From assembly GCF_013620825.1 (NCBI RefSeq), contig NZ_NJIC01000001.1:124001-188000 (forward strand): a DNA stretch of 64,000 bases, given 5' to 3'. Both the position numbers and the translations under genes were made by a program. The number at the start of each line of letters is the position of its first letter. Within the stretch, counting starts at the first letter, position 1. Below are positions 1 to 64,000 of this stretch, piece by piece. The notes beneath the pieces were generated by a model, which saw nothing but the letters and a program-made list of their open reading frames with translations, did no database searches and had not been told where the DNA came from. Source of the stretch: Rhodanobacter sp. PCA2 (GTDB lineage: Bacteria > Pseudomonadota > Gammaproteobacteria > Xanthomonadales > Rhodanobacteraceae).

Positions 1-103
1 GGTCGGCGGCGAACAGCTCGCGCAGGTGCTGCGTCTCCAGCTGGTTGCAGTGCTGCTGCAACGCCTGCCACTCGGGCAGCAGGGTCAGGTCGGGGAGACT
101 CAT
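1..103 (-). CDS. pgi: glucose-6-phosphate isomerase, N-terminal fragment (cut by window edge)
   Basis: Only the first 34 codons lie in the window; the gene runs off the left edge. The translation begins MSLPDLTLLPEWQALQQH and continues to LRELFAAD, which matches the usual N-terminus of proteobacterial phosphoglucose isomerase (glucose-6-phosphate to fructose-6-phosphate, cytosolic glycolysis/gluconeogenesis). The start ATG overlaps the tal stop as ATGA, a 4-base overlap that implies translational coupling. It is the last visible gene of the zwf-HAD-tal-pgi operon. The call rests on a short N-terminus plus the metabolic context, so identity is likely but not proven by catalytic residues. Confidence 0.8.
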   Translation of the reverse strand, partial: MSLPDLTLLPEWQALQQHCNQLETQHLRELFAAD

Positions 104-1203
104 CGGGAAACCGGCTCCTTGCCCTTGGCCGCCAGCGCGGCCTGCTTGTCGACGATGCGCTGCAGCAGCTGCTTCCACGATTTCACGAAGGCGTCGGCGC
201 CGTCCTGCTGCAGCTTCAGCGCCAGTGCGTCTGTGTCCACGCCGGCCTTGGCGACCGCGGCCAGCACCGCGTCGGCGTCGCCGCCGTCCGGCGGCAGCAC
301 CGCGCCGGGCCTGCCGTGGTCGGCGACGGCGTGCAGCGTCTTCTCAGGGATGGTATCCACGGTGTCGGGCGCGGCCAGCGCATCGACGTACAGCGTGTCG
401 GGCGCGTTCGGGTCCTTGGTGCCGGTGCTGGCCCACAGCAGGCGCTGCGGGCGCGCGCCGGCGGCGGCGAGCTTCTGCCAGCGCGGCGAGGCGAGCAGCT
501 CGCGGTAGGCGCGGTAGCTCTGCTTGCCCACGGCGATGCCCAGCGCGTTGCGCAGGTTCGCGGGCAGCTGCGGGTTGGCGGCCACGTCCCAGCGGCTGAT
601 GAACAGCGAGGCCACCGAGGCCACCTGCGGGTCCAGCCCGGCGGCGACGCGGCGCTCGATGCCGCGCAGGTAGGCTTCGGCGGCGGCCAGGTATTGCGCG
701 CAGGAGAACAGCAGGGTCACGTTGATCGGGATGCCGCGGAAGATCGCTTCCTCGATGGCGGGAACGCCCTCGGGCGTGCCGGGGATCTTCACGAATAGGT
801 TCGGCCGCCGTGCCTGCGCGTGGATCGCGTCGGCGGCGGCGATGGTGCCGGCGGTGTCGGCGGCCAGCAGCGGCGAGACTTCCATCGACACCCAGCCGTC
901 CACCTGGTGGGTGGCGTCGAACACCGGCTTGAACAGGTCGGCGGCGCGGCGCAGGTCTTCCAGCGCCAGCTCCATGAAGAGTTCCTCGCCCTTGAGGCCG
1001 ACCAGCGACTTGGCGTGGATGCCGGCGTCGTAGGCGTCGCCGCCGCCGATCGCGGCGTCGAAGATGCTGGGGTTGGAGGTGAGGCCGGTGATCGAGTCCT
1101 CGGCGATGTAGCGCGCCAGCGTGCCGTCGTCGAGCAGGGTGCGGGTGATGTTGTCCAGCCAGAGGCTCTGGCCGAGATCGTGCAGTTGCTGCGTGGCTTT
1201 CAT
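100..1203 (-). CDS. tal: transaldolase
   Basis: A 367-residue cytosolic enzyme of the non-oxidative pentose phosphate pathway, moving a dihydroxyacetone unit between sedoheptulose-7-phosphate and glyceraldehyde-3-phosphate. The Schiff-base lysine is K139 in NLFVKIPGT, and the conserved TSNPS motif is near residues 42-46. The length and the sequence around these motifs fit the longer transaldolase type that, in other bacteria, sits between zwf and pgi. An SD-like GGAG lies six bases before the ATG. It is separated from the upstream HAD gene by 32 bases and overlaps pgi by four bases, so all four genes are probably one transcript that supplies and rebalances glucose-6-phosphate and NADPH metabolism. 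Confidence 0.93.
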   Translation of the reverse strand: MKATQQLHDLGQSLWLDNITRTLLDDGTLARYIAEDSITGLTSNPSIFDAAIGGGDAYDAGIHAKSLVGLKGEELFMELALEDLRRAADLFKPVFDATHQVDGWVSMEVSPLLAADTAGTIAAADAIHAQARRPNLFVKIPGTPEGVPAIEEAIFRGIPINVTLLFSCAQYLAAAEAYLRGIERRVAAGLDPQVASVASLFISRWDVAANPQLPANLRNALGIAVGKQSYRAYRELLASPRWQKLAAAGARPQRLLWASTGTKDPNAPDTLYVDALAAPDTVDTIPEKTLHAVADHGRPGAVLPPDGGDADAVLAAVAKAGVDTDALALKLQQDGADAFVKSWKQLLQRIVDKQAALAAKGKEPVSR

Positions 1204-1235
1204 GCTGGCTCCGGGGATTTCGTGGGGGATTCCGC

Positions 1236-1943
1236 TCAGGCGCCGGCCGTGGTGGCCGCGTCCGCAAGGAAGTCCTCAAGCTTACGCTCTTGCAGTTCGG
1301 CGATGCAGCGGATCGTGCGGTCCGGCGCCGGTTCCGGGCGCTGGTCGGCGGCCGCCGCGGCGTAATGGCCCTGGCGCACCCATACGGTGGTGAGGCGCGC
1401 GCCGAGCTGGCGTTTCATCGCGGCGAGCAGGTCGGGCTTGTCGTCCACCATCACGTAGTGCGCGGCGGGATAGCGCTGCTGCATGGCGTCCAGCATCCGC
1501 TGCTTGTGCAGGTAGACCAGCACGTCGCCCTGCAGCGCCTGCCACAGCCCGGCGCGGCGGATCTTGCGCGGCTGGAACACCACGTCGCCGTCGGAAAGGA
1601 TCACCGGCCGGCCCAGCGTGCGCAGGTGGGCGACGGTTTCCAGCGCCCCGGGGAACAGCCGCAGCTCGAACGGGTAGTCCAGCAGGAACGCCGACATCGA
1701 GAGCAGGGCGGGATGGTTGTCCAGGCCCGCGCGGAAGCCCTGCAGCGCGTCGAGGTAGTCCGCGTAGCCGCGTTCGTCGCGCAGCTGCGCGTAGATCGCC
1801 CAGTAGCGCTCGCGCTCGGGCGCGCCGAAGTTGCGCTCCAACTCCGCGCCCAGGTCGGCGGCGAAGCGGTCGTTGTCGAGCAGGGTGTCGTCCACGTCCA
1901 GCAGGAACACCAGCGGCTCGGGCGTGGCGGTGTCGATCAGCAT
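1236..1943 (-). CDS. HAD-superfamily hydrolase in the zwf operon
   Basis: A 235-residue haloacid-dehalogenase-type hydrolase. Motif I is DVDDT (residues 16-20, nucleophile D16 and acid D18), motif II is the LSDGD segment near residue 113, a conserved lysine is in QPRKIRRAG, and motif IV is MVDDKPD near residue 165. A helical cap region lies between motifs I and II. The start ATG lies inside zwf, overlapping its end by seven bases, so expression is coupled to glucose-6-phosphate dehydrogenase. The substrate cannot be read from sequence. A phosphosugar or damaged-metabolite phosphatase is a reasonable inference from the operon, but a regulator-like or unrelated phosphatase role is possible. Confidence 0.85.
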
Positions 1944-3340
1944 GGCTGCGGCGCCTCCGGCCGCGGGTCGTGCCAGCCTTCCTTGCCGGCCAGCGCGGCG
2001 GCTTCGGGCGGACCCCAGCTGCCGGGTTCGTAGGGACGCGGCGCAGCGTCGTGCCCGAGCACGTTGTCCACCACGCGCCATGCCGCTTCCACGCATTCGT
2101 CGCTGGTGAACAGCGAGTTGTCGCCGCGCAGCGCGTCGTTCAGCAGGCGCTCGTAGGGCGACATCTCGACGCCGCTTTGGTGGTGCACGACCAGTTCCAC
2201 CGGCTCGCCCTGCATCGCCTCGCCGGGGCGCTTCACCCGCATGCCTTCGGCGATCACCACCTGCGGGCTGAGCCGGAAGCGGAAGTAGTTCGATTGTTCC
2301 GCGCCGATGGCGTCGAACACCGACAGCGGCGGCACCTTCATGTCCACCATCACCTGAGTGGTGGTGAGCGGCAGCTTCTTGCCGGCGCGGATCAGGAACG
2401 GCACGCCCGACCAGCGCCAGGTGTCGATGGCCAGGCGCAGCGCCACGAAGGTTTCCACGTCGGAATCCGGTGCCACGCCGGCCACCTCGCGGTAGCCCTT
2501 GAACTGGCCGCGCACCACGTCCTTCGGGTCGAGCGGGCGCATCGCGCGGAACAGCCGCAGCTTCTCGGCGTTGAGCGCGGCGGGATCGCTGCCGATCGGC
2601 GCGTCCATCGCCAGCAGCGAGGTCACCTGCAGCAGGTGGTTCTGCAGCACGTCGCGGATCGTGCCCACGCTTTCGTAGAAGCTGCCGCGCCCGTCCACGC
2701 CGAATTCCTCCGCCATGGTGATCTGCACGCGGTCCACGTAGCGGTTGTTCCACACCGGCTCCAGCACGCTGTTGGCGAAGCGGAAATACAGCAGGTTCTG
2801 CACCGCCTCCTTGCCGAGGTAGTGGTCGATGCGGAAGATCGAATGCTCGGGAAACACGGAGTGCAGGGTGCGGTTCAGCGCCTGCGCCGAGGCGAGGTCG
2901 CGGCCGAAGGGTTTCTCCACCACCACGCGCGCGCCGTCCGCGCAGCCGGCGGCCTTGAGGCTGGTGACCACGGTGCCGAACAGCGCGGGCGGGATCGCGA
3001 GATAGTGCAGCGGCGTCTTCGCGTCACCCAGCACCTGCTTCAGCCGGGTGAAGGTGGCGGCGTCCTGGTAGTCGCCGTCCACGTAGCCGAGGCGCGCCGC
3101 GAGCTTCGCGAACGCGGCTTCGTCCACGCCGGCGCCGGCCTTCTTCGCCGCTTCCGTCACGCTGTCGCGTGCGCGCTGGCGCAGCTGCTCCAGCGACCAG
3201 CCGGCATGCGCCACGCCGATGATCGGCACGTCCAGCCCGTCGCGCGCCACCATCGCGAGCAGGGCGGGGAATATCTGCTTGTAAGCCAGGTCGCCGGTGG
3301 CGCCGAAAAACACCAGGGCGTCGGAAGTCGGGTTCGTCAT
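1937..3340 (-). CDS. zwf: glucose-6-phosphate 1-dehydrogenase
   Basis: A 467-residue cytosolic enzyme oxidising glucose-6-phosphate to 6-phosphogluconolactone with reduction of NADP(+) or NAD(+), the entry to the pentose phosphate and Entner-Doudoroff routes. The nucleotide-binding loop GATGDLAYK is at residues 13-21 (the usual pattern is GASGDLA-K) and the active-site signature DHYLGKE is at 172-178. The length is close to the family norm of about 490. It is the first gene of the operon followed by HAD, tal and pgi. The 238-base gap upstream to the TfoX-like gene should hold the operon promoter, but I see no convincing -35/-10 pair there. Confidence 0.95.
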
Positions 3341-3578
3341 GAGCCGGGGTCTGCTCCGTTCGGGGTGGAGTGCGTCGCGTGCAGCGCACGATGGAACCGC
3401 TCATTCGCATGATGTTGCGATGGCGTGCCGGCGCACTGCCCAGCATGCCGGGCGCGGGGTGAAGTCCGCGCATAAGCGATGCTACAAGACTGCTGCGGCA
3501 TGGGATGAACGCGGCACGCGGCAGCCATGCACGCCGGTCGTCGACGGGATCAGTCGACGCGCGTGGCCGCGCCGCGGC

Positions 3579-3923
3579 TCACTTCGCGCGGCTGCGTGCG
3601 GGCGCCGGCCTGCGCGGCTTCGGCGGGGGCATCAGCGCGGCCGTTTCCAGCACCAGCGCGCGGATCGCGTCCGAATCGTCCAGCAGTTCGTCGGCGACGG
3701 GATAATCCTTGGCGCCGGGGTAGGGCGGGCGTTGCGGAAGGTCGGGCGCGAGACTCGCCGCCGCCGTGGACGGCTTGATGAACAGGCTGTTGTCGCAGGC
3801 GAAGGCCACCACTTTTCCGTCGATGTACACCGCGTACTCGCCGAACATCTTCTTGTGCGTGAGCCGCGCGCCCAGCGCGATCTGTTCCGCCACGTAATCG
3901 ATGAAGTCCGGATCGGTAGCCAT
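3579..3923 (-). CDS. TfoX N-terminal domain protein
   Basis: A 114-residue protein consisting almost entirely of a TfoX N-terminal-type domain: the KKMFGEYAVYIDGKVVA core at residues 24-40, then NSLFIKPS, matches the family's conserved MFGGxGxY pattern. The last 20 residues are Pro/Arg/Lys-rich. Stand-alone domains of this type are common and usually uncharacterised. They should not be assumed to regulate competence as the two-domain TfoX/Sxy of Haemophilus and Vibrio does. It is transcribed in the same direction as zwf but 238 bases upstream of it. Confidence 0.8.
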   Translation of the reverse strand: MATDPDFIDYVAEQIALGARLTHKKMFGEYAVYIDGKVVAFACDNSLFIKPSTAAASLAPDLPQRPPYPGAKDYPVADELLDDSDAIRALVLETAALMPPPKPRRPAPARSRAK

Positions 3924-4035
3924 GGCTGGTGTGCAATCCCATGCTGGGTGGGGCCGCGCGCGGGCGGGGGCTTCCGGTCAGCCTAGCGCAAAACCCGTGG
4001 CGGCTGCCCGGGTGCGGTATCGGCGCGGGCGGCGG

Positions 4036-4422
4036 TCAGAACACCAGCCACGCCACCCACGCGAGCAGCGGGAACGCGCACTGCATGGCCGCCGCACGCA
4101 GCATCACACGGCCGGCGGAGAAATACAGCACCACGCCGGCGGCCGCCATGCAGGCGCAGCCGAACAGCACCAGGGTTTGCCCCACCACGGCGTTCCCGCC
4201 GAGATCGATCGCCGCCAGGCCGGCAAGCACGCCGACGGCGAGGAACAGGTTGTAGAAGCCCTGGTTGAAGGCGAACAGGCGGCGCGCCTCGGCATCAGCC
4301 GTCGTGGGGGCGCCGAAGCGGCGGTGCACCCTGGGCCGCATGAACCACAGGCTCTCCATGCAGAAAATCAGCACGTGCAGCAAGGCGGCGAGCAGGGCGA
4401 AGAGCTGGCTGGCGAGGTTCAT
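4036..4422 (-). CDS. DUF1304 family inner-membrane protein
   Basis: A 128-residue protein with about four hydrophobic helices (residues 5-25, 52-70, 78-100, 108-127). The early HVLIFCMESLWF segment and the later FNQGFYNLFLAVG segment are the hallmarks of the DUF1304 family of small membrane proteins, whose function is unknown. It sits 59 bases downstream of the methionine aminopeptidase gene on the same strand and could be cotranscribed with it. No Shine-Dalgarno sequence is obvious before the chosen ATG, but the N-terminal helix starts there and the homology-like region is complete. Confidence 0.82.
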   Translation of the reverse strand: MNLASQLFALLAALLHVLIFCMESLWFMRPRVHRRFGAPTTADAEARRLFAFNQGFYNLFLAVGVLAGLAAIDLGGNAVVGQTLVLFGCACMAAAGVVLYFSAGRVMLRAAAMQCAFPLLAWVAWLVF

Positions 4423-4481
4423 GGGAAACCGCGGTTCGTGTCCATGGATGCCGGCGACCGGAGCGGGCGCCGGCGTTCGTT

Positions 4482-5228
4482 TCAGTGCACGGTGACGACG
4501 ATCGGCTCGCCCCGGGTGATGATCATGGTGTGCTCGTACTGCGCCGACAGGTTGCCGCGCGCGCCCACCAGGGTCCAGCCGTCCGCCGCCTCGTCCACCA
4601 CGCGACTCTTCGTCGAGAGGAAGGGCTCGATGGTGATCACCATGCCTTCCTGCAGGAGGCGCTGGTCCGCGGGGTCGAAGTAGCCGGGGATATGGTCTGG
4701 GTCTTCGTGCAGCGCGCGGCCCACGCCGTGGCTGCCGAGGTTCTCGATCACCCGGAAGCCGTAGGTCCGCGCCGTGCGCTGGATGGCCGCGCCGATGCCG
4801 TTGATGGGCCGGCCGTGGCGCGCCTGCTTCATGGCCTGCTCCAGCGCCGTGCGGGTGGCGTGGCACAGGCGCGTCTTCTGCGGGTTGGTCGGCGGCACGA
4901 CCCGCGTTCCGCCGGTATCGGCGAAGTAGCCGCCCAGCTCGGCGGAAACGTCCACGTTCAACACGTCGCCCGCGCGGATCACCCGGTCGCCCGGAATGCC
5001 GTGCGCGGCCTCCTCGTTGATGCTGATGCAGGTTGCGCCGGGGAAGTCGTAGGTGAGCTGGGGTGCCGACCGCGCGCCGTGGCGCTCAAGCAAGGCCGCG
5101 CCGAGCGCATCGAGTTCGCGCGTGGTCATGCCGGGCTCGGCCGCGGCGAGCATCTCGTCGAGCACGTACGAGACGATCCTGCCTATGCGCTTGAGCGCGA
5201 CGACGTCATTCTCGGTTTCGATGGTCAT
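4482..5228 (-). CDS. map: type I methionine aminopeptidase
   Basis: A 248-residue cytosolic metallo-aminopeptidase that removes the initiator methionine from nascent proteins. The expected residues are present: H76 in AHGIPG, metal ligands D93 (NVDVS) and D104 (ADTGG), a histidine in GSHGVGR, and glutamates in ITIEPF and QYEHTM. A good ribosome site (AGGAAA, five bases before the ATG) fixes the start; the open frame continues upstream but through the dispersed-repeat region. Many Xanthomonadales carry a second map next to rpsB, so this may be a paralogue rather than the only copy. Confidence 0.92.
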   Translation of the reverse strand: MTIETENDVVALKRIGRIVSYVLDEMLAAAEPGMTTRELDALGAALLERHGARSAPQLTYDFPGATCISINEEAAHGIPGDRVIRAGDVLNVDVSAELGGYFADTGGTRVVPPTNPQKTRLCHATRTALEQAMKQARHGRPINGIGAAIQRTARTYGFRVIENLGSHGVGRALHEDPDHIPGYFDPADQRLLQEGMVITIEPFLSTKSRVVDEAADGWTLVGARGNLSAQYEHTMIITRGEPIVVTVH

Positions 5229-5374
5229 GGGATTTCCTGTCTCGTTGCGTGGTGCTGGCTGGAAACCATCGCGGTCGTGGTTGCCGCCACCGGGGATGTG
5301 CCGGTGGTGGGCGGGTTGGGTGGAGATTGGCCCCTGGATCAAGCCGCGACGTGTAGCGGGGCTTCGGCCTGGCG

Positions 5375-5530
5375 ATGGTCCGATTTTGCTCGTCATCCCA
5401 GCGAAGGCTGGGATCCAGTGTCTGCAAGCCACGGAACACCAAGGCACTGGATGACCTGCTTCGCTGTTGTGAAGCGCCTCCAGCCTTCGCTGGGATGACG
5501 AGCAGGCTGTCGATCAATCAGGCCTTCCCC
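5375..5530. repeat. Xanthomonadales-type interspersed inverted repeat, copy 1
   Basis: An intergenic element of about 155 bases. Its outer arms are exact reverse complements of 25 bases (5387-5411 and 5480-5504), each containing a smaller hairpin of the form ATCCCAGC...GCTGGGAT. A second copy lies at 42941-43066 and shares the flanking words GATTTTGCTCGTCAT and GGGATGACGAGCAG, as well as the tail with the CGAT-ATCA-GCCTTCCC words. Such elements are numerous between genes in this order. This copy lies between map and mliC, transcribed in tandem, and may act as an mRNA 3' stabiliser or transcription attenuator. Confidence 0.85.
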
Positions 5531-5600
5531 AGCTAGCGTAACCCACTCCCCCAGGCCGCCGCCACGCAACGACGACGGCCTGAGCCGCCGCTCGGCCCGC

Positions 5601-5933
5601 TCACTCGGCCTTGCACTCCAGCGGCACCATGCGGCCGATCTCCACGGTCAGGTCCCTGCCCTTGCCGCGGATGGTGATGGGCCCGTTGCCGTAGATGAAA
5701 CCCGACCCGCTGGGCTGCTGCTGGAGCTCCGTGGTCTGCCCGTTGCGCACCAGCACGGCAACCCCGTGCGCAGGGAAGAAGCGGACGGCCAGCGACTGGC
5801 CGTTCGTGCAGGTGAAGGAGACCACGCGAACCTCGGGGGCGTTCTCGTCGGGCAGCGGCTTGTCGGGCACGGGCTGCGAGGCGCAGGCGGAAACGGCACA
5901 GGCGACGAACAGGGCAGGCATGCGTGTCTTCAT
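5601..5933 (-). CDS. MliC-family lysozyme-inhibitor lipoprotein
   Basis: A 110-residue predicted lipoprotein. The start chosen is the ATG preceded by GGAGAG, which gives a classical signal peptide ending in the lipobox VSAC with the lipidated cysteine at 17. The mature part carries the MliC/PliC-type pattern: VSFTCTNGQSLAVRFFP, then VAVLVRNG, then a C-terminal cysteine (PLEC) that can pair with the first one. Members sit in the periplasmic face of the outer membrane and inhibit C-type lysozyme, protecting peptidoglycan from host or predator muramidase. No operon partner is evident. Confidence 0.8.
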   Translation of the reverse strand: MKTRMPALFVACAVSACASQPVPDKPLPDENAPEVRVVSFTCTNGQSLAVRFFPAHGVAVLVRNGQTTELQQQPSGSGFIYGNGPITIRGKGRDLTVEIGRMVPLECKAE

Positions 5934-6030
5934 CGGTGCTCTCCATTCAGTGCATGGGGGAAGTCTGGTGTCCGGATGCAATGGCGCGTGGTGCCCGATC
6001 GCCTGTCCGGCTCGGGGCTAGGGTTCCCGA

Positions 6031-6079
6031 CATGCCGCTTCGATGTCGTGCCCGTCCGGACCCGCGGCGAAGCGGCATG
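6031..6079 (-). terminator. inverted repeat downstream of the glucan synthase gene
   Basis: CATGCCGCTTCG (6031-6042) and CGAAGCGGCATG (6068-6079) are perfect 12-base arms separated by 25 bases. It lies about 100 bases past the stop of the 8.6 kb glucan synthase gene and before mliC. The position suggests a transcript-end structure, but there is no U-run after it, so factor-independent termination is uncertain. Confidence 0.4.
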
Positions 6080-6176
6080 GCATTCCCTGCTGCGGTCCGG
6101 GCGCAGCCGGGAACGCCATCAAGGTGGGCCGGGCGTGTCGGTTCTGCAGGGTCCTGCGTGCCGATATTGCAACGGT

Positions 6177-9100
6177 TTACGCCGCGCGCGGATGATCGAC
6201 ATCAACCCGGTGCTCGACGCCGTCGTCGGCCAGCGGGATGCAGCCGTCGGCCTGCACCACGCCATCCAGCCGCACGCTGCCCGGCGTGCCCGCTTCGCAC
6301 TGGCGCACGCGAATGCGGTAGGGCGTGCCGCGGTAGCGGTAATCCAGTTCGCAGCCTTCCCACTCCGGCGGCAGCAGCGGGGCGACGCGCAGCTTGGCTG
6401 CTTCGAGGTTCAGGCCGAGCAGGGATTCGACCAGCAGGCGGTACAGCCAGCCGGCGGAACCGGTGTACCAGCTCCAGCCGCCGCGGCCGGTGTGGGGCGG
6501 CACGGCGTAGACGTCGGCGCAGACCACGTAGGGCTCGACCTTGTAGGTTTCGATCTCCGCGGCGTCCTCGCCGCGTCGCGCCGGCGCGATCATGCGCGCG
6601 AGTTCCCAGGCGCGTTCGGCGTCGCCGAGTTTCGCGAACGCCATCGCGGCCCAGACCGCGGCGTGGGTGTACTGGCCGCCGTTCTCGCGCACGCCGGGCA
6701 GGTAGCCCTTGATGTAGCCGGGGTCGAGGCGGGATGTGTCGAAGGGCGGATCGAGCAGCTGGATCAGGCCGGCATCGCGGCGCACGAGGTGCTGGTCCAG
6801 TGCAGCCATCGCCTGGCGTTGGCGCCCGGGGTCGCCGGCGCCGCTCAGCACCGACCAGCTCTGCGCGATGGAGTCGATGCGGCATTCCTCGTTGGTGGCG
6901 GAGCCGAGCGGCGTGCCGTCGTCGAACCAGGCGCGGCGGTACCAGTCGCCGTCCCATGCGTGGCGTTCCAGCTTTTCGCGCAGGGCGGCGACTTCGTCGC
7001 GGCAGCGGCGCGCGAAGTCGGCGTCGCCGTGCAACGCGGCGACGTTGGCGAAGTCGGCGAGCATCGCGCATTCGAACCAGCCCAGCCACACGCTTTCGCC
7101 GATGCCGCGTTCGCCGACGCGGTTCATGCCGTCGTTCCAGTCGCCGCTGCCGATCAGCGGCAGGCCATGCGGGCCGCGCGCCGCGAAGCCGCGCTCGATC
7201 GCGCGCAGGCAGTGGCGGTACAGCGGCTCGGCCAGCGGCGAGTGTTGCGGCAGGTCGTAGTAGGACTCCTCGTCGCCATGCAGCGGGCGGCCCTCGATGT
7301 AGCCCACCACTTCGCCGAGCACGGCGCGGTCGCCGGTGGCGAGCACGTAGCGCGCGGTGGCCAGCGGCAGCCACAGGTAGTCGTCGGAGCAGCGCGTGCG
7401 CACGCCGCGGTCCATCGGCGGATGCCACCAGTGCTGCACGTCGCCTTCGGGGAACTGGTGCGCGGCGCACAAGAGCAATTGCGCGCGCGCCAGTTCCGGC
7501 GCGGCGTGCAGCAGCGCCATCGAATCCTGCAGCTGGTCGCGGAAGCCGAACGCGCCGCCGCTCTGGTAGTAGCCGCTGCGCGCCCAGAAGCGGCAGGCCA
7601 GGGTCTGGTAGGGCAGCCAGCCGTTGGCGAGCACGTCCAGCGCGGGCTCGGGCGTGCGTACCTGCACGGCGCCGAGGATGCGCTGCCATTGCGCATGCAC
7701 CTGTTCGAGCGCCTCGTCCGCCGCGGCGTTGCCGCGGAAGCGTTGCGCCAGCGCAGCGGCGTCCGCGCCGTCGCGGCCTGCGCCGAGGCGAATGACGAGC
7801 GTGCGTTCCTCGCCGTCGTCCAGCGCGAGCCGGCCCTGCAGCGCGCCGCAAGGGTCCAGCCCCGCGCCCAGCCGGCCGGACAGTTGCGCGCGGCCCAGCG
7901 CGGCGGGGGCGGCGAGGCTGCCGTTGCGGCCGATGAACTCGCCGCGGTCGCCGCTGAGGCTGCATTCCGTGAGGTCCATGTCCAGGAAACCCGTGCGGCC
8001 GGGGAATTCGGTGGTGTAGGCGTTGTGGGCGAACAGCGCGCCGCTGCGCGGCTCCCGCTCGGTGACCACGTGCATCGCGGTCTTCTCGCGCAGGTCGCCC
8101 AGCAGCCATTCCGCGTAGGCGGTGACGGAAAGCCGGCGCGCGCGGCCGGATTCGTTGCGCAGCGTGAGCCGGAAGAATTTCACCGGTGCGTCCACCGCGA
8201 CGTACATCCACAACTCGGAGCGGATGCCGTCCTCCGTATGCTCGAACACGCTGTAGCCGAAGCCGTGGCGGGTGACGTAGCGCCCGCTGCCGCGGCAGGG
8301 CAGCGGCGTGGGCGACCAGACCTGGCCGCTGTCTTCGTCGCGCAGGTACAGCGCCTCGCCGCCGCTGTCGCTCACCGGGTCGTTGTGCCAGGGCGTGAGG
8401 CGGAACTCGTGCGCGTTCTCGCTCCATGTGTAGGCGCTGCCGCTTTCGGAAACCACGGTGCCGAACTGCGGGTTCGCCAGCACGTTCGCCCACGGCGCGG
8501 GCGTGGGCTGGCCGGGGTCGAGCACGATCACGTATTCGCGGCCGTCCTCGCCGAAGTGGCCGGGCGGCAGTTTCGGCAGGGAGGCGTTCACCGGCGCGAC
8601 GGCTGTCGCGGCGCGGCGCGTCCACTCCGGCACGGCGGGCGGCAGCGTGGGTTCCACCCGCCGCCGCTGCACCTGCTCGGCGAGGTTGCCGCGATGGTCG
8701 GCCAGCACGATGCGCGCAGAGGCCAGCATCACCAGCCGGTCCTCGCCGGACAGCGGCTGCGCGGCGCGCACGAAGATGCCGCCGGGGCGGTCGAGCAGGG
8801 CCGCCTCGCTGCCCGAGGCGATCAGGCCGAGGATCGCGTCGTGCAGCTCCTGGCGGTAGCCGGCGCGGTCCTCGTTCCAGATCACCAGGTCCACTACCAA
8901 CCCCTTCAGCCGCCAGTACGCGTGGGCCTGCACCAGCTGGCGCACCAGCTCGATGCTCGCGGGGTCGGCGATGCTCAGCAGCACGATGGGCAGGTCGCCG
9001 GAGACGCCCTGGCCCCACAGCCCGGACTGGCCGCGGCGGTTCGCCGCCAGCACGCCGCTGTCCGCGCGCAGCATCGCGGCGGGGTAGAGGATCGCGGTGG

Positions 9101-12100
9101 CCATGTGCTCGTACAGCTGCGCCTCCGCCAGGCTGGCGTTGAGCTGGCGCAGCAGCACCTGGCTGTGCGTCCACGCCAGGTCGAACACGCGGTCGGCGAG
9201 GTGGCGGTCGCGGTACTTGCCGATCAGCCGCAGGCAGGCCTCGCGGCTGTCGGCCATGCCGGTGACCACGTCCAGCGTGGCCGACTGCTCCGGTTCCAGC
9301 GCGATGCGGCAGCGGATCGCCACCACCGGATCGAGCACCGCGCCGGCGCTGCCGGAAAGCGTCTCCTGTTCCATCGCCAGCGGCCGCGACGCGGTGCGGC
9401 CGCGGCCGAGGAAGCGCGCGCGGTCGGTCTCGTAGGAGATCGCCGCCACGTCGGCGCCGTGCACCGCGAGCAGGTGGCACAGCCACGGCACCGCCTCGTC
9501 GGCCGCGCGCGGGCGGCGGCTGGCCACGATGGCCTGCAGTTCCGGCAGCAGCTCGGTCTGCACGAACAGCTTGCTGAAGGCGGGATGCAGCGCGTCGGCC
9601 ACCGGCGGCGCGAGCACCACCTCGGCGTAGGTGGTCAGTTCGATCACCCGCCGCGTGCGCCCACGGTTGGTGAGGCGGGTGCGGCGCAGCTCGATGTCGT
9701 CTTCCGGCGACACCACGATCTCGGTGTGCGCGTCGAAGTCGCGCTCGCGCACGCGGAACTCGGCGCGGGCGTCGGAGAAGATCGCCTCGTACAGCTCGGT
9801 CTTGCGGCACACCGGCTGGTGCGCCACCGACCAGTACGCGCCGCTGGACACGTCGCGCAGGTAGCCGTACATGCCCCAGGCGTCGCGCGTGATGTCCTCG
9901 TGCCAGCGCGTCGCCGCCAGTTCGCGGCAGCGGCTGTAGCCGCCGCCCGCGCTGGACACCATCACGTGGTAGCGGCCGTTCGACAGCAGCTGCACGGCGG
10001 GGCGCGGGCGGTCGGGGTCGATGAACACGCGCAGCCGCGTCTCCGCCGTGCGCAGGCTGCCGGCCAGCTCGGGGAAGCTGGTGGCGTGCAGGTATTCCGC
10101 CGCAGTGCGCGGCACGCGTTCCTGCAGCAGCAGGCTGGTGGCGCGGAACTGCGGATCGGCCGCGAAGCGGCGCTGCATGGGCTGGCCCAGCAGGGCGCAG
10201 TCCAGCGCCAGCAGGCCCATGCCCTGGTGGTGCGCCATGAACGAGCGCACCACCACGCTGTCCGCGCCGCGCGGCAGCCGCGCGGGCGTGCAGTCCAGCG
10301 CCTCGTACATGCCGTAGCGGCCGCCGAGACCCAGCGCGGCGAGCTGCTGCAGGTTGCGCGCGGCGTCGGCGGGCGCCACGATCGCGGCCATCATGCTGGC
10401 GTAGGGCGCGATCACCACGTCGTCGCCCAGCCCGCGCTTCAGCCCCAGCCCCGGCACGCCGAAGGCGCGGTACTGGTAGTTGAGGTGGGCGTCGAACGCG
10501 TTGTAGCCGGATTCGGAAACGCCCCACGGCAGGTTCAGCCGCCGGCCGTACCCGATCTGCCGCGACACCGCGGCGCGGCAGCTCTGGTCGAGCAGGCTGC
10601 CTTCGTAGGCGGGCATCACCAGGGTGGGCATCAGGTACTCGAACATCGAGCCGGTCCACGACAGCAGCACCGGGTCGCCGTCGGTGGTGGCGAGCAGGCG
10701 GCCGAGCGTGAACCAGTTGTCCTGCGGCAGCTGGCCCTGCGCGATCGCCACGAAGCTGGCCAGCCGCGCCTCGGAGGCGAGCAGGTCGTAATAGCCGGCA
10801 TCCAGCCGGCGTTCGTCCACGTTGTAGCCGATCGCCAGCAGGTCGCGGGTGCCGTCGTACAGGAAGCGCCAGTCCATCTGCGCCAGCGCGGCGGCCTGTT
10901 GCGCCAGCTGCTCGATCCGCGCGATGTGTTCGCGCGCCCGCGTGCGGCGCTCTTCGGCGCGCGCCTCGCCCGGCCAGCACAGCGGCTCGATGCGCGCGAG
11001 CTGGCGCAGGCTCGGGATGCCCGCGAAGCCGGCATCGTCGTCGTGCGGCGGGTCGAGGTGGAAGGCCCGCGTCTCGTCGCGCAGCTCGCGGCACTGCGCC
11101 TGCAGCGCGGCGAGCCAGAACGCGGCCTCGTCGTCGTCCGGCGGCGCCGGCGCCAGCGCATGGTCGAGCTGGCGTTCGAGCACGGCCAGCGCGGCGCCGG
11201 TGGTGGCGGGCGGCTGGGCCAGCGCGGCGTCCAGTTCGTGCAGCGGCGCGGCGGCGATGTCGCCGCCCTCGCGGGGCCATGCGGCCTGCAGCACCTGCCA
11301 GGCGTCGCGCAGGCCGCGCAGCGCGGCGGTGCGGAACACCGGCGCGTCGGCCAGTTCCAGCAGGCCGGGGCGCAGCGTGAGCAGGTGGCCGGCGAGGTTG
11401 CCGCTGTCCACCGTGGACACGTACAGCGGCGGCAGCGGCTGCAGGCTTTCGGTGTCGTACCAGTTGTACCAGTGGCCGCGATGGCGCGGCAGCGCCTGCA
11501 GCGTGCCCAGCGTGTGCGCGCTGCGCTCCAGCAGGCGGCCGGTGCCCAGCCAGCCGAAGTCGTGCGCGGCGAGGTTCGCCAGCAGCGCCAGCCCGATGTT
11601 GGTGGGCGAGGTGCGATGGGCCACCGCGGCCACCGGCTGTTCCTGCACGTTGTCCGGCGGCAGCCAGTGGTGCTCGGCGTTCACCTCGGCGTCGAAGAAG
11701 GCCCAGGTCCTGCGCGCGAGCCGGCGCAGGAACTGCCGTTGCCCGGCGGTCGCCGCGGCCGTGCGCTCGCGGCGCGGCAGGCCCATCCACCACGCGATGC
11801 CGGGGGCGATCAGCCACAGCAGCAGCAGCGGCGCGGCCACCGCCAGCGCGGGCGGCCGTTCCACCGCAAGCAGCGCGGCCAGCACCACCGCGATGAACGG
11901 CGCGATCCACAGCAGCCGCCACAGCGCGGCGGGCGTGTGGCGGCTGGCGCGCGCCACCTCGGCCGAGCTGCGCCACTGCAGCAGGTGGCGATGGCTCGCC
12001 GCCATGCGCCACAGCGAACGCAGGATCGCGTCCAGGCTGTACAGCGCCTCGTGCGGCAGCCAGGCGAGGTGCAGCGCGAAGCGGCCCAGATGCTGGCTGG

Positions 12101-14780
12101 CGGCGTGCAGCGCGGCGCGCAGGTGCGGCTCCCACTGCACGTCGCGCTGCTTCTGCACCAGCTCCAGCAGCGCCGACAGCAGCGGCGGCACCAGCACCAT
12201 CGCCAGCACCGCCAGCGTCCACGACAGCACCGGCGTCAGCGCCAGCCAGCCCAGCGCGAACAGGGCGAGCAGGGACACCGGCACCAGGCTGCGGCGCAGG
12301 TTGTCGAGGATCTTCCAGCGCGACAGCGAGGTCAGCGCGTTGCGCCGCCAGCGCCCGTTCGCGGCCGGCGCCCACGGCAGCAGCCACGGCAGCAGCTGCC
12401 AGTCGCCGCGGATCCAGCGGTGCCGGCGCTGCACGTCGTCCTGGTAGCGCACCGGATGTTCCTCGTACAGCTGCGCGTCGCTGAGCAGGGCCGAGCGCGC
12501 GTGGCAGCCCTCGATCAGGTCGTGGCTGAGGATGCGGTTGTCGGGGAAGCGGTCGTCCAGCGCGGCCTCGAACGCGTCGATGTCGTAGATGCCCTTGCCG
12601 ATGAACGAGCCTTCGCCGAACACGTCCTGGTACACGTCCGAGACCATGCGCGTGTAGGGGTCGATGCCGGCGTCGCTGCCGAACAGCCGCGCATAGCGCG
12701 AACGCACGGTGCTGGGCAGGCCGATGCCCACGCGCGGCTGCAGGATGCCGTGGCCGCGGGTGACGCGGCCCTTGCGCGGGTCGTAGTGCGGGCGGTTCAG
12801 CGGGTGGTCCAGCGCGCCCACGAATTCCGCGGCGGCATCGCGCGGCAGCTGGGTGTCGGTGTCCAGCGTGATCACGTAGCGCACCGGCGGCAGCGAGGCG
12901 AGGTCGCCCGCGATCAGCTGGAAGCGGTCGGCGCCCTGGCCGCGCAGCAGCGCGTTGAGGTCGGCCAGCTTGCCGCGCTTGCGCTCGCGGCCCATCCAGC
13001 GCTGCTCGCCCGGATTCCACAGGCGCGGCCGGTGCAGCAGGAAGAAGCGGTCGACGCCGGCGTCGGCGTGGCGCTCGTTCAGCGCCTCGATGCGCAGCTG
13101 CGCCAGCCGCAGCAGCGCCTCGTCGCCGGGCAGCGTCTCCGCATCGGCGTCGCCGAAGTCGGTGAGCAGGGCGAAGTGCAGGCGCTCGTCGCGGTTGCCG
13201 AGGAAGCGCACCTCCAGCGCCTCGACCAGCGCCTCCACGTCCTGCACGTCGCCGATCAGGCTGGGGATCGCCACCAGCGTGCGCGCCTCGGCGGGAATGC
13301 CGTCGGCGTAGTCCATGCGCGGCAACGGCCGGGGATGCACGCTCAGCGTGGCCAGCCAGTTCAGCAGGCTCAGCCCCAGCTGGCTGGCCACCACCACGGT
13401 CGGCACCGCGACCAGCAGCAGCGCCCACAGCGGGAAGTCGTCGCGCGCCACGGTGGCGAGCAGCGGTTGCGCGAACGCGAACGTGAGCACGGCCAGCAGG
13501 CCGAGGTAGATCGGCAGCGGCGCGCGGTCGAACAGCCGGCGCAGCCGTTCGTCGAGCGGCGCGCGCACGCCCAGCGCCTGTTCCAGCGCGGGCTGGCCCG
13601 TGGCGATCAGCCAGTGGCCCACGTGGCGTTGCAGGTCCGGCGCGTCGTCCTCGGCGGCGCGTCGGCACAGCGCGATCGCCGCTTCCGCCACCGCGCGCTC
13701 GTCCAGCCGGTGGCGCCGCGCCAGCCGCTCCACCGCGTGGCGGTAGTCGTCGCGGGTGGCGAAATCCATCGCCGCGTAGACGCCGGCGGGGTCCTGCCGC
13801 AGCGCGCGCTCGACCAGGCTGGTGCGTTCGACGAAGGCGCGCCAGTCGATCGCCGACAGCGCGCGCAGGCTGCCGATGCTGTTGCCGATCGACACCTGGT
13901 CCGCCGCCTGCTGCTGCGCATCCAGCTGCACCAGGTGCTCCACGCTGAGGCCGGACTGGGTGAGGCGCTGCTCGATCCAGCCCAGCGGCAAGGCCAGCGC
14001 GGGGCCCTGGCCTTGCAGCCGGCGCGACAGCTCGGCCACGAACGGGCCGCTCATCGGCGGCTTCGCGCGGGCCATGTCGGCCACCACCAGCACCACGCTG
14101 GCGGGATCGCTCTCGGCGGCGGCGGTGAGGTTGTCGGCCCAGCGCGTCGCCTTGTTCTGGGCGCGCCAGCCCGCCATCACCCGCGCGGCGACGCGGCGCA
14201 GGTTCTCGATCAGCGCCAGCCGCAGCATGATGGGGATCGCCCACAGCTCGCCCAGGTTCAGCGGCGCCACCGTCTGGTAGGCGTTGATGAAGCGGCGCAG
14301 GCCGGCGATGTCGACGCGGCCGTCGCCGTGCGCGATCACTTCCTGCGCGATGTCGTAGACCCGCGGCAGCCGGGCCGACGGCCCCTGCGCGAGGCGCGGC
14401 AGCTCGCGGCTGTAGCCCTTGGGCAGGTGGCGGCGGGCGATGCGCACCTGTTCCTCGACCAGGTAGAAATTGTCCAGCAGCCATTCGCCCGCGGGCGTGA
14501 TGCGGTGGCCCTGGCTGGTGGCGGGAGTGAGCCGCTCGCAGGCGCGGACCAGCACGGCTTCGTTGTCGTCCAGCCGGGCCAGCAGCAGGTCGGCATGGCG
14601 CTCCGCGCCGATGCGGTGCTGCGCGGCCAGGGTGCGGCCGTGGCGTTCCATCTGCTCGGTGCTGAACAGCTCCGCGCGCAGCGCCTGTTCCGGTTCGGGC
14701 CGGGTCTGTCGCGCGCCGCGCCGCGAGAGCGCACGCATGCGGCGCAGCCGCAGCAGGGTGGGGAATTTGCCGATGTTCAA
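6177..14780 (-). CDS. ndvB: cyclic beta-1,2-glucan synthase (GT84/GH94 type)
   Basis: A giant membrane enzyme of about 2867 residues that builds cyclic beta-1,2-glucans from UDP-glucose; the products are periplasmic osmoprotection and host-interaction glucans. After about 430 residues of cytosolic N-terminal region come membrane helices (DNA about 13.3-13.5 kb), then a GT84 glycosyltransferase core with DTDTQLP (about 12850) and RRHRWIRGDWQ (about 12410), then further membrane helices (about 11.8-12.3 kb). The C-terminal half has the carbohydrate-binding and GH94 phosphorylase-like domain with catalytic aspartate in GSGDWNDGMN (about 7140). Its length matches rhizobial NdvB/Cgs. I chose a TTG start at 14780 because AGGA lies eight bases before it; a GTG at 14852 and an ATG at 14738 are alternatives. 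Confidence 0.9.
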   Translation of the reverse strand: MNIGKFPTLLRLRRMRALSRRGARQTRPEPEQALRAELFSTEQMERHGRTLAAQHRIGAERHADLLLARLDDNEAVLVRACERLTPATSQGHRITPAGEWLLDNFYLVEEQVRIARRHLPKGYSRELPRLAQGPSARLPRVYDIAQEVIAHGDGRVDIAGLRRFINAYQTVAPLNLGELWAIPIMLRLALIENLRRVAARVMAGWRAQNKATRWADNLTAAAESDPASVVLVVADMARAKPPMSGPFVAELSRRLQGQGPALALPLGWIEQRLTQSGLSVEHLVQLDAQQQAADQVSIGNSIGSLRALSAIDWRAFVERTSLVERALRQDPAGVYAAMDFATRDDYRHAVERLARRHRLDERAVAEAAIALCRRAAEDDAPDLQRHVGHWLIATGQPALEQALGVRAPLDERLRRLFDRAPLPIYLGLLAVLTFAFAQPLLATVARDDFPLWALLLVAVPTVVVASQLGLSLLNWLATLSVHPRPLPRMDYADGIPAEARTLVAIPSLIGDVQDVEALVEALEVRFLGNRDERLHFALLTDFGDADAETLPGDEALLRLAQLRIEALNERHADAGVDRFFLLHRPRLWNPGEQRWMGRERKRGKLADLNALLRGQGADRFQLIAGDLASLPPVRYVITLDTDTQLPRDAAAEFVGALDHPLNRPHYDPRKGRVTRGHGILQPRVGIGLPSTVRSRYARLFGSDAGIDPYTRMVSDVYQDVFGEGSFIGKGIYDIDAFEAALDDRFPDNRILSHDLIEGCHARSALLSDAQLYEEHPVRYQDDVQRRHRWIRGDWQLLPWLLPWAPAANGRWRRNALTSLSRWKILDNLRRSLVPVSLLALFALGWLALTPVLSWTLAVLAMVLVPPLLSALLELVQKQRDVQWEPHLRAALHAASQHLGRFALHLAWLPHEALYSLDAILRSLWRMAASHRHLLQWRSSAEVARASRHTPAALWRLLWIAPFIAVVLAALLAVERPPALAVAAPLLLLWLIAPGIAWWMGLPRRERTAAATAGQRQFLRRLARRTWAFFDAEVNAEHHWLPPDNVQEQPVAAVAHRTSPTNIGLALLANLAAHDFGWLGTGRLLERSAHTLGTLQALPRHRGHWYNWYDTESLQPLPPLYVSTVDSGNLAGHLLTLRPGLLELADAPVFRTAALRGLRDAWQVLQAAWPREGGDIAAAPLHELDAALAQPPATTGAALAVLERQLDHALAPAPPDDDEAAFWLAALQAQCRELRDETRAFHLDPPHDDDAGFAGIPSLRQLARIEPLCWPGEARAEERRTRAREHIARIEQLAQQAAALAQMDWRFLYDGTRDLLAIGYNVDERRLDAGYYDLLASEARLASFVAIAQGQLPQDNWFTLGRLLATTDGDPVLLSWTGSMFEYLMPTLVMPAYEGSLLDQSCRAAVSRQIGYGRRLNLPWGVSESGYNAFDAHLNYQYRAFGVPGLGLKRGLGDDVVIAPYASMMAAIVAPADAARNLQQLAALGLGGRYGMYEALDCTPARLPRGADSVVVRSFMAHHQGMGLLALDCALLGQPMQRRFAADPQFRATSLLLQERVPRTAAEYLHATSFPELAGSLRTAETRLRVFIDPDRPRPAVQLLSNGRYHVMVSSAGGGYSRCRELAATRWHEDITRDAWGMYGYLRDVSSGAYWSVAHQPVCRKTELYEAIFSDARAEFRVRERDFDAHTEIVVSPEDDIELRRTRLTNRGRTRRVIELTTYAEVVLAPPVADALHPAFSKLFVQTELLPELQAIVASRRPRAADEAVPWLCHLLAVHGADVAAISYETDRARFLGRGRTASRPLAMEQETLSGSAGAVLDPVVAIRCRIALEPEQSATLDVVTGMADSREACLRLIGKYRDRHLADRVFDLAWTHSQVLLRQLNASLAEAQLYEHMATAILYPAAMLRADSGVLAANRRGQSGLWGQGVSGDLPIVLLSIADPASIELVRQLVQAHAYWRLKGLVVDLVIWNEDRAGYRQELHDAILGLIASGSEAALLDRPGGIFVRAAQPLSGEDRLVMLASARIVLADHRGNLAEQVQRRRVEPTLPPAVPEWTRRAATAVAPVNASLPKLPPGHFGEDGREYVIVLDPGQPTPAPWANVLANPQFGTVVSESGSAYTWSENAHEFRLTPWHNDPVSDSGGEALYLRDEDSGQVWSPTPLPCRGSGRYVTRHGFGYSVFEHTEDGIRSELWMYVAVDAPVKFFRLTLRNESGRARRLSVTAYAEWLLGDLREKTAMHVVTEREPRSGALFAHNAYTTEFPGRTGFLDMDLTECSLSGDRGEFIGRNGSLAAPAALGRAQLSGRLGAGLDPCGALQGRLALDDGEERTLVIRLGAGRDGADAAALAQRFRGNAAADEALEQVHAQWQRILGAVQVRTPEPALDVLANGWLPYQTLACRFWARSGYYQSGGAFGFRDQLQDSMALLHAAPELARAQLLLCAAHQFPEGDVQHWWHPPMDRGVRTRCSDDYLWLPLATARYVLATGDRAVLGEVVGYIEGRPLHGDEESYYDLPQHSPLAEPLYRHCLRAIERGFAARGPHGLPLIGSGDWNDGMNRVGERGIGESVWLGWFECAMLADFANVAALHGDADFARRCRDEVAALREKLERHAWDGDWYRRAWFDDGTPLGSATNEECRIDSIAQSWSVLSGAGDPGRQRQAMAALDQHLVRRDAGLIQLLDPPFDTSRLDPGYIKGYLPGVRENGGQYTHAAVWAAMAFAKLGDAERAWELARMIAPARRGEDAAEIETYKVEPYVVCADVYAVPPHTGRGGWSWYTGSAGWLYRLLVESLLGLNLEAAKLRVAPLLPPEWEGCELDYRYRGTPYRIRVRQCEAGTPGSVRLDGVVQADGCIPLADDGVEHRVDVDHPRAA

Positions 14781-14937
14781 AGCATGGTTCCTGCGCAAGC
14801 CGGCGCGATCGGTTCGTCGCAATCGGAGTGCCGGGGGGAAGCACCGGTGCACGCCAGTGCCGTGGTCACCTTACGCCGCGGAACGTGAAGGCGATGCGCG
14901 CTACCATGGGCGACTTGTCCTTGCCGGAAGTGCGCGC

Positions 14938-15387
14938 ATGCGTCTGTCGATCCGTCCCGCCTCGCCCGCCGACGCGCCTGCGCTGTGCGCGTGGAACGCG
15001 GCGATGGCACAGGAGACGGAAGGTCTCGCGCTGGACCCGGCGGTGCTGGAGCGCGGCGTGCGCCGCGTGTTCGAACAGCCGCAGCGTGGCTTCTACCTGG
15101 TCGCCGAACGCGACGGCGAGGCGGTGGGCGGCCTGCTGGTCACCTACGAGTGGAGCGACTGGCGCAACGCCGACTACTGGTGGATCCAGAGCGTGTACGT
15201 GGTGCCCGCGGCGCGGCGCGACGGCGTGTTCCGCGCGCTCTACGCCGAGGTGGAGCGGCGCGCGCGGGAAGCCGGCGCGGCCAGCCTGCGCCTGTACGTG
15301 GAGACCGAGAACCGGCGCGCGCAGCGCACCTACGGCGAGCTGGGCATGCAGCCCTGCCACTACGCGATGTACGAGCAGGTGCTCTGA
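14938..15387 (+). CDS. GNAT-family N-acetyltransferase
   Basis: A 149-residue acetyltransferase of the GNAT fold. The acetyl-CoA-binding motif A is visible as VYVVPAARRDGVFRAL (about residues 83-98), which follows the (Q/R)xxGx(G/A) pattern, and motif B-like ENRRAQRTYGELGM is near the C-terminus. The ATG has GGAAG eight bases upstream. It is divergent from the glucan synthase, with a 157-base shared regulatory region, and convergent with the following PAS-GGDEF-EAL gene, from which it is only 13 bases apart. The acceptor substrate is not predictable. Confidence 0.88.
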   Translation: MRLSIRPASPADAPALCAWNAAMAQETEGLALDPAVLERGVRRVFEQPQRGFYLVAERDGEAVGGLLVTYEWSDWRNADYWWIQSVYVVPAARRDGVFRALYAEVERRAREAGAASLRLYVETENRRAQRTYGELGMQPCHYAMYEQVL

Positions 15388-15400
15388 GGCGCCGGGCGGA

Positions 15401-17884
15401 TCAGGCCGGCGACGCGGCCAGCCAGCGTTCGAGTTCGGCGGCGGACATCGGCGCGCCGTAGCGGAAGCCCTGCAGCAGGGTGCAGCCGGCCTCGCGCAGG
15501 AAGTCGGCCTGTTCGGCGGTCTCCACCCCTTCGGCGACCACCGTCTTGCCCAGGCTGCGGGCCATCGCGATGATCGCGCGGGTGATCGCGGCGGTGTCGA
15601 CATCGGCGATGACGTCGTGCACGAAGCTGCGGTCGATCTTCAGCGTGTCGACCGGAAAATGCTTGAGGTAGGAGAGGCTGCAGTAGCCGGTGCCGAAATC
15701 GTCCAGCGACAGCCGCACGCCGTGCTGGCGGATGCGTTCCAGCAGGCGGGCGGTGGCGTCGCCGCCGGCCATCATGGTGCGCTCGGTCAGTTCCAGCTCG
15801 AGCTGGCCGGGGCCGATGTCGCAGGCGTCCATCAGCGCGACGAGCTGCGGGTGGAAACGCTCGTGGCGGAACTGCAGCGGCGACACGTTCACCGAGATCG
15901 GGATCGTGCGCAGGTGCCGCCGCCACTGCCGCGACTGCATGCAGGCCTGGCGCAGCACCCACTCGCCCAGCTCGACGATCAGGCCGCTGTCCTCGGCCAC
16001 CGGGATGAACTGGTCCGGCACGAACACGTCGCGGCCGTCGACCTGCCAGCGCAGCAGCGCCTCGACGCCGACCAGGCGGCCGCTGCGGGCGTCCACCATC
16101 GGCTGGTAGTGCAGCGCCAGCGCGTCGTTCGCCAGCGCGTCGCGCAGGGACTGCTCGATGTTGCGCACAATGGCCGCGCGTTCGCTCATCGCGCTGGTGT
16201 AGCGGCGCCAGCCGCCGCGGCCGGCCACCTTCACCTCGTACATCGCGGTGCTGGCGTGCCGCAGCAGCGCGTCGCCGCCGTCCGCGTCGTCGGGAAACAC
16301 GCTGATGCCGATGCTGGCGCCCACCTGCAGCGACGGCACGCCCGGCAGCGCGATGCGCTCGCAGCGGCGCAGCAGCCGTTCCGCCATCGCGACCGCCTCG
16401 CAGGCGTCGTCCATGCGTGGCAGCAGCAGCACGAACTCGTCGCCGACGTAGCGGTACAGGGTGTCGTCCTCGCGCAGCGTCTCGCGCAGCGCCTGCGCCA
16501 CCGCCTGCATCACCTGGTCGCCGCCCTCGTAGCCCAGCGCCTCGTTGACGTGGCGGAAGTTGTCCAGGTCCAGGTACAGCAGCGCGCAGCGGCGGTCGTG
16601 CATCGCGGCCCGGTGCGCCGCCTGCTCGATGCGCGCCGGCAGCAGGCTGCGGTTCGGCAGGCCGGTGAGCGCGTCGTGCTGGGTGAGGTGGATCATCTTC
16701 AGCGCCAGCGCGCGGTTCTCGCTGACATCGTGGCAGACCAGCACGCCGCCGATCACGTTGCCGGCGTGGTCGTGGATGGGCGCGGCGGAATCCTCGATCG
16801 GGGTCTCGAAGCCGTTGCGGTGGACCAGCACGACCTTGCCGGACAGGTTGACGATCGCGTTGCGGCGGATCGCCTCGCGCAGCGGGTTCTGCACGCTTGC
16901 CCGGCTGTCCGCGTCGTACAGCCGGAACACCTCGTCCATGCGCCGGCCGCGGGCTTCGCCGGCGCTCCAGCCGGTCATCGCCTCGGCGATCGGGTTCAGC
17001 GAGGTCACGTGCAGGCTGGGGTCGGTGGTCAGCACCGCGTCGCCGATCGAGCTCAGCGTGGCTTCGGCGAGCTGGTGTTCGCGGAACAGCTTGCCTTCGA
17101 GATGGTGGCGCTGGCTGATGTCCTGCACCTGGGTGACCACGTAGCGCAGCCGGCCGGCCTCGTTGCGCACCTGCGATACGCTGAGCTGCACGTGCACGGT
17201 GTGGCCATCGTGGTGCAGGTAGCGCTTCTCGGTCTGGAACGCCTCGCGGCTGCCGTCGGCGAGCTGGCGCGCGAGCGCCTCGCTGGTGGCCAGGTCGTCC
17301 GGATGGGTGAGGTCGCGCCAATTGCACGCCAGCAGCGCCTTGTCGGTGTAGCCCAGCATGGCGCACAGCGCGGCGTTGACGCGCATGAACTGGCCGTCCG
17401 GGTGGACCAGCGCCATGCCGATCGCGGCATGCTGGAACGCCTGGAAGAAGCGCTGCTCGCTCTCGCGCAGCTGCAGTTCCAGCGCATGCCGTTCGGTGAT
17501 GTCGGTGAACACGGCGATGGCGCCGCGCACCTGGCCCTCGCCGTCGAGGTCGGGCCGGAAGTGTCCGTGCACGTAGCGGCGCAGCGTGCCGCAGGCCAGT
17601 TCGCCCTCGTAATGCGTGGCGTGGCCGGCCAGCGAATGCAGCAGCGCGGCGCGCGCGCCGAGGTAGCTCTGCGCGTCCATCGCCTCGTTGATGCGCCGGC
17701 CGATCAGTTCGGCGGGATCGGCGCCGAACCAGCGGCGATGGGTTTCGTTGACGAAACGGAAGCGCAGTGCGGTGTCGATGTAGGCGATCAGCGCCGGCGC
17801 GCCTTGCAGCACGTGCATGGCCAGCTCCGGCGGGAGCACGGAACCGGGCCGATCGCCTTCGGTGGGTTGCATTGCCGTGGACAT
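15401..17884 (-). CDS. PAS-PAS-PAS-GGDEF-EAL cyclic-di-GMP phosphodiesterase
   Basis: A soluble signalling protein of about 827 residues with three PAS-like domains, a GGDEF domain and a C-terminal EAL domain. The EAL domain keeps EALLRW, NVSPLQF, ELTERT, DDFGTGYCSL and EGVET, so hydrolysis of c-di-GMP is expected. The GGDEF signature reads VGDEF (Gly1 to Val), which may impair synthesis, but an RxxD inhibitory-site motif (REDD) is correctly spaced before it. The GGDEF domain may therefore be a c-di-GMP or GTP sensor for the EAL domain. I took the ATG at 17884; the frame is open to 17983. No membrane segment is visible. The PAS domains may sense a small molecule or redox state. Confidence 0.9.
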   Translation of the reverse strand: MSTAMQPTEGDRPGSVLPPELAMHVLQGAPALIAYIDTALRFRFVNETHRRWFGADPAELIGRRINEAMDAQSYLGARAALLHSLAGHATHYEGELACGTLRRYVHGHFRPDLDGEGQVRGAIAVFTDITERHALELQLRESEQRFFQAFQHAAIGMALVHPDGQFMRVNAALCAMLGYTDKALLACNWRDLTHPDDLATSEALARQLADGSREAFQTEKRYLHHDGHTVHVQLSVSQVRNEAGRLRYVVTQVQDISQRHHLEGKLFREHQLAEATLSSIGDAVLTTDPSLHVTSLNPIAEAMTGWSAGEARGRRMDEVFRLYDADSRASVQNPLREAIRRNAIVNLSGKVVLVHRNGFETPIEDSAAPIHDHAGNVIGGVLVCHDVSENRALALKMIHLTQHDALTGLPNRSLLPARIEQAAHRAAMHDRRCALLYLDLDNFRHVNEALGYEGGDQVMQAVAQALRETLREDDTLYRYVGDEFVLLLPRMDDACEAVAMAERLLRRCERIALPGVPSLQVGASIGISVFPDDADGGDALLRHASTAMYEVKVAGRGGWRRYTSAMSERAAIVRNIEQSLRDALANDALALHYQPMVDARSGRLVGVEALLRWQVDGRDVFVPDQFIPVAEDSGLIVELGEWVLRQACMQSRQWRRHLRTIPISVNVSPLQFRHERFHPQLVALMDACDIGPGQLELELTERTMMAGGDATARLLERIRQHGVRLSLDDFGTGYCSLSYLKHFPVDTLKIDRSFVHDVIADVDTAAITRAIIAMARSLGKTVVAEGVETAEQADFLREAGCTLLQGFRYGAPMSAAELERWLAASPA

Positions 17885-18037
17885 CTTCGCTGCCTGCAAA
17901 GATCCGGTCGCCATCCCTATCGGCGCATCATGCGCCAGCCGATGCCTGATTTGCACGGGCTCGTGCACGAACAACGGGCCCATGTGTAAACAATTCGTTT
18001 AGCCGTCTTTACGCCCGGTTCAGCTATCGGAGGCAGT

Positions 18038-19171
18038 TCAGTGCAGGGACTGTGCCGGTGCGGCCAGCCGGCCGTGCTCGTCCATCACGATGCCGCCCGG
18101 CGCCTGCAGCTCGCGGGCGCTGCCATAGCGGGTGGAAAGCGCCTCCAGCATCGGCCCCAGCGCGCGCGGCTGCAGCGGGTAGGCATGGGCCAGCACCTGC
18201 GGGCGGCTGGCCTCGCCGGGCTGGGCCACGGTCACCGCGACCACGCCCAGGCCGGGCGCCTCGTGGGCGTAGAGCTGCGGCGCGCCGTGGCGGGCCTCGG
18301 CGGCGGCCACGGGCTCCAGCAGCCAGCCGGCGCCGCCTTCGTCCTCCGGCGCGGCCTGCAGGCGCAGCGGCAGCGCGTGGGCGTCGAGCAGGGCGGCGTA
18401 CTGGCGCAGTTCGAACACGATGCCGGCGAAGCCGTGGGCGCGTTCCGCCGCGTCGCCCTGCTGCGCGGCCAGCCATGCGGCGGGCGACTGCGCCAGCACG
18501 CGGCCCTCCGCGTAGCGCAGCGCGAGGCCGCGCGCGCTGAGCACGGCTTCCTCGCGGTACGGGGTGAGCAGGGCCGCTTCCAGCAGGCTCCACAGCGGCG
18601 CGAGGCTGACGTGCTCGTACTGCACGCAGGTGAGCGCCATCAGGTCGTTGCGGCTGAGGTAGCGCGCATGTTCCAGCTGCACGCCCAGCGTGCGCATCAG
18701 CCAGTCGGCGGTGTGCGCGCCGGCCTCGCCGCGGCCGACCAGCTGCACCTCGACCTGCTCCGCCAGTTCCGCGGCCAGCGCTTCCGGCGCCAGCAGCGAC
18801 AGCGGCAGCAGGCGCATCGGGCCGTCGGCGAACTGCGGCGAGGGCTCCAGCGGCTGCGCCGGCATGCGGTCCTCGTGGCTGCCGAACGCCACCACGTGCT
18901 CAACGCTGGCGCGCGGCACGCGGCGGCCCAGCTCGTCCAGCGTGGCCCACACCGGAAAGCCGGGGCGCAGCAGTTCCACCGGATCGAACAGCGCGCCCGC
19001 CAGCAGCAGCCGCGCCTGCGCCACCTGCGGCAGCAGCGCGTGCAGGTCGGCGGCGACCAGGCCGGCCAGCGCCTCCGCCTCGTCGCGGCTCAGGGTGGTG
19101 CGCATCGTCGTACCGGGTACCGGTTCCAGCGCGAGCACGATGGGCAGCGCGATCAGCGTAGAGGCTTCCAC
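18038..19171 (-). CDS. conserved-looking protein of unknown function
   Basis: I do not recognise this 377-residue protein. It has high-G+C third positions throughout and no signal peptide, apart from a hydrophobic stretch in the first 20 residues if the GTG start at 19171 is used. An ATG at 19105 (MRTTLSRDEAEALAG) would remove that stretch and may be the true start. The composition is rich in Leu, Ala and Glu with acidic helical segments. It lies upstream of the PAS-GGDEF-EAL gene on the same strand with a 153-base gap and is divergent from the thiolase gene. No metal-binding, nucleotide-binding or catalytic motif is apparent. Confidence 0.65.
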   Translation of the reverse strand: MEASTLIALPIVLALEPVPGTTMRTTLSRDEAEALAGLVAADLHALLPQVAQARLLLAGALFDPVELLRPGFPVWATLDELGRRVPRASVEHVVAFGSHEDRMPAQPLEPSPQFADGPMRLLPLSLLAPEALAAELAEQVEVQLVGRGEAGAHTADWLMRTLGVQLEHARYLSRNDLMALTCVQYEHVSLAPLWSLLEAALLTPYREEAVLSARGLALRYAEGRVLAQSPAAWLAAQQGDAAERAHGFAGIVFELRQYAALLDAHALPLRLQAAPEDEGGAGWLLEPVAAAEARHGAPQLYAHEAPGLGVVAVTVAQPGEASRPQVLAHAYPLQPRALGPMLEALSTRYGSARELQAPGGIVMDEHGRLAAPAQSLH

Positions 19172-19348
19172 GACGGGGCGTTCCGGGCGGCGAAAACGGT
19201 CATTCTAGCAAGTGCGCCGCACCGCCCCGGCGCCGCTGCGTCGCCGTTTCCGTGAATGGAAGTCGCGTGCCGCGGCCGGCTGCGCTTTCGCCCCGTGGCA
19301 GGGCGGGTTAGCCTTGCGGGCAGGGCTCGGTACTGGATCTTCCCGGAC

Positions 19349-20632
19349 ATGGATCAGATGCAACGGCGCGTGGGCGTGATCGGCGGTGTGCGGATCCCGT
19401 TCTGTCGCAACAACACGGCCTATGCCGACGTGGGCAATTTCGGCATGTCGGTGAAGGTGCTGGGCGCCCTGGTGGAGCGCTACGGGCTGCACGGCGTGGA
19501 GCTGGGCGAGGTGGCGCTGGGCGCGGTGATCCGGCATTCCTCGGACTGGAACCTCGCGCGCGAGGCGCTGCTGTCCTCCGGCCTCGCCCCCACCACGCCC
19601 GGCATCACCACCGCGCGCGCCTGCGGCACCTCGCTGGACAACGCGATCATCGTGGCGAACAAGATCGCGGTGGGCCAGATCGACGCCGGCATCGCCGCCG
19701 GCTCCGACACCACCAGCGACGTGCCCATCGTCTACGGCACCCGCCTGCGCAAGCGCCTGCTGGCGATCAACCGCGCCAGGACCGTGCAGGACAAGCTGAA
19801 GATCGCGCTGCACCGCTTCTCGCCGAAGGAGCTCAAGCCCTCCTTTCCCGGCGTGGCCGAGCCGCGCACCGGCAAGTCGATGGGCGACCACTGCGAGCAG
19901 ATGGCGAAACAGTGGAAGGTCACCCGCGAGGCGCAGGACCGGCTCGCGCTGGACAGCCACCGCAAGCTCGCCGCCACCTACGACGCGGGGTTCTTCACCG
20001 ACCTGGTCGTGCCGTTCCGCGGCCTGTCGCGCGACGGCTTCCTGCGTCCCGACACCACGCTGGAGAAACTCGCCGCGCTGAAGCCCGCGTTCGACAAGAC
20101 CTCGGGCCAGGGCACGCTCACCGCGGGCAATTCCACCGGCCTCTCCGACGGCGCCGCCGCCGCGCTGCTGGCCAGCGAAAGCTGGGCCGCGCAACGCGGC
20201 CTCGCCGTGCAGGCATGGTTCCGCGACGCCGAGGTGGCCGCGGTGGATTTCGTGCACGGCGAAGGCCTGCTGATGGCGCCCACCGTGGCGGTGCCGCGCC
20301 TGCTCAGGCGCAACGGCCTCACCCTGCAGGACTTCGACTACTACGAGATCCACGAGGCGTTCGCCGCCCAGGTGCTGTGCACGCTGCGCGCCTGGGAATC
20401 GGCGGACTACTGCCGCAACCGGCTGGGCCTGGATGCGCCGCTGGGCGCGATCGATCCGGCCAGGCTCAACGTGCACGGCTCCAGCCTCGCCACCGGCCAC
20501 CCGTTCGCGGCCACCGGCGCGCGCATCATCGCCACCCTGGCGAAGATGCTGGAGCAGAAGGGCTCGGGCCGGGGCCTGATCTCGATCTGCACCGCCGGCG
20601 GCATGGGCGTGGCGGCCATCCTCGAACGCTGA
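19349..20632 (+). CDS. acetyl-CoA acyltransferase (FadI-like thiolase)
   Basis: A 427-residue thiolase that cleaves 3-ketoacyl-CoA with CoA in fatty-acid beta-oxidation, or runs the reverse condensation. The nucleophilic cysteine is C92 in ARACGTSLD. The other conserved elements are EIHEAFAAQ, the GHPFAATG histidine near residue 384 and the acid/base cysteine of CTAGGMG near 414. The length and the internal region around residues 130-170 resemble the FadI type rather than the shorter biosynthetic type. It is not next to a fadJ-like partner here, so it may serve alone or with a distant hydratase/dehydrogenase. Confidence 0.9.
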   Translation: MDQMQRRVGVIGGVRIPFCRNNTAYADVGNFGMSVKVLGALVERYGLHGVELGEVALGAVIRHSSDWNLAREALLSSGLAPTTPGITTARACGTSLDNAIIVANKIAVGQIDAGIAAGSDTTSDVPIVYGTRLRKRLLAINRARTVQDKLKIALHRFSPKELKPSFPGVAEPRTGKSMGDHCEQMAKQWKVTREAQDRLALDSHRKLAATYDAGFFTDLVVPFRGLSRDGFLRPDTTLEKLAALKPAFDKTSGQGTLTAGNSTGLSDGAAAALLASESWAAQRGLAVQAWFRDAEVAAVDFVHGEGLLMAPTVAVPRLLRRNGLTLQDFDYYEIHEAFAAQVLCTLRAWESADYCRNRLGLDAPLGAIDPARLNVHGSSLATGHPFAATGARIIATLAKMLEQKGSGRGLISICTAGGMGVAAILER

Positions 20633-20699
20633 CGGTCGCGCGGTCCCGGGGCCGGCGGCTTCAGCCGCGATTCGCCCGCGTTCGGGCATAAAGGGCGCC

Positions 20700-21269
20700 A
20701 TGTTCCGTCTGCGCACCACCACCGCCCTCAGCCTCGTCGCGCTGGCCGCAGGCGTCGCCGGCACGTACTGGCTCAGCGGCCTCAACACCGGCTGGGCCGG
20801 CCCCAGCGAGCGCGTGGCGGGCTTCGCGCCCGCGGCGCCCCGGGTTGCCGTGAGGGCGCCCGTGCGCGAGCCGGTCCGCGCGCGGCCCCGGCCGGTGGCG
20901 CATCGGGCGCCCCGCGTGGCGGCGGCGCCACGGGTCGAACTGCCGCCCGTCGTGGCTGCTGCGCAGGCCACGGAAACCCCGCCGCCCGAGCTGGTGCCGG
21001 TGTCCATGCCGGACGCACCGGTGTCGTGGTCGCGGATGGAAGGCCACCTGAGCGGCCGCGTGCTGCTGCATCTCGCCATCGACGGCAGCGGCCACGTCGC
21101 CGATGCGGCGGTGGCCGAGTCCAGCGGCGACGCCGTGCTCGACGCGCATGCGCTGACCACCGTGCGCGGCTGGCGCTTCGCCGTGCCGGCCGACCATCCG
21201 GACGGCTTCAGCGGCGACCTGCCGATGCGCTTCACCAGCGGCGACGGCCAGGTGGCGCAGGCGCTGTAA
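20700..21269 (+). CDS. TonB C-terminal domain protein
   Basis: A 189-residue protein with the plan of an energy-transducing TonB-family protein: one N-terminal membrane helix (residues 8-26), a Pro/Arg/Ala-rich spacer (about 35-100), then a TonB_C-type fold starting at SGRVLLHLAIDGSGHVADAAV and ending in the VRGWRFAVP segment. It should span the periplasm from the inner membrane. No ExbB/ExbD genes are adjacent, so it may use shared ones. The spacer is Arg-rich rather than the usual Lys/Glu-Pro, a modest oddity. Confidence 0.8.
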   Translation: MFRLRTTTALSLVALAAGVAGTYWLSGLNTGWAGPSERVAGFAPAAPRVAVRAPVREPVRARPRPVAHRAPRVAAAPRVELPPVVAAAQATETPPPELVPVSMPDAPVSWSRMEGHLSGRVLLHLAIDGSGHVADAAVAESSGDAVLDAHALTTVRGWRFAVPADHPDGFSGDLPMRFTSGDGQVAQAL

Positions 21270-21310
21270 CGCCCGCAGCGTTCATTCGGCCCTGGGTGCG
21301 CGTTCTGCGG

Positions 21311-21535
21311 TCAGGCGCGAACGGGCCGGGAACCGGCCGTGCGCAGGCAGCGGTCGTAGGCTACGTTGCCCAGGCCGATCCCGGTGCTGTCGATCGCGTA
21401 CGCCGGCGACATGCTGGCCTGCACCCGACAGTTGCGTTCGACATGCTGGCGCTCGGTGGCGCGATCCAGGGGCAAACCGGCGCAGCCGGCCAGCGCCCCG
21501 GCGACGCAGGCCGCGGCGATGATGCGGATGTTCAT
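21311..21535 (-). CDS. small predicted lipoprotein
   Basis: A 74-residue protein with a lipoprotein signal peptide, MNIRIIAAACVAGALAGCAG, lipobox LAGC with the modified cysteine at 18. The mature part contains two further cysteines (NCRVQ, YDRCL), probably forming a disulphide, and has no known domain that I recognise. AAGGAA lies five bases before the ATG. It is 93 bases downstream of the VNG-repeat exported protein on the same strand, so the two may be cotranscribed envelope genes. Confidence 0.75.
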   Translation of the reverse strand: MNIRIIAAACVAGALAGCAGLPLDRATERQHVERNCRVQASMSPAYAIDSTGIGLGNVAYDRCLRTAGSRPVRA

Positions 21536-21628
21536 GGCGGTTCCTTGCGGGCCATCCGCCTGGATGGCCCGTGGCGGTCAGGCGGCGCGCGACGCTCGCG
21601 CGGTCCCCGCAGGTGAAAGAGCCGGGTC

Positions 21629-22279
21629 CTACGGCGTGGCGCCGCTGAACTTCTCCACCGTGGCGCCCTGCACCGGGCCGATCTGCGCGCTGTCGCTGAC
21701 CTTCAGCACCACCGGCCGGCGGAATTCCAGCGTGCCCTGCACCGTGGCCTGCGGGCCGATCACCACCACCGGCTTGCGCTCGCTGCCCCAGCGGAACCAG
21801 CCGTTGTTCGGCTTCTCGACCAGGATGCCGCCCTCGACGTGCGAGCCGGCGCCGACCGTGATGTCGCCGGACACGGTCTCCAGCCCGCCGGCCACGTGGG
21901 CGGCGTCCAGCGTGATCGCGCCGTTGACGTTGGAGAGGTGGCCGTCCACCTGGGCGCCCCGGGCGAGGCTGATCGCGCCGTTGACCGCCTCGACCTGGCC
22001 GGTCACCTGGCTGCCGGCGGCAAGCCGGATCGCGCCGTTGACGGTGCCCAGCTTGCCGGCGTGGGCCTGGGCGCCCAGGTCCACCGAGCCGTTGACGGTG
22101 CTGGCCTTCTGCACCACGGCGCGTTCGCCCACGTGCACGCTGCCGTTCACCGAACTGACGTCGCCGGCGTGCTGGCCGGCGTCCACATGGACGCTGCCGT
22201 TGACCTTGTCGATGTCGTTGTCCGCGGCGACGGCCGCCAGCGGCAGGAGGAGGGCGAGGGAAAGCAGGATGCGGCGCAT
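21629..22279 (-). CDS. exported VNGS/VNGA repeat protein (beta-helix-like)
   Basis: A 216-residue protein with a signal peptide ending PLAAVAAD. The mature part is a run of seven imperfect repeats of about 19 residues, each centred on VNGS or VNGA followed by two hydrophobic residues: VNGSVHV, VNGSVHVG, VNGSVDLG, VNGAIRLA, VNGAISLA, VNGAITLD and VSGDITVG. This periodicity is typical of short right-handed or bactofilin/DUF4097-like beta-solenoids. The C-terminal third breaks the pattern (FRWGSERKPVVVIG). It likely works in the periplasm or outer envelope; its function is unknown. Confidence 0.8.
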   Translation of the reverse strand: MRRILLSLALLLPLAAVAADNDIDKVNGSVHVDAGQHAGDVSSVNGSVHVGERAVVQKASTVNGSVDLGAQAHAGKLGTVNGAIRLAAGSQVTGQVEAVNGAISLARGAQVDGHLSNVNGAITLDAAHVAGGLETVSGDITVGAGSHVEGGILVEKPNNGWFRWGSERKPVVVIGPQATVQGTLEFRRPVVLKVSDSAQIGPVQGATVEKFSGATP

Positions 22280-22421
22280 GGGTGTGGACTCCGTTCGGGA
22301 ATGACTGGACTGGGATGCACGGTCGCCGCAAAAGGTTGGCGTGACCTTCGGCAGGGGCGCATTTGACGCTGGCCGGGTCGGGCTGCACCATCCCTCATTT
22401 CCTCCCCCGAGACACCCCGTC

Positions 22422-23165
22422 ATGCACAAGCTCGTCCTGATCCGCCACGGCCAGTCGCAATGGAACCTCGACAACCGCTTCAGCGGCTGGGCCGACGTGG
22501 ATCTCACCGCGCTGGGCGCCCGGGAGGCGCGCGAGGCGGGCGAACTGCTGAAGCGCGAGGGCTACGCGTTCGACGTGGCGCACACCTCGGTGCTGAAGCG
22601 CGCGGTGCACACGCTGTGGGGCGTGCTCGACGCGATGGAGATGTCGTGGCTGCCGGTGCATACCGACTGGCGCCTCAACGAGCGCCACTACGGCGCGCTC
22701 ACCGGCCTCAACAAGGCCGAGACCGCGGCGAAGTACGGCGACGCGCAGGTGAAGATCTGGCGCCGCAGCTACGACATCCCGCCGCCGCCGCTGGAACGCG
22801 CCGAGAACGAGGCGGTGCACGACCCGCGCTACGCCGCGCTGGCGCCCGCGCAGATCCCCGACACCGAATGCCTCAAGGACACCGTGGCCCGCGTGCTGCC
22901 GTACTGGCACGAGGTGCTGGCGCCGGCGATCAAGGCCGGCCGGCGCGTGGTGGTGGCCGCCCACGGCAACTCGCTGCGCGCGCTGGTGAAGTACCTGGAC
23001 GGCATCTCCGACGCCGACATCGTGGAGATGAACATCCCCAACGGCATCCCGCTGGTGTACGAGTTCGACGCGGACCTCAAGCCGCTCAAGCGCTACTACC
23101 TGGGCGACGCCGCGGCGATCGAGGCCAAGATGGCCGCGGTGGCGAACCAGGGCAAGGCGAAGTAG
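22422..23165 (+). CDS. gpmA: 2,3-bisphosphoglycerate-dependent phosphoglycerate mutase
   Basis: A 247-residue cytosolic glycolytic enzyme interconverting 3- and 2-phosphoglycerate through a phosphohistidine. The catalytic H9 is in [10 protein letters not shown], the glutamate is in [16 protein letters not shown], and the second histidine is in [15 protein letters not shown]. The C-terminal tail is present at full length, as needed for mutase rather than phosphatase activity. It stands alone, divergent from the VNG-repeat gene with a 142-base gap. Confidence 0.95.
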
Positions 23166-23492
23166 TCATCCCGACCCCCGCGGCAGGATTCGCACCTGCC
23201 TGCGCCCGTGGATCGACTGCCGCCGGCATTCGCGTCGCCCGTGGCCGGCTGCCGCGATGCCGTGCCGGCGGACGGCGGCATGCAGTCGTCCTTCCGCCGT
23301 GCCGCGGATCGACACGCGTCCGGACGGCCATACCGCGCCGCGTTCCGCCATGGCGGATGCGGGACGGGCCATTTCGGGTCGTTGCTTTCGCGACCACCGG
23401 AAGTTCGTGCATCCGGCGCATGCGAACCTTCACGCTTCTATCGCACGCCTGCTTATACACAAGCGCCAAGGGACGGGAGGAGATGCGTCGAC
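23166..23492. other. intergenic region before the TrmB/LuxR-type regulator
   Basis: A gap of 327 bases between gpmA and the regulator. I find no convincing gene. It holds the candidate promoter at 23429-23458 and, at the left, a T-arm-like palindrome (about 23180-23200 on the minus strand) that lacks the rest of a tRNA. Confidence 0.5.
23429..23458 (+). promoter_or_regulatory. candidate sigma-70 promoter of the regulator gene
   Basis: TTCACG (23429-23434, four of six matches to the -35 consensus) and TTATAC (23453-23458, close to the -10 consensus) are 18 bases apart. They lie 34 bases before the likely TTG start, downstream of a G+C-rich stretch. Read by eye only. Confidence 0.4.
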
Positions 23493-24503
23493 TTGCAATA
23501 CCAGGCCAACCGCGCCGAGACGGATGCCTTGCGTGCGCTCGATATGCGGGCGGACGAGTTGAGGATTTATGAAGGCCTGCTCGAACATCCCGGATCGACC
23601 GCGCTGGATGTCGTCGTCGCGAGCGACCTTTCGGCAGGCCATGTGCGCCGCCTGCTGGCCGACCTCGAAACCAAGGGGCTCCTTACGCGATCCCCCGAGC
23701 GCGTGGCCAGATACCACGCAGTGGCGCCGGAACTGGCCTTGGGCGCGTTGGTCGCCCTGCGCCAGAGCGGGTTGCAGGCGGCCCTGGGCCTGGCCGACCG
23801 CCTGGCCAAGATCAAGCCGCTGGGCAACCACAACCATGGCGGCGAGCTGAGCGTCGAACTGATTACCGGACGCGACGCCCTGACGCGCGTCATCGGCCAG
23901 TTCTACGAGAACGCGAAACACGAAATCCTGGAGTTCGACCGCCCGCCCTACGTGAACTCGTTCGAGTCGCACACCACGATGCACAAGCCCATGCGGAGCC
24001 GCAACGTGGTTTGCCGCACGATATGCGACACCACGAAACTGGACTGGCCCGGCGGCGAGCAGAACATCCAGGATTGCCTTGCCACCGGCGAGGAACAGCG
24101 CCTGTACGAAGGCGTGCCGATCAAGGCCGCGATCATCGACCGGCGCATGGCCCTGGTGCCGCTGCACCTCAAGACGGCCAACGACTCGGGCCTGTTGCTG
24201 CGCCCGTCGCTGTTGCTCGACACGCTGTGCGCGCATTTCGACATGTTGTGGCAGCATGCGGCGCCGGTGAGCGCGGATGGGCTGGCCGACGGCAGCGACG
24301 GCCGCTCGGAATCCGCCGAACTGGAACAGCTGATCGCACTGCTCGCGAACGGACTCAAGGACAAGGCCATCGCGAGTCGCCTGAAAATATCCGCACGGAC
24401 TTACGAACGGCGGATTTCATTGCTGCAGAAAAAGCTGAAGGCAAATACCCGGTTTCAGGCCGGATGGAATGCGGCAATGCGCGCGTCGCGTCGGCAGAAA
24501 TAA
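23493..24503 (+). CDS. transcriptional regulator with TrmB-like and LuxR-type HTH
   Basis: A 336-residue regulator. The N-terminus (residues about 15-75: ADELRIYEGLLEHPGSTALD...VRRLLADLETKGLLTR) reads like a winged helix of the TrmB type. The last 65 residues (LIALLANGLKDKAIASRLK, then ARTYERRISLLQKKL) form a LuxR/GerE-type helix-turn-helix. The middle region, about 110-250, would be the sensing part. The start is a TTG at 23493 because GGGAGGAG ends ten bases before it; an in-frame ATG at 23544 has no ribosome site. It sits directly before a secreted S53 peptidase gene on the same strand, which it may control. Confidence 0.8.
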   Translation: MQYQANRAETDALRALDMRADELRIYEGLLEHPGSTALDVVVASDLSAGHVRRLLADLETKGLLTRSPERVARYHAVAPELALGALVALRQSGLQAALGLADRLAKIKPLGNHNHGGELSVELITGRDALTRVIGQFYENAKHEILEFDRPPYVNSFESHTTMHKPMRSRNVVCRTICDTTKLDWPGGEQNIQDCLATGEEQRLYEGVPIKAAIIDRRMALVPLHLKTANDSGLLLRPSLLLDTLCAHFDMLWQHAAPVSADGLADGSDGRSESAELEQLIALLANGLKDKAIASRLKISARTYERRISLLQKKLKANTRFQAGWNAAMRASRRQK

Positions 24504-24739
24504 TCCGTCGTTGGTTATTGCGGCGGTAATTCGCAATATCGTGCGATGAATGGCTCAACTCCGACATGGCGTATATCCGTCGCGTAATGGCCGTGATAAG
24601 CCATGGCCGATTTGCGCCAATTCTTTCTGTTATTTCTTTTCGTACCCATCCTTGGCGAGGGGCCGTTTCGCAGCGCCATCGATCGGCAATCAGGGGGATC
24701 ACTTTGCTGTTCCAACACCATTGCATGGGGAGAACGCAG

Positions 24740-27082
24740 ATGAAGATCCGAAACGCTTTGAGCGGCGCTGCGATGACGACGGCTTTCGCAGCGTTGCCAT
24801 CGCTCGCCCTGGCCGCCGGGGCCAATGCCGCGCTCGTGGGCATCAACACGGCGGAAGCGCCGCGCGTCACGCAGGTCGTGAACAACAACGTCGTCAGCAT
24901 GCTGGCCAGGACCCACCTGGCGCGGCTGGCGCAGACCAGGCTGGTCGGCGCGGTGGCCGATTCGATGCCGATGCCGCACATGCAGCTGATCCTCAAGCCC
25001 AGCGCCCAGCGCACCCAGGCATTGGAGTCGCTGATCGCCGCGCAGCACGATCCGTCGTCCGGCAAGTACCACCAGTGGATCACGCCCCAGGAATACGGCA
25101 CGAATTTCGGCGTGAAGGATGCCGACATCCAGGCGGTCTCGGCATGGCTCGCCGCGCAGGGATTCAAGGTCAACTCGATCTACCCGAACAAGACGCAGAT
25201 CGATTTCAGCGGTACTGCCGGCACCGTGCGCCGCGCCTTCCGCACGCAGATGAACCGCTACGACGTCAGCGCGCCGAACAGCAAGAGCAGTGACGTCCAC
25301 GTGGCCAACGACCGCGACATCAGCATTCCCGCTGCCCTGGCGGGCGTAGTCACCGGCGTTGCGGGGCTCAACGACTTCCATCCCAAGCCGCTGGTGAAGC
25401 AGACCAAGCAGGCGCAATACAACCGCAGCTCGCACATGTTCCAGCTGCCCAAGCCGGCGGCGGACGACGCCAAGGCGCAGGCCGATGCGTCGATGCGCCT
25501 GGCCATCACCGGCAGCAGCGGCGTGCGCGGCCTGGTTCCCGACGACATGCAGACGATCTACAACACCGCGCCGCTGTACAAGACCGGGCTCACCGGTACG
25601 GGGACGACGATCGCGGTGGTGGAAGACGTGGGCATGCTGCCCTCCGACTGGGACAATTTCGTCAGCCAGTTCGGCCTGGGCCACTACGGCGGCACCTTCA
25701 GGCAGTTCGAGCCGCAGCCGGCGTCGGGCCCGACCAATTGCACCGATCCGGGCGGCGAGTCGGCGGCCAGCGAGAGCGTCGAGACCGTGCTCGATTCCGA
25801 GTACGCCACCGCGTTGGCGCCGGGCGCCAACGTCTGGGTCGCAATCTGTTCGGACAGCGCCACGGACAATTTCTTCGGCGGCGTCTATATCGCGTCCAGC
25901 AACCTGATCAACAATCCGGACCCGGCCGGGCGGCCCAACATCATCAGCGCGAGCTACGGTTACGGCGAGTTGTTTGTCGACGCGGCCTCGAAACGCGCCA
26001 TCGACATGATGTGGGCGCAGGCCGACGCGGAAGGCATTTCCGTGTTCGTGTCGTCCGGCGATTCCGGCTCCAACCCGAGCTTCAACGGCTCGATCATCGG
26101 CATAAGCGGCCCCGACGGGGCGGCCGTCGACGCCAATGCGTTCGCGTCCTCGGCCAACGACACCGCGGTGGGCGGCACGGATACCGCCGACGTGCTTGCC
26201 GGCACCACCAGCAAGTACTTCAACAGCACGCCCAACGCGCTGTACGGCAGCGCGAAGTCGTACGTGCCGGAGCTGACGTGGAACGAGTCGTGCGGCAACG
26301 CGTACGCCGCGAAGATGCTGTTCAACCAGGCCGCCTTGCAGGTATGCAAGAACCTGTTGCCGTTCGGGCCCACGTTCACGTCGGAAGGCGGCGGCGGCGG
26401 TCCATCCTCGTTCGACATGAAGCCCGCGTGGCAACGCATCGTTCGCGGCGCGGCGAAGGACCAGTCGCGCGACCTGCCGGACATCTCGCTGTTCGGCGGC
26501 TCGTTCGCCGGCTACACGTGGGCGGTCCTCTGCACCGGTTCCGCGCCATGCACGCCCGGCTTCACCTCGCCGGTGTCGCTGGTCGGCGGCACCTCGCTGT
26601 CGGCCCCGATGTTCGCCGGCATCCAGGCGGTGCTGGACCAGGGCCTGTCGCTGGCCGGCGGTTCGCTGAACCAGGGCAATGCGGCGCCCACGCTGTATCA
26701 GCTGGCCAGGGACGAGTACGGCGGCCCGACCGGCGCGGCACCCTCGTCGCTGAGCGCATGCAACTCCGACAACGGCACCAAGGGTACGGCCAACTGCGTG
26801 TTCCACAACATCACCGAGGGCGGCAATGCCGCGAACTGCGTGCAGCAGACGTCCGTCCTGGGAATGCCCATCGACGTTCCGCCCACGCCCAACTGCTATA
26901 TCTACGGCAGCGGCACGGCGTACTTCGGTTTCGTCACGGTGAATGTCGGACTGACCTCGCTCAGCAACACCTCGTATGTGCCGGCGTATCCGGCGCAGGC
27001 GGGCTGGAGCTTTGCCAACGGCCTGGGTACCGTCAATTCCGCGAACCTGCTGAAGGCGTGGAAGAAGTTCCAGGTGCTTTGA
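24740..27082 (+). CDS. secreted S53 (sedolisin/kumamolisin-type) serine-carboxyl peptidase
   Basis: A 780-residue exported pro-enzyme. It has a signal peptide (residues 1-25), an activation prodomain (about 40-215) and a catalytic domain. The S53 catalytic set is visible: E348 and D352 in ESVETVLDSEYAT, the oxyanion aspartate D441 in VSSGDSG, and the nucleophile S619 in GGTSLSAP. Such enzymes work outside the cell at acidic pH and degrade protein. The ATG has GGGGAGAA upstream; the open frame extends 58 codons earlier through an A+T-richer promoter region (24504-24739). Cysteines in the catalytic domain may form disulphides. The regulator upstream is the likely controller. Confidence 0.92.
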   Translation: MKIRNALSGAAMTTAFAALPSLALAAGANAALVGINTAEAPRVTQVVNNNVVSMLARTHLARLAQTRLVGAVADSMPMPHMQLILKPSAQRTQALESLIAAQHDPSSGKYHQWITPQEYGTNFGVKDADIQAVSAWLAAQGFKVNSIYPNKTQIDFSGTAGTVRRAFRTQMNRYDVSAPNSKSSDVHVANDRDISIPAALAGVVTGVAGLNDFHPKPLVKQTKQAQYNRSSHMFQLPKPAADDAKAQADASMRLAITGSSGVRGLVPDDMQTIYNTAPLYKTGLTGTGTTIAVVEDVGMLPSDWDNFVSQFGLGHYGGTFRQFEPQPASGPTNCTDPGGESAASESVETVLDSEYATALAPGANVWVAICSDSATDNFFGGVYIASSNLINNPDPAGRPNIISASYGYGELFVDAASKRAIDMMWAQADAEGISVFVSSGDSGSNPSFNGSIIGISGPDGAAVDANAFASSANDTAVGGTDTADVLAGTTSKYFNSTPNALYGSAKSYVPELTWNESCGNAYAAKMLFNQAALQVCKNLLPFGPTFTSEGGGGGPSSFDMKPAWQRIVRGAAKDQSRDLPDISLFGGSFAGYTWAVLCTGSAPCTPGFTSPVSLVGGTSLSAPMFAGIQAVLDQGLSLAGGSLNQGNAAPTLYQLARDEYGGPTGAAPSSLSACNSDNGTKGTANCVFHNITEGGNAANCVQQTSVLGMPIDVPPTPNCYIYGSGTAYFGFVTVNVGLTSLSNTSYVPAYPAQAGWSFANGLGTVNSANLLKAWKKFQVL

Positions 27083-27135
27083 TCGTGCGGAACAGCGGGA
27101 CGTTTTGCGCGATGGCGGTTGATTGACGATGCGTT

Positions 27136-27172
27136 CCCTCCTGGCGGTGTGCTGCCGTCGCCGCCAGGAGGG
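27136..27172 (+). terminator. hairpin after the S53 peptidase gene
   Basis: CCCTCCTGGCGG (27136-27147) and CCGCCAGGAGGG (27161-27172) are perfect 12-base arms with a 13-base loop, 53 bases past the stop codon. No U-run follows, so it may be a processing barrier or a Rho-assisted end. Confidence 0.5.
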
Positions 27173-27314
27173 GCGCCCTGTCTTGCCGGAACGCCCTTGC
27201 CGAAGTTCCCGTGGCGGTACATCGCGCAGGCGGCGCCCGCTGCCGGGTCGCCGCCTCGCCGGCGAACGGCATCCCGACTAAGCTGGGCGCCCGTCCATCA
27301 TCGCGGTGTCGCCC

Positions 27315-27860
27315 ATGCCGGCCCATCTGACCCAATACCTGATCATGGTGCCCTTGCTGGCGTGGATGGTCTGGCGGCGCGTGAGCCGCCAGTTCGGCCG
27401 CCAGCCGATCCGGCGCAAGCGGATGACGGCGCGCATCGTGATGTTCGCGGCGATCGGCGGCCTGCTGATGCTGGGCGGCCTGCACGACATCCGGCTGGCC
27501 GAGGGCGTGCTCGGCGGCGCCATCCTCGGCGCGGCGCTGGGCCTGGTCGGCCTGCGCCTGACGCGTTTCGAGACCGATCCGGTCAAGGGCGACTGCTACG
27601 TGCCCAACCCCTGGATCGGCGCCCTGCTCACCGCACTGCTGCTGGGGCGGCTGGCCTGGCGCTTCATGGCAATGCTGGCGCCGCATGGGCAGCACGCCGA
27701 TGCGTTCGCTCCTGGTGCGGACATGCAGATGGGCTACCAGGCCAGTCCGCTGACCATGCTGGTGGTCGGCCTGCTGGTCGGCTACTACATCGCCTACTAC
27801 GCCGGCCTGCTGGTGCACCACCGGCGCTACCAGCAGTCGCGCGTTTCCGAAGCCGCCTGA
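27315..27860 (+). CDS. CcdC/DUF1453-like inner-membrane protein
   Basis: A 181-residue protein with four membrane helices (about residues 5-20, 42-60, 65-85, 100-118, and a further one at 145-168). The arrangement RRVSRQFGRQPI-RRKRM before a GG-rich helix and LRLTRFETDP...YVPNPWIG resembles the DUF1453 (CcdC-like) family. The ATG at 27315 was chosen; a GTG three codons earlier is possible and neither has a clear ribosome site. The role is unknown. Confidence 0.7.
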   Translation: MPAHLTQYLIMVPLLAWMVWRRVSRQFGRQPIRRKRMTARIVMFAAIGGLLMLGGLHDIRLAEGVLGGAILGAALGLVGLRLTRFETDPVKGDCYVPNPWIGALLTALLLGRLAWRFMAMLAPHGQHADAFAPGADMQMGYQASPLTMLVVGLLVGYYIAYYAGLLVHHRRYQQSRVSEAA

Positions 27861-27890
27861 GGCGGAAGCCGCGCGACGCAGCCCGGCGGC

Positions 27891-28274
27891 TCAGGGCGCG
27901 ACGCTGAAGTCGATCTCCAGCGGATACGGCGCCGGCGCCGGCGGCGGCGCGGGCAGCATCCATGCGGCGAAGCGGGCCGCCATGCAGCTGGCGACCGGCG
28001 TGGCCGGCTGCGCCACGATGCGCTGCGGCTTGCCGTGCGCGTCCACGTCCAGCACCAGGGTGAACGGCGACTTGTCGTCGTGGTTGGCGGCGAGGCAGGC
28101 CTTGTAGGCATCGGTGGTCGGGTTGCCGATCCTGCCCCACAGCGCCTTCTGGTAGGCCGGCCCGGTGGCGGCGGCCTCGGCCATCTTCGCCTGCCGCACG
28201 CGCGCGGCGAAATCGTCGCCGGCGTTCGCGGGCGACGGGAGCAGCCACAGGGCCAGGGCGAGGGCGAGGGACAT
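27891..28274 (-). CDS. exported small protein of unknown function
   Basis: A 127-residue protein with a signal peptide ending SPANAGDD. The mature part has two cysteines (AYKACLAAN and VASCMAARF), suiting a disulphide in the periplasm, and a FTLVLDVDAHGKPQRI segment reminiscent of the TonB-C/AgmX pattern of variable-residue proteins. I do not recognise a defined family. It is convergent with the DUF1453-like gene and 34 bases downstream of the GAF-EAL gene, with which it could share a transcript. Confidence 0.7.
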   Translation of the reverse strand: MSLALALALWLLPSPANAGDDFAARVRQAKMAEAAATGPAYQKALWGRIGNPTTDAYKACLAANHDDKSPFTLVLDVDAHGKPQRIVAQPATPVASCMAARFAAWMLPAPPPAPAPYPLEIDFSVAP

Positions 28275-28308
28275 GCGGGCGATCCGGCAGCGGGGGATGG
28301 GCGCGACC

Positions 28309-30120
28309 TTAGCAGCCCGGCGTGGCCGGCGCGGCGCGGGCGGCCGCGTGCCGGTGCAGCCAGCCGGCCACCGCCGGGCCGGGCATGGGCCGGGCGATGT
28401 AGTTGCCCTGCACCTCGTCGCAGGGCATGTCGCGGATCGCGGCGAGTTCGCGCGCGGTTTCCACGCCTTCCATCACCACGCGGAAACCGAGCTCGCGGCC
28501 CAGCGCCGCCATCGAGCGCACGATCGCGGCATCGTGGGCGCGGGTGTCCAGCGCGCGCACCAGCGACTTGTCGATCTTCAGGCCGGTGGCCGGCATCCGG
28601 CGCAAGGCGTCGAGGTTGCTGTAGCCGATGCCGAAGTCGTCGATCGCGATGCCCATGCCGGCGCTGCGCAGCGCGGCGAGCACGCCGCGGTTGAGCTCGT
28701 CGTGGTGGATCGCGATGCTTTCGGTGAACTCCAGTTCCAGCCGGGCCAGCGGCACGCCGTGGCGTTGCGCGGCGGCGACCAGGCGTTTCTCCAGCATCGC
28801 GTCCAGGTCGATGCTGGAGACGTTCAGCGACAGCCGCAGGTCCAGGCCGCCGCGCAGCCACTGGGCGAGCTGGGCGAGGCCGCAGTCGAACACCCAGTCG
28901 GTGAGCGAGCGCATCAGCCCGGCCTGTTCGGCCAGCGGCACGAACGCGCCGGGCGACACCTCGCCCAGGGTGGGGTGGTGCCAGCGCGCCAGCGCCTCCA
29001 GCGCCACGCAGCGCCCGCTGGCCAGGTCCACGCGCGGCTGGTAGTGCAGCTCCAGTTCGGTGCGGTCGGACAGCGCGGCCGCCAGTTCGGTGACCAGGAA
29101 GAATTCCTGCCGCTGGCGTTCGTCCTGGTCGCGGTCGTACACCGACCAGCCGTTCGCGCTGCCCTGCGCGAGATGGGAAGCGCTCATCACCCGGCGCAGC
29201 GGGTCGCCGCCGCGCAGTTCCACCGCCTCGGCGCGCAGCAGGCCCACGCCGGGCTGCAGCGTGAGCGGCACGCCCTGGCAGTCCACCGGGTCGCGCAGCG
29301 TGGCCACCAGCGCATCCAGCCGCATGGGCGTGGGCGCGTCGTGCGAGCCCGCCAGCAGCACCGCCAGCCGGGTCGCGCCCACCTGGTAGAGCTGCATGTC
29401 CGCCGTCATCCAGGCCTGCACCCGCTCGGCGGTGGCGCGCATCAGCGCGTCGGCGTAGCTGTGGCCCATCGCGCGCACGAACGCGTTGAAGCGCGTCACC
29501 GGCGCGACCTCGATCGCTACCAGCCAGGCGTGCCCCGTTTCGTGCGGCAACTGCGCCGCCAGGTCGGCGAAGAACGCATTGCGGTGCGGCAGTCGCGTCG
29601 CCGGGTCGATGCGGTTGACGTAGTAGCGCAGCGCGGCGCCGGTGCCGGCCAGCGCCGCCGCATCGCGCAGCGCGGCGCGTTCGCCGGGGGCGAGGGTCAG
29701 GCGCGGGCGGCGGTCGATCGCGAGCAGCGCACCCAGCAACTGACCGTCCAGGCCGAACACGGGCTCGGCGGCGAGGAAGGCGACCTCGGCGCGCACCGGG
29801 TCGGTGCCGGCGGGCTGGAATCGGGCATCCTCGCGGGCGTCGGCGATCACCTCGGCGCTGCCGTGCCGCGCCACCTCGCGGCAGGCGGCCAGCAGCGCGG
29901 CGTCCAGCGCGAACGTGCCCGGATGGCCGGGCGAGGCGTACCAGTAGGCGCTGCCGTCGGCCAGCAGCAAGGCCACCAGCGGCACGCCCAGCGCGCTGGA
30001 GGCGAGTCGCGCCACCGCTTCGAAGCCGGGCAGGGCATGCTTCTCGTCCGCGTCCGGGGGTGCCGGCGCGGCGTCGGCTTCAGGCGCTCCGTCCGGGAGC
30101 GAACCTTGGGAGATCCCCAT
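28309..30120 (-). CDS. GAF-(degenerate GGDEF)-EAL phosphodiesterase
   Basis: A 603-residue soluble protein. Residues about 30-165 form a GAF-like sensor and about 175-325 a GGDEF fold whose signature reads VGATR, so it cannot make c-di-GMP. Residues about 345-590 form an EAL domain with EALARW, NVSSIDL, EFTES, DDFGIGYSNL and EGVET. Substitution of Thr by Ile in the DDFGTG loop and Leu by Phe in ELTE are deviations that could lower, but need not abolish, phosphodiesterase activity. AGGGGA precedes the ATG. It is one of four c-di-GMP-related proteins in the window. Confidence 0.88.
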   Translation of the reverse strand: MGISQGSLPDGAPEADAAPAPPDADEKHALPGFEAVARLASSALGVPLVALLLADGSAYWYASPGHPGTFALDAALLAACREVARHGSAEVIADAREDARFQPAGTDPVRAEVAFLAAEPVFGLDGQLLGALLAIDRRPRLTLAPGERAALRDAAALAGTGAALRYYVNRIDPATRLPHRNAFFADLAAQLPHETGHAWLVAIEVAPVTRFNAFVRAMGHSYADALMRATAERVQAWMTADMQLYQVGATRLAVLLAGSHDAPTPMRLDALVATLRDPVDCQGVPLTLQPGVGLLRAEAVELRGGDPLRRVMSASHLAQGSANGWSVYDRDQDERQRQEFFLVTELAAALSDRTELELHYQPRVDLASGRCVALEALARWHHPTLGEVSPGAFVPLAEQAGLMRSLTDWVFDCGLAQLAQWLRGGLDLRLSLNVSSIDLDAMLEKRLVAAAQRHGVPLARLELEFTESIAIHHDELNRGVLAALRSAGMGIAIDDFGIGYSNLDALRRMPATGLKIDKSLVRALDTRAHDAAIVRSMAALGRELGFRVVMEGVETARELAAIRDMPCDEVQGNYIARPMPGPAVAGWLHRHAAARAAPATPGC

Positions 30121-30217
30121 CTTCCCGTCCCCTTGCGCGGCCGCACCGTGCCAGCCCCGGGAGGCTACCGCGCGGACGCGGACGTGGCAATCGACGGAGG
30201 GGCAGGACCGGCCGGAG

Positions 30218-31345
30218 TCAGTCGGCGCGATGCGGCAGCGCCAGGTATTCCTCGCTCTGCATCTCGATCAGGCGCGATTCGGTGCGGCCGAACTCCGCGC
30301 GCAGGCGCTCGCCGTCGTACAGCTCGGTGATCGGCGCGGCGGCGGAGAGGATCAGTTTCACATGACGGTCATAAAACTCGTCGACCAGTTGCACGAAGCG
30401 CTTCGCCGCGTCTTCGCTGTAGACGGTGAACTGCGGCACGTCGGAGACGATGACCGCGGGGCCGGCCTTGGCCAGCGCGATGTAGTCGGCCACGGCGCGC
30501 GGGCCTTCGCACAGCGCGGCGAAGTCGAACCACAGGATGTTGTCCGCGCGCCTGCGGCAGGGGATCGCGCGGCCGTTGATCTCCAGCGCGCCGCCTTCGG
30601 CCACGTCGCCCACCGCGTGGTCGTGGAAGATGCGTTCCAGCGCGCGGTGCGCCTCCGCGCCTGGCGGCGTGTGGTACACGGCGGCCTGGCTCAGCGCGCG
30701 CAGGCGCCAGTCGTGGGCGGAGGCCATGCGCAGCACGTGGCACTGCTGCTCCAGCAATGCGATCGCGGGCAGGAAGCGCGCGCGCTGCAGGCCGTCCTTG
30801 TAGAGATCCGATGGCGCCGTGTTCGAGGTGGTGACCAGGGCCACGCCACGCGCGAACAGGCATTCCAGCAGGCGCGCGAGGATCATCGCGTCGCCGATGT
30901 CGTTGACCAGGAATTCGTCCAGGCACAGCACGCGGCAGCGCGCGGCGAGGCCGGCGGCGACCTCGGCCAGCGGGTCCTGCCGTTCGCCCAGCTCGCGCAG
31001 GCGCTCGTGCACCTCGGCCATGAAGCGATGGAAGTGCCGGCGCAGCGCCACGCCGTGCGGCAGGCTGGCGACGAACAGGTCCATCAGGAAGGTCTTGCCG
31101 CGGCCCACCGTGCCCCACAGGTACAGGCCCGGCGGCGGCGCGGCGGTTTCGCTGGCGAGCAGCGATTTCAGCCGTCCGAACAGGCCGCCGTTGCCGCCGT
31201 TGCCGTTCGCCGCGGCGCACAGCGCGGCATGCAGGCGGTCCAGTTCGGGCAGCACGGCGAGTTGCGCGGGGTCGGATTCCCAGCGGTGCGCGGCCACGCC
31301 TTCCTGGTAGCGCACGCTGGGTGCGGGCGAAGAGGTTTCACTCAT
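30218..31345 (-). CDS. zapE: ZapE/AFG1-type ATPase
   Basis: A 375-residue P-loop ATPase of the AFG1 family; E. coli ZapE associates with the FtsZ ring at constriction. Walker A is GTVGRGKT (78-85), followed by FLMDLF. Walker B is VLCLDEFLVND, near residue 138, and the family signature TTSNTAPSDLYKDGLQRARFLP follows. The length equals the usual value of about 375. It is cytosolic, followed 42 bases later by a small exported DUF2845-like gene. Confidence 0.9.
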   Translation of the reverse strand: MSETSSPAPSVRYQEGVAAHRWESDPAQLAVLPELDRLHAALCAAANGNGGNGGLFGRLKSLLASETAAPPPGLYLWGTVGRGKTFLMDLFVASLPHGVALRRHFHRFMAEVHERLRELGERQDPLAEVAAGLAARCRVLCLDEFLVNDIGDAMILARLLECLFARGVALVTTSNTAPSDLYKDGLQRARFLPAIALLEQQCHVLRMASAHDWRLRALSQAAVYHTPPGAEAHRALERIFHDHAVGDVAEGGALEINGRAIPCRRRADNILWFDFAALCEGPRAVADYIALAKAGPAVIVSDVPQFTVYSEDAAKRFVQLVDEFYDRHVKLILSAAAPITELYDGERLRAEFGRTESRLIEMQSEEYLALPHRAD

Positions 31346-31387
31346 GCGGCAGTCATCGGCGTCGACGGCTTCGCCGCCGCGACACGT

Positions 31388-31699
31388 TCAAAAGATGTCC
31401 TTGATGCAGATCACCTGGCCGTTGGCGATGTAGATCTGCACGGTCTTGCGGCCCTGCACGTAGTCGAGGCGGAAGCCGCGCAGCGCGCCGTAGATGTTCT
31501 GCATCTCGATCCGGCTCGCGGGCTGGCCGGCGATCTGGATCACCTTCTCCTCGGAGTCGCCGGTGGTGATTACCCTGGTGCCGAAGCGCGCGGTATCGGA
31601 ACCGCAGCGCACGGTGTCGGAGCCGATGCGCACGGTGGACTGGGCCAGCGCCTGGAAGGCGAGCAGCAGCCCGGCGACGAGCACGATCCATCGTTTCAT
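31388..31699 (-). CDS. DUF2845-like exported protein
   Basis: A 103-residue protein with a signal peptide ending FQALAQ. The mature part has the CGSDTARFGTRVITTGDS...VIQIAGQP pattern of DUF2845 proteins (a repeated Cys-Gly-Ser, then a G(D/E)SxxxVxxxxGxP motif), and a C-terminal cysteine (QVICIKD). Such proteins are small periplasmic proteins of unknown function common in this order. Confidence 0.78.
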   Translation of the reverse strand: MKRWIVLVAGLLLAFQALAQSTVRIGSDTVRCGSDTARFGTRVITTGDSEEKVIQIAGQPASRIEMQNIYGALRGFRLDYVQGRKTVQIYIANGQVICIKDIF

Positions 31700-31752
31700 G
31701 ATGTCGACTGCATGGATGGGGAGGTGCCCGGATTATAAGGGGCGGCGCGCGT

Positions 31753-32439
31753 TCAGCCGCGCGGCGGCGGCAGCCAGTCCTGGATCGCGTGCTTCACTGC
31801 GCCGCGCAGGTCCATCAGCCGGCGATGGAAGAAGTGGCCGGTCTCGGGCATGCGGATCAGTTCGGGCGGTTGTTCCATGCCGGCTATCCAGTCGAACACG
31901 GCCTGCGGTTCCACCACCTCGTCGGCTTCGCCCATCACCACCAGCCACGGGCAGGCGGGCAGCACGTCGTCGGCTATCGACCAGCGCCCCACCGGCGGCG
32001 CGATGCTGACCAGCGCATCGGCGCCGAGCCGCACCGCGCTGCGGATCGTCACGTAGCTGCCGAACGAGAAGCCGGCCAGCCACAGCGCGTCGTGCGGGCG
32101 CACGCGGCGCAGCCAGGCCACCACGGCGGCGAGGTCCTCGCTTTCGCCGTTGCCATCGTCGTAGCTGCCCGCCGAGTCGCCGGTGCCGCGGAAGTTGAAG
32201 CGCAGCGTGTCCAGCCCCGACTCGCGCAACGCGCGCTCCACCATCGTCACCACCTTGTTGTGCATGGTGCCGCCCTGCACGGGGTTGGGATGGCAGATCA
32301 CCGCCGTGCCGGCGCGCGCGCCGGGGCGCTCGGCCAGGTCGGTGATGGTTTCGAGCTTGCCGGCGGGGCCGGCCAGCGCGAAGCTGGCGGCCTGGTCGGG
32401 AAAGCTGGCGGGGTCGTCGGGAAATACGGTGGGTGACAT
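31753..32439 (-). CDS. alpha/beta hydrolase (dienelactone-hydrolase-like/YicC-type)
   Basis: A 228-residue cytosolic alpha/beta hydrolase. The early HPNPVQGGTMHNKVV motif and FNFRGTGDSAG motif are typical of this small-esterase group. The nucleophile is the serine of AGFSFGSYV; the aspartate is in the VVMGEADEVV region, and the histidine is in PETGHFFH. The substrate cannot be named. It is divergent from the ACP phosphodiesterase gene with a 60-base gap. Confidence 0.82.
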   Translation of the reverse strand: MSPTVFPDDPASFPDQAASFALAGPAGKLETITDLAERPGARAGTAVICHPNPVQGGTMHNKVVTMVERALRESGLDTLRFNFRGTGDSAGSYDDGNGESEDLAAVVAWLRRVRPHDALWLAGFSFGSYVTIRSAVRLGADALVSIAPPVGRWSIADDVLPACPWLVVMGEADEVVEPQAVFDWIAGMEQPPELIRMPETGHFFHRRLMDLRGAVKHAIQDWLPPPRG

Positions 32440-32499
32440 GCCGAAGATGATAACCGCCGCTGCCGCCTGCCGCTGCCGCCGACAGGCGGGCACGCACCG

Positions 32500-33093
32500 G
32501 TGAACCATCTCGCGCACCTGCTGCTGGCCGGTCCCGACGAGCCGCTGCGCCTGGGCGGCCTGCTCGGCGATTTCGTGCGCGGCGCGCCCGACCCGGCGCT
32601 GCCGCCACGCGTGGCGCAGGGCATCCGCCTGCATCGCGCCATCGACGCCTATACCGACAGCCATCCCGAGGTCGTGGCCGCGCGGGCGCGGTTTGCGCCG
32701 CCGTACCGGCGCTACGCCGGCATCGCGCTGGATGTGTGGTTCGACCACTGCCTGGCGCGCGACTTCGCACGCTGGAGCGCGCAGCCGCTGGCGGCGTTCT
32801 CCGGCGATGCACTCGGGCTGCTGTGGCGCCAGGACGCGCAGCTGCCGCCGGCCCTGCGCCGCTTCCGCGCCTACATGCAGGCGCACGACCTGCCGGCGGG
32901 TTACGCCCGGCGCGAGGAAATCGGAAAGGCGCTGGAGGGCATCGCCGGACGCCTGCAGCGGGACAACCCGCTGGACCGGATGCTGCCACTGCTGGCGGCG
33001 CTGGATGCGCCGCTGCAGGCGCACTTCGACGCGTTCTTTCCGCAATTGCAGGCGTTCGCGCAGGAATGGATGGGGGAGAACGTGGAAGGGTGA
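32500..33093 (+). CDS. acpH: acyl-carrier-protein phosphodiesterase (AcpH-type)
   Basis: A 197-residue member of the DUF479/AcpH family, which removes the 4'-phosphopantetheine from acyl carrier protein. The start is GTG at 32500 (MNHLAHLLLAGPDEPLRLGGLLGDFVRG). The family's conserved HLAH and GDF motifs and the LHRAIDAYTDSHPEV segment are visible, as is DVWFDHCLA. The length fits. It converges on the aldehyde dehydrogenase gene across a palindromic terminator-like region. Confidence 0.88.
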   Translation: MNHLAHLLLAGPDEPLRLGGLLGDFVRGAPDPALPPRVAQGIRLHRAIDAYTDSHPEVVAARARFAPPYRRYAGIALDVWFDHCLARDFARWSAQPLAAFSGDALGLLWRQDAQLPPALRRFRAYMQAHDLPAGYARREEIGKALEGIAGRLQRDNPLDRMLPLLAALDAPLQAHFDAFFPQLQAFAQEWMGENVEG

Positions 33094-33166
33094 CGGGCTT
33101 TCTCCCTGCGCCTGTGTGCAGGGGATGGGGTAATGCAATCTCACCGCGCGCCTGCCCCCCTCCCAG

Positions 33167-33190
33167 CCTCCCCCTGCATGCAGGGGGAGG
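33167..33190. repeat. 24-base perfect palindrome between convergent genes
   Basis: A fully self-complementary G+C-rich block with a central TGCA and arms of Cs and Gs, set between the convergent acpH and aldehyde dehydrogenase genes. It can serve as a bidirectional transcription stop or be a small dispersed repeat. A related GTGCAGGGGATGGGG stretch lies about 50 bases to the left. No U-run is present on either side. Confidence 0.55.
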
Positions 33191-33197
33191 GGAACAC

Positions 33198-34733
33198 TTA
33201 CAGGTCGAACTTGATGCCCTGCGCCAGCGGCAGCGCGTCGGAGTAGTTGATGGTGTTGGTCTGCCTGCGCATGTAGGCCTGCCACGCGGTGGAGCCCGAC
33301 TCGCGGCCGCCGCCGGTTTCCTTCTCGCCGCCGAACGCGCCGCCGATCTCCGCACCGGAGGTGCCGATGTTGACGTTGGCGATGCCGCAGTCGCTGCCCG
33401 CCGCCGACAGATACTGCTCGGCCGCCTTCAGGTTCTGCGTGAAGATCGCCGCCGACAGGCCTTGCGGCACGCTGTTCTGCAGTTCGATCGCCTCGTCCAG
33501 GGTCTTGAACGGCATCACGTAGAGGATGGGCGCGAAGGTTTCCGTCTGCACCACCTCGTCGCTGTTCTTCAGGCCCGTGACGATGGTCGGCAGCACGAAG
33601 TTGCCCTTGCGGTCGCCGAGCGCGGCGCCGCCGGTCGCGACCTTGCCGCCGGCCGCCTTGGCCTTTTCCACGGCGGCGAGGTAGGCCTGCACGGCGTCCT
33701 TGCTGTTCAACGGACCCATCAGCGTGGTGGCCAGGGTCGGGTCGCCGATCTTGCCTTCCACCTGCTTGTAGGCGGTGACCAGCCGGGCGGTGACGTCGTC
33801 GGCGATGGACTCGTGCACGAACACGCGGCGCGTGCTGGTGCAGCGCTGGCCGGCGGTGCCGACGGCGCCGAACACGATGGCCGGGATCGCCAGCTTCAGG
33901 TCCGCGCTCTCGTCCAGGATGATGGCGTTGTTGCCGCCCAGCTCCAGCAGCGAACGGCCCATGCGCTGGGCCACGCGCTCGCCCACGTGGCGGCCCACCT
34001 TGGTGGAGCCGGTGAAGCTGATCAGCGGGATGCGCTTGTCGTCCACGAACTGCTGCGACAGTTCCACGCCGGCGTCGTTGAACAGGAAGAAGATGTCGGG
34101 GAAGCCGCCGGCCTTCAGCGCCTCGTTGCAGATCTTCATCGTGGCGATGGCCGAGAGCGGGGTCTTCGGCGAGGGCTTCCAGATGCAGACGTCGCCGCAC
34201 ACCGCCGCGAGGAAGGCGTTCCACGCCCACACCGCGACCGGGAAGTTGAACGCGCTGATGATGCCGACCAGGCCGACCGGGTGCCACTGCTCGTACATGC
34301 GGTGGCCGGGGCGCTCGGAGTGCATGGTGTAGCCGTAGAGCATGCGGCTCTGGCCCACCGCGAAATCGGCGATGTCGATCATCTCCTGCACTTCGCCGTC
34401 GCCCTCGGGCTTGATCTTGCCCATCTCCAGCGCGACCAGCGAACCCAGCGCATCCTTGTGCCTGCGCAGCGCCTCGCCGCACAGCCGCACCGCCTCGCCG
34501 CGACGCGGCGCCGGCGTGGCGCGCCAGAGCTTGAACGCGGCCTGCGCGCGCTCGACGATCAGCGCGTAGTCGGCCGCGCTGGAGGCGTGCACCGTGGCGA
34601 TGGCCTCGCCCGTGGCCGGATTCAGCGGCTGCAGCGTGCCGGCGTCGCTGGTCTTCGACCACTCGCCGTTGCCGAGATAGCTGCCGGAGTTGGCGTCGGC
34701 GAGGCCGAGCGCGGAGAGGATGCTGTGGGACAT
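33198..34733 (-). CDS. aldehyde dehydrogenase, ALDH7 type (alpha-aminoadipic semialdehyde/piperideine-6-carboxylate)
   Basis: A 511-residue NAD(P)-dependent aldehyde dehydrogenase. Catalytic Cys298 is in GTAGQRCTS, the general base Glu264 is in LLELGGNN, and Asn163 is in AFNFP. The start ATG is preceded by GGAG. The N-terminal [18 protein letters not shown] and the [26 protein letters not shown] region are characteristic of the ALDH7/AmaB group, which oxidises alpha-aminoadipic semialdehyde in lysine degradation. Exact substrate is inferred from subfamily resemblance, not from a lysine operon. Confidence 0.87.
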
Positions 34734-34847
34734 GGGAACTCCAGTGCCGGAGGCGCGCAGCGCCCCGTTTCGAAACGCCGATTCTAGCAGGGGCGCCCCC
34801 TGCGCCGGTTCGCGCACCGCGGCAATCCATGCCAGAATCCGCGCCTC

Positions 34848-34924
34848 GGCCCCGTAGCTCAGCTGGATAGAGCATCCCCCTCCTAAGGGGAAGGTCGCGC
34901 GTTCGAATCGCGCCGGGGTCACCA
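34848..34924 (+). tRNA. tRNA-Arg(CCT)
   Basis: Cloverleaf readable by eye: acceptor arm GGCCCCG/CGGGGTC, D-arm with AGCTCAGCTGGATAGAGC, anticodon arm TCCCC-CTCCTAA-GGGGA giving anticodon CCT, T-arm GCGCG-TTCGAAT-CGCGC, discriminator A and an encoded CCA end. One G-U-type pair in the acceptor stem (second pair). It is followed by a factor-independent terminator and reads AGG codons. Confidence 0.97.
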
Positions 34925-34932
34925 GATGCGCG

Positions 34933-34956
34933 AAGGCCGGCGAGAGCCGGCCTTTG
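34933..34956 (+). terminator. terminator after tRNA-Arg
   Basis: AAGGCCGGC-GAGA-GCCGGCCTT, a nine-base-pair hairpin with a four-base loop followed by TT, eight bases after the CCA end of the tRNA. Confidence 0.75.
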
Positions 34957-35032
34957 GCGTTGGGCGATGTCGTGGTTGTCGACGCGCTTGGGTCAGACGG
35001 CTGGTTCGTCCGCCATGAGCAAGTTGCCGCGC

Positions 35033-35491
35033 TTATGGGCAACTGAAGCTGGGGATGGGGTAGGAGTCTTTGCCCTTGGCTTTCGCTGCAGCAATCAGTT
35101 GGTCCTGTTCTTGCCACCACTTTGCATAACAGGCGCATTGCTTCTCGATTTCCAGCGGGCGACCGTTGAGATGGCGCCAGTAAGAAGCGAGCACGACGGC
35201 AGATGCGTCGTCGAATGACTGGGCGCCAAGGGCATGCAGTTTGTCGGCCAGCCTGGAATGGCCGGATCGGAACCACACATTTCTCATGTAAATACCCAAA
35301 CTCATATCCGCGTTTGCCACGGCCTCGGCTTCCGGGGTGTTCTTGAAAGCTTCGCGTTTTTGCGGTCCGAGTTGCTTGTCGAGTGCTGAAAACGCTTGCA
35401 ACATGGTGTTTGGAACCTCGCTGGCGCTGGCGATGATGGGTGCAAGGATGCACAAGAACAGAGCGATGAGTTTGGAGTGTCTTGGCATCAT
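35033..35491 (-). CDS. DUF6794-like exported protein, low-G+C islet
   Basis: A 152-residue protein with a signal peptide ([16 protein letters not shown]). The mature part matches the DUF6794 type: [20 protein letters not shown], then [11 protein letters not shown], and [14 protein letters not shown]. Function of that family is unknown. The first two codons are both ATG, and the open frame extends further upstream. Codons and third positions are markedly poorer in G+C than in neighbours (roughly half rather than four-fifths), which suggests horizontal acquisition beside tRNA-Arg. Confidence 0.72.
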
Positions 35492-35609
35492 GGAACAACG
35501 CCCGAATTTGGTAGTTTGCTGTGCGGCAAACAAGGATTTCCTTGACGGCCGGTGCTGACATTCGGCATCCCCGATGACATATTGAATCGGCATTCATCCG
35601 GGCGAATGG

Positions 35610-36152
35610 CTAGGCCTGGCCTTCAGGGAGGAATGTTCCGACAATGACCAGAGCCAGCATGATTCCTCCGATCACCACCACGGCGATGTTTGCCGCGCCG
35701 AATTTATGGTTGCCGTCGTGGTCCGGTGCCGCCTTTCGGTTGATGGAGTTGATTGCTTTTTGTGCCGGAATCAGTGGAATGAAGGAAAGCATCGAAATGA
35801 GGGAGTAGGGGTCGGGTAGGCGATAAAGGATGGTGAGGATGATCCAGGCGGCCGCGAGCAGTCCGGGTGCCGGTACGGGAATGCCATCGCTTTTGGCCTC
35901 ATCGCTGATCCTTGTGAACAGGGAGTGGCATGTGAAGAAAGCAAAGAAGGCGCGCCAAAAAGGCGAGATATTCGATTTCTCACGCCCTTTTACGAGGACC
36001 CAGTTCTTGTAGAACCAATAAAGTTCGTAAAGGCCAAACGAGAAAATCGACAGCACGACAAGCTTGGTTGTGGACACCGGAAAGAACACGATGTCATCTG
36101 AAACGGTGACTTGTTCAAGCTGGGCGGCCGGTGCCTGATATGGATTTTCCAT
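35610..36152 (-). CDS. DUF4234-like membrane protein, low-G+C islet
   Basis: A 180-residue protein beginning MENPYQAPAAQLEQV, the NPYQAP-type N-terminus often seen in small Xanthomonadales membrane proteins. It has about three membrane helices: residues 28-52 (TTKLVVLSIFSFGLYELYWFY), about 96-112, and 155-175. It resembles DUF4234 proteins. Base composition is low in G+C like its neighbour, with which it is tandem (118-base gap). Function unknown; cotransfer with the preceding gene is likely. Confidence 0.7.
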   Translation of the reverse strand: MENPYQAPAAQLEQVTVSDDIVFFPVSTTKLVVLSIFSFGLYELYWFYKNWVLVKGREKSNISPFWRAFFAFFTCHSLFTRISDEAKSDGIPVPAPGLLAAAWIILTILYRLPDPYSLISMLSFIPLIPAQKAINSINRKAAPDHDGNHKFGAANIAVVVIGGIMLALVIVGTFLPEGQA

Positions 36153-36540
36153 GGTTGATCGACCCCTGTACGCTTCTGAAACCCGACCTGAGCTTGATTT
36201 TTGGACGAGCCGCGACCCCGCGGGCCCCTCCCTGCCGGGAAGGCACCAGACCGCACAGGCTTTACCAAAAAAAAGCGATCCCCATCCCCTGATCGCGCAG
36301 TCCGTGTCTGCTGCCCCATTCGGCAGCTGTTCCCGGACGTGGCGCCCCCGCGCGGATACTCTCACCCGCAGCTGGCGTCGGCAAGCGTGGGTGATACGAA
36401 GCGGTGGCTTCGCACCGCCGCAGCTGCTTTTTCTTCTTGAGCCCTGATCTGCCACGGCCCGCATGCGCCGGCTGCCGACGCATGCGATGCACGTGGATCG
36501 GGCACGCGCTCGACGTAGCCGGATGCTTGCGCAACTCCGC
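36153..36540. other. intergenic region between the low-G+C islet and the M28 peptidase gene
   Basis: 388 bases without a protein gene. It contains the candidate structured RNA and U8 terminator at 36267-36355 and, near 36397-36412, a CGAAGC-GGTG-GCTTCG hairpin. No open frame with normal codon usage is present. Confidence 0.6.
36267..36355 (-). ncRNA. candidate small structured RNA ending in a U8 terminator
   Basis: On the minus strand the sequence folds as a nested hairpin: CGCGC closing with GCGCG, then GTCCG/CGGAC (36334-36338 with 36300-36304), then GCTGCC/GGCAGC (36322-36327 with 36310-36315). It is followed by GCGATC (36291-36296), a ten-base loop and GATCGC (36275-36280), then eight U. 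The last hairpin is a textbook factor-independent terminator; the first could be an sRNA body or the 3' tail of the M28 peptidase mRNA. A weak promoter (TTGCCG, 17 bases, GAGTAT) lies just upstream. No known family recognised. Confidence 0.4.
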
Positions 36541-38850
36541 TCAGCGCGGCTGTTTCAACATCGCCGTGAGCCCGTCGAGCTGCGCGCGATACCCATCCAG
36601 CACCTTGGCCGTCACCACGGCATAGCGATCCGCTTCATTCCAACGCCGCGCTTCCAGCGCCTCGCGCACGCCGGGCACGGTTTTCACGCCGTATCCGGTG
36701 AGCATGCCGGGAGCGTAGATCATGTGCCTGAACCAGGTGCGACCGGGCAGGCCGTCGGGGGCGGTGAGGGATTGCTCCATGCGGCCGATCAGCGCGTTGA
36801 GTTCATTGCGTTGGGCGTCGCCGAGGTCGAGGCCGGCGGCGGCGCGGGCGTGGTACGCGGTCTCGTACGCTGCGGCGCTTTGCTTGAGTTGCTTCGCGGC
36901 GCGGTCCAGCGGGGCGAGGTCGATCGCGGGCATGTCGGAGTCGCGTTCCGGCGGTGCGACGGGACGGGTGGGGTCGCCGGTCAGCGCGTAGGCGTGCTGG
37001 TCGAGCAGGCGATGCTGTTCGTCGGTGGCCTTGCGGGTGGCGTCGACGAGTTCGTGCAGTTGCTTCACGTAGCGGTCCAGCGTATCGCTGAAGTCGCCGA
37101 AGCGCAGCGGCAGCACGCGGGCATCGGCGGTGCGCAGCACGATGTGGCCGGCGACCTTGGACAGCGCCACGCCGTATTCGAACGTGGGATCGCCGTAGCG
37201 TGCGTAGTGATCGAAGGAGTCGTAGCGCGAGTGGTAGACGCCGGCGTCGTCGTCCTCGCCGCTGAAGCCGAGGTCCAGCGAGGCGATGCCCAGATGTTCG
37301 AGGAAGGCGCTGTAGTCGGAGCCCGAGCCCAGCGCGCCAATCGGCAGGTCGCCGCCCGCGGCCGCCAGTTTGGCGTTTTCCTTCGCTTCCGGGTTCGCGC
37401 CCTTGGCCGCGCCGTCCACCAGCATGCGGGCGCGCAGGCGCTGCTGCACGCTGACCTTGGTTTCAGGATCGGCGACGCCGGCGGCGACCTGGTTCACCAG
37501 GTGCTGCAGCGAGTGGCTGCCGCCGGCGTCGAGGAAGCCGCGGCCGTTGGTGTCGGAGTTGACGTAGAGCACGGCCTTGGCCTGCAGCTCCTTCGCGTGC
37601 GTCTCGGCCCATTCGGTGGAGCCGAGCAGGCCCGGTTCCTCGCCGTCCCAGCTGGCGTAGACCAGGGTGCGCTGCGGCCGCCAGCCTTGCTTGACCAGTT
37701 CGCCGATGGCCTTGGCCTCGGCCAGCAGCGCCACGTTGCCGGCGAGCGGGTCCCAGGCGCCGAACATCCAGCCGTCGTGGTGGTTGCCGCGGACGATCCA
37801 CTGGTCCGGCTCGGTGGAACCCTTGAGCGTGGCGATCACGTCGTAGACGGGCTTGCGATCCCAGTTCGACTCGACGACGAGATGCGCCTTCGCCGTGCCG
37901 GGACCGATGTGGTAGGTGAACGGCAGCGCGCCGCGCCACTCGGCCGGCGCCACCGGGCCGCGCAGCGATTCGAGCAGCGGCGTGGCGTCGGCGTACGAGA
38001 TCGGCAGCACCGGGATCTTCATCAGCGTCTTCGCGTCCTTCAGCGCCAGGTGCTTCGCGCCGGGGACCGAGCCGTAGCCGGGCGTGGTGGGATCGCCGGG
38101 GTAGACCTGCATGTCGGCCACCGAACCGCGCTGCACGCCGTCGGCCGGTCGCCAGCCGCCGTCGGGATACGCGTCGCCGCGCCAGTAGCCGTCGTCGTGC
38201 GGGTCGGAATAGATCAGGCAGCCCACTGCGCCGTGTTCCTGGGCGAGCTTGGGCTTGAGGCCGCGCCAGCCGCCGCCGTAGCGCACGATCACGATCTTGC
38301 CCTGCACGTCGATGCCGCGCCGGGCCAGCGCCTCGTAGTCGTCCGGCATGCCGTAGTTGACGTAAACCAGCGGCGCGGTGACGTCGCCGTCGCCGCCGTA
38401 GACGTTGTACGGCGGCAGCGTGCCTTCGCGGATGGACGAGGTGGCGTCGCCGGGCATGGCCGGTTCGCTGAGCTTCGCGGTGAACGGCTTCGGCCCCAGC
38501 AGTGCGAGCGCCACCTTCTTCGGCGTGGGGTAGAGCACGTCGAAGGTTTCGATGTGCGCGTCCCAGCCCCATTCGAGGAATTTCGCCAGCATGAACTCGG
38601 CGTTAGCCTTGTCGTGCGGCGTGCCGACCTGGTTCGGCTGCGAGGACATCTGCTGCAGCCACGCGCGCTGGTCGGCCGGATCGAGAAGCGCGTCGAAGCG
38701 CTGCTCCAGGCTTTGCTGCCGCGCCGCGCCCTCGGCGGTGAAGCCCCGCATGGGGCTGGCCGGGTTGCCGTCCGGGGCGGCGGCCGCGGCGGCGAAGGTG
38801 GCGAGCAGGCAGCCGAGTGCCCAGGCCGGGCGAACGACGGGACGGATCAT
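36541..38850 (-). CDS. exported M28-family metallopeptidase (PSMA/TfR-like architecture)
   Basis: A 769-residue exported zinc peptidase. The ATG at 38850 has AAGGAG nine bases upstream and yields a signal peptide (VRPAWALGCLLATFAAAAAA). Domain order matches glutamate carboxypeptidase II: a PA domain (about 130-270), the M28 catalytic domain (about 330-560), and a C-terminal TfR-like dimerisation domain. Zinc ligands and catalytic acids are readable: GNHHDGWMFGAWDP (His, Asp), SWDGEEPGLLG (the Glu pair), NSDTNGRG (Asp) and VYHSRYDSFDHY (His). It probably trims peptides in the periplasm or outside. It lies 55 bases downstream of the ChaN-like exported gene. Confidence 0.9.
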   Translation of the reverse strand: MIRPVVRPAWALGCLLATFAAAAAAPDGNPASPMRGFTAEGAARQQSLEQRFDALLDPADQRAWLQQMSSQPNQVGTPHDKANAEFMLAKFLEWGWDAHIETFDVLYPTPKKVALALLGPKPFTAKLSEPAMPGDATSSIREGTLPPYNVYGGDGDVTAPLVYVNYGMPDDYEALARRGIDVQGKIVIVRYGGGWRGLKPKLAQEHGAVGCLIYSDPHDDGYWRGDAYPDGGWRPADGVQRGSVADMQVYPGDPTTPGYGSVPGAKHLALKDAKTLMKIPVLPISYADATPLLESLRGPVAPAEWRGALPFTYHIGPGTAKAHLVVESNWDRKPVYDVIATLKGSTEPDQWIVRGNHHDGWMFGAWDPLAGNVALLAEAKAIGELVKQGWRPQRTLVYASWDGEEPGLLGSTEWAETHAKELQAKAVLYVNSDTNGRGFLDAGGSHSLQHLVNQVAAGVADPETKVSVQQRLRARMLVDGAAKGANPEAKENAKLAAAGGDLPIGALGSGSDYSAFLEHLGIASLDLGFSGEDDDAGVYHSRYDSFDHYARYGDPTFEYGVALSKVAGHIVLRTADARVLPLRFGDFSDTLDRYVKQLHELVDATRKATDEQHRLLDQHAYALTGDPTRPVAPPERDSDMPAIDLAPLDRAAKQLKQSAAAYETAYHARAAAGLDLGDAQRNELNALIGRMEQSLTAPDGLPGRTWFRHMIYAPGMLTGYGVKTVPGVREALEARRWNEADRYAVVTAKVLDGYRAQLDGLTAMLKQPR

Positions 38851-38905
38851 GCGGGTAGTCTCCTTCACGGCCAGCAGGCACGGTGCGACCGCGCGGGGGC
38901 GCGCG

Positions 38906-40342
38906 TCAACTGCGGCAATAGCGCAGCGGCACGCCGGGCAGGCAGGGCTGCGGGCCCCGGCGCGGTTCCGGCGACGCTTCGCGCCGCTCGTCGTTGCCGC
39001 CCTCCGCCCGCACGGTGATGTTCTGCCGGTAGACCTGGTCGCCGCCTGTGGAGCTGAAGCGCAGGCGGTATTTGCCGGGGCGCAGGTAGAGTTCGGTGCT
39101 GGGCGCGCCCTGGGCGCTGGTCGTCACCTTCACCATCGACGCCGCCATCAGCGGGGCCAGGTCCAGCACCATGCGGTCGGCAGGAATCGCGTCGTCGCCC
39201 TCGTCGGCGTAGCGCGCCTCGACCAGGCAGGGGTAGTGCTGCTGGCAGCGCGCGCCGTCGACGAACCAGGGCTTGCGCAGGCCGCCCAGGGTCAGCCAGT
39301 CGGGGCGGCCGTGCACCAGGTGGCGCGGCGGAAAGAACACGCTGACGTCGTAGCCCGGGCGCAGCGACCACGGCTTGCCGGCCGCGTTGGTGAACACGAT
39401 GGGCGCGGCGGGATGCAGCTGCTGCATCACCGCGGTGTAGACGGGGTGGTCGTCGCTGGCGAACGCGTGCGGATACAGCATGGTCTGCTCCACCGACAGC
39501 ATCGGCAGGCCGGTGAGCTTGTACAGGTGCTCGGCCATCGATGAGCCGTCGAGGTAGCGGCCGGATTTCACGATGTGCGCGTAGCCGGCGTCGACCACCA
39601 GCCGCGCCTTGGGGTCGTGCTTGAACACGGCCTCGTAGAGGTTCTTCGCCTGTTCGGTCTCGCGCGCGTCGCCGGTGGCGTTGGACAGCGCCTCGTAGGC
39701 GACCACCTTGAAGCCCAGCTTCAGCGCGGTGCGCACCATCTCCGCGCACACCGGCTCGGCGGTGTAGAAGCCGCTCTTGTCCACGGGATAGCCGCGCGCC
39801 TGCAGGCCGGTGTCGGTCTGGTACAGCGTCTCGGCGGCGAAATAGGTGAAGCCCTGCTCGCGCAGCCGGCTCAGCAACTGCACGGTGAGGCTGCGGGTGA
39901 GCGGCACGTTGTGCGCCTCGTTCAGCAGCACGATGGGGTAGGACCTGGCCAGCTCCGGGATCGTCGTCAGCGCCGGGTGGGGGTTGTAGTCGGGCAGGCC
40001 CAGCGGCGAGGGGGCGTCGTCGTGTTCCGGCACCTGCTTGATCGAGAAGCTGGCCGCCGCGTCGGGGTAGTCGCCGATGAAGGTCTGGTACCAGCTGATG
40101 TACTGGCCGAAGATCAGGCGGAACGCCGGCGACCTGTCCTCGTTGTAGGCGTTGCGCATCACCTGGTACTGCGCGAGCAGGCCCTTGTGCGTGTTCGCCT
40201 CGGTCATGATCTTTTCGGACTTGTTCGCCGCGGCGAGCTGTGCCGCCTGCCATTCGGCCGCGGTCTGGGCGCGCGAGGCGCAGGGCGCCCATGCCAGCAG
40301 CGCGCAGGCGAGCAGGGGGAGCAGGCGAAGCGGTACGTTCAT
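38906..40342 (-). CDS. exported protein of the ChaN/EreA/Tiki-like fold (tentative)
   Basis: A 478-residue protein with a signal peptide ending PCASRAQTA. It contains LLNEAHNVPLTRSL and later VVDAGYAHIVKSG, the two positions where ChaN, erythromycin-esterase and TraB/Tiki proteins have GExHN and GxxH. Between them, YFAAETLYQTD supplies a further acid. A C-terminal beta-rich domain with cysteines follows. A metal-dependent hydrolase or haem-binding function is possible, but the first Gly is Asn and I cannot name a substrate. The gene is 55 bases upstream of the M28 peptidase gene on the same strand. Confidence 0.55.
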   Translation of the reverse strand: MNVPLRLLPLLACALLAWAPCASRAQTAAEWQAAQLAAANKSEKIMTEANTHKGLLAQYQVMRNAYNEDRSPAFRLIFGQYISWYQTFIGDYPDAAASFSIKQVPEHDDAPSPLGLPDYNPHPALTTIPELARSYPIVLLNEAHNVPLTRSLTVQLLSRLREQGFTYFAAETLYQTDTGLQARGYPVDKSGFYTAEPVCAEMVRTALKLGFKVVAYEALSNATGDARETEQAKNLYEAVFKHDPKARLVVDAGYAHIVKSGRYLDGSSMAEHLYKLTGLPMLSVEQTMLYPHAFASDDHPVYTAVMQQLHPAAPIVFTNAAGKPWSLRPGYDVSVFFPPRHLVHGRPDWLTLGGLRKPWFVDGARCQQHYPCLVEARYADEGDDAIPADRMVLDLAPLMAASMVKVTTSAQGAPSTELYLRPGKYRLRFSSTGGDQVYRQNITVRAEGGNDERREASPEPRRGPQPCLPGVPLRYCRS

Positions 40343-40448
40343 CGGCTGCCTCGTGGGTGGGGGCGCCTCGTTGGCTGCCGTTTTACCAGCCTCGCGGCGT
40401 GCTGTCCCGTGCGCCGTGCGGGCCCCTGTCACAAGTCATGAGCCTGCG

Positions 40449-41567
40449 CTAGCGCAGGCCTTGCCATACCGCCCGCAGCAATTCGCCGTCGGGATCGTTG
40501 TCCTGCTCCCAGTACATCAGGCCGCCCAGGTGCTGCGCCTTGACGTAGGCGGCCTTGGCGGCGATGGAGCGTGGATCGTCGTAGCTGACGAAGCGGCGGG
40601 TGGCGGCGTTCCACAGGTACGGCGCCTCGGCCTGCGCGTCCCAGTGGCGCACGTAGCCATTGCGGTCGATGAAGCCGGCCTTGAGCGCGGGCCAGGGATG
40701 TTCGCCCTGGTAATGGCCGTAGCGCTGGAACAGGCCGTCGTGGTCCGTCGTTACCTCGGCGAATTCGCGGCCGTAGAACGCCACGCCCGGCACCAGCTTG
40801 TGCGCCGGCACGCCGGCGGCGAGGAACTGCCGCACCGCGCGCGCCAGCGTGCGCGCATCCGCCGGCGCCAGCGCGGAGGCATGCAGGCCGGTGTGGTTGC
40901 AGGTGGTGGGCGTCATCGAGTTGCAGAAGTCGTAGGTCATCAGGTTGAACCAGTCCAGCGACGGCGCCACCGCGGCGAGGTCGATGCCGTCCACGAACGG
41001 GCCGTCGGCGGCGGCGATGGTGAGCAGGTCGTGCTTGCCATCGCCCGTGCGATCCAGCGTGGTGCGCAGCGTGCGCAGCAGGGCGGTGAAGTTTGCCCGG
41101 TCCTGCGGGCTGGAGGCGATGCCGGATTCGTGGTGGCCGGGATATTCCCAGTCCACGTCGAGGCCGTCGGCCCGCGTTTCCGCGAGCAGCGCGGCGGCGC
41201 TGTCGGCGAAGCGCTGCCGGCCGGCCGCGGTGGCGGCGGCCTCGGAGAAGCCTCCCGCGCCCCAGCCGCCCACCGACACCATCACCTTCAGCCCGGGATG
41301 CGCGGCCTTCAGCGCGACGCGCTGCTGCAGCCGCTCGCGCGCGTCGGGCGCCAGCGTCACGCGGCCATCCACCACCTTGGCGAACGCGAAGATCAGCGTG
41401 TCGATACGGTCCACGTCATGCGCGGGGATGGGGTGCCGGGCGGTGTCGTAGGCCACCACGCGATAGCGTTCGCCAGTGGCGGACGTCGGCGCCGCGGCGA
41501 GCGCGCAGAGCGGCAGCGCCCATGCAGTCAGCAGCGCGAGCAGGGCAGGTATGCGGCGTGAGCGCAT
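40449..41567 (-). CDS. exported GH18 chitinase-like glycosidase
   Basis: A 372-residue protein with a signal peptide ending LCALAAAPT. The GH18 catalytic motif DGLDVDWEYP (residues 134-142) keeps D137, D139 and the proton donor E141; SVGGW (residues 98-102) and LMTYDF are the usual supporting motifs. No chitin-binding domain is seen. It should hydrolyse chitin or N-acetylglucosamine oligomers outside or in the periplasm. It is followed by the ChaN-like and M28 genes, suggesting a set of exported hydrolases. Confidence 0.9.
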   Translation of the reverse strand: MRSRRIPALLALLTAWALPLCALAAAPTSATGERYRVVAYDTARHPIPAHDVDRIDTLIFAFAKVVDGRVTLAPDARERLQQRVALKAAHPGLKVMVSVGGWGAGGFSEAAATAAGRQRFADSAAALLAETRADGLDVDWEYPGHHESGIASSPQDRANFTALLRTLRTTLDRTGDGKHDLLTIAAADGPFVDGIDLAAVAPSLDWFNLMTYDFCNSMTPTTCNHTGLHASALAPADARTLARAVRQFLAAGVPAHKLVPGVAFYGREFAEVTTDHDGLFQRYGHYQGEHPWPALKAGFIDRNGYVRHWDAQAEAPYLWNAATRRFVSYDDPRSIAAKAAYVKAQHLGGLMYWEQDNDPDGELLRAVWQGLR

Positions 41568-41673
41568 GGGGAAACTCCGCGGTTGGGGACGCTACGATGA
41601 TCGCAGCGCGCCGAAAGCGCGGCCAGTGCGTGGCGATACACTGCGACCTGATGCACTACCGGAATCCCTGACC

Positions 41674-41859
41674 GTGAGCGACACCGACACACCCGCCGGT
41701 CCACCGGACGACCCGCGCCCGCAGCCGCCGCCCGCGCCGGACCCCTCCGAATGCTGCGGCGACGGCTGCGCGCCGTGCATCTACGACACCTACGACGAAG
41801 CAGTGGCGTATTACCGCAGCGCGCTGGCAGCGTGGAAGGCGCGGCATCCCGAGGCCTGA
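41674..41859 (+). CDS. oxidoreductase-like domain protein (PF09791 type)
   Basis: A 61-residue protein from a GTG start (no in-frame ATG fits). The first third is Pro/Asp-rich; the rest is CCGDGCAPCIYDTYDEAVAYYRSAL, the cysteine-rich pattern of the small 'oxidoreductase-like' N-terminal domain, with four cysteines able to bind metal. Function unknown in bacteria. It is divergent from the chitinase gene by 106 bases. Confidence 0.75.
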   Translation: MSDTDTPAGPPDDPRPQPPPAPDPSECCGDGCAPCIYDTYDEAVAYYRSALAAWKARHPEA

Positions 41860-41922
41860 CGCGGTGTTGGCAATCGCGGACGCCGCCCCCAGATCGGGCG
41901 GATCGTGCCACCGGATGCCGCC

Positions 41923-42903
<981 letters not shown>

Positions 42904-42940
42904 GGCACGCACAGCTAAGGCTCGCGCAGCTAAGGCTAAG

Positions 42941-43066
42941 GATGGTCTGATTTTGCTCGTCATTCCTGCGAAAGCAGGAATCCAGAGCCTTTAGGTTCCG
43001 TGGCTACAGGCACTGGATCCCAGCTTTCGCTGGGATGACGAGCAGGTAGTCGATTGATCAAGCCTT
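42941..43066. repeat. Xanthomonadales-type interspersed inverted repeat, copy 2
   Basis: Second copy of the element at 5375-5530, about 126 bases long. Left arm TGCTCGTCATTCCTGCGAAA starts at 42954; the right arm, ending AGCA at 43044, is its imperfect reverse complement. The left arm has a T/C change (CATTCC against CATCCC) and the inner 40 bases differ in length from copy 1. It lies between convergent LLM oxidoreductase and FKBP genes. Confidence 0.85.
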
Positions 43067-43083
43067 CCCGAAGCCGGAAAGGC

Positions 43084-43551
43084 TTACGGGGTCACGCCCA
43101 CCAGCTTCACGTCGAACACCAGCGAGGCGCCGGGCGGGATCACGCCGCCGGCGCCGCGCGCGCCGTAGCCGAGCGCGGCGGGGATCAGCAGCGTGCGTTC
43201 GCCGCCCACGTGCATGCCGGCCACGCCCTGGTCCCAGCCCTTGATCACCTGGCCCTGGCCCAGCGCGAACGAGAACGGCGTGCCGCCGTGATCGTCGGTG
43301 CTGTCGAACTTCGCGCCGTGCTTGTCCGGCGCGTGCTCGTCGTACAGCCAGCCGGTGTAGAGCACCTGCACGGTCATGCCGGGCTTCGCCTCGGCGCCGC
43401 TGCCGGTTTTCGTGTCGACCACGCCCAGTTGCTCCACCTGGCCGCTGGCGGCCGGTGCGGCTGCCGGCGGCGCGTCGTTGTTGTTGTTGCAGGCGGTCAG
43501 TGCGGCCAGCGCGAGGGCGGAAGAGGCGAGCAGGGCGAGCGAGCGGCGCAT
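43084..43551 (-). CDS. FKBP-type peptidyl-prolyl isomerase lipoprotein
   Basis: A 155-residue lipoprotein: signal peptide with lipobox LTAC (cysteine 21) and a NNNNDAPPAAAP linker. The FKBP domain (residues about 40-155) holds VQVLYTGWLYD, GTPFSFALGQGQVIKGWDQG, IPAALGYGARG and FDVKLVGV. It should fold proteins in the periplasm, anchored to a membrane. The open frame extends 11 codons upstream; the ATG at 43551 best fits a lipoprotein signal. Confidence 0.9.
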   Translation of the reverse strand: MRRSLALLASSALALAALTACNNNNDAPPAAAPAASGQVEQLGVVDTKTGSGAEAKPGMTVQVLYTGWLYDEHAPDKHGAKFDSTDDHGGTPFSFALGQGQVIKGWDQGVAGMHVGGERTLLIPAALGYGARGAGGVIPPGASLVFDVKLVGVTP

Positions 43552-43612
43552 GGGCGGGTATCCGTGATGGTGAGGCGGCATCATCGCAGATCGGGCCGCG
43601 TGCCTCGATGGC

Positions 43613-44356
43613 CTACGCGGCCGCGGCTTGCGGCTGCGGCCATGCGTGCGCGGGGTAGTAGACCTGCATCATGCGCGCCACGTAGGCGACCAGGTTCGCA
43701 TGGCGCCCGGCGGCTGCGCGCAGCGGCGAGTCGAAGAACGGCGTGAGGATGGCCGCCAGCACGCTGAACGCGATCGCATCGGCTGCGTGCGGGCGGTCGC
43801 CGAACAGGTGGATGCGCTCGCCGAGCAGCACGGCCAACGCGTCGATCGAACGCGTGCCCAGCGCGGCGATCTGTTCCGGGGAATGGCGGCCCAGGCCCTG
43901 GGCATGCAGTTCATTCTGCTTCGCGGCCTGCATGTCGGCGCGCAACCGCTCGCGCATCGCCGCGGGGGCGGCGTCGACGAAATGCGCCGGACCCTTGGCG
44001 AAATTCGCCGGGTCGACCCAGCGGAACCACACCATCGCCCAATACAGGTGATCCTCGGCCAGCCGCTCCACGGCCCAGGCCTCCGCGCGCTGGCGGGCGT
44101 CGAGCCCGGCGTCCAGGTCGATGCCGTACTTGCGCTCGAAGTGGGCGCGGATGAAGGTGGAGTCGCACACCACCTCGCCCGCGTCCTCGATCCAGGGCAG
44201 CTTGCCCTTGGGCGCCTCGGGCGGAATCGCGAACACCTTGCGGTACGGCAGGTTCGCCATCTGCAACTGCACCTCGGTCTTGGTGACGAAGGGACTCGGA
44301 TCGGGCAGGCCGAACGCGGGGGCACAACCGTACAGGGTGATTTGCGGCGTGGTCAT
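43613..44356 (-). CDS. glutathione S-transferase family protein
   Basis: A 247-residue protein with a thioredoxin-fold GST N-terminal half (ITLYGCAPAFGLPDPSPFVTK, YRKVFAIPPEAPKGKLPWIED) and an all-helical C-terminal half with ERIHLFGDRPHAADAIAFS, the conserved N-capping region. It resembles the metaxin/failed-axon-like GST group. GGAG is six bases before the ATG. The neighbour OPT transporter is divergent with a 158-base gap. Confidence 0.82.
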   Translation of the reverse strand: MTTPQITLYGCAPAFGLPDPSPFVTKTEVQLQMANLPYRKVFAIPPEAPKGKLPWIEDAGEVVCDSTFIRAHFERKYGIDLDAGLDARQRAEAWAVERLAEDHLYWAMVWFRWVDPANFAKGPAHFVDAAPAAMRERLRADMQAAKQNELHAQGLGRHSPEQIAALGTRSIDALAVLLGERIHLFGDRPHAADAIAFSVLAAILTPFFDSPLRAAAGRHANLVAYVARMMQVYYPAHAWPQPQAAAA

Positions 44357-44514
44357 GGCGCACTCCAGTGGGGAATGGCGGCCAGCGTGGCGGGGGGCTG
44401 CTGACAGCCTGCTGTCAGCAGCCCCGGCGGCGTGGCGCCGGCTGCAGCGCAACATGGGCAGAACGGCCAAACCACGCTATCTTGCGCTGCAGCGTCCATC
44501 CGGGGAGTACCAGC

Positions 44515-46539
44515 GTGAATTCCAAGCCCATGTCCAGCGCGCCCACCACGCGCGCCGAACTCACTTTGCGCGGCGTGATCATCGGCATCGTGATCACCGT
44601 GGTGTTCACCGCGGCGAACGTGTTCTTCGGCCTCAAGGCCGGCCTCACCTTCGCCACCTCGATCCCGGCGGCGGTGATCTCGATGGCGATCCTGCGCGCG
44701 ATGAAGAACTCCACGATGCAGGAGAACAACATCGTGCAGACGGTGGCCTCGGCCGCCGGCACGCTGTCGGCGATCATCTTCGTGCTGCCCGGCCTCATCA
44801 TCATCGGCTGGTGGAACGGCTTCCCGTTCTGGATGAGCTTCGGCATCTGCGCCACCGGCGGCATCCTGGGCGTGATGTACACGATCCCGCTGCGCCGCGC
44901 GCTGGTGACCGATTCCGACCTGCCGTACCCGGAGGGCGTGGCCTGCGCCGAGGTGCTGAAGGTCGGTTCGGCCGGCGGCGAGGAGGCGGCCGAATCGGTG
45001 GAATCCGGCGGCGCCGGCCTCAAGGCGGTGATCGTGGGCTCCATCGTCTCGGCGGTGTTCTACGTGGTGGTGCAGACCAGGCTGTTCGCCGAGGCGGTGT
45101 CCAGCTATTTCCGGGTGGGCGACCGCGGCGCGGCCACCGGTTTCGATTTCGGCCTGTCGTTCGCGCTGTTCGCGGTGGGCCACCTGGTGGGCCTGTGGGT
45201 GGGCGTGGCGATGCTGCTGGGCGCGCTGATCGGCTGGGGCTGGGCGGTGCCGCACTTCCTCATCATGCATCCGGAGAGCGGCACGGCGGCCGCCGCCGCC
45301 CAGGCCACCTGGAGCCATTACGTGCGCTTCGTGGGCGCGGGCACCATAGGCGTGGCGGCGATCTGGACGCTGGCCAAGCTGGTGAAGCCGGTGATCAGCG
45401 GCCTCGCCGGCGCGATGGCGGCCTCCAAGGTGCGCAAGGCGGGCAAGCTGGAAACCCTGCCGCGCACCGAGCGCGACATGCCGATCGGCATCGTCGGCCT
45501 GATCACGCTGCTGTGCCTGATCCCGGTGGGCTGGCTGCTGGCGCACTTCAGCAACGTCAGCGGACTGGGCGACCACGTGGCGCTGCTGGTGATCGGCGGC
45601 CTGATCTTCGTGGTGATCCTGAGCTTCCTGGTGTCGGCGGTGTGCGGCTACATGGCGGGCCTGATCGGCTCGTCGAACAGCCCGCTGTCGGGCGTGGGCA
45701 TCCTGGTGGTGATCATCGCTGCGCTGCTGCTGGTGCTGGGCGTGAAGTCGATGCTGCCGGCGGAGGCGGGCAAGGCGCTGGTCGCGTTCGCGCTGTTCGT
45801 CACCGCGATCGTGTTCTCGGTGGCCTCGATCGCGAACAACAACCTGCAGGACCTCAAGACCGGCCAGCTGGTGGACGCCACGCCGTCGCTGCAGCAGTGG
45901 GCGCTGGTGATCGGCGTGATCGCGGGCGCGGTGGTGATCCCGCCGGTGCTGAACCTGCTGAACGAGGCCTACGGCTTCCTCGGCACCCCGGGCGTGGACC
46001 CGGCGCGCGCGCTGCCGGCGCCGCAGGCCGGGCTGATCTCGGCGCTGGCGCAGGGCGTGATCACCGGCAACATCGACTGGAGCCTGATCGCGATCGGCGC
46101 CGCGATCGGCGTCGCGCTGATCGTGGTGGACGAGGTGCTGGGCAAGACCACGAAATCGATGCGCCTGCCGCCGCTGGCGGTGGGCCTGGGCATCTACCTG
46201 CCCACCTCGACCACGCTGATGGTGGTGGTGGGTGCGCTGGTCGGCGCGTGGTTCGACCGGCGCGCGGATCGCGGCCCCAGGGCCGAGGCCACCAAGCAGT
46301 TGGGCGTGCTGCTGGCTTCCGGCCTGATCGTGGGCGAGAGCCTGCTGGGCGTGTTCGTGGCGGCGCTGGTGGCGTTCGCCGACAAGCTGGGCTTCTCCAA
46401 CCCCAAGGCGCCGCTGGCGCTGGTGGGCGAGGACTTCCACGGCACGGCGATCTGGATCGGCGGCCTGGTGTTCGTCGCCAGCGTGGTGGTGATGTACCGC
46501 TGGATCGCGCGCACGGGGCAGGGCACGGTCGCGTCCTGA
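44515..46539 (+). CDS. OPT-family oligopeptide transporter
   Basis: A 674-residue integral membrane protein with about 16 helices. The conserved OPT stretches are ENNIVQTVASAAGTLSAIIF, EGVACAEVLK, NSPLSGVGILV and GIYLPTSTTLMVVVGALVG. It should import oligopeptides or metal-peptide complexes. The GTG at 44515 is the best start (GGGGAG seven bases upstream); an ATG five codons later is possible. It is divergent from the GST gene. Confidence 0.9.
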   Translation: MNSKPMSSAPTTRAELTLRGVIIGIVITVVFTAANVFFGLKAGLTFATSIPAAVISMAILRAMKNSTMQENNIVQTVASAAGTLSAIIFVLPGLIIIGWWNGFPFWMSFGICATGGILGVMYTIPLRRALVTDSDLPYPEGVACAEVLKVGSAGGEEAAESVESGGAGLKAVIVGSIVSAVFYVVVQTRLFAEAVSSYFRVGDRGAATGFDFGLSFALFAVGHLVGLWVGVAMLLGALIGWGWAVPHFLIMHPESGTAAAAAQATWSHYVRFVGAGTIGVAAIWTLAKLVKPVISGLAGAMAASKVRKAGKLETLPRTERDMPIGIVGLITLLCLIPVGWLLAHFSNVSGLGDHVALLVIGGLIFVVILSFLVSAVCGYMAGLIGSSNSPLSGVGILVVIIAALLLVLGVKSMLPAEAGKALVAFALFVTAIVFSVASIANNNLQDLKTGQLVDATPSLQQWALVIGVIAGAVVIPPVLNLLNEAYGFLGTPGVDPARALPAPQAGLISALAQGVITGNIDWSLIAIGAAIGVALIVVDEVLGKTTKSMRLPPLAVGLGIYLPTSTTLMVVVGALVGAWFDRRADRGPRAEATKQLGVLLASGLIVGESLLGVFVAALVAFADKLGFSNPKAPLALVGEDFHGTAIWIGGLVFVASVVVMYRWIARTGQGTVAS

Positions 46540-46701
46540 GCGCGGCGGCTGTTCATCGCCTGCAACAAGGCGTGCCCTAAACTAGCCGTCTGCCGGGTGT
46601 CGCCTTGCCGCATCCGCCCGGCGCACCGGTCCGGTGCGGCTATGCCGCCGGACCGCCAACCGGCCGTCTGCCGGATCTTTTCCAGGGAAAACGAGCGTCG
46701 C

Positions 46702-49308
46702 GTGGAGCAGGAAAAAGTCGAACAGGTGCCGCGCACGGAAGAGGCCCTGGACCCGCCCAGCCAGCGGGTGGTGCTGTTGCGCCGGATTGCCGGGCCGCTG
46801 CTGTCGGTGGGCATGCTGTGCCTGGCGCTGTGGGCGCTGCACCTGCTGGCGCGCGACGTCACCTACCACGAGATCCGCCAGTACGTGGAAAGCGTGTCGC
46901 GCACGCGCCTGCTGATGGCGATCGCGCTGACCACGCTGGGTTTCGGCGTGATGTCGTTCTACGACCGCTTCGGCCTCGAAGCGATCGGCAAGTCGCTGCC
47001 GTGGCGGCGGGTCACCCTGATCTCCTTCATCAGCTATGCCTTCAGCAACGCGGTGGGCATGTCGCTGCTGGTGTCCGGCTCGATCCGCTACCGCTTCTAC
47101 CTGCAGAACGGCCTCACCACCACCGAGATCGCGAAGCTGGTGCTGTATTGCACGCTGAGCTTCTGGCTGGGCCTGCTGGCGCTGACCGGCGTGACCCTGC
47201 TGGTGGTGCCGCTGCCGGCCGGGCTGCCGATGAGCGACTGGCGGCTCACGCTGGCCATCGCGCTGACGGCGATTCCGCTGGCGTGGGTGCTGGGCGGCTT
47301 CATCCGCAAGCCGATCCGGCTGTGGCGCTGGCGCGTGCTGCTGCCGCGCCCGCTGCCGGCGCTGCGCCAGGTGCTGGTGGGCGCGCTGGACTGGTGGCTG
47401 GCGGCGGCGGTGATGTACGTGCTGATGCCGGACCGCCTCGACACCGGCTTCGGGCATTTCCTCGCGATCTTCGTGATCGCGCAGATCGCCGGCCTGATCA
47501 GCCACGTGCCGGGCGGCCTGGGGGTGTTCGAGGCGGTGATGCTGGCCGGCTTCGGCGCCACCGGCAACCAGGCGCTGGCGGCGCCCATCCTGGGTTCGCT
47601 GGCGGCGTTCCGCATCGTGTATTACCTGTTGCCGCTGTGCGCGGCCACGGTGCTGGTGCTGCAGCGCGAGGCGCGCGGGCTGCGCCGGCAGTCGTTGTGG
47701 TCGCCGTGGTTCACCGGGCTGCTGCCTTCGTTCTTCGCCGGCCTGACCCTGGTGTCCGGCGCGGTGCTGCTGTTTTCCGGCGCCACCCGTGCGCTGCCGG
47801 ACCGCATGGCGATACTGCGCAGCGTGTTGCCGCTGTCGGTGCTGGAAGTCTCGCACCTGCTCGCCAGCGTGATCGGCATGCTGCTGCTGATCCTCGCCCG
47901 CGGCCTGCAGCGGCGGCTGGACGCGGCCTACTGGCTGACCCTGGTGCTGCTGGTGGCCGGCGCGGTGTTCTCGCTGCTGAAGGGCATCGACTACGAGGAA
48001 GCCACCCTGCTGGCCTTGCTCGCGCTGGCGCTGGGTCCGGCGCACAAGCTGTTCTACCGGCGCGCATCGCTGTTCAACGCCAGCTTCTCGGTGGGCTGGA
48101 TCGTGGCGATCGTGGCCGTGTTCGGCTGCGCCACCTGGCTGGTGATGTTCAGCTACAAGCATGTCGAGTACAGCAGCAGCCTGTGGTGGGAGTTCAGCTT
48201 CCACGAGGGCGGCGCGCCACGCGCGTTGCGTGCGCTGGTGGGCGCGGCGGTGGCGGGGCTGCTGTTCGCGCTGGCCAGCCTGATCAAGCCGCAGCGCCTG
48301 CGCCGCACGCCGCCCAGCGAGGCGGAACTGCAGCGCGCGCTGCCGCTGATCCGCGGCTTCCATTCCGCGCAGGCGCACCTCGCGCTGATGGGCGACAAGC
48401 ACCTGCTGTTCGACGCCGACGGCAAGGCCTTCCTGATGTACGACACCGAGGGCCGCAGCTGGGTGAGCATGGGCGATCCGGTGGGCGAGGACGAGGACGC
48501 GCGGCGCGAGCTGGTGTGGAGTTTCCGCGAGCAGTGCGAGCGGGCGGGCGGCTGGCCGGTGTTCTACCAGGTCAGCCCGGCGGACCTGGACATGTATCTG
48601 GAAGTGGGCATGAGCCTGCTGAAGATCGGCGAGGAAGCGCGCGTGCGGCTGGCGGATTTCAACCTCGACGGCAAGTCCAGGAAGACGCTGCGCGGTACCG
48701 TCAACAAGCTGGGTCGCGACGGCCTGCGGCTGGAGATCGTGCCGGCCAACGAGGTGGCGCCGCTGCTGCCCCGGCTCAAGGAGATCTCGGACGCGTGGCT
48801 GGGCGACAAGCACGCGCGCGAGAAGCGCTTTTCGCTGGGCGCGTTCGACCCGCGCTACCTGGTGCGCACGCCGATGGCGCTGGTGTGGCAGGGCGAGCGC
48901 ATCGTGGCGTTCGCCAACCTGTTCCTCACCGAGACGCGGGAAGAGGCCTCGCTGGACCTGATGCGCTTCGTGCCCGACGGCCCTTCCGGCATCATGGATT
49001 ACCTGTTCGTCGAGCTGATGCAGTGGGCGAAGGCGGAGGGCTACCGCTGGTTCAACCTTGGCATGGCGCCTCTTGCGGGCCTCACCAGCCGGCGCCAGGC
49101 GCCGCTGTGGAACCGCTTCGGCGCGCTGGTGTTCGGCCGCGGCGAGCGCTTCTACAATTTCCGCGGCCTGCAGCGCTACAAGGACAAGTTCGACCCCGAG
49201 TGGGAGCCGCGCTACATGGCCGTGCCGGGCGGCATTGCGCTGCCGATGATTCTCGCCAACGTGGCCAGCCTGATTTCCGGCGGCCTCACCGGGGTGGTGC
49301 GCCGATGA
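46702..49308 (+). CDS. mprF: phosphatidylglycerol lysyltransferase (MprF)
   Basis: A protein of about 868 residues with an N-terminal multi-spanning flippase-like half (about 14 helices to residue 520) and a C-terminal DUF2156 cytosolic synthase domain (about 535-865). Markers are HVPGGLGVFEAVML in the membrane part and MYDTEGRSWVSMGDPVG and LDLMRFVPDGPSGIMDYLFVE in the synthase part. It transfers lysine from lysyl-tRNA to phosphatidylglycerol, lowering surface charge and resistance to cationic peptides. I chose a GTG at 46702; an ATG at 46642 is possible but its extension has poor codon usage. It leads an ATGA-overlapping chain. Confidence 0.9.
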   Translation: MEQEKVEQVPRTEEALDPPSQRVVLLRRIAGPLLSVGMLCLALWALHLLARDVTYHEIRQYVESVSRTRLLMAIALTTLGFGVMSFYDRFGLEAIGKSLPWRRVTLISFISYAFSNAVGMSLLVSGSIRYRFYLQNGLTTTEIAKLVLYCTLSFWLGLLALTGVTLLVVPLPAGLPMSDWRLTLAIALTAIPLAWVLGGFIRKPIRLWRWRVLLPRPLPALRQVLVGALDWWLAAAVMYVLMPDRLDTGFGHFLAIFVIAQIAGLISHVPGGLGVFEAVMLAGFGATGNQALAAPILGSLAAFRIVYYLLPLCAATVLVLQREARGLRRQSLWSPWFTGLLPSFFAGLTLVSGAVLLFSGATRALPDRMAILRSVLPLSVLEVSHLLASVIGMLLLILARGLQRRLDAAYWLTLVLLVAGAVFSLLKGIDYEEATLLALLALALGPAHKLFYRRASLFNASFSVGWIVAIVAVFGCATWLVMFSYKHVEYSSSLWWEFSFHEGGAPRALRALVGAAVAGLLFALASLIKPQRLRRTPPSEAELQRALPLIRGFHSAQAHLALMGDKHLLFDADGKAFLMYDTEGRSWVSMGDPVGEDEDARRELVWSFREQCERAGGWPVFYQVSPADLDMYLEVGMSLLKIGEEARVRLADFNLDGKSRKTLRGTVNKLGRDGLRLEIVPANEVAPLLPRLKEISDAWLGDKHAREKRFSLGAFDPRYLVRTPMALVWQGERIVAFANLFLTETREEASLDLMRFVPDGPSGIMDYLFVELMQWAKAEGYRWFNLGMAPLAGLTSRRQAPLWNRFGALVFGRGERFYNFRGLQRYKDKFDPEWEPRYMAVPGGIALPMILANVASLISGGLTGVVRR

Positions 49309-50123
49309 GCATGTCGAAACGAGGAAAGCGGATCATGTGGGCTGGTATCGGCGTGTGCGTGCTCGGGCTGGCGTTGGTGTGGACGCCGTTTTCCAAACCC
49401 GGCCTGGAGCAGTCCGCCATCGTGCTCGCGCCGGTGGCCGGCGTGGCGCCGCCGCCCGGCAAGGACGACGTGCTCACCATCCTGTATTCCGGCGACGGCG
49501 GCTGGGCCGATCTCGACAAGCAGCTCGGCAGCGCGTTCGTGGCGCGCGGCATCCCGGTGGTGGGCGTCAACGCGTTCAAGTATTTCTGGCGCAGCCGCTC
49601 GCCCGACGACGCGGCCGCGGAGCTGGACGCGCTGATGACCAAGTACCTGGACCAGTGGCACAAGCGGCGCGTGTGGCTGGTGGGCTTCTCGTTCGGCGCC
49701 GACGTGCTGCCCAGCCTGATCGACAAGCTCAGCCCCGCGAACCGCGCGCGCATCGCCCAGCTGGTGCTGCTCTCGCCCAGCCGCGACACCAGCTTCGAGA
49801 TCCAGTTCGAGGGCTACATGGTCGCGCAGGGGCGCTTCAAGGCGTTCGTGAAGACCATGCTGGAGAAGTTCAACAAGGTGCCGCACTACGATGCGCTGCC
49901 GCCGGTGCAGGCGCTCAAGCAGCAGTTTCCGGTGGTCTGCTACTACGGCAAGGACGGCGCCGACGACAGCTTGTGCACCGATCCCGGCCTGCCGGCCTGG
50001 GTGAAGGTGAACGCGAAGAACGGCGATCACCATTTCGAGGGCGGCTACCAGCCGCTGGCAGCGCAGATGGTGGGCGAATTGCCCGCGGCCGCTGCCACCG
50101 TGGCGACGCCCGCGCAGCCATGA
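49305..50123 (+). CDS. VirJ/AcvB-like hydrolase
   Basis: A 272-residue protein with one N-terminal membrane helix (IMWAGIGVCVLGLALVW) and a periplasmic alpha/beta-hydrolase-like domain carrying YSGDGGWADLD, VGVNAFKYFW, GFSFGADVLPS (nucleophile serine) and the C-terminal DHHFEGGY histidine. This is the VirJ/AcvB/AtvA family. In Agrobacterium, AcvB cleaves lysyl-phosphatidylglycerol. Here its ATG overlaps the mprF stop by four bases, the same synthase-hydrolase pairing. Confidence 0.88.
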   Translation: MSMSKRGKRIMWAGIGVCVLGLALVWTPFSKPGLEQSAIVLAPVAGVAPPPGKDDVLTILYSGDGGWADLDKQLGSAFVARGIPVVGVNAFKYFWRSRSPDDAAAELDALMTKYLDQWHKRRVWLVGFSFGADVLPSLIDKLSPANRARIAQLVLLSPSRDTSFEIQFEGYMVAQGRFKAFVKTMLEKFNKVPHYDALPPVQALKQQFPVVCYYGKDGADDSLCTDPGLPAWVKVNAKNGDHHFEGGYQPLAAQMVGELPAAAATVATPAQP

Positions 50124-51187
50124 GTGCAGGCTTCGCCGCCGACGCGCCGGAGGCGGCGCTGTCCGCGTTGTTCGTGCCGTTCGACGCCGGCCTGCTGCAG
50201 TTGCCGCCGGATGGCCGCGCGCTGTTCCTGCGCGCCCGCTCCGGCGTGCGCCTGCGCGAAGTCGCGCAACCCGGCTGGTTGTGCGAGCAGAGCTTCCTGC
50301 CGTTCGCCGACGAACTGGCGCGTTGCGGCCTGCGCGTGGGCGAGCCGGCCGACGGCGAAACCTTCCCGCTGGTGCTGCTGCTGCCGCCACGCCAGCGCGA
50401 CGAGGCGCGCGCACTGTTCGCCCGCGCGCTGGACCATCTCGCGCCCGGCGGCACGCTGGTGGCGAGCATGGCCAAGGCCGAGGGCGCGAAGTCCGGCGAG
50501 GCGGACCTTGCGCGGCTGGCCGGTGCGGTGGGCAACCTGTCCAAGCACCACTGCCGCGTGTTCTGGACCACGCCCGCGCCGGAGACCATCGACCGCGCCC
50601 TCCAGGACGAGTGGCGCGCGCTGGACGCTCCGTGCGAAACCGCCGACGGCTGGTGGAGCCGTCCCGGCCTGTTCGCCTGGGACCGCGTGGACCGCGCCTC
50701 CGCCTTGCTGGCGGAACACTTTCCCGCCGACCTCGGCGGCCGCGTCGCCGACCTCGGCGCCGGCTACGGCTACCTCGCCACACAATTGATCGCGCGTTGC
50801 CCGGCCATCACGGCGCTGGATCTGTACGAAGCGGAGGCACGCGCGCTGGAGCCGGCGCGCCGCAACGTTGCGAACGCACTGCAAGCCGCGGGGCGCGCTA
50901 TCCCGGTGAACGTGCATTGGCACGACGTCACCCGCGGCCTGCCGCAGCGCCACGACGCCATCGTCAGCAATCCACCGTTCCACCTGGGCCGTGCCGACTT
51001 GCCGGAGCTGGGCCGCGCCTTCATCGCCAGCGCCGCCGATGCGTTGTCGCCCTCCGGCCGCCTGCTGATCGTGGCGAACCGCCACCTGCCTTACGAGGCC
51101 CTGCTCGCCGCGCGCTTCGCCGACGTGCGGCAGCTCGCGCTGCAGGACGGCTTCAAGGTGATCGAGGCCCGCGGGGTGCGTGCATGA
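50120..51187 (+). CDS. rsmC: RsmC-like class I SAM methyltransferase (16S rRNA G1207)
   Basis: A 355-residue protein with a degenerate N-terminal half and a C-terminal methyltransferase half, as in RsmC. Motif I is VADLGAGYGYLAT (about 208-220), and the catalytic NPPFH is near residue 285 in IVSNPPFHLG, typical of N2-guanine methyltransferases. E. coli RsmC methylates G1207 of 16S rRNA. The start overlaps virJ as ATGA and the end overlaps the pseudouridine synthase as ATGA. Confidence 0.85.
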   Translation: MSAGFAADAPEAALSALFVPFDAGLLQLPPDGRALFLRARSGVRLREVAQPGWLCEQSFLPFADELARCGLRVGEPADGETFPLVLLLPPRQRDEARALFARALDHLAPGGTLVASMAKAEGAKSGEADLARLAGAVGNLSKHHCRVFWTTPAPETIDRALQDEWRALDAPCETADGWWSRPGLFAWDRVDRASALLAEHFPADLGGRVADLGAGYGYLATQLIARCPAITALDLYEAEARALEPARRNVANALQAAGRAIPVNVHWHDVTRGLPQRHDAIVSNPPFHLGRADLPELGRAFIASAADALSPSGRLLIVANRHLPYEALLAARFADVRQLALQDGFKVIEARGVRA

Positions 51188-51903
51188 AACTGGTCAAGCT
51201 GATCGCGAACCTGGGCTACGGCAGCCGCAAGGACGTGGCCTGGATGTTCCGCGAGGGCAGGATCACCGACGTCGACGGCGAGGTGCTGTACGCCGACGAC
51301 AAGCTGGAGCACGCGCGCATCCTCGTCGACGGCGAGCCGCTCGATCCGCCGCCCGGCCTGGTGCTGATGATGCACAAGCCGCTGGGCGTCACCTGTTCGC
51401 GCAAGGACGCGGGGCGCGTGGTCTACGATCTGCTGCCGCCGCGCTACCGCGTGCGCGAACCCGCGCTGTCCACCGTGGGCCGGCTGGATCGCGACACCGC
51501 GGGCCTGCTGCTGTTCACCGACGACGGCGCGCTGCTGCACCGGATCATCTCGCCCAGGGCCAACGTGGCCAAGGTCTACGAGGCCACCCTGGCCGAAGAC
51601 CTGCGCGGCGACGAAGCCGCGCTGTTCGCCAGCGGCACGCTGCTGCTGGAATCGGAAACCACGCCGCTCGCTCCCGCCGCGCTGGACGTGCTGGGCCCGC
51701 GCCATGCGCGACTGGTCCTGCACGAAGGCCGCTACCACCAGGTGCGCCGCATGTTCGCCGCCACCGGCAACCGGGTGGAAACCCTGCAGCGCGTGGCGAT
51801 AGGCGCACTCACGCTGGGCGAACTGGCGCCGGGCGCGTGGCGCGCGCTGGGCACCGAAGACGTCGAGCGGATCTTCACTGCGATGCCTGAAGCGCTGACG
51901 TAG
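51184..51903 (+). CDS. rsuA: 16S rRNA pseudouridine synthase (RsuA-like)
   Basis: A 239-residue RsuA/RluB/E/F-family protein. The N-terminal S4-like domain (1-60) begins MKLVKLIANLGYGSRKDVAW. The catalytic aspartate is D102 in GRLDRDTAGLLLF, and the usual KVYEATL and EGRYHQVRRMFA motifs follow. RsuA makes pseudouridine-516 in 16S rRNA; the length and the neighbour RsmC support the small-subunit assignment. It ends the four-gene chain. Confidence 0.88.
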   Translation: MKLVKLIANLGYGSRKDVAWMFREGRITDVDGEVLYADDKLEHARILVDGEPLDPPPGLVLMMHKPLGVTCSRKDAGRVVYDLLPPRYRVREPALSTVGRLDRDTAGLLLFTDDGALLHRIISPRANVAKVYEATLAEDLRGDEAALFASGTLLLESETTPLAPAALDVLGPRHARLVLHEGRYHQVRRMFAATGNRVETLQRVAIGALTLGELAPGAWRALGTEDVERIFTAMPEALT

Positions 51904-52029
51904 CGGGCGGAAACGAAAAAGCCGGGTAACTCGGGCAAGCCGGGCCTTTGTCTGGAATGAAGGGGCGGAGCGGAAAGGGGGGCGACCGGAAACGGCCGGT
52001 TGCCGGGCATGAGGCGCTGCGGCGGCCTT

Positions 52030-52071
52030 TTGACATCTACAAACTTGCGGATGGCGACAGCAGTCGCCATC
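52030..52071 (+). promoter_or_regulatory. candidate promoter/operator of the sia cassette
   Basis: TTGACA (52030-52035), a perfect -35 hexamer, is followed by an inverted repeat GATGGCGAC-AGCA-GTCGCCATC (52050-52071) that covers the place where a -10 box would be; no good -10 hexamer is visible there. The site is about 77 bases before the phosphatase ATG. It may be an operator or a mRNA hairpin. Confidence 0.4.
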
Positions 52072-52147
52072 GGATTGATTGTCTTGAAGATATGTCATCA
52101 GTTCGTCATTTAACCTTTTGATGCTACCTTCCACCAAGGGGGATGGG

Positions 52148-53389
52148 ATGGCAACGTCAGTGCAAATCACGCCGGGAATGCGGGGGTATGGACCGGCCGA
52201 GATACAGTGCGCCGCAAGCCTCTGCCGGCCGGGGCCCACGGTCGCGCCCACGGACACGAATGCGACCGTACGCGACCTGTTCGACCGGCATCGGGAGCTG
52301 ATCAGCCTGCCGGTGATCGACGGCACGCGCGCGTGCGGCCTGATCAAGCGGCGCACGTTCCAGTCCGAGATGGCCAAGCCATTCCGCCAGGAGCTGCACG
52401 AGCACAAGAGCTGCGTCGCCTTCATGGACGGGCAACCGCTGATCATCGAGGCGGAAACGTCGATCGAGCGCACGGCGAAACTGGTGGCCGACAGCCACAC
52501 GGACGCCCTCGCCGACGGTTTTCTGGTGGTGCGCGGCAACGAGTTCCTCGGCATAGGTTTCGGCCTCGACCTGATGCGCAAGGTCGCCGACCAGCAGGAG
52601 GCGAGGAATCGCCAGATCATGCAGAGCATCGACTACGCGAGCGTCATCCAGCGCGCGATGCTGCAGACTTCGCAGGAGATCCTGAAGGCGGAGCTGCCGG
52701 ATTCGGCGATCGTGTGGCAGCCGCGCGACACGGTCGGAGGCGATTTTTTCCAGTGCGCCAAATTCGACCATGGCGTCTTCATCGCGATGGCGGACTGCAC
52801 CGGACATGGCGTGCCCGGCGCCTTCATGACGCTGATCTCGTCGTCGTGGCTGGCCCAGGCGCTGGAACGCGATGGCCCCGCCGACCCCGCGCAGTTGCTC
52901 GGCACGCTCAACCGCAAGATCAAGCAATCGCTCGGGCAGATCGGCTCGCGGGTTGTCGGCGAGCAATCCGACGATGGCCTGGATGCCTTGTTCATGTGGC
53001 TCAATCGCCGGGACCGCGTGGTGACCTATGCCGGTGCGCGCATGCCGCTGCATGTGCTTCCGGACGGAGCGGCGACGGTCATCACGCACGAAACGGATCG
53101 TGTCGGCGTCGGCTACGTCGGCACGCCGATCGACCACCGCTGGAAAAACCGCACGTTGACCCTGCAGCAGGACGACCTGCTGTACGCGACCACCGACGGC
53201 CTGACCGACCAGATCGGCGGCTCCCGGAACATCGGCTTCGGCAAGCGTCGCCTGCGCCAATGGCTGCTCGATTGCCGCGACATGCCGGCGCCTGCACAGG
53301 TCGCCGCGATCATGCAGGCGCATGCCGAGTACCAGGGGCAGCACCGGCGCCGCGACGACGTCTCCCTCATCTGCCTGCGCGTGCCCTGA
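52148..53389 (+). CDS. siaA: SiaA-like PP2C/SpoIIE-type phosphatase with N-terminal CBS-like region
   Basis: A 413-residue soluble protein. Residues about 25-160 look like a CBS-domain pair (ATVRDLFDRHRELISLPVID; AETSIERTAKLVADSHTDALADGF). The C-terminal PP2C/SpoIIE domain (about 195-410) has PRDTVGGDFF, ADCTGHGVPGAFMT and DDGLDALFM metal-site motifs. P. aeruginosa SiaA is membrane-bound with a periplasmic sensor and dephosphorylates SiaC; this version has no membrane helix and so likely senses a cytosolic ligand. The ATG at 52148 follows AAGGGGGA. SiaB, SiaC and a GGDEF protein follow in close tandem. Confidence 0.85.
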   Translation: MATSVQITPGMRGYGPAEIQCAASLCRPGPTVAPTDTNATVRDLFDRHRELISLPVIDGTRACGLIKRRTFQSEMAKPFRQELHEHKSCVAFMDGQPLIIEAETSIERTAKLVADSHTDALADGFLVVRGNEFLGIGFGLDLMRKVADQQEARNRQIMQSIDYASVIQRAMLQTSQEILKAELPDSAIVWQPRDTVGGDFFQCAKFDHGVFIAMADCTGHGVPGAFMTLISSSWLAQALERDGPADPAQLLGTLNRKIKQSLGQIGSRVVGEQSDDGLDALFMWLNRRDRVVTYAGARMPLHVLPDGAATVITHETDRVGVGYVGTPIDHRWKNRTLTLQQDDLLYATTDGLTDQIGGSRNIGFGKRRLRQWLLDCRDMPAPAQVAAIMQAHAEYQGQHRRRDDVSLICLRVP

Positions 53390-53397
53390 GAGCCCTC

Positions 53398-53952
53398 ATG
53401 AACCATTCCGAGTACCGCGTATTTTCGGACTTCGTCAAAGAGCGCAAGATCGTATTCTACTACTACGGCTACTTCTCGCAGACCATCGTTTCGGCCATGG
53501 CCGAAACGATCAAGTTGAGCATGAAGCAGGCGGACACCACCGCTGCGGTCAAGCGCAAGCTGTTCTCGTGCTTTGTGGAGATGGCGCAGAACATCATCCA
53601 CTACTCGTCCGAGGCGCTCACCCCGGCGACGCAGGACGATGCCGAGGTCCGCCAGGGCTCGGTCTGCATCGGCCATACCGACGAACGCTTCTACCTGATG
53701 TGCTCCAATCGCGTCTCCGCGAACGACATGGGGCCGTTGCGCGAGAAGCTCGAACCGCTCAAGTCGATGACGCTGGAAGAGATCAAGCGCGCCTACCAGG
53801 ACACGCTGCGTTCCGAACAACCGGAGGGCAGCAAGGGTTCCGGGCTCGGATTCCTCACCGTCGCGCGCGATGCCAGCAAGCCGCTCGAATTCGAATTCGC
53901 TCCCCTCGACAACCACGATGACATGATGTTCTATCTGAAAGTGACCGTCTGA
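53398..53952 (+). CDS. siaB: SiaB-family protein kinase
   Basis: A 184-residue protein of the SiaB/DUF6272 type, a GHKL-fold kinase. The N-box-like FSCFVEMAQNIIHYS (about 61-75) and the glycine-rich GSKGSGLGFLTVARDASK (about 141-157) would hold ATP-Mg. In P. aeruginosa SiaB phosphorylates the switch protein SiaC. It starts eight bases after the phosphatase stop and one base before siaC, so the three are surely cotranscribed. Confidence 0.87.
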   Translation: MNHSEYRVFSDFVKERKIVFYYYGYFSQTIVSAMAETIKLSMKQADTTAAVKRKLFSCFVEMAQNIIHYSSEALTPATQDDAEVRQGSVCIGHTDERFYLMCSNRVSANDMGPLREKLEPLKSMTLEEIKRAYQDTLRSEQPEGSKGSGLGFLTVARDASKPLEFEFAPLDNHDDMMFYLKVTV

Positions 53953-53953
53953 C

Positions 53954-54358
53954 ATGAACAACGCAACCATGGAAAACCTGTACCTGGCGGCTACGGCGGA
54001 TTCGCCGGAAGTCGACTTTCGCTTCGATGCGCACGAACTTGCGCTGAAAGGCGAGTCGTACCCGGAGAACGCCGCCGCGTTCTATGGCGGTATCATCAAG
54101 CAACTGCACGACTACCTGGCGGGTTGCAGCGAAGGCACCAGGATCACGGTCGATGTCGCGCTGATCTACTTCAACAGTTCCAGTACGAAAATGCTCTTTG
54201 CTTTCTTCGAGGCACTCAACAATGCCGCCACGCGCGGCGTGCATGTCGTGCTGAACTGGCACCACGACCCGGAAGACGACACCATCGGGGATTTCGGCAG
54301 CGAGTTGCGCGACGACTTCACCGCGCTTGAATTCCGTGACCTGCCAACTGCCAGTTGA
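53954..54358 (+). CDS. siaC: SiaC-family switch protein (DUF1987)
   Basis: A 134-residue protein of the SiaC/DUF1987 type. The LYLAATADSPEVDFRFD opening, GESYPENAAAFYGGII, and the VALIYFNSSSTKMLFAFFEAL core are the family landmarks. The hydroxyl residue in the FNSSST segment corresponds to the Thr68 phosphosite region of P. aeruginosa SiaC. Unphosphorylated SiaC binds and activates the diguanylate cyclase SiaD. It overlaps the next gene by one base (TGATG). Confidence 0.88.
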   Translation: MNNATMENLYLAATADSPEVDFRFDAHELALKGESYPENAAAFYGGIIKQLHDYLAGCSEGTRITVDVALIYFNSSSTKMLFAFFEALNNAATRGVHVVLNWHHDPEDDTIGDFGSELRDDFTALEFRDLPTAS

Positions 54359-55062
54359 TGGCCGAGCACGATCTCTTTGAGGCCGAGGAATCCGCATTGC
54401 GTGCCGCCGCGGACACGCATGCGCTGGATTCGCTCGATGCCCGGAGCTATCGCGACGCGCTGGGCACGCTCATCACCCAGTTTCGCCGGCAGGTGCGCGA
54501 GGCGCGGCGCGTCATCATGCACAGCGACCGCCAGGAACGCGAACTCAACATCCTCAACGCCAGACTGACCCAGCTCGCCGCCGAGCTCGACTACAAGGCG
54601 AAACACGACTCCCTGACCGGCGCCTACAACCGGCGTGCAGTCATCGAACTTGCCGAGGCGCACCTGCGCGACGGTGCGCTCGCGCTGATCGTGCTCGACA
54701 TCGACAATTTCAAACGCATCAACGACGAGCACGGCCATCCGGCCGGCGATGCGGTGATCGTGGAACTCGTCGCGCGGCTCCGCGCGGTCGCTCCCGAACC
54801 CGTGGAAATCGGCCGCGTCGGCGGCGAGGAATTCACCGTCGTGCTGCCGGGCATGGAGCTGGAAGCAGCCGTCGCGCTGGCAGAGCGCATGCGCGCGCAA
54901 GTCGCCTCGTCGCCGTTCGACATACCAGCCGGCCGCATCGTGACGGCAAGCTTCGGGGTCAGCTTCACCCCGTGCGGCGGCATGTTCACCGAGGCTTACG
55001 GCAGGGCCGATGCCGCACTGTACGAAGCAAAACGCCGCGGCAGGAATTCCGTGGCGTCTTGA
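54358..55062 (+). CDS. siaD: SiaD-like diguanylate cyclase
   Basis: A 234-residue soluble protein: an N-terminal helical/coiled stretch (residues 1-85, EARRVIMHSDRQERELNILN) and a GGDEF domain with the active GGEEF (RVGGEEFTVV) and DIDNFKRINDEHGH. The RxxD inhibitory site is not present at the normal spacing, so product inhibition may be weak. In SiaABCD systems the cyclase is switched on by SiaC. The ATG at 54358 overlaps the siaC stop. A TTG one codon earlier is less likely. Confidence 0.88.
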   Translation: MAEHDLFEAEESALRAAADTHALDSLDARSYRDALGTLITQFRRQVREARRVIMHSDRQERELNILNARLTQLAAELDYKAKHDSLTGAYNRRAVIELAEAHLRDGALALIVLDIDNFKRINDEHGHPAGDAVIVELVARLRAVAPEPVEIGRVGGEEFTVVLPGMELEAAVALAERMRAQVASSPFDIPAGRIVTASFGVSFTPCGGMFTEAYGRADAALYEAKRRGRNSVAS

Positions 55063-55265
55063 GGCCGGCGTGGCATTCGATCCGCAGGCTTGCGCGGACT
55101 GGTGAATGCGGTCCTGGTCGAGCTTGGCGAGTGGCCGGCGACGTGCCATGGCGCAGGCGGGCGTCCGTCGATTCCACCCGGGCGAATCCTGCGTGCTTGC
55201 TGCCGCAGGTGATGCAGGGTCTGGCACACATCTGGCCCGGCGCCGCGGGCAAACCGTGGTGCGCA

Positions 55266-55306
55266 AAGAAAAACAGCGGCATACGCCGATGCGTATGCCG
55301 CTGTTT
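55266..55306 (-). terminator. terminator after tRNA-Ala
   Basis: On the minus strand a 14-base-pair stem (AAACAGCGGCATAC at 55271-55284 with GTATGCCGCTGTTT at 55293-55306), eight-base loop, then a T-run (complement of 55266-55270). It ends 15 bases past the tRNA CCA end. Confidence 0.85.
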
Positions 55307-55320
55307 CATGCTGGGTAAGT

Positions 55321-55396
<76 letters not shown>

Positions 55397-55463
55397 ACGC
55401 GAGTCGGGCATATTAGCAGCGGGGCGGCGTGCCGCCAAGACCCCGGACGCGGGAACGGGGGTT

Positions 55464-56405
55464 TCAGGCGGCGCCCGGTTCCGCCGCGTCGTCCAGGAAC
55501 GTCGCCGTGGGCACGAAGAACAGCGAGCCGGTGACGGCGGTGCTGTAGTCCAGCAGGCGGTCGTAGTTGCCCGGCGGGCGGCCGACGAACATGTTGACCA
55601 GCATCTGCTCGATGCGCTGCGGGGAGCGCGCGTAGCCGATGAAATAGGTGCCGAACTCGCCCTTGCCGACGTCGCCGAACGGCATGTTGTCGCGCAGGAT
55701 GTCCAGTTCCTCGCCGTTCTCGACGATGGTGGTGAGGGCGTTGTGCGCGGAGCTGGGCTTCGCCGCGTCGTCCAGTTCGATGTTGGTCTGCTTGGTGCGG
55801 CCGATGATCTTTTCCTGCAGCTCGACCGGCAGCGTGTTCCAGCTTTTCAGGTCGTGCAGGTATTTCTGCACGATCACGTAGCTGCCGCCGGCGAAGCCGG
55901 GATCTTCGCCGCCGATGACCACGGCCTCGACCGCGGCCTGGTCCACCGGGTTCTCGGTGCCGTCGACGAAGCCGAGCAGGTCGCGTTCGTCGAAGTACTT
56001 GAAGCCGTGCACCTCGTCGGCGCCGGCGACCGCATCGCCGAGGCGCCCCATGATCTGGGTGGCCAGCTCGAAGCACAGGTCCATGCTGACGGCACGGATG
56101 TGGAACAGCAGGTCGCCCGGCGTGGAGACCGCGTGGTGCCGCCCCTGCAGTTCGCGGAACGGGTGCAGTTCCCGCGGCCGCGGTGCGCCGAACAGCCGGT
56201 CCCATGCGTCCGAGCCCACGCCCATGACGCACGACAAGGCCCCGTCCAGGTCGCGGAAACCCACCGCGCGCACCAGCGCGGCCAGCTCGCCGCACAGCGC
56301 CCGCACGGTCGCGCGATGCGACGGTTCCGGCTGCAGGGTGACGACCAGGAAGATGGCGGCAGGCGTGAGCCTTGCCACGACCGGTTGCGGAATGACGGAA
56401 GGCAC
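55464..56405 (-). CDS. DyP-type haem peroxidase
   Basis: A 313-residue cytosolic-type dye-decolourising peroxidase. The catalytic aspartate D148 is in GFVDGTENP (GxxDG motif), and an arginine in DILRDNMPFG supplies the distal pocket. The proximal histidine is in SSAHNAL, about residue 220. There is no Tat signal, so this is a YfeX-like cytosolic form rather than periplasmic EfeB. It is 60 bases from RNase D on the same strand. Confidence 0.9.
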   Translation of the reverse strand: MPSVIPQPVVARLTPAAIFLVVTLQPEPSHRATVRALCGELAALVRAVGFRDLDGALSCVMGVGSDAWDRLFGAPRPRELHPFRELQGRHHAVSTPGDLLFHIRAVSMDLCFELATQIMGRLGDAVAGADEVHGFKYFDERDLLGFVDGTENPVDQAAVEAVVIGGEDPGFAGGSYVIVQKYLHDLKSWNTLPVELQEKIIGRTKQTNIELDDAAKPSSAHNALTTIVENGEELDILRDNMPFGDVGKGEFGTYFIGYARSPQRIEQMLVNMFVGRPPGNYDRLLDYSTAVTGSLFFVPTATFLDDAAEPGAA

Positions 56406-56465
56406 GTCGACTCCTCGCGGGGATTTTGCGCAGTGTAGTCAGGCCGTCGCGGATTTCCCAAGCGC

Positions 56466-57578
56466 TCAGCCGGGCAGCAGGGCCGGCAGGCGCTCGTGCA
56501 GCACCTCGCGGCGCCAGCCGCCGAGGAAGTCCGGCCACTCGCGGGTGACCACGTATTCCTCCAGCACCTTGCGCGGGCAGAGCAGGCCGGGCGGCAGGTC
56601 CAGTTCGCCGGCGCGGGCGTCGACCAGGTTCTTCATCGCGTTCAGCGCCTGCTTGGCCTCGCCCTGCGGATGCGCGGGGATGGCGGCGGTGGCGGCGATC
56701 TCCTCGTCACCCACCGGCGACTGCAGCAGCGCGAACAGTTCGCTGCGCTGGGCGCTGCGCAGGGCGCGCTGGCCGCGGCTGCGCTGTTCCAGCTCGGCGA
56801 GGCTGGCCGGCGGATGCTGGGCCAGGCTCAGCGCCAGCGCATCGTCCAGCAGCCACGGGCGCGGGCGGTCCAGCACGCGTGCGCTGCGGTCGCGCCACAG
56901 CAGCACGCGGCGCAGCAAGGCCTGCTGCGCGGGCGACCATTCGGCGGCGCCGCGCAGCGCGCGCTGCGGCTGCGGGTCGCCCTCGCGGTGGGTGGCCCGC
57001 TGCTTGAGCCGGGCGCAGTCCTCGGCATGCCACGCCGCGCGGTCGCGCCGGTGCAGGCGTTCGGCGAGCTGGGCGTGGATGGATTCCAGGTACACCACGT
57101 CCAGCGTGGCGTAGCTGCGCTGCGAGGCGGTGAGCGGGCGCTGCATCCAGTCCGAGCGCGTCTCGCCCTTGTCCAGATCGTCGCCGCAGAGTTCCGCGAC
57201 CAGCGCGCGGTAGCTGATGCCCAGCCCCATGCCGGCGAACGCGGCGGCGATCTGGGTGTCGAACAGCGTGTGCGGGCCGCCGGGCAGCAGCGGCTCCAGC
57301 GTTTCCAGGTCCTCGCCGGCGCTGTGCATCACCGTGACGCCGCCGCGCGTGCCCAGCGCGGGCTGCAGCGCATCGCCGATCGCGAACGCCAGCGGGTCGA
57401 CCAACGCGTGCCGCCCGCGGCAACCCAGTTGCAGCAGGGCGAGCTGCGGGTGGAAGGTATCGCGGCGCATGAACTCGGTGTCGACGCCGATCAAGGCGTC
57501 CGCCGGCACGTCGTCCAGCCAGGCTTGCAGCGCGGCGCGGTCGGCGATCCAGTCGGCGGTGACATCGGGCAGGGACAC
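56466..57578 (-). CDS. rnd: ribonuclease D
   Basis: A 370-residue 3'-5' exoribonuclease of the DEDDy family, trimming tRNA 3' ends. Exo motifs: DTEFMR (D33, E35), HSAGEDLETL and FDTQIAA, and YATLDVVYLESI. C-terminal HRDC-like regions follow (about 210-360). The GTG at 57578 has GGAG eight bases upstream; the open frame extends further but without a ribosome site. It is followed by the DyP peroxidase gene. Confidence 0.92.
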   Translation of the reverse strand: MSLPDVTADWIADRAALQAWLDDVPADALIGVDTEFMRRDTFHPQLALLQLGCRGRHALVDPLAFAIGDALQPALGTRGGVTVMHSAGEDLETLEPLLPGGPHTLFDTQIAAAFAGMGLGISYRALVAELCGDDLDKGETRSDWMQRPLTASQRSYATLDVVYLESIHAQLAERLHRRDRAAWHAEDCARLKQRATHREGDPQPQRALRGAAEWSPAQQALLRRVLLWRDRSARVLDRPRPWLLDDALALSLAQHPPASLAELEQRSRGQRALRSAQRSELFALLQSPVGDEEIAATAAIPAHPQGEAKQALNAMKNLVDARAGELDLPPGLLCPRKVLEEYVVTREWPDFLGGWRREVLHERLPALLPG

Positions 57579-57652
57579 GTGGATTGCTCCGTCATCGGTG
57601 GTGACATAAGGTGAGCGGCGCACGATAACAGGCCGATCCGGGAACGCCCAGC

Positions 57653-59593
57653 ATGCCGAGCAACACCACGCTGCATCGCCAACGCACGCTCGGCGGCATG
57701 ATCGGCATCCTGGTGCTGGCATTCGGCCTCGGCTACCACTTCTTCCCGCGCCTGTTCCATGCCGAACCGGGCGAGGTCGCGCGGCGCAACCTGCCGACGC
57801 TGCCGGCCGCCGCGCCCGGCGGCGCGGCGGCCGCCAACGAGCCGGCGACCGAGGAACTGAACGCGGGGCCGCCGTTGACCCTGGCGCCCACTGCGGTGAT
57901 CGCCGCGCGGCTCAGCCGCGAGCACACCAGATTGCCGGAGCAGCTCACGCCCGATCCACCCAGGCTGCGCGCGCTGTTGGACCGCGCCGCCAAGGCGCTG
58001 GCGGCCGGCCGCCTGGCCGGCGACAAGGACGGCGCCGCGGCGCTCTATCTGCAGGCAGCGAAGGACAAGCCCGACAGCCGCCGCGCGGCGCAGGGCGTGA
58101 TCGACGTGCGCGCGCGGCTGGTGGCGCAGATCGAGCGCGACCTCGCGCTGGGCAACGCCGAAGACGCCACCGACCAGCTGGCGACGCTGCAGCAGTTGCC
58201 GGACAGTAAGGACGACGTGGCGCGCTTCACGGCCGCGTTGAAGACGCTCACCGACGTTCGCCCGCTGCTCGCCAAGGCGGCCGGTCTGCTGCAGCAGGGC
58301 AAGGCCGACGAGCCGGCCGGCCGCAGTGCGCTGGACATCTACCGGCAGGTGCAGCAGCTCGATCCGCAGAACGCGGTGGCGGAGCAGGGCGTGCTGGACG
58401 TGCAGCACGTGGTGCTCGACCGCGCGCTCGCCGCGGTGGCGCAGAACGATTTCGCCCGGGCGGACAAGGTGCTGGTCGAGGCGCAGGCGATCCGCCCCGG
58501 CTCGCAGCAATTGCACGACGTGCGCCAGCGGGTGGAGGACATGCGCGTCGCGCGCGCCAGCGGCGTGCTGGCGCAGGCGCACTCCGCGCTGGACGCGGGC
58601 AACCTTGCGCTGGCGCGGCAGCTCGCCGCCCAGGCGCAGGCCACCAGTCCGCAACTGGAAGGCCTCGCCGCGTTCGAGCAGCAACTGGTCAACGCGCAGT
58701 TGTACGCCAGCTACAAGCCCGGCCAGGTGTTCAGCGACCGCTACGTCGACCTGCCCGGGCAATCGCCGGCGATGGTGGTGATCCCCACCGGCAGCTTCAT
58801 GATGGGCGCGGCCGACGACGACAGCGGCCGCAGCGCGTCCGAGCAGCCGCTGCACAAGGTAAGCATCGAGCAGGGCTTCGCGATGTCGCGCAGCGCGATC
58901 ACCGTGGGCCAGTTCCGCGAATTCGTGCGCGAGAGCGGCTACGTTCCCGACTCGGTAAAGCACGGCGGCGCCAGCGTCTACGACGAGCGCAGCGGCGCGA
59001 TGCGCGACGACGGCAACGCCACCTGGCAGGACGACTATGCCGGGCACACGGCCGCCGACAACCTGCCGGTGGTCAACGTTTCCTGGGCCGACGCCAAGGC
59101 CTACGCCGACTGGCTCGCCAAGCGCACCGGCAAGAAATACCGCCTGCCCAGCGAGGCCGAGTTCGCCTACGCGCTGCGCGGCGGCACCACCACGCGCTAC
59201 TGGTGGGGCGACGACATGCCGCAGCGCAAGGTGGAGAACCTCACCGGCTCGCGCGACCGCTCGCCCAGTGGCCGGCGCTGGAACCACGCGTTCCGCGGCT
59301 ACGACGACGGCTACTGGGGACCGGCGCCGGCGATGAGCTTCGCAGCCAATCCGTTCGGCCTGTACGACATGGGCGGCAACGTCTCCGAGTGGATGGCCGA
59401 CTGCTGGCACGACAACTACATCCGCGCGCCCGTCGACGGCAGCGCGTGGCTCAACCCCGGTTGCGGCGTGCGCGTGCTGCGCGGCGGTTCCTGGGGCAGT
59501 TCGCCGGACCAGGCGCGCTCGGCCTGGCGGCAGGGTGCCGACGCCGGCGTGCGCAGCGGGCGCGTCGGCTTCCGGGTGGTGCGCGAACTTTGA
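57653..59593 (+). CDS. membrane-anchored protein with TPR-like region and SUMF1 domain
   Basis: A 646-residue protein. Residues about 13-33 form a signal-anchor, 90-350 a helical, TPR-like periplasmic region with repeated LARGD-type segments, and 370-645 a formylglycine-generating-enzyme (SUMF1/EgtB) type domain with VVIPTGSFMMG, RLPSEAEFAYALRGG and NVSEWMADCW. The cysteine pair that binds copper in true FGE (after RGGSW) is absent here, so formylglycine synthesis is unlikely. A binding or other oxidase role, as in PvdO- or SUMF-like proteins, is possible. Confidence 0.78.
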   Translation: MPSNTTLHRQRTLGGMIGILVLAFGLGYHFFPRLFHAEPGEVARRNLPTLPAAAPGGAAAANEPATEELNAGPPLTLAPTAVIAARLSREHTRLPEQLTPDPPRLRALLDRAAKALAAGRLAGDKDGAAALYLQAAKDKPDSRRAAQGVIDVRARLVAQIERDLALGNAEDATDQLATLQQLPDSKDDVARFTAALKTLTDVRPLLAKAAGLLQQGKADEPAGRSALDIYRQVQQLDPQNAVAEQGVLDVQHVVLDRALAAVAQNDFARADKVLVEAQAIRPGSQQLHDVRQRVEDMRVARASGVLAQAHSALDAGNLALARQLAAQAQATSPQLEGLAAFEQQLVNAQLYASYKPGQVFSDRYVDLPGQSPAMVVIPTGSFMMGAADDDSGRSASEQPLHKVSIEQGFAMSRSAITVGQFREFVRESGYVPDSVKHGGASVYDERSGAMRDDGNATWQDDYAGHTAADNLPVVNVSWADAKAYADWLAKRTGKKYRLPSEAEFAYALRGGTTTRYWWGDDMPQRKVENLTGSRDRSPSGRRWNHAFRGYDDGYWGPAPAMSFAANPFGLYDMGGNVSEWMADCWHDNYIRAPVDGSAWLNPGCGVRVLRGGSWGSSPDQARSAWRQGADAGVRSGRVGFRVVREL

Positions 59594-59737
59594 GCCCGCG
59601 GCGGCGGCCGGGTCGGCCGTCGGCACCGCTTCGCGCGCATTGCACTAACCAAAGCCCTGAAATTCGCGTAGATTGTGCATGCCGAACGGCCACCGCCTCG
59701 CTGGAGGCGGTGCCTTACTCAACCACGATGGATGCCC

Positions 59738-60130
59738 ATGGCTACCAAGACCACTGCCAAGAAAGCCCCCGCCAAGGCCGCCAAGCCGGCGCCGAAAGCC
59801 GCTCCCGCCGCGATCAAGCCGATCAAGGACGCGCTCAGCAAGTCCGGCCTGATCTCCCACATCGCCCAGCAGACCAGCGTCGAGACCAAGCACGTCAAGG
59901 CCGTGCTTGCCGCGCTGGAGCACGCCGTGCTGGGCGCCGTGCACAAGAAGGGCGCCGGCCAGTTCACCCTGCCGGGTCTGTTCAAGGTCAACGCCGTGCA
60001 GGTGCCGGCCAAGCCGAAGCGCACCGGCATCAACCCGTTCACCAAGCAGGAACAGGTGTTCGCCGCCAAGCCGGCCACGGTGAAGGTGAAGGTGCGTCCG
60101 CTGAAGAAGCTCAAGGACGCCGCGCTCTGA
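59738..60130 (+). CDS. HU-family DNA-binding protein with Lys/Ala/Pro-rich N-terminus
   Basis: A 130-residue nucleoid protein. The first 27 residues are Lys/Ala/Pro repeats (AKKAPAKAAKPAPKAAP), like eukaryotic histone H1 tails. The HU/IHF fold follows (residues 29-125), with GLFKVNAVQVPAKPKRTGINPFT, the DNA-binding arm region, and KVRPLKKLK at the end. The tail may bind RNA or compact DNA. An upstream ATG two codons earlier is possible. The terminators after it mark the transcript end. Confidence 0.85.
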   Translation: MATKTTAKKAPAKAAKPAPKAAPAAIKPIKDALSKSGLISHIAQQTSVETKHVKAVLAALEHAVLGAVHKKGAGQFTLPGLFKVNAVQVPAKPKRTGINPFTKQEQVFAAKPATVKVKVRPLKKLKDAAL

Positions 60131-60137
60131 GCGCCTC

Positions 60138-60200
60138 GACGCCTGCCCCCTCGGCAGGCGTCCTGCAGGAAGTACCGCAAAGGCCGCGCAAGCGGCCTTT
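60138..60200 (+). terminator. two hairpins after the HU-like gene
   Basis: GACGCCTGC/GCAGGCGTC (60138-60162) and AAAGGCCGC-GCAA-GCGGCCTTT (60179-60200). The second has the A/T-flanked form of a factor-independent terminator. Confidence 0.75.
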
Positions 60201-60264
60201 GTCTTGTCCGCTGCACGGGAAATCTGCGCCGGCGGGGCAGGCGCGATCCGGGGTGGAACCGGGG

Positions 60265-60284
60265 TTTCGGACGGTCGTCCAAAA
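60265..60284. promoter_or_regulatory. operator-like palindrome TTTCGGAC(4)GTCCaAAA
   Basis: TTTCGGAC-GGTC-GTCCAAAA: inverted arms with one mismatch. Similar in sequence to the perfect palindrome at 60469-60485, which makes a shared regulator plausible. Confidence 0.4.
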
Positions 60285-60468
60285 TGTCCGGGAGTGGGCT
60301 AACATGCCGGCATCGGGGTTCCCGCCACCATCGAGTGCGTCCTGGATTCGCAATCGTTCGGCTCCGCGTGCCGTCCGTTCGGCGCAAGCTCGGTGGCCCG
60401 CGGTCGACAGGTGGACCGGGTGCCCGCGGGCTGGCTCAGCAGCGAGTCGGGGGTGCGTGTGCCGCTGT

Positions 60469-60485
60469 TTTCGGACCGTCCGAAA
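60469..60485. promoter_or_regulatory. perfect operator-like palindrome TTTCGGACCGTCCGAAA
   Basis: An exact 17-base palindrome (8+1+8) about 105 bases upstream of the PAS-GGDEF start. It repeats the TTTCGGAC/GTCCGAAA arms of the site at 60265. The protein that binds it is unknown. Confidence 0.45.
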
Positions 60486-60515
60486 CCGTCCCTGTTTCGA
60501 GGCGGCTCTGGTCAT

Positions 60516-60557
60516 CGGCGGGAAGTTCACGTCAATTTCCCGCCGTGTGCCTATAAG
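60516..60557 (+). promoter_or_regulatory. palindrome and -10 box before the PAS-GGDEF gene
   Basis: CGGCGGGAA (60516-60524) and TTCCCGCCG (60537-60545) are perfect arms with a 12-base loop. Six bases later is TATAAG (60552-60557), a good -10 hexamer, 34 bases before the ATG at 60591. No good -35 box is visible, which suits an activator- or repressor-controlled promoter. Confidence 0.5.
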
Positions 60558-60590
60558 ACATAGCTTGCGATGCGAATGCCGAGGGCGAAC

Positions 60591-62381
60591 ATGGGTGAGC
60601 ATGCCTCCATCCACGCCGACACCAGGACGGCGGTCGATCTGCTGCAATGGCCCGCGAGCCCGCTTGCCACGCATTACGGCACGGCGGACACCCAGGCTTC
60701 GGAGATGGCCGCCGCAGCGGCCTTCATCGAACGGCTTGCCTACCCCGCGTGCCTGGTGGACGCGACCGGCATCGTGACGGGACTGAATGCGGCCTGGCGT
60801 GGCTTCGCGCCGCTCGCCGTCGAGGCGGCAACCCAGCAGTGGGCGCAGTTGATCCACCCGGCGGACCGCTACGAAGCGTTCTCGCACCTGCATGCGCTGT
60901 GCGTGCGCCGCCAGTCCACCAGTCTCGAATGCCGGCTCGCGAACCGCCACGGCCTGCCGGACTGGTTCCTGCTGCAACTGCAGTCGTTCAACACCCCGTC
61001 CGCGTCGGTCTTCTACCTGTGCACCTGTACCGACATCCGGCACCTCAAGCGCACGGAAGTCGAATTGCGCCGCCGCGCGTCGATGCAGGCGGACATGCTC
61101 GACATCAGCGTGGACTGCATCAAGCTGATCGCGCTCGACGGCACCCTGGTGCACATGAACAAGGCCGGTTGCCGCGCGCTGGGCGTGCCCGAGGATTCGT
61201 CGTTCGGCATGCCCTGGCTGGCGCTGCTGCCCGAAGACGTCCGGGCCCGGGGCGAGCGCGAGCTGGAACAGGCGCGCGCCGGGAAATTCGGCCGTTTCCC
61301 CGGACGCAGCGTGCTACCCGGCGGCAAGACCCAGTACTGGGACAACATGCTCACGCCGGTCCTGAGCGCCGATGGTTCGCCCTCGGCGATCCTGTGCGTG
61401 TCGCGCGAGGTGACGCTGGAGAAGGAGGCGCTGGGCGCGCTGCAGGCAAGCGAGCAGCGCCTGGCGATCGCCGCGCGCATCGGCGGCCTCGGCATCTGGG
61501 ATTACGACGTCGTGCAGCAGACCTGGCAGTGCGACGAGGCCTGGCACGGCATCATGGGGCTGGACGCACTGCGCCCGGTGCGCTTCCTCGACCAGTTCCG
61601 GCCGCTGATCCATCCCGACGACCTCGAAGCCGCGGACGACTACCTCCGCGCCCTCACCGAGTCGACGAGCGAGGCTGGCGAGCATGTGCTGATCTTCCGC
61701 ATCGTCCGTCCGGACGGCGAGGGGCGCTGGTTGCGTTCGGCGGCGCACGTGCAGCATGAAAACGCCCGGGTGGTACGGGTGGTCGGCTTCATCGTCGACA
61801 TCACCGATGCCTGGCGCAACGAGACCGCGCTGCGGAACGCGAACCGCGCGCTGGAGCTGGAGAAATCCTCGCTTGAACGCCGCTGCCTGGAAGATCCGCT
61901 CACCGGGCTGCCGAACCGGCGCCTGCTGAACAGCGCGATCGAACACCTCTGCATGCACGCCGCGGAGGCGCGCACGCCGTTCTGCATCGGCATGGTCGAC
62001 ATCGATCACTTCAAGGCGCTGAACGACCGCTACGGCCATCTGTACGGCGACGCCGCGCTTTCCGCGATTGCCTCCGCGATGCAGTCGGTGATGCGGCAAT
62101 CGGATTTCATCGCCCGCTACGGCGGCGAGGAATTCGCGTTCGTCCTTGCCGACGGCGGCGAACCGCAACAGGTGCTGGACCGCCTGTTCGAAGCCGTCGA
62201 CGCGCTGGCCATCGTGCATGCCGATTCGCCGAACGGCCACGTCACGATCAGCTGCGGCTGCCTGGTGGTCCGCTCCGCGAACAAGGTGGCGCCGGAGGAC
62301 ATCCTGCGGATGAGCGACTGCGCGTTGTACGCGGCGAAAACCTCCGGTCGCCACCGCTACGTCATCCAGACGTTCGGCTGA
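60591..62381 (+). CDS. triple-PAS diguanylate cyclase
   Basis: A 596-residue soluble cyclase with three PAS-like domains (about residues 40-155, 165-285, 300-410) and a C-terminal GGDEF domain (425-590). The active site GGEEF is intact (RYGGEEFAFV), DIDHFKALNDRYGH is present, and RQSD is at the I-site spacing, so product inhibition is expected. It lacks a membrane anchor and should respond to a cytosolic signal, perhaps haem or flavin bound by a PAS domain. The ATG at 60591 has AGGG before it; one at 60570 is possible. It is controlled by a symmetrical promoter region and is the last host gene before the mobile segment. Confidence 0.9.
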   Translation: MGEHASIHADTRTAVDLLQWPASPLATHYGTADTQASEMAAAAAFIERLAYPACLVDATGIVTGLNAAWRGFAPLAVEAATQQWAQLIHPADRYEAFSHLHALCVRRQSTSLECRLANRHGLPDWFLLQLQSFNTPSASVFYLCTCTDIRHLKRTEVELRRRASMQADMLDISVDCIKLIALDGTLVHMNKAGCRALGVPEDSSFGMPWLALLPEDVRARGERELEQARAGKFGRFPGRSVLPGGKTQYWDNMLTPVLSADGSPSAILCVSREVTLEKEALGALQASEQRLAIAARIGGLGIWDYDVVQQTWQCDEAWHGIMGLDALRPVRFLDQFRPLIHPDDLEAADDYLRALTESTSEAGEHVLIFRIVRPDGEGRWLRSAAHVQHENARVVRVVGFIVDITDAWRNETALRNANRALELEKSSLERRCLEDPLTGLPNRRLLNSAIEHLCMHAAEARTPFCIGMVDIDHFKALNDRYGHLYGDAALSAIASAMQSVMRQSDFIARYGGEEFAFVLADGGEPQQVLDRLFEAVDALAIVHADSPNGHVTISCGCLVVRSANKVAPEDILRMSDCALYAAKTSGRHRYVIQTFG

Positions 62382-62403
62382 GCCGCCGAAAGGCAGGCAT
62401 GAA

Positions 62404-62435
62404 AAAGCCGCCCCTGCCAGGCATGGGGCGGCTTT
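62404..62435. terminator. bidirectional terminator between the cyclase gene and the mobile segment
   Basis: AAAGCCGCCCC (62404-62414) and GGGGCGGCTTT (62425-62435), with a ten-base loop. On the minus strand a TTTTTC run follows (complement of 62401-62406), as would suit the terminator of a minus-strand tRNA; on the plus strand it can end the cyclase transcript. Confidence 0.8.
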
Positions 62436-62439
62436 GAAT

Positions 62440-62458
62440 TGGTGCCGAGGTCGGCACC
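62440..62458 (-). other. possible attachment-site remnant: tRNA-Leu-like 3' end
   Basis: On the minus strand 62450-62440 reads CCTCGGCACCA, which equals the 3' acceptor arm, discriminator and CCA of the GCCGAGG-type tRNA-Leu. It is placed just before a U-run terminator, in the same arrangement as tRNA-Ala in this window, but no tRNA body precedes it. A 9-base palindrome (TGGTGCCGA/TCGGCACCA) also fits here, so chance remains possible. Confidence 0.45.
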
Positions 62459-62471
62459 ACAAAGCCTTGTT

Positions 62472-62741
62472 TCATGCGGCCTGCGGGGCATCGCTGGCGA
62501 ATGTACCCCAGGAAGTACCCCCGGACGTGGCCGGCTTGCTGGTGATCCATGCCTCTACTTCCGCCTCCATCCATGCGACGGTGCTGCCGTTGGGCGTGAG
62601 TGACCGGGGACGCGGGAACTGTCCAAGACGCACCCATCGGTACAACGTGGTGCGGCCTACGCCGATGCGGTGGAGAACTTCCCGCAGGCGAAGCAGGCGG
62701 GTGCTGGTGCTGGTGGTGACTGTGGTCATCATGTGATCCAT
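62472..62741 (-). CDS. AlpA-family phage/mobile-element transcriptional regulator
   Basis: An 89-residue protein. LLRLREVLHRIGVGRTTLYRW is the winged-helix MerR-like HTH of AlpA/excisionase proteins, followed by FPRPRSLTPNGSTVAWMEAEVEAWI. AlpA of phage P4 activates integrase expression. The C-terminal 20 residues are low complexity. Start codons at 62741, 62732 and 62729 are all in frame and none has a strong ribosome site. It is the first gene of the mobile segment from the left. Confidence 0.85.
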   Translation of the reverse strand: MDHMMTTVTTSTSTRLLRLREVLHRIGVGRTTLYRWVRLGQFPRPRSLTPNGSTVAWMEAEVEAWITSKPATSGGTSWGTFASDAPQAA

Positions 62742-62971
62742 GGTGTTCGTTCAAGGCACGCGCAGACATCCGGCCGATGGTCTGGCCGGGGTGCGCTGTG
62801 GTTGCTCCCGCTGGCGCGGGCGCTGGTGTGTATGGGGGAAGCCTGCCGGGGCCGCTGAGGGGCCGCTGAGGGGCCGAGGGGGATACGGGGGGAAGCTCGC
62901 GCTGCCTGACCCTTTGATACCCCCACGGAAATTCGCGGTATGAATATTTCGGCCCCGGTCGGGCCTCGGGG

Positions 62972-63637
62972 TTATTGCTGGTCCTGCTGGTCCTGCTGGT
63001 CCTGCTGCTGCGACCGCTGTGTCATCTGCTGGCGCACACGCGCCGACAGTGCTGCCCGATCAATCACGCGGGGCACATGGGCGACCGGCGGAAGCATGGG
63101 GTCTCGCTGATGTGCATTCCGCACTTCCTGAGGCTCCCGTGGGGTGCCTGATGGGGTGGTACAGGGGACACGCTGCGAGGCGCCTGCATGGGCGTTCCCT
63201 GCGGCTTCCTGCGGGGCCTCAATGGTCCCCTGCCAGGTGTCCGGCAGGTTGCACGGGTGGCACGGCAGGACCGCATCAGCGGGTGTCTGTGTTCGGCCGC
63301 TGCCTCGGACAATCCGCAGGTTGTCCCTGCGCAGGTTGGAGCGGTCGCCGTCGATGTACTCGACCACTTGGCCTTTGCCTGCGCCAGCGATCAGCCGGGC
63401 AATCGTGATCGACCGTTGTTTGCCTGCCGGCGTCCGTGCGTATGCCAGCACGTACCGGAAGCGCGGGTTGGTCTTGCACCAGCTCCAGTGCTGCGACCAT
63501 CCCGCCACCAGCAGGCGGTCCAGGTCCTCGGCGTACAACGTGGCGCGCTGGTCGGTGTTCGCCATGGCGACATGCGCAAGGCGCTGGCCGTCTGCATCGG
63601 TGGTATACGTGGTCGGGGCTTGCTGCTTCTTCTTCAT
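62972..63637 (-). CDS. AP2/HNH-like phage protein with poly-DQQ tail
   Basis: A 221-residue protein from an ATG with GAGGA ten bases upstream. The central part, ATLYAEDLDRLLVAGWSQHWSWC ... ARLIAGAGKGQVVEYIDGDRSNLRRDNLRIV, has the phage HNH/AP2 pattern of a homing-endonuclease-like protein, but the usual His of DHxNGD is Tyr (EYIDGD), so nuclease activity is doubtful. The last residues are repeats of DQQ encoded by a nine-base tandem repeat (62975-63010). The Pro/Ala-rich linker between them looks disordered. Confidence 0.6.
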   Translation of the reverse strand: MKKKQQAPTTYTTDADGQRLAHVAMANTDQRATLYAEDLDRLLVAGWSQHWSWCKTNPRFRYVLAYARTPAGKQRSITIARLIAGAGKGQVVEYIDGDRSNLRRDNLRIVRGSGRTQTPADAVLPCHPCNLPDTWQGTIEAPQEAAGNAHAGASQRVPCTTPSGTPREPQEVRNAHQRDPMLPPVAHVPRVIDRAALSARVRQQMTQRSQQQDQQDQQDQQ

Positions 63638-63755
63638 TGCGTCTTGATCCTCGGCGGCATGGCCGCCTGCATGTGTCGTGGGCACAGTCGCCCGTCACCT
63701 TCCGGGGAAGGCGAACGGGGCGTGTCTGTGCGTGGGGTCGGTGAGGCTCGGGCGA

Positions 63756-64000
63756 TCAGCCCGATATGCCGTACTTCTTCATCAACTCGCTGCGCAGGGA
63801 GGGGCCGACCGGGACGGGGTTCGCTGCGGCCCATTCATCCACGGCCACACGGTGGCCCATGTACGCCTTCCCGCCAGTCTCGGCGGCACCGATCAGGCTC
63901 GACGTGAGTTGCCCGTTGATCTCCGCAAAGCGGCTCTTGGCCGCGATGCTGGTCTCCGCGTTGCCGTTCTGTCGGTTCTTCTCGATGCGGGCAACGTCCG
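63756..64000 (-). CDS. unrecognised protein, C-terminal part (cut by window edge)
   Basis: The open frame on the minus strand enters from the right edge and ends at a TGA at 63758-63756. The 80 residues seen read ...DVARIEKNRQNGNAETSIA, then SSLIGAAETGGKAYMGHRV and end in SELMKKYGISG. It has no in-frame start here. I do not recognise the family; its strand and setting fit the mobile element. Confidence 0.6.
   Translation of the reverse strand, partial: DVARIEKNRQNGNAETSIAAKSRFAEINGQLTSSLIGAAETGGKAYMGHRVAVDEWAAANPVPVGPSLRSELMKKYGISG

Follow-up and report, generated by a model that had tools for sequence, protein, structure and literature searches.

The window, a 64,000-nucleotide stretch of the Rhodanobacter sp. 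PCA2 genome, contains four intact, closely packed ORFs on the plus strand (52148 to 55062) that encode a PP2C phosphatase, a SiaB-family kinase, a SiaC-family switch protein, and a GGDEF cyclase, here called A to D (Table 1); the ATG of D overlaps the stop codon of C. An initial annotation had read these genes as a tight set resembling SiaA-B-C-D, a reading borne out by the ORFs, by profile searches, and by solved relatives of all four proteins.

Table 1. Features of the sia-like operon and its surroundings (positions count from the first nucleotide of the window)
Feature	Position	Strand	Description and basis
PhoB-box-like direct repeat	52092-52109	+	ATGTCAT-CAGT-TCGTCAT; de novo motif and held-out scan
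Gene A, siaA-like	52148-53389	+	413 aa, soluble phosphatase with predicted CBS pair and PP2C domain; SpoIIE PF07228, predicted model, fold match
CBS pair of A (predicted)	52205-52612	+	Residues 20-155; Pfam CBS, VIA-align of model
Linker helix and PP2C (SpoIIE-type) domain of A	52616-53386	+	Residues 157-413; 6k4e match by sequence and fold
Gene B, siaB-like	53398-53952	+	184 aa, SiaB-family kinase; NF038262
Gene C, siaC-like	53954-54358	+	134 aa, SiaC-family switch protein; PF09345
Codon of Ser75 in C	54176-54178	+	Aligned to phosphorylated T68 of P. aeruginosa SiaC
Gene D, siaD-like	54358-55062	+	234 aa, diguanylate cyclase; PF00990
SiaC-binding stalk motif of D	54511-54537	+	VIMHSDRQE, residues 52-60, single; alignment with SiaD
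GGEEF active-site motif of D	54820-54834	+	Residues 155-159; intact
tRNA-Ala gene	55321-55396	-	Operon inserted beside it

Protein A scores 87.2 bits against SpoIIE/PP2C PF07228 (cut-off, 25), and its residues 157 to 413 match 6k4e, the PP2C domain of P. aeruginosa SiaA, both in sequence (E = 1.2e-44) and in the fold of the predicted model (Z = 27.5); its acidic metal residues (D199, D216, D350, and the D403-D404 pair) line up with 6k4e and do not vary across an eight-row alignment. B belongs to the SiaB_fam_kinase subfamily NF038262 (201.7 bits; cut-off, 85), with 138.2 bits against DUF6272 and an E value of 7.8e-11 against 6kko chain A, which is here taken to be SiaB (the depositors' label is "putative serine phosphatase," and SiaC is present in the same entry). 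C is a member of the SiaC family PF09345 (124.2 bits; gathering cut-off, 24.5) and matches 6k4f (E = 1.1e-15), and D matches GGDEF PF00990 (115.9 bits) and 7e6g (E = 1.1e-24). All four proteins fall short of the NCBIfam cut-offs for the P. aeruginosa Sia equivalogs: NF038263 (A, 194.5 against 700 bits, with the C-terminal part alone matched), NF038264 (B, 78.1 against 225), NF038265 (C, 77.4 against 150), and NF038266 (D, 138.6 against 290).

SiaC was absent from all 14 other genus members searched, so the operon looks like a recent, horizontal gain. The pseudouridine synthase gene upstream of the operon and tRNA-Ala lie within ~150 bp of each other in 4 of the 12 genus relatives fetched, and DNA similarity with three close relatives starts at 52093. 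This gain goes beyond the initial annotation, as do the promoter box and the loss of one SiaC-binding motif described below.

A soluble phosphatase with a predicted CBS pair

Hydropathy revealed no transmembrane-like segment in A, confirming an earlier remark that it lacks membrane helices. The same annotation had pointed to a CBS-like region: in the profile search, where SpoIIE was clear, Pfam CBS fell 0.2 bits short on the first repeat (residues 26 to 70, 23.8 bits; cut-off, 24), and relatives exceed that cut-off in two loci (L101 and L103) and do not reach it in two others (L049 and L102). In the structure predicted for A, residues 20 to 155 take on a CBS-pair fold ahead of the SiaA-type PP2C fold, aligning with known CBS pairs at Z = 15 to 15.6; the best match is AcuB (9qs7_A, VIA-align Z = 15.6 over 129 residues, rmsd 3.2), nucleotide-bound AcuB is among the nearest folds, and RssB is among the fold matches of the model. 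The module is also kin to that of CBS-GGDEF proteins and CBS kinases. Because of the fold, the relatives above the cut-off, and the shared module, we accepted the CBS assignment and rejected chance: A is predicted, from profile and model together, to carry two tandem CBS folds (a Bateman module). The earlier suggestion of a cytosolic rather than a periplasmic input gains support by inference from a soluble phosphatase with such a region, and the switch probably senses something inside the cell.

A profile search of the PDB for a clue to the CBS ligand returned generic CBS matches only. The usual CBS ribose motif has an Asp; at its position, A has Thr70 in CBS1, and Asp141 in CBS2 is replaced by Gln in 2 of 8 rows, which leaves an adenine nucleotide uncertain as the ligand. 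Such loss of the ribose-binding Asp, along with a promoter box that suggests transcriptional control, would suit a SiaABCD-like switch in which the CBS pair does no more than dimerize A and control comes entirely from expression and from ATP for the kinase. We consider that arrangement improbable: Gly64, Arg68, Phe125, and Gly135 are identical in all counted modules (23 SiaA-type, 13 EAL-GGDEF-type, and 2 kinase-type, a count that leaves out 12 more, of which 11 have no type beyond GGDEF and 1 has none), a pattern expected of a shared site, and a single module that serves three kinds of output is in keeping with an exchangeable sensor (PMC12143880).

Two types of sia operon

Among 67 genomes with a SiaC match, neighborhoods were taken from 33 genomes (35 loci), plus all five other genomes of the family. 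The 22 neighborhoods in the class comprise 13 of the CBS type and 9 of the HAMP type (the HAMP domain was confirmed in all five membrane-type phosphatases scanned), and in one order 35/399 genomes carry the soluble CBS layout; among loci from other classes, 5/18 lack a PP2C gene in the piece fetched. The types differ in three further traits, counted over related rows that are not independent events and with motif patterns drawn up after both types had been inspected: the SiaC phosphosite (Ser in 23/23 CBS-type rows versus Thr in 9/9 HAMP-type rows), the number of SiaC-binding motifs in SiaD (one in 21/21 versus two in 9/9), and the RxxD I-site (0/21 versus 7/9). In the 23-row counts, each genome present under two names (L089/L047, L090/L048) enters once, and the cyclase counts omit L014, whose D is truncated at the edge of the locus, and L102, which has no D.

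In trees built from 23 CBS-type and 7 of 9 HAMP-type rows, one supported branch parts the two types for A (99/97), B (100/99), and C (100/98); 13 other-class rows were assigned to no group, and long branches were flagged in the B and C trees, L102 above all. Judging from these sequences, the CBS layout is a broad sister type and not peculiar to this locus; the set in the window, of SiaABCD type, is not a singleton but one case of that sister type.

The initial annotation had seen a choice of Ser and Thr at FNSSST in C. The site itself holds, and the choice does not, the alignment giving Ser75. A mixed or degenerate site was rejected: the aligned residue is Ser in all 23 CBS-type and all 18 other-class rows, as well as in 17/17 readable loci of a fresh set (8 of its 25 loci could not be read). 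Given Ser in all 18 rows from other classes, Thr, as in the HAMP type, is the special case and Ser the wider state.

The cyclase lacks RxxD, as had been noted (the aligned position reads PEPV), but the corollary that its output is unlimited by product does not follow, because the Arg aligned with SiaD R201 is kept as R177 (by residue count on the alignment). Mutation of R201 basically abolished feedback in P. aeruginosa (PMC8457831), and R177 may still permit product inhibition of D. The single stalk motif, with Glu60 at the place of SiaD Gln86, and the presence of A, B, and C without D in L102 would be expected if SiaC acted on a different target and SiaD were unregulated. This seems very unlikely, as A, B, C, and D occur together in 12 of the 13 CBS-type class neighborhoods and in 11/11 loci of another set, where the D of L014 is incomplete at the locus edge, and the stalk motif is kept in 21/21.

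A PhoB-box-like repeat in the promoter

Two 7-mers with an 11-bp period stand 38 bp ahead of the first gene. A Gibbs search of CBS-type promoters yielded a motif with an information content of 14.95, whereas none of 15 Markov-resampled sets exceeded 10.61, and a matrix from the other CBS-type promoters scored the held-out window at p = 0.004 and three held-out close relatives at 0/1000 shuffles each. Its 19 training sites, one of them (L091) from the same family as the window, come from a Gibbs run that included the four held-out loci; a run without them agrees on 18/19 (L100 differs). Leave-one-out scoring recovered 18/19, with L100 at a non-trained site and hence 17/19 at the trained site; the reverse-strand control gave 3/23. 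On HAMP-type promoters, the matrix succeeded in 1/9 against shuffles and 2/9 at p < 0.05 against random windows. Wider windows (-400 to +150), scanned because the original ones took the earliest start codon in each ORF as their anchor, again showed the box in 1/9, and a Gibbs search of the nine HAMP-type promoters, run without a resampled control, found no such repeat.

Fresh loci gave a weaker signal. Of 30 such loci, 5 belonged to genomes represented in the training set and were left out; among the remaining 25 (the fresh set), 9 scored p < 0.05 with the trained matrix, versus 4/25 on the reverse strand. De novo, the 11-bp repeat was recovered in all 25 rows (11.61 versus a resampled maximum of 10.43) and became marginal after thinning to 14 rows from 13 genera, one genus being present twice (10.77 versus 10.65).

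The matrix built from CBS-type sia promoters alone also scores upstream regions of pstS (12/14 against shuffles, 14/14 against random windows). A half-site matrix derived from the pstS boxes that it found is partly circular, and the spacing analysis was repeated with the literature word CTGTCAT, which favored 11 bp among 14 spacings. At 11 bp, pairs amounted to 12.4/23 and triples to 9.8/23 in the CBS type (1.6 expected), and to 5.1/25 and 7.2/25 in the fresh set (1.8 expected); the controls were not wholly flat (reversed word, 4.7/23; HAMP-type triples, 1.9/9, with 0.6 expected).

Direct repeats of 11 bp are used across the wider OmpR/PhoB family. Together with the weaker fresh set and the 24 to 107 PhoB-model matches per genome, this would allow another regulator of that family to bind the repeat, leaving the operon outside the Pho regulon. 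We rate that reading as rather unlikely, since the sia matrix scores pstS and since the published PHO box (PMC4415409) has the same half-site, CTGTCAT, and the same 11-nt period. PhoB exceeded its cut-off in 13/13 genomes, this one included, and PstS is present in the 13/13 checked. The promoter contains a PhoB-box-like sequence, and the operon is probably switched on under phosphate shortage.

Fixed-consensus scans of the genome were set aside as proof of a Pho regulon and are given here as a side note. With up to two mismatches, CTGTCATNNNNCTGTCAT had 12 matches versus 2 for the backwards-read control; these omit the window's box, which has three mismatches. One match precedes a Porin_O_P-type gene ~0.9 kb from pstS, and another precedes a putative malate synthase gene. 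A tight pattern had two matches, the window's box and one other, and in a first word-count scan the box agreed at 11/14 letters, equaled by 19 of 2,000 random stretches (0.95%).

Proposed mechanism and meaning

On balance, we find it fairly probable that the operon encodes a soluble sister type of SiaABCD, gated by its CBS pair and with PhoB-linked transcription. PhoB would turn the operon on at low phosphate; SiaB would use ATP to phosphorylate SiaC on Ser75, blocking its binding to the SiaD stalk, and phosphatase A would strip the phosphate off again. Free SiaC would then occupy one site per SiaD chain and stabilize the active dimer, leading to c-di-GMP, a biofilm signal. In place of a membrane sensor, the CBS pair and a cytosolic ligand would act through the linker helix on the PP2C dimer, and PhoB-driven transcription would give the c-di-GMP output two inputs: phosphate, through transcription, and the cytosolic ligand, through the phosphatase. 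More tentatively, and with some doubt, the CBS-type SiaABCD may be a distinct, horizontally moving, PhoB-controlled c-di-GMP switch with ligand-set Ser phosphorylation, a 2:2 SiaD-SiaC complex, and no classical product brake, and its CBS pair may be a sensor that phosphatases, histidine kinases, and enzymes of c-di-GMP turnover have exchanged.

SiaABCD is a model for the control of a diguanylate cyclase through a phospho-switched partner (PMC7647112, PMC8457831, PMC12834913) and is known from one membrane version in the open-access literature surveyed; among the open-access matches listed (subscription papers being outside the scope), no paper named a SiaA of the CBS type or a SiaABCD under Pho control. 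The existence of a soluble sister type suggests what such a switch needs (a Ser/Thr site, a single stalk motif, GGEEF) and what can vary (the membrane sensor, the second SiaC site, RxxD). The solubility of A opens the input of a PP2C-SiaC switch to tests with purified parts. If the promoter reading is true, Rhodanobacteraceae and Burkholderiales link phosphate shortage to the synthesis of c-di-GMP.

Comparison with known systems

PPM phosphatases of the RsbU/RssB type, which have coiled-coil linkers (PMC12143880), share the layout expected of A, a sensor domain, a helical linker, and a PP2C dimer, but their target is an anti-sigma antagonist rather than SiaC; CBS is not mentioned in the main text of that paper. 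EAL-CBS-GGDEF proteins, such as DdpB of Bordetella (PMC12805831) and RMET_RS24295 (PMC6629876), have a homologous CBS pair with an EAL/GGDEF output instead of the phosphatase output of A; the pair in A is 24 to 39% identical across ~110 to 160 residues to that of EAL-CBS-GGDEF-type loci, which may differ from these two proteins. RapA of P. fluorescens Pf0-1 likewise has a PhoB box before a c-di-GMP enzyme gene; it is a phosphodiesterase that degrades c-di-GMP at low phosphate (PMC3032545), whereas a cyclase module is predicted to be induced here, which, if the PhoB-controlled class is real, would be the cyclase-side counterpart to Pho-controlled RapA. The closest system, SiaABCD of P. aeruginosa (PMC7647112, PMC8457831, PMC12834913), has the same gene order and the same series of PP2C phosphatase, kinase, DUF1987 switch, and GGDEF cyclase, with the acidic PP2C residues, the SDR stalk motif, and GGEEF in common. 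It differs in its membrane HAMP sensor (here a predicted soluble CBS pair) and in T68, two stalk motifs, and RxxD (here Ser75, one motif, and no RxxD), and the PhoB-like box belongs mainly to the CBS type, with the P. aeruginosa-like membrane type mostly lacking it.

The SiaABCD-like operon and its CBS phosphatase

The CBS-type switch is a variant of the known SiaABCD kind and reaches wider than the initial annotation suggested. All four genes of the operon are intact, and profile searches identify their products as a 413-aa PP2C phosphatase (A), a SiaB-family kinase (B), a SiaC-family protein (C), and a GGDEF cyclase (D). By sequence, A matches the PP2C domain of P. aeruginosa SiaA (6k4e), C matches SiaC (6k4f), and D matches SiaD (7e6g, second in its match list); B matches a single chain, 6kko_A, which carries the depositors' label "putative serine phosphatase" and which we take for SiaB because it co-occurs with SiaC in one entry. 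Profiles and matches thus bear out the annotated four-gene set; since all four proteins fall below the equivalog cutoffs of P. aeruginosa SiaA, SiaB, SiaC, and SiaD, the set is SiaABCD-like and distinct from that system.

Features of the operon, its surroundings, and fetched loci of relatives
Source	Position	Strand	Feature
Window	52092-52109		Direct repeat ATGTCAT-CAGT-TCGTCAT
Window	52148-55062		Four-gene operon, A to D
Window	55464-56405	-	DyP-type peroxidase-like gene (from sequence), past tRNA-Ala
L033	1489-2781		Soluble ~430-aa protein, same CBS pair plus putative histidine kinase (from sequence)
L041	691-2010		As L033
L050 (Cupriavidus sp. D384)	7219-8211		Kinase and SiaC in one 330-aa open frame; B-C fusion or sequence error
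L102 (G937:C30)	3937-6385		Second, divergent CBS-type A-B-C set, no cyclase in piece
L172 (window's genome, G000:C5:68679)	8680-8697		PhoB-box-like repeat before Porin_O_P-matching gene, ~0.9 kb from pstS
L173 (window's genome, G000:C61:147305)			PhoB-box-like repeat ~130 bp before malate-synthase-like gene (from sequence)

The phosphatase had been described as lacking membrane helices and carrying a CBS-like region. The first point agrees with our search along A, which detected no hydrophobic membrane-like segment. As for the second, Pfam places one CBS repeat at 23.8 bits, marginally below its cutoff of 24, but in an AlphaFold model (mean pLDDT of 78; 8 rows) residues 20-155 align to CBS pairs, AcuB among them (Z of 15.6 over 129 residues, rmsd of 3.2), and residues 157-413 align with SiaA-PP2C (Z of 27.5). 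Beyond SiaA-type proteins, relatives of the CBS part, typed from motif patterns, include CBS-GGDEF proteins (some with an added EAL domain) and soluble, histidine-kinase-like proteins of ~430 aa. Gly64, Arg68, Phe125, and Gly135 are identical in 23/23 SiaA-type, 13/13 EAL-GGDEF-type, and 2/2 kinase-type rows, a comparison that leaves out 12 further rows. Sensor exchange among phosphatases, kinases, and cyclases has been proposed for coiled-coil linkers (PMC12143880, the main text of which makes no mention of CBS as a sensor), and a CBS module apparently common to three kinds of output fits that proposal.

Two types of SiaABCD modules

We examined 40 SiaC-gene neighborhoods, 22 in the window's class and 18 in other classes. 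Within the window's class, 13 of the 22 loci encode a CBS phosphatase of 409-465 aa; in the other 9, the phosphatase is longer (599-695 aa) and includes two or three TM-like segments, and HAMP is present in all five of these scanned. A CBS phosphatase is absent from all 18 neighborhoods in other classes, although 5 of these contain no PP2C gene in the fetched piece. The CBS and HAMP types diverge across the whole module, not in the phosphatase alone. The residue aligned with phosphorylated T68 of P. aeruginosa SiaC is Ser in 23/23 CBS-type rows (as in 18/18 rows from other classes) and Thr in 9/9 HAMP-type rows; on the SiaD stalk, all 21 CBS-type rows have a single SDRxE-like motif, and all 9 HAMP-type rows have two of the form SDxxQ. 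In trees of A, B, and C (23 CBS and 7 HAMP rows, the locus L102 being a long, unsure row), a single branch parts the types, with support of 99/97, 100/99, and 100/98, respectively. In L102, the SiaC site reads YINSAST, and the branch of this protein in the SiaC tree is very long. One HAMP-type locus from the window's family, L093 (G672), encodes a SiaD without RxxD, whose stalk-motif matches lie at 46 and 185 of the read ORF; those of the other eight are spaced 32 residues.

The P. aeruginosa complex joins four SiaC to two SiaD via two motifs, and SiaC T68 touches SiaD S82 and Q86 (PMC8457831). With one stalk motif per SiaD chain, a 2:2 complex is predicted for the CBS type. The cyclase had been said to lack an RxxD I-site and hence to be possibly unlimited by its product: the absence holds (0/21 CBS-type versus 7/9 HAMP-type SiaD), but product inhibition is not surely lost because D retains, as R177, the Arg that aligns with R201 of SiaD.

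Distribution and probable acquisition

Full-length CBS-type SiaA occurs in 35/399 genomes of one order, which we infer to be Burkholderiales because the nearest named kin is Cupriavidus. Annotated examples are found on plasmids of Caballeronia and Paraburkholderia, where SiaB and DUF1987 genes accompany the phosphatase gene and a cyclase adjoins it (annotated as hypothetical in the second and identified by BLAST). SiaC is present in 6/197 genomes of the Rhodanobacteraceae, two members of which match Dyella sp. C9 and C11 contigs, and in 1 of 15 genus members searched, namely, the window's genome (a few of the 15 are incomplete).

Three close relatives share 86 to 87% DNA identity across 52093-55062, and the rest of 46001-61000 is unmatched in their pieces (~13 kb). 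DNA matching the operon is absent from all 12 genus relatives fetched; in 9 of these, tRNA-Ala lies downstream of a pseudouridine synthase gene, at ~150 bp or less in four and 1.1 to 2.4 kb in five. As this distance differs among relatives, the tRNA-Ala flank looks like a variable site, and the simplest reading of the inserted sequence is that the operon was acquired as one unit beside the tRNA gene. A homologue of the DyP-type peroxidase-like gene sits between the synthase gene and the tRNA in two relatives (L146 and L151) and has no match in the fetched pieces of L144, L145, L149, L150, and L155.

A PhoB-box-like promoter repeat

DNA similarity to the close relatives starts at the direct repeat. 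A Gibbs search without prior motif, covering in each of 20 CBS-type siaA genes the 320 bp that precede the CBS region, recovers this repeat (information of 14.95; 15 Markov-resampled sets, mean of 10.18 and maximum of 10.61). It is recovered again from 19 rows when the window and the three close relatives are left out (14.97 versus a resampled maximum of 10.54). Scored against dinucleotide shuffles, a matrix of 19 sites excluding these four loci detects the window (P = 0.004) and each of the three relatives (0/1000 shuffles); on leave-one-out, 18/19 rows reach P < 0.05, with L100 at a different site. The same threshold is passed by 12/14 pstS upstream regions, 1/9 HAMP-type siaA promoters (again 1/9 in a wider window), and 3/23 reverse strands; against random windows, the values are 14/14 for pstS and 2/9 for the HAMP type. 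A matrix built without any pst gene therefore recognizes pst promoters.

The PHO box has the half-site CTGTCAT and an 11-nt period (PMC4415409). With CTGTCAT as a fixed word and 14 spacings compared, the CBS type favors 11 bp (pairs, 12.4 of 23; triples, 9.8 of 23; expected, 1.6), versus 0.7 (pairs) and 1.9 (triples) of 9 in the HAMP-type control (expected, 0.6). Reverse-strand controls gave 1.4 to 2.8, and scrambled or reversed words 0.2 to 4.7, the top value coming from the reversed word when applied to the first set. PhoB is above the cutoff in 13/13 genomes checked. In 25 fresh CBS-type loci from the wider order, the frozen matrix performed more weakly (9/25 versus 4/25 on the reverse strand), 11 bp was still preferred (pairs, 5.1; triples, 7.2 of 25; expected, 1.8), and the de novo motif was marginal in a thinned set. 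PhoB control is thus likely for the window operon and its near kin but uncertain as a rule across the whole CBS type.

Proposed mechanism and comparison with known systems

What the sequences show directly is the gene set, its motifs, the two types, the insertion, and the promoter repeat. In P. aeruginosa, the kinase blocks SiaC, the phosphatase frees it, and free SiaC activates SiaD (PMC7647112, PMC8457831, and PMC12834913). By analogy, the kinase here would block SiaC, placing the phosphate on Ser75, and the phosphatase, its activity set by a putative CBS ligand, would release SiaC to switch SiaD on; with Glu60 replacing Gln86, the phosphorylated form might bind still less. Operon expression would rise under low phosphate. 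In P. fluorescens, c-di-GMP falls in low phosphate via RapA (PMC3032545), whereas here the cyclase module is predicted to go up; the effect of low phosphate on c-di-GMP may therefore have the opposite sign in these bacteria.
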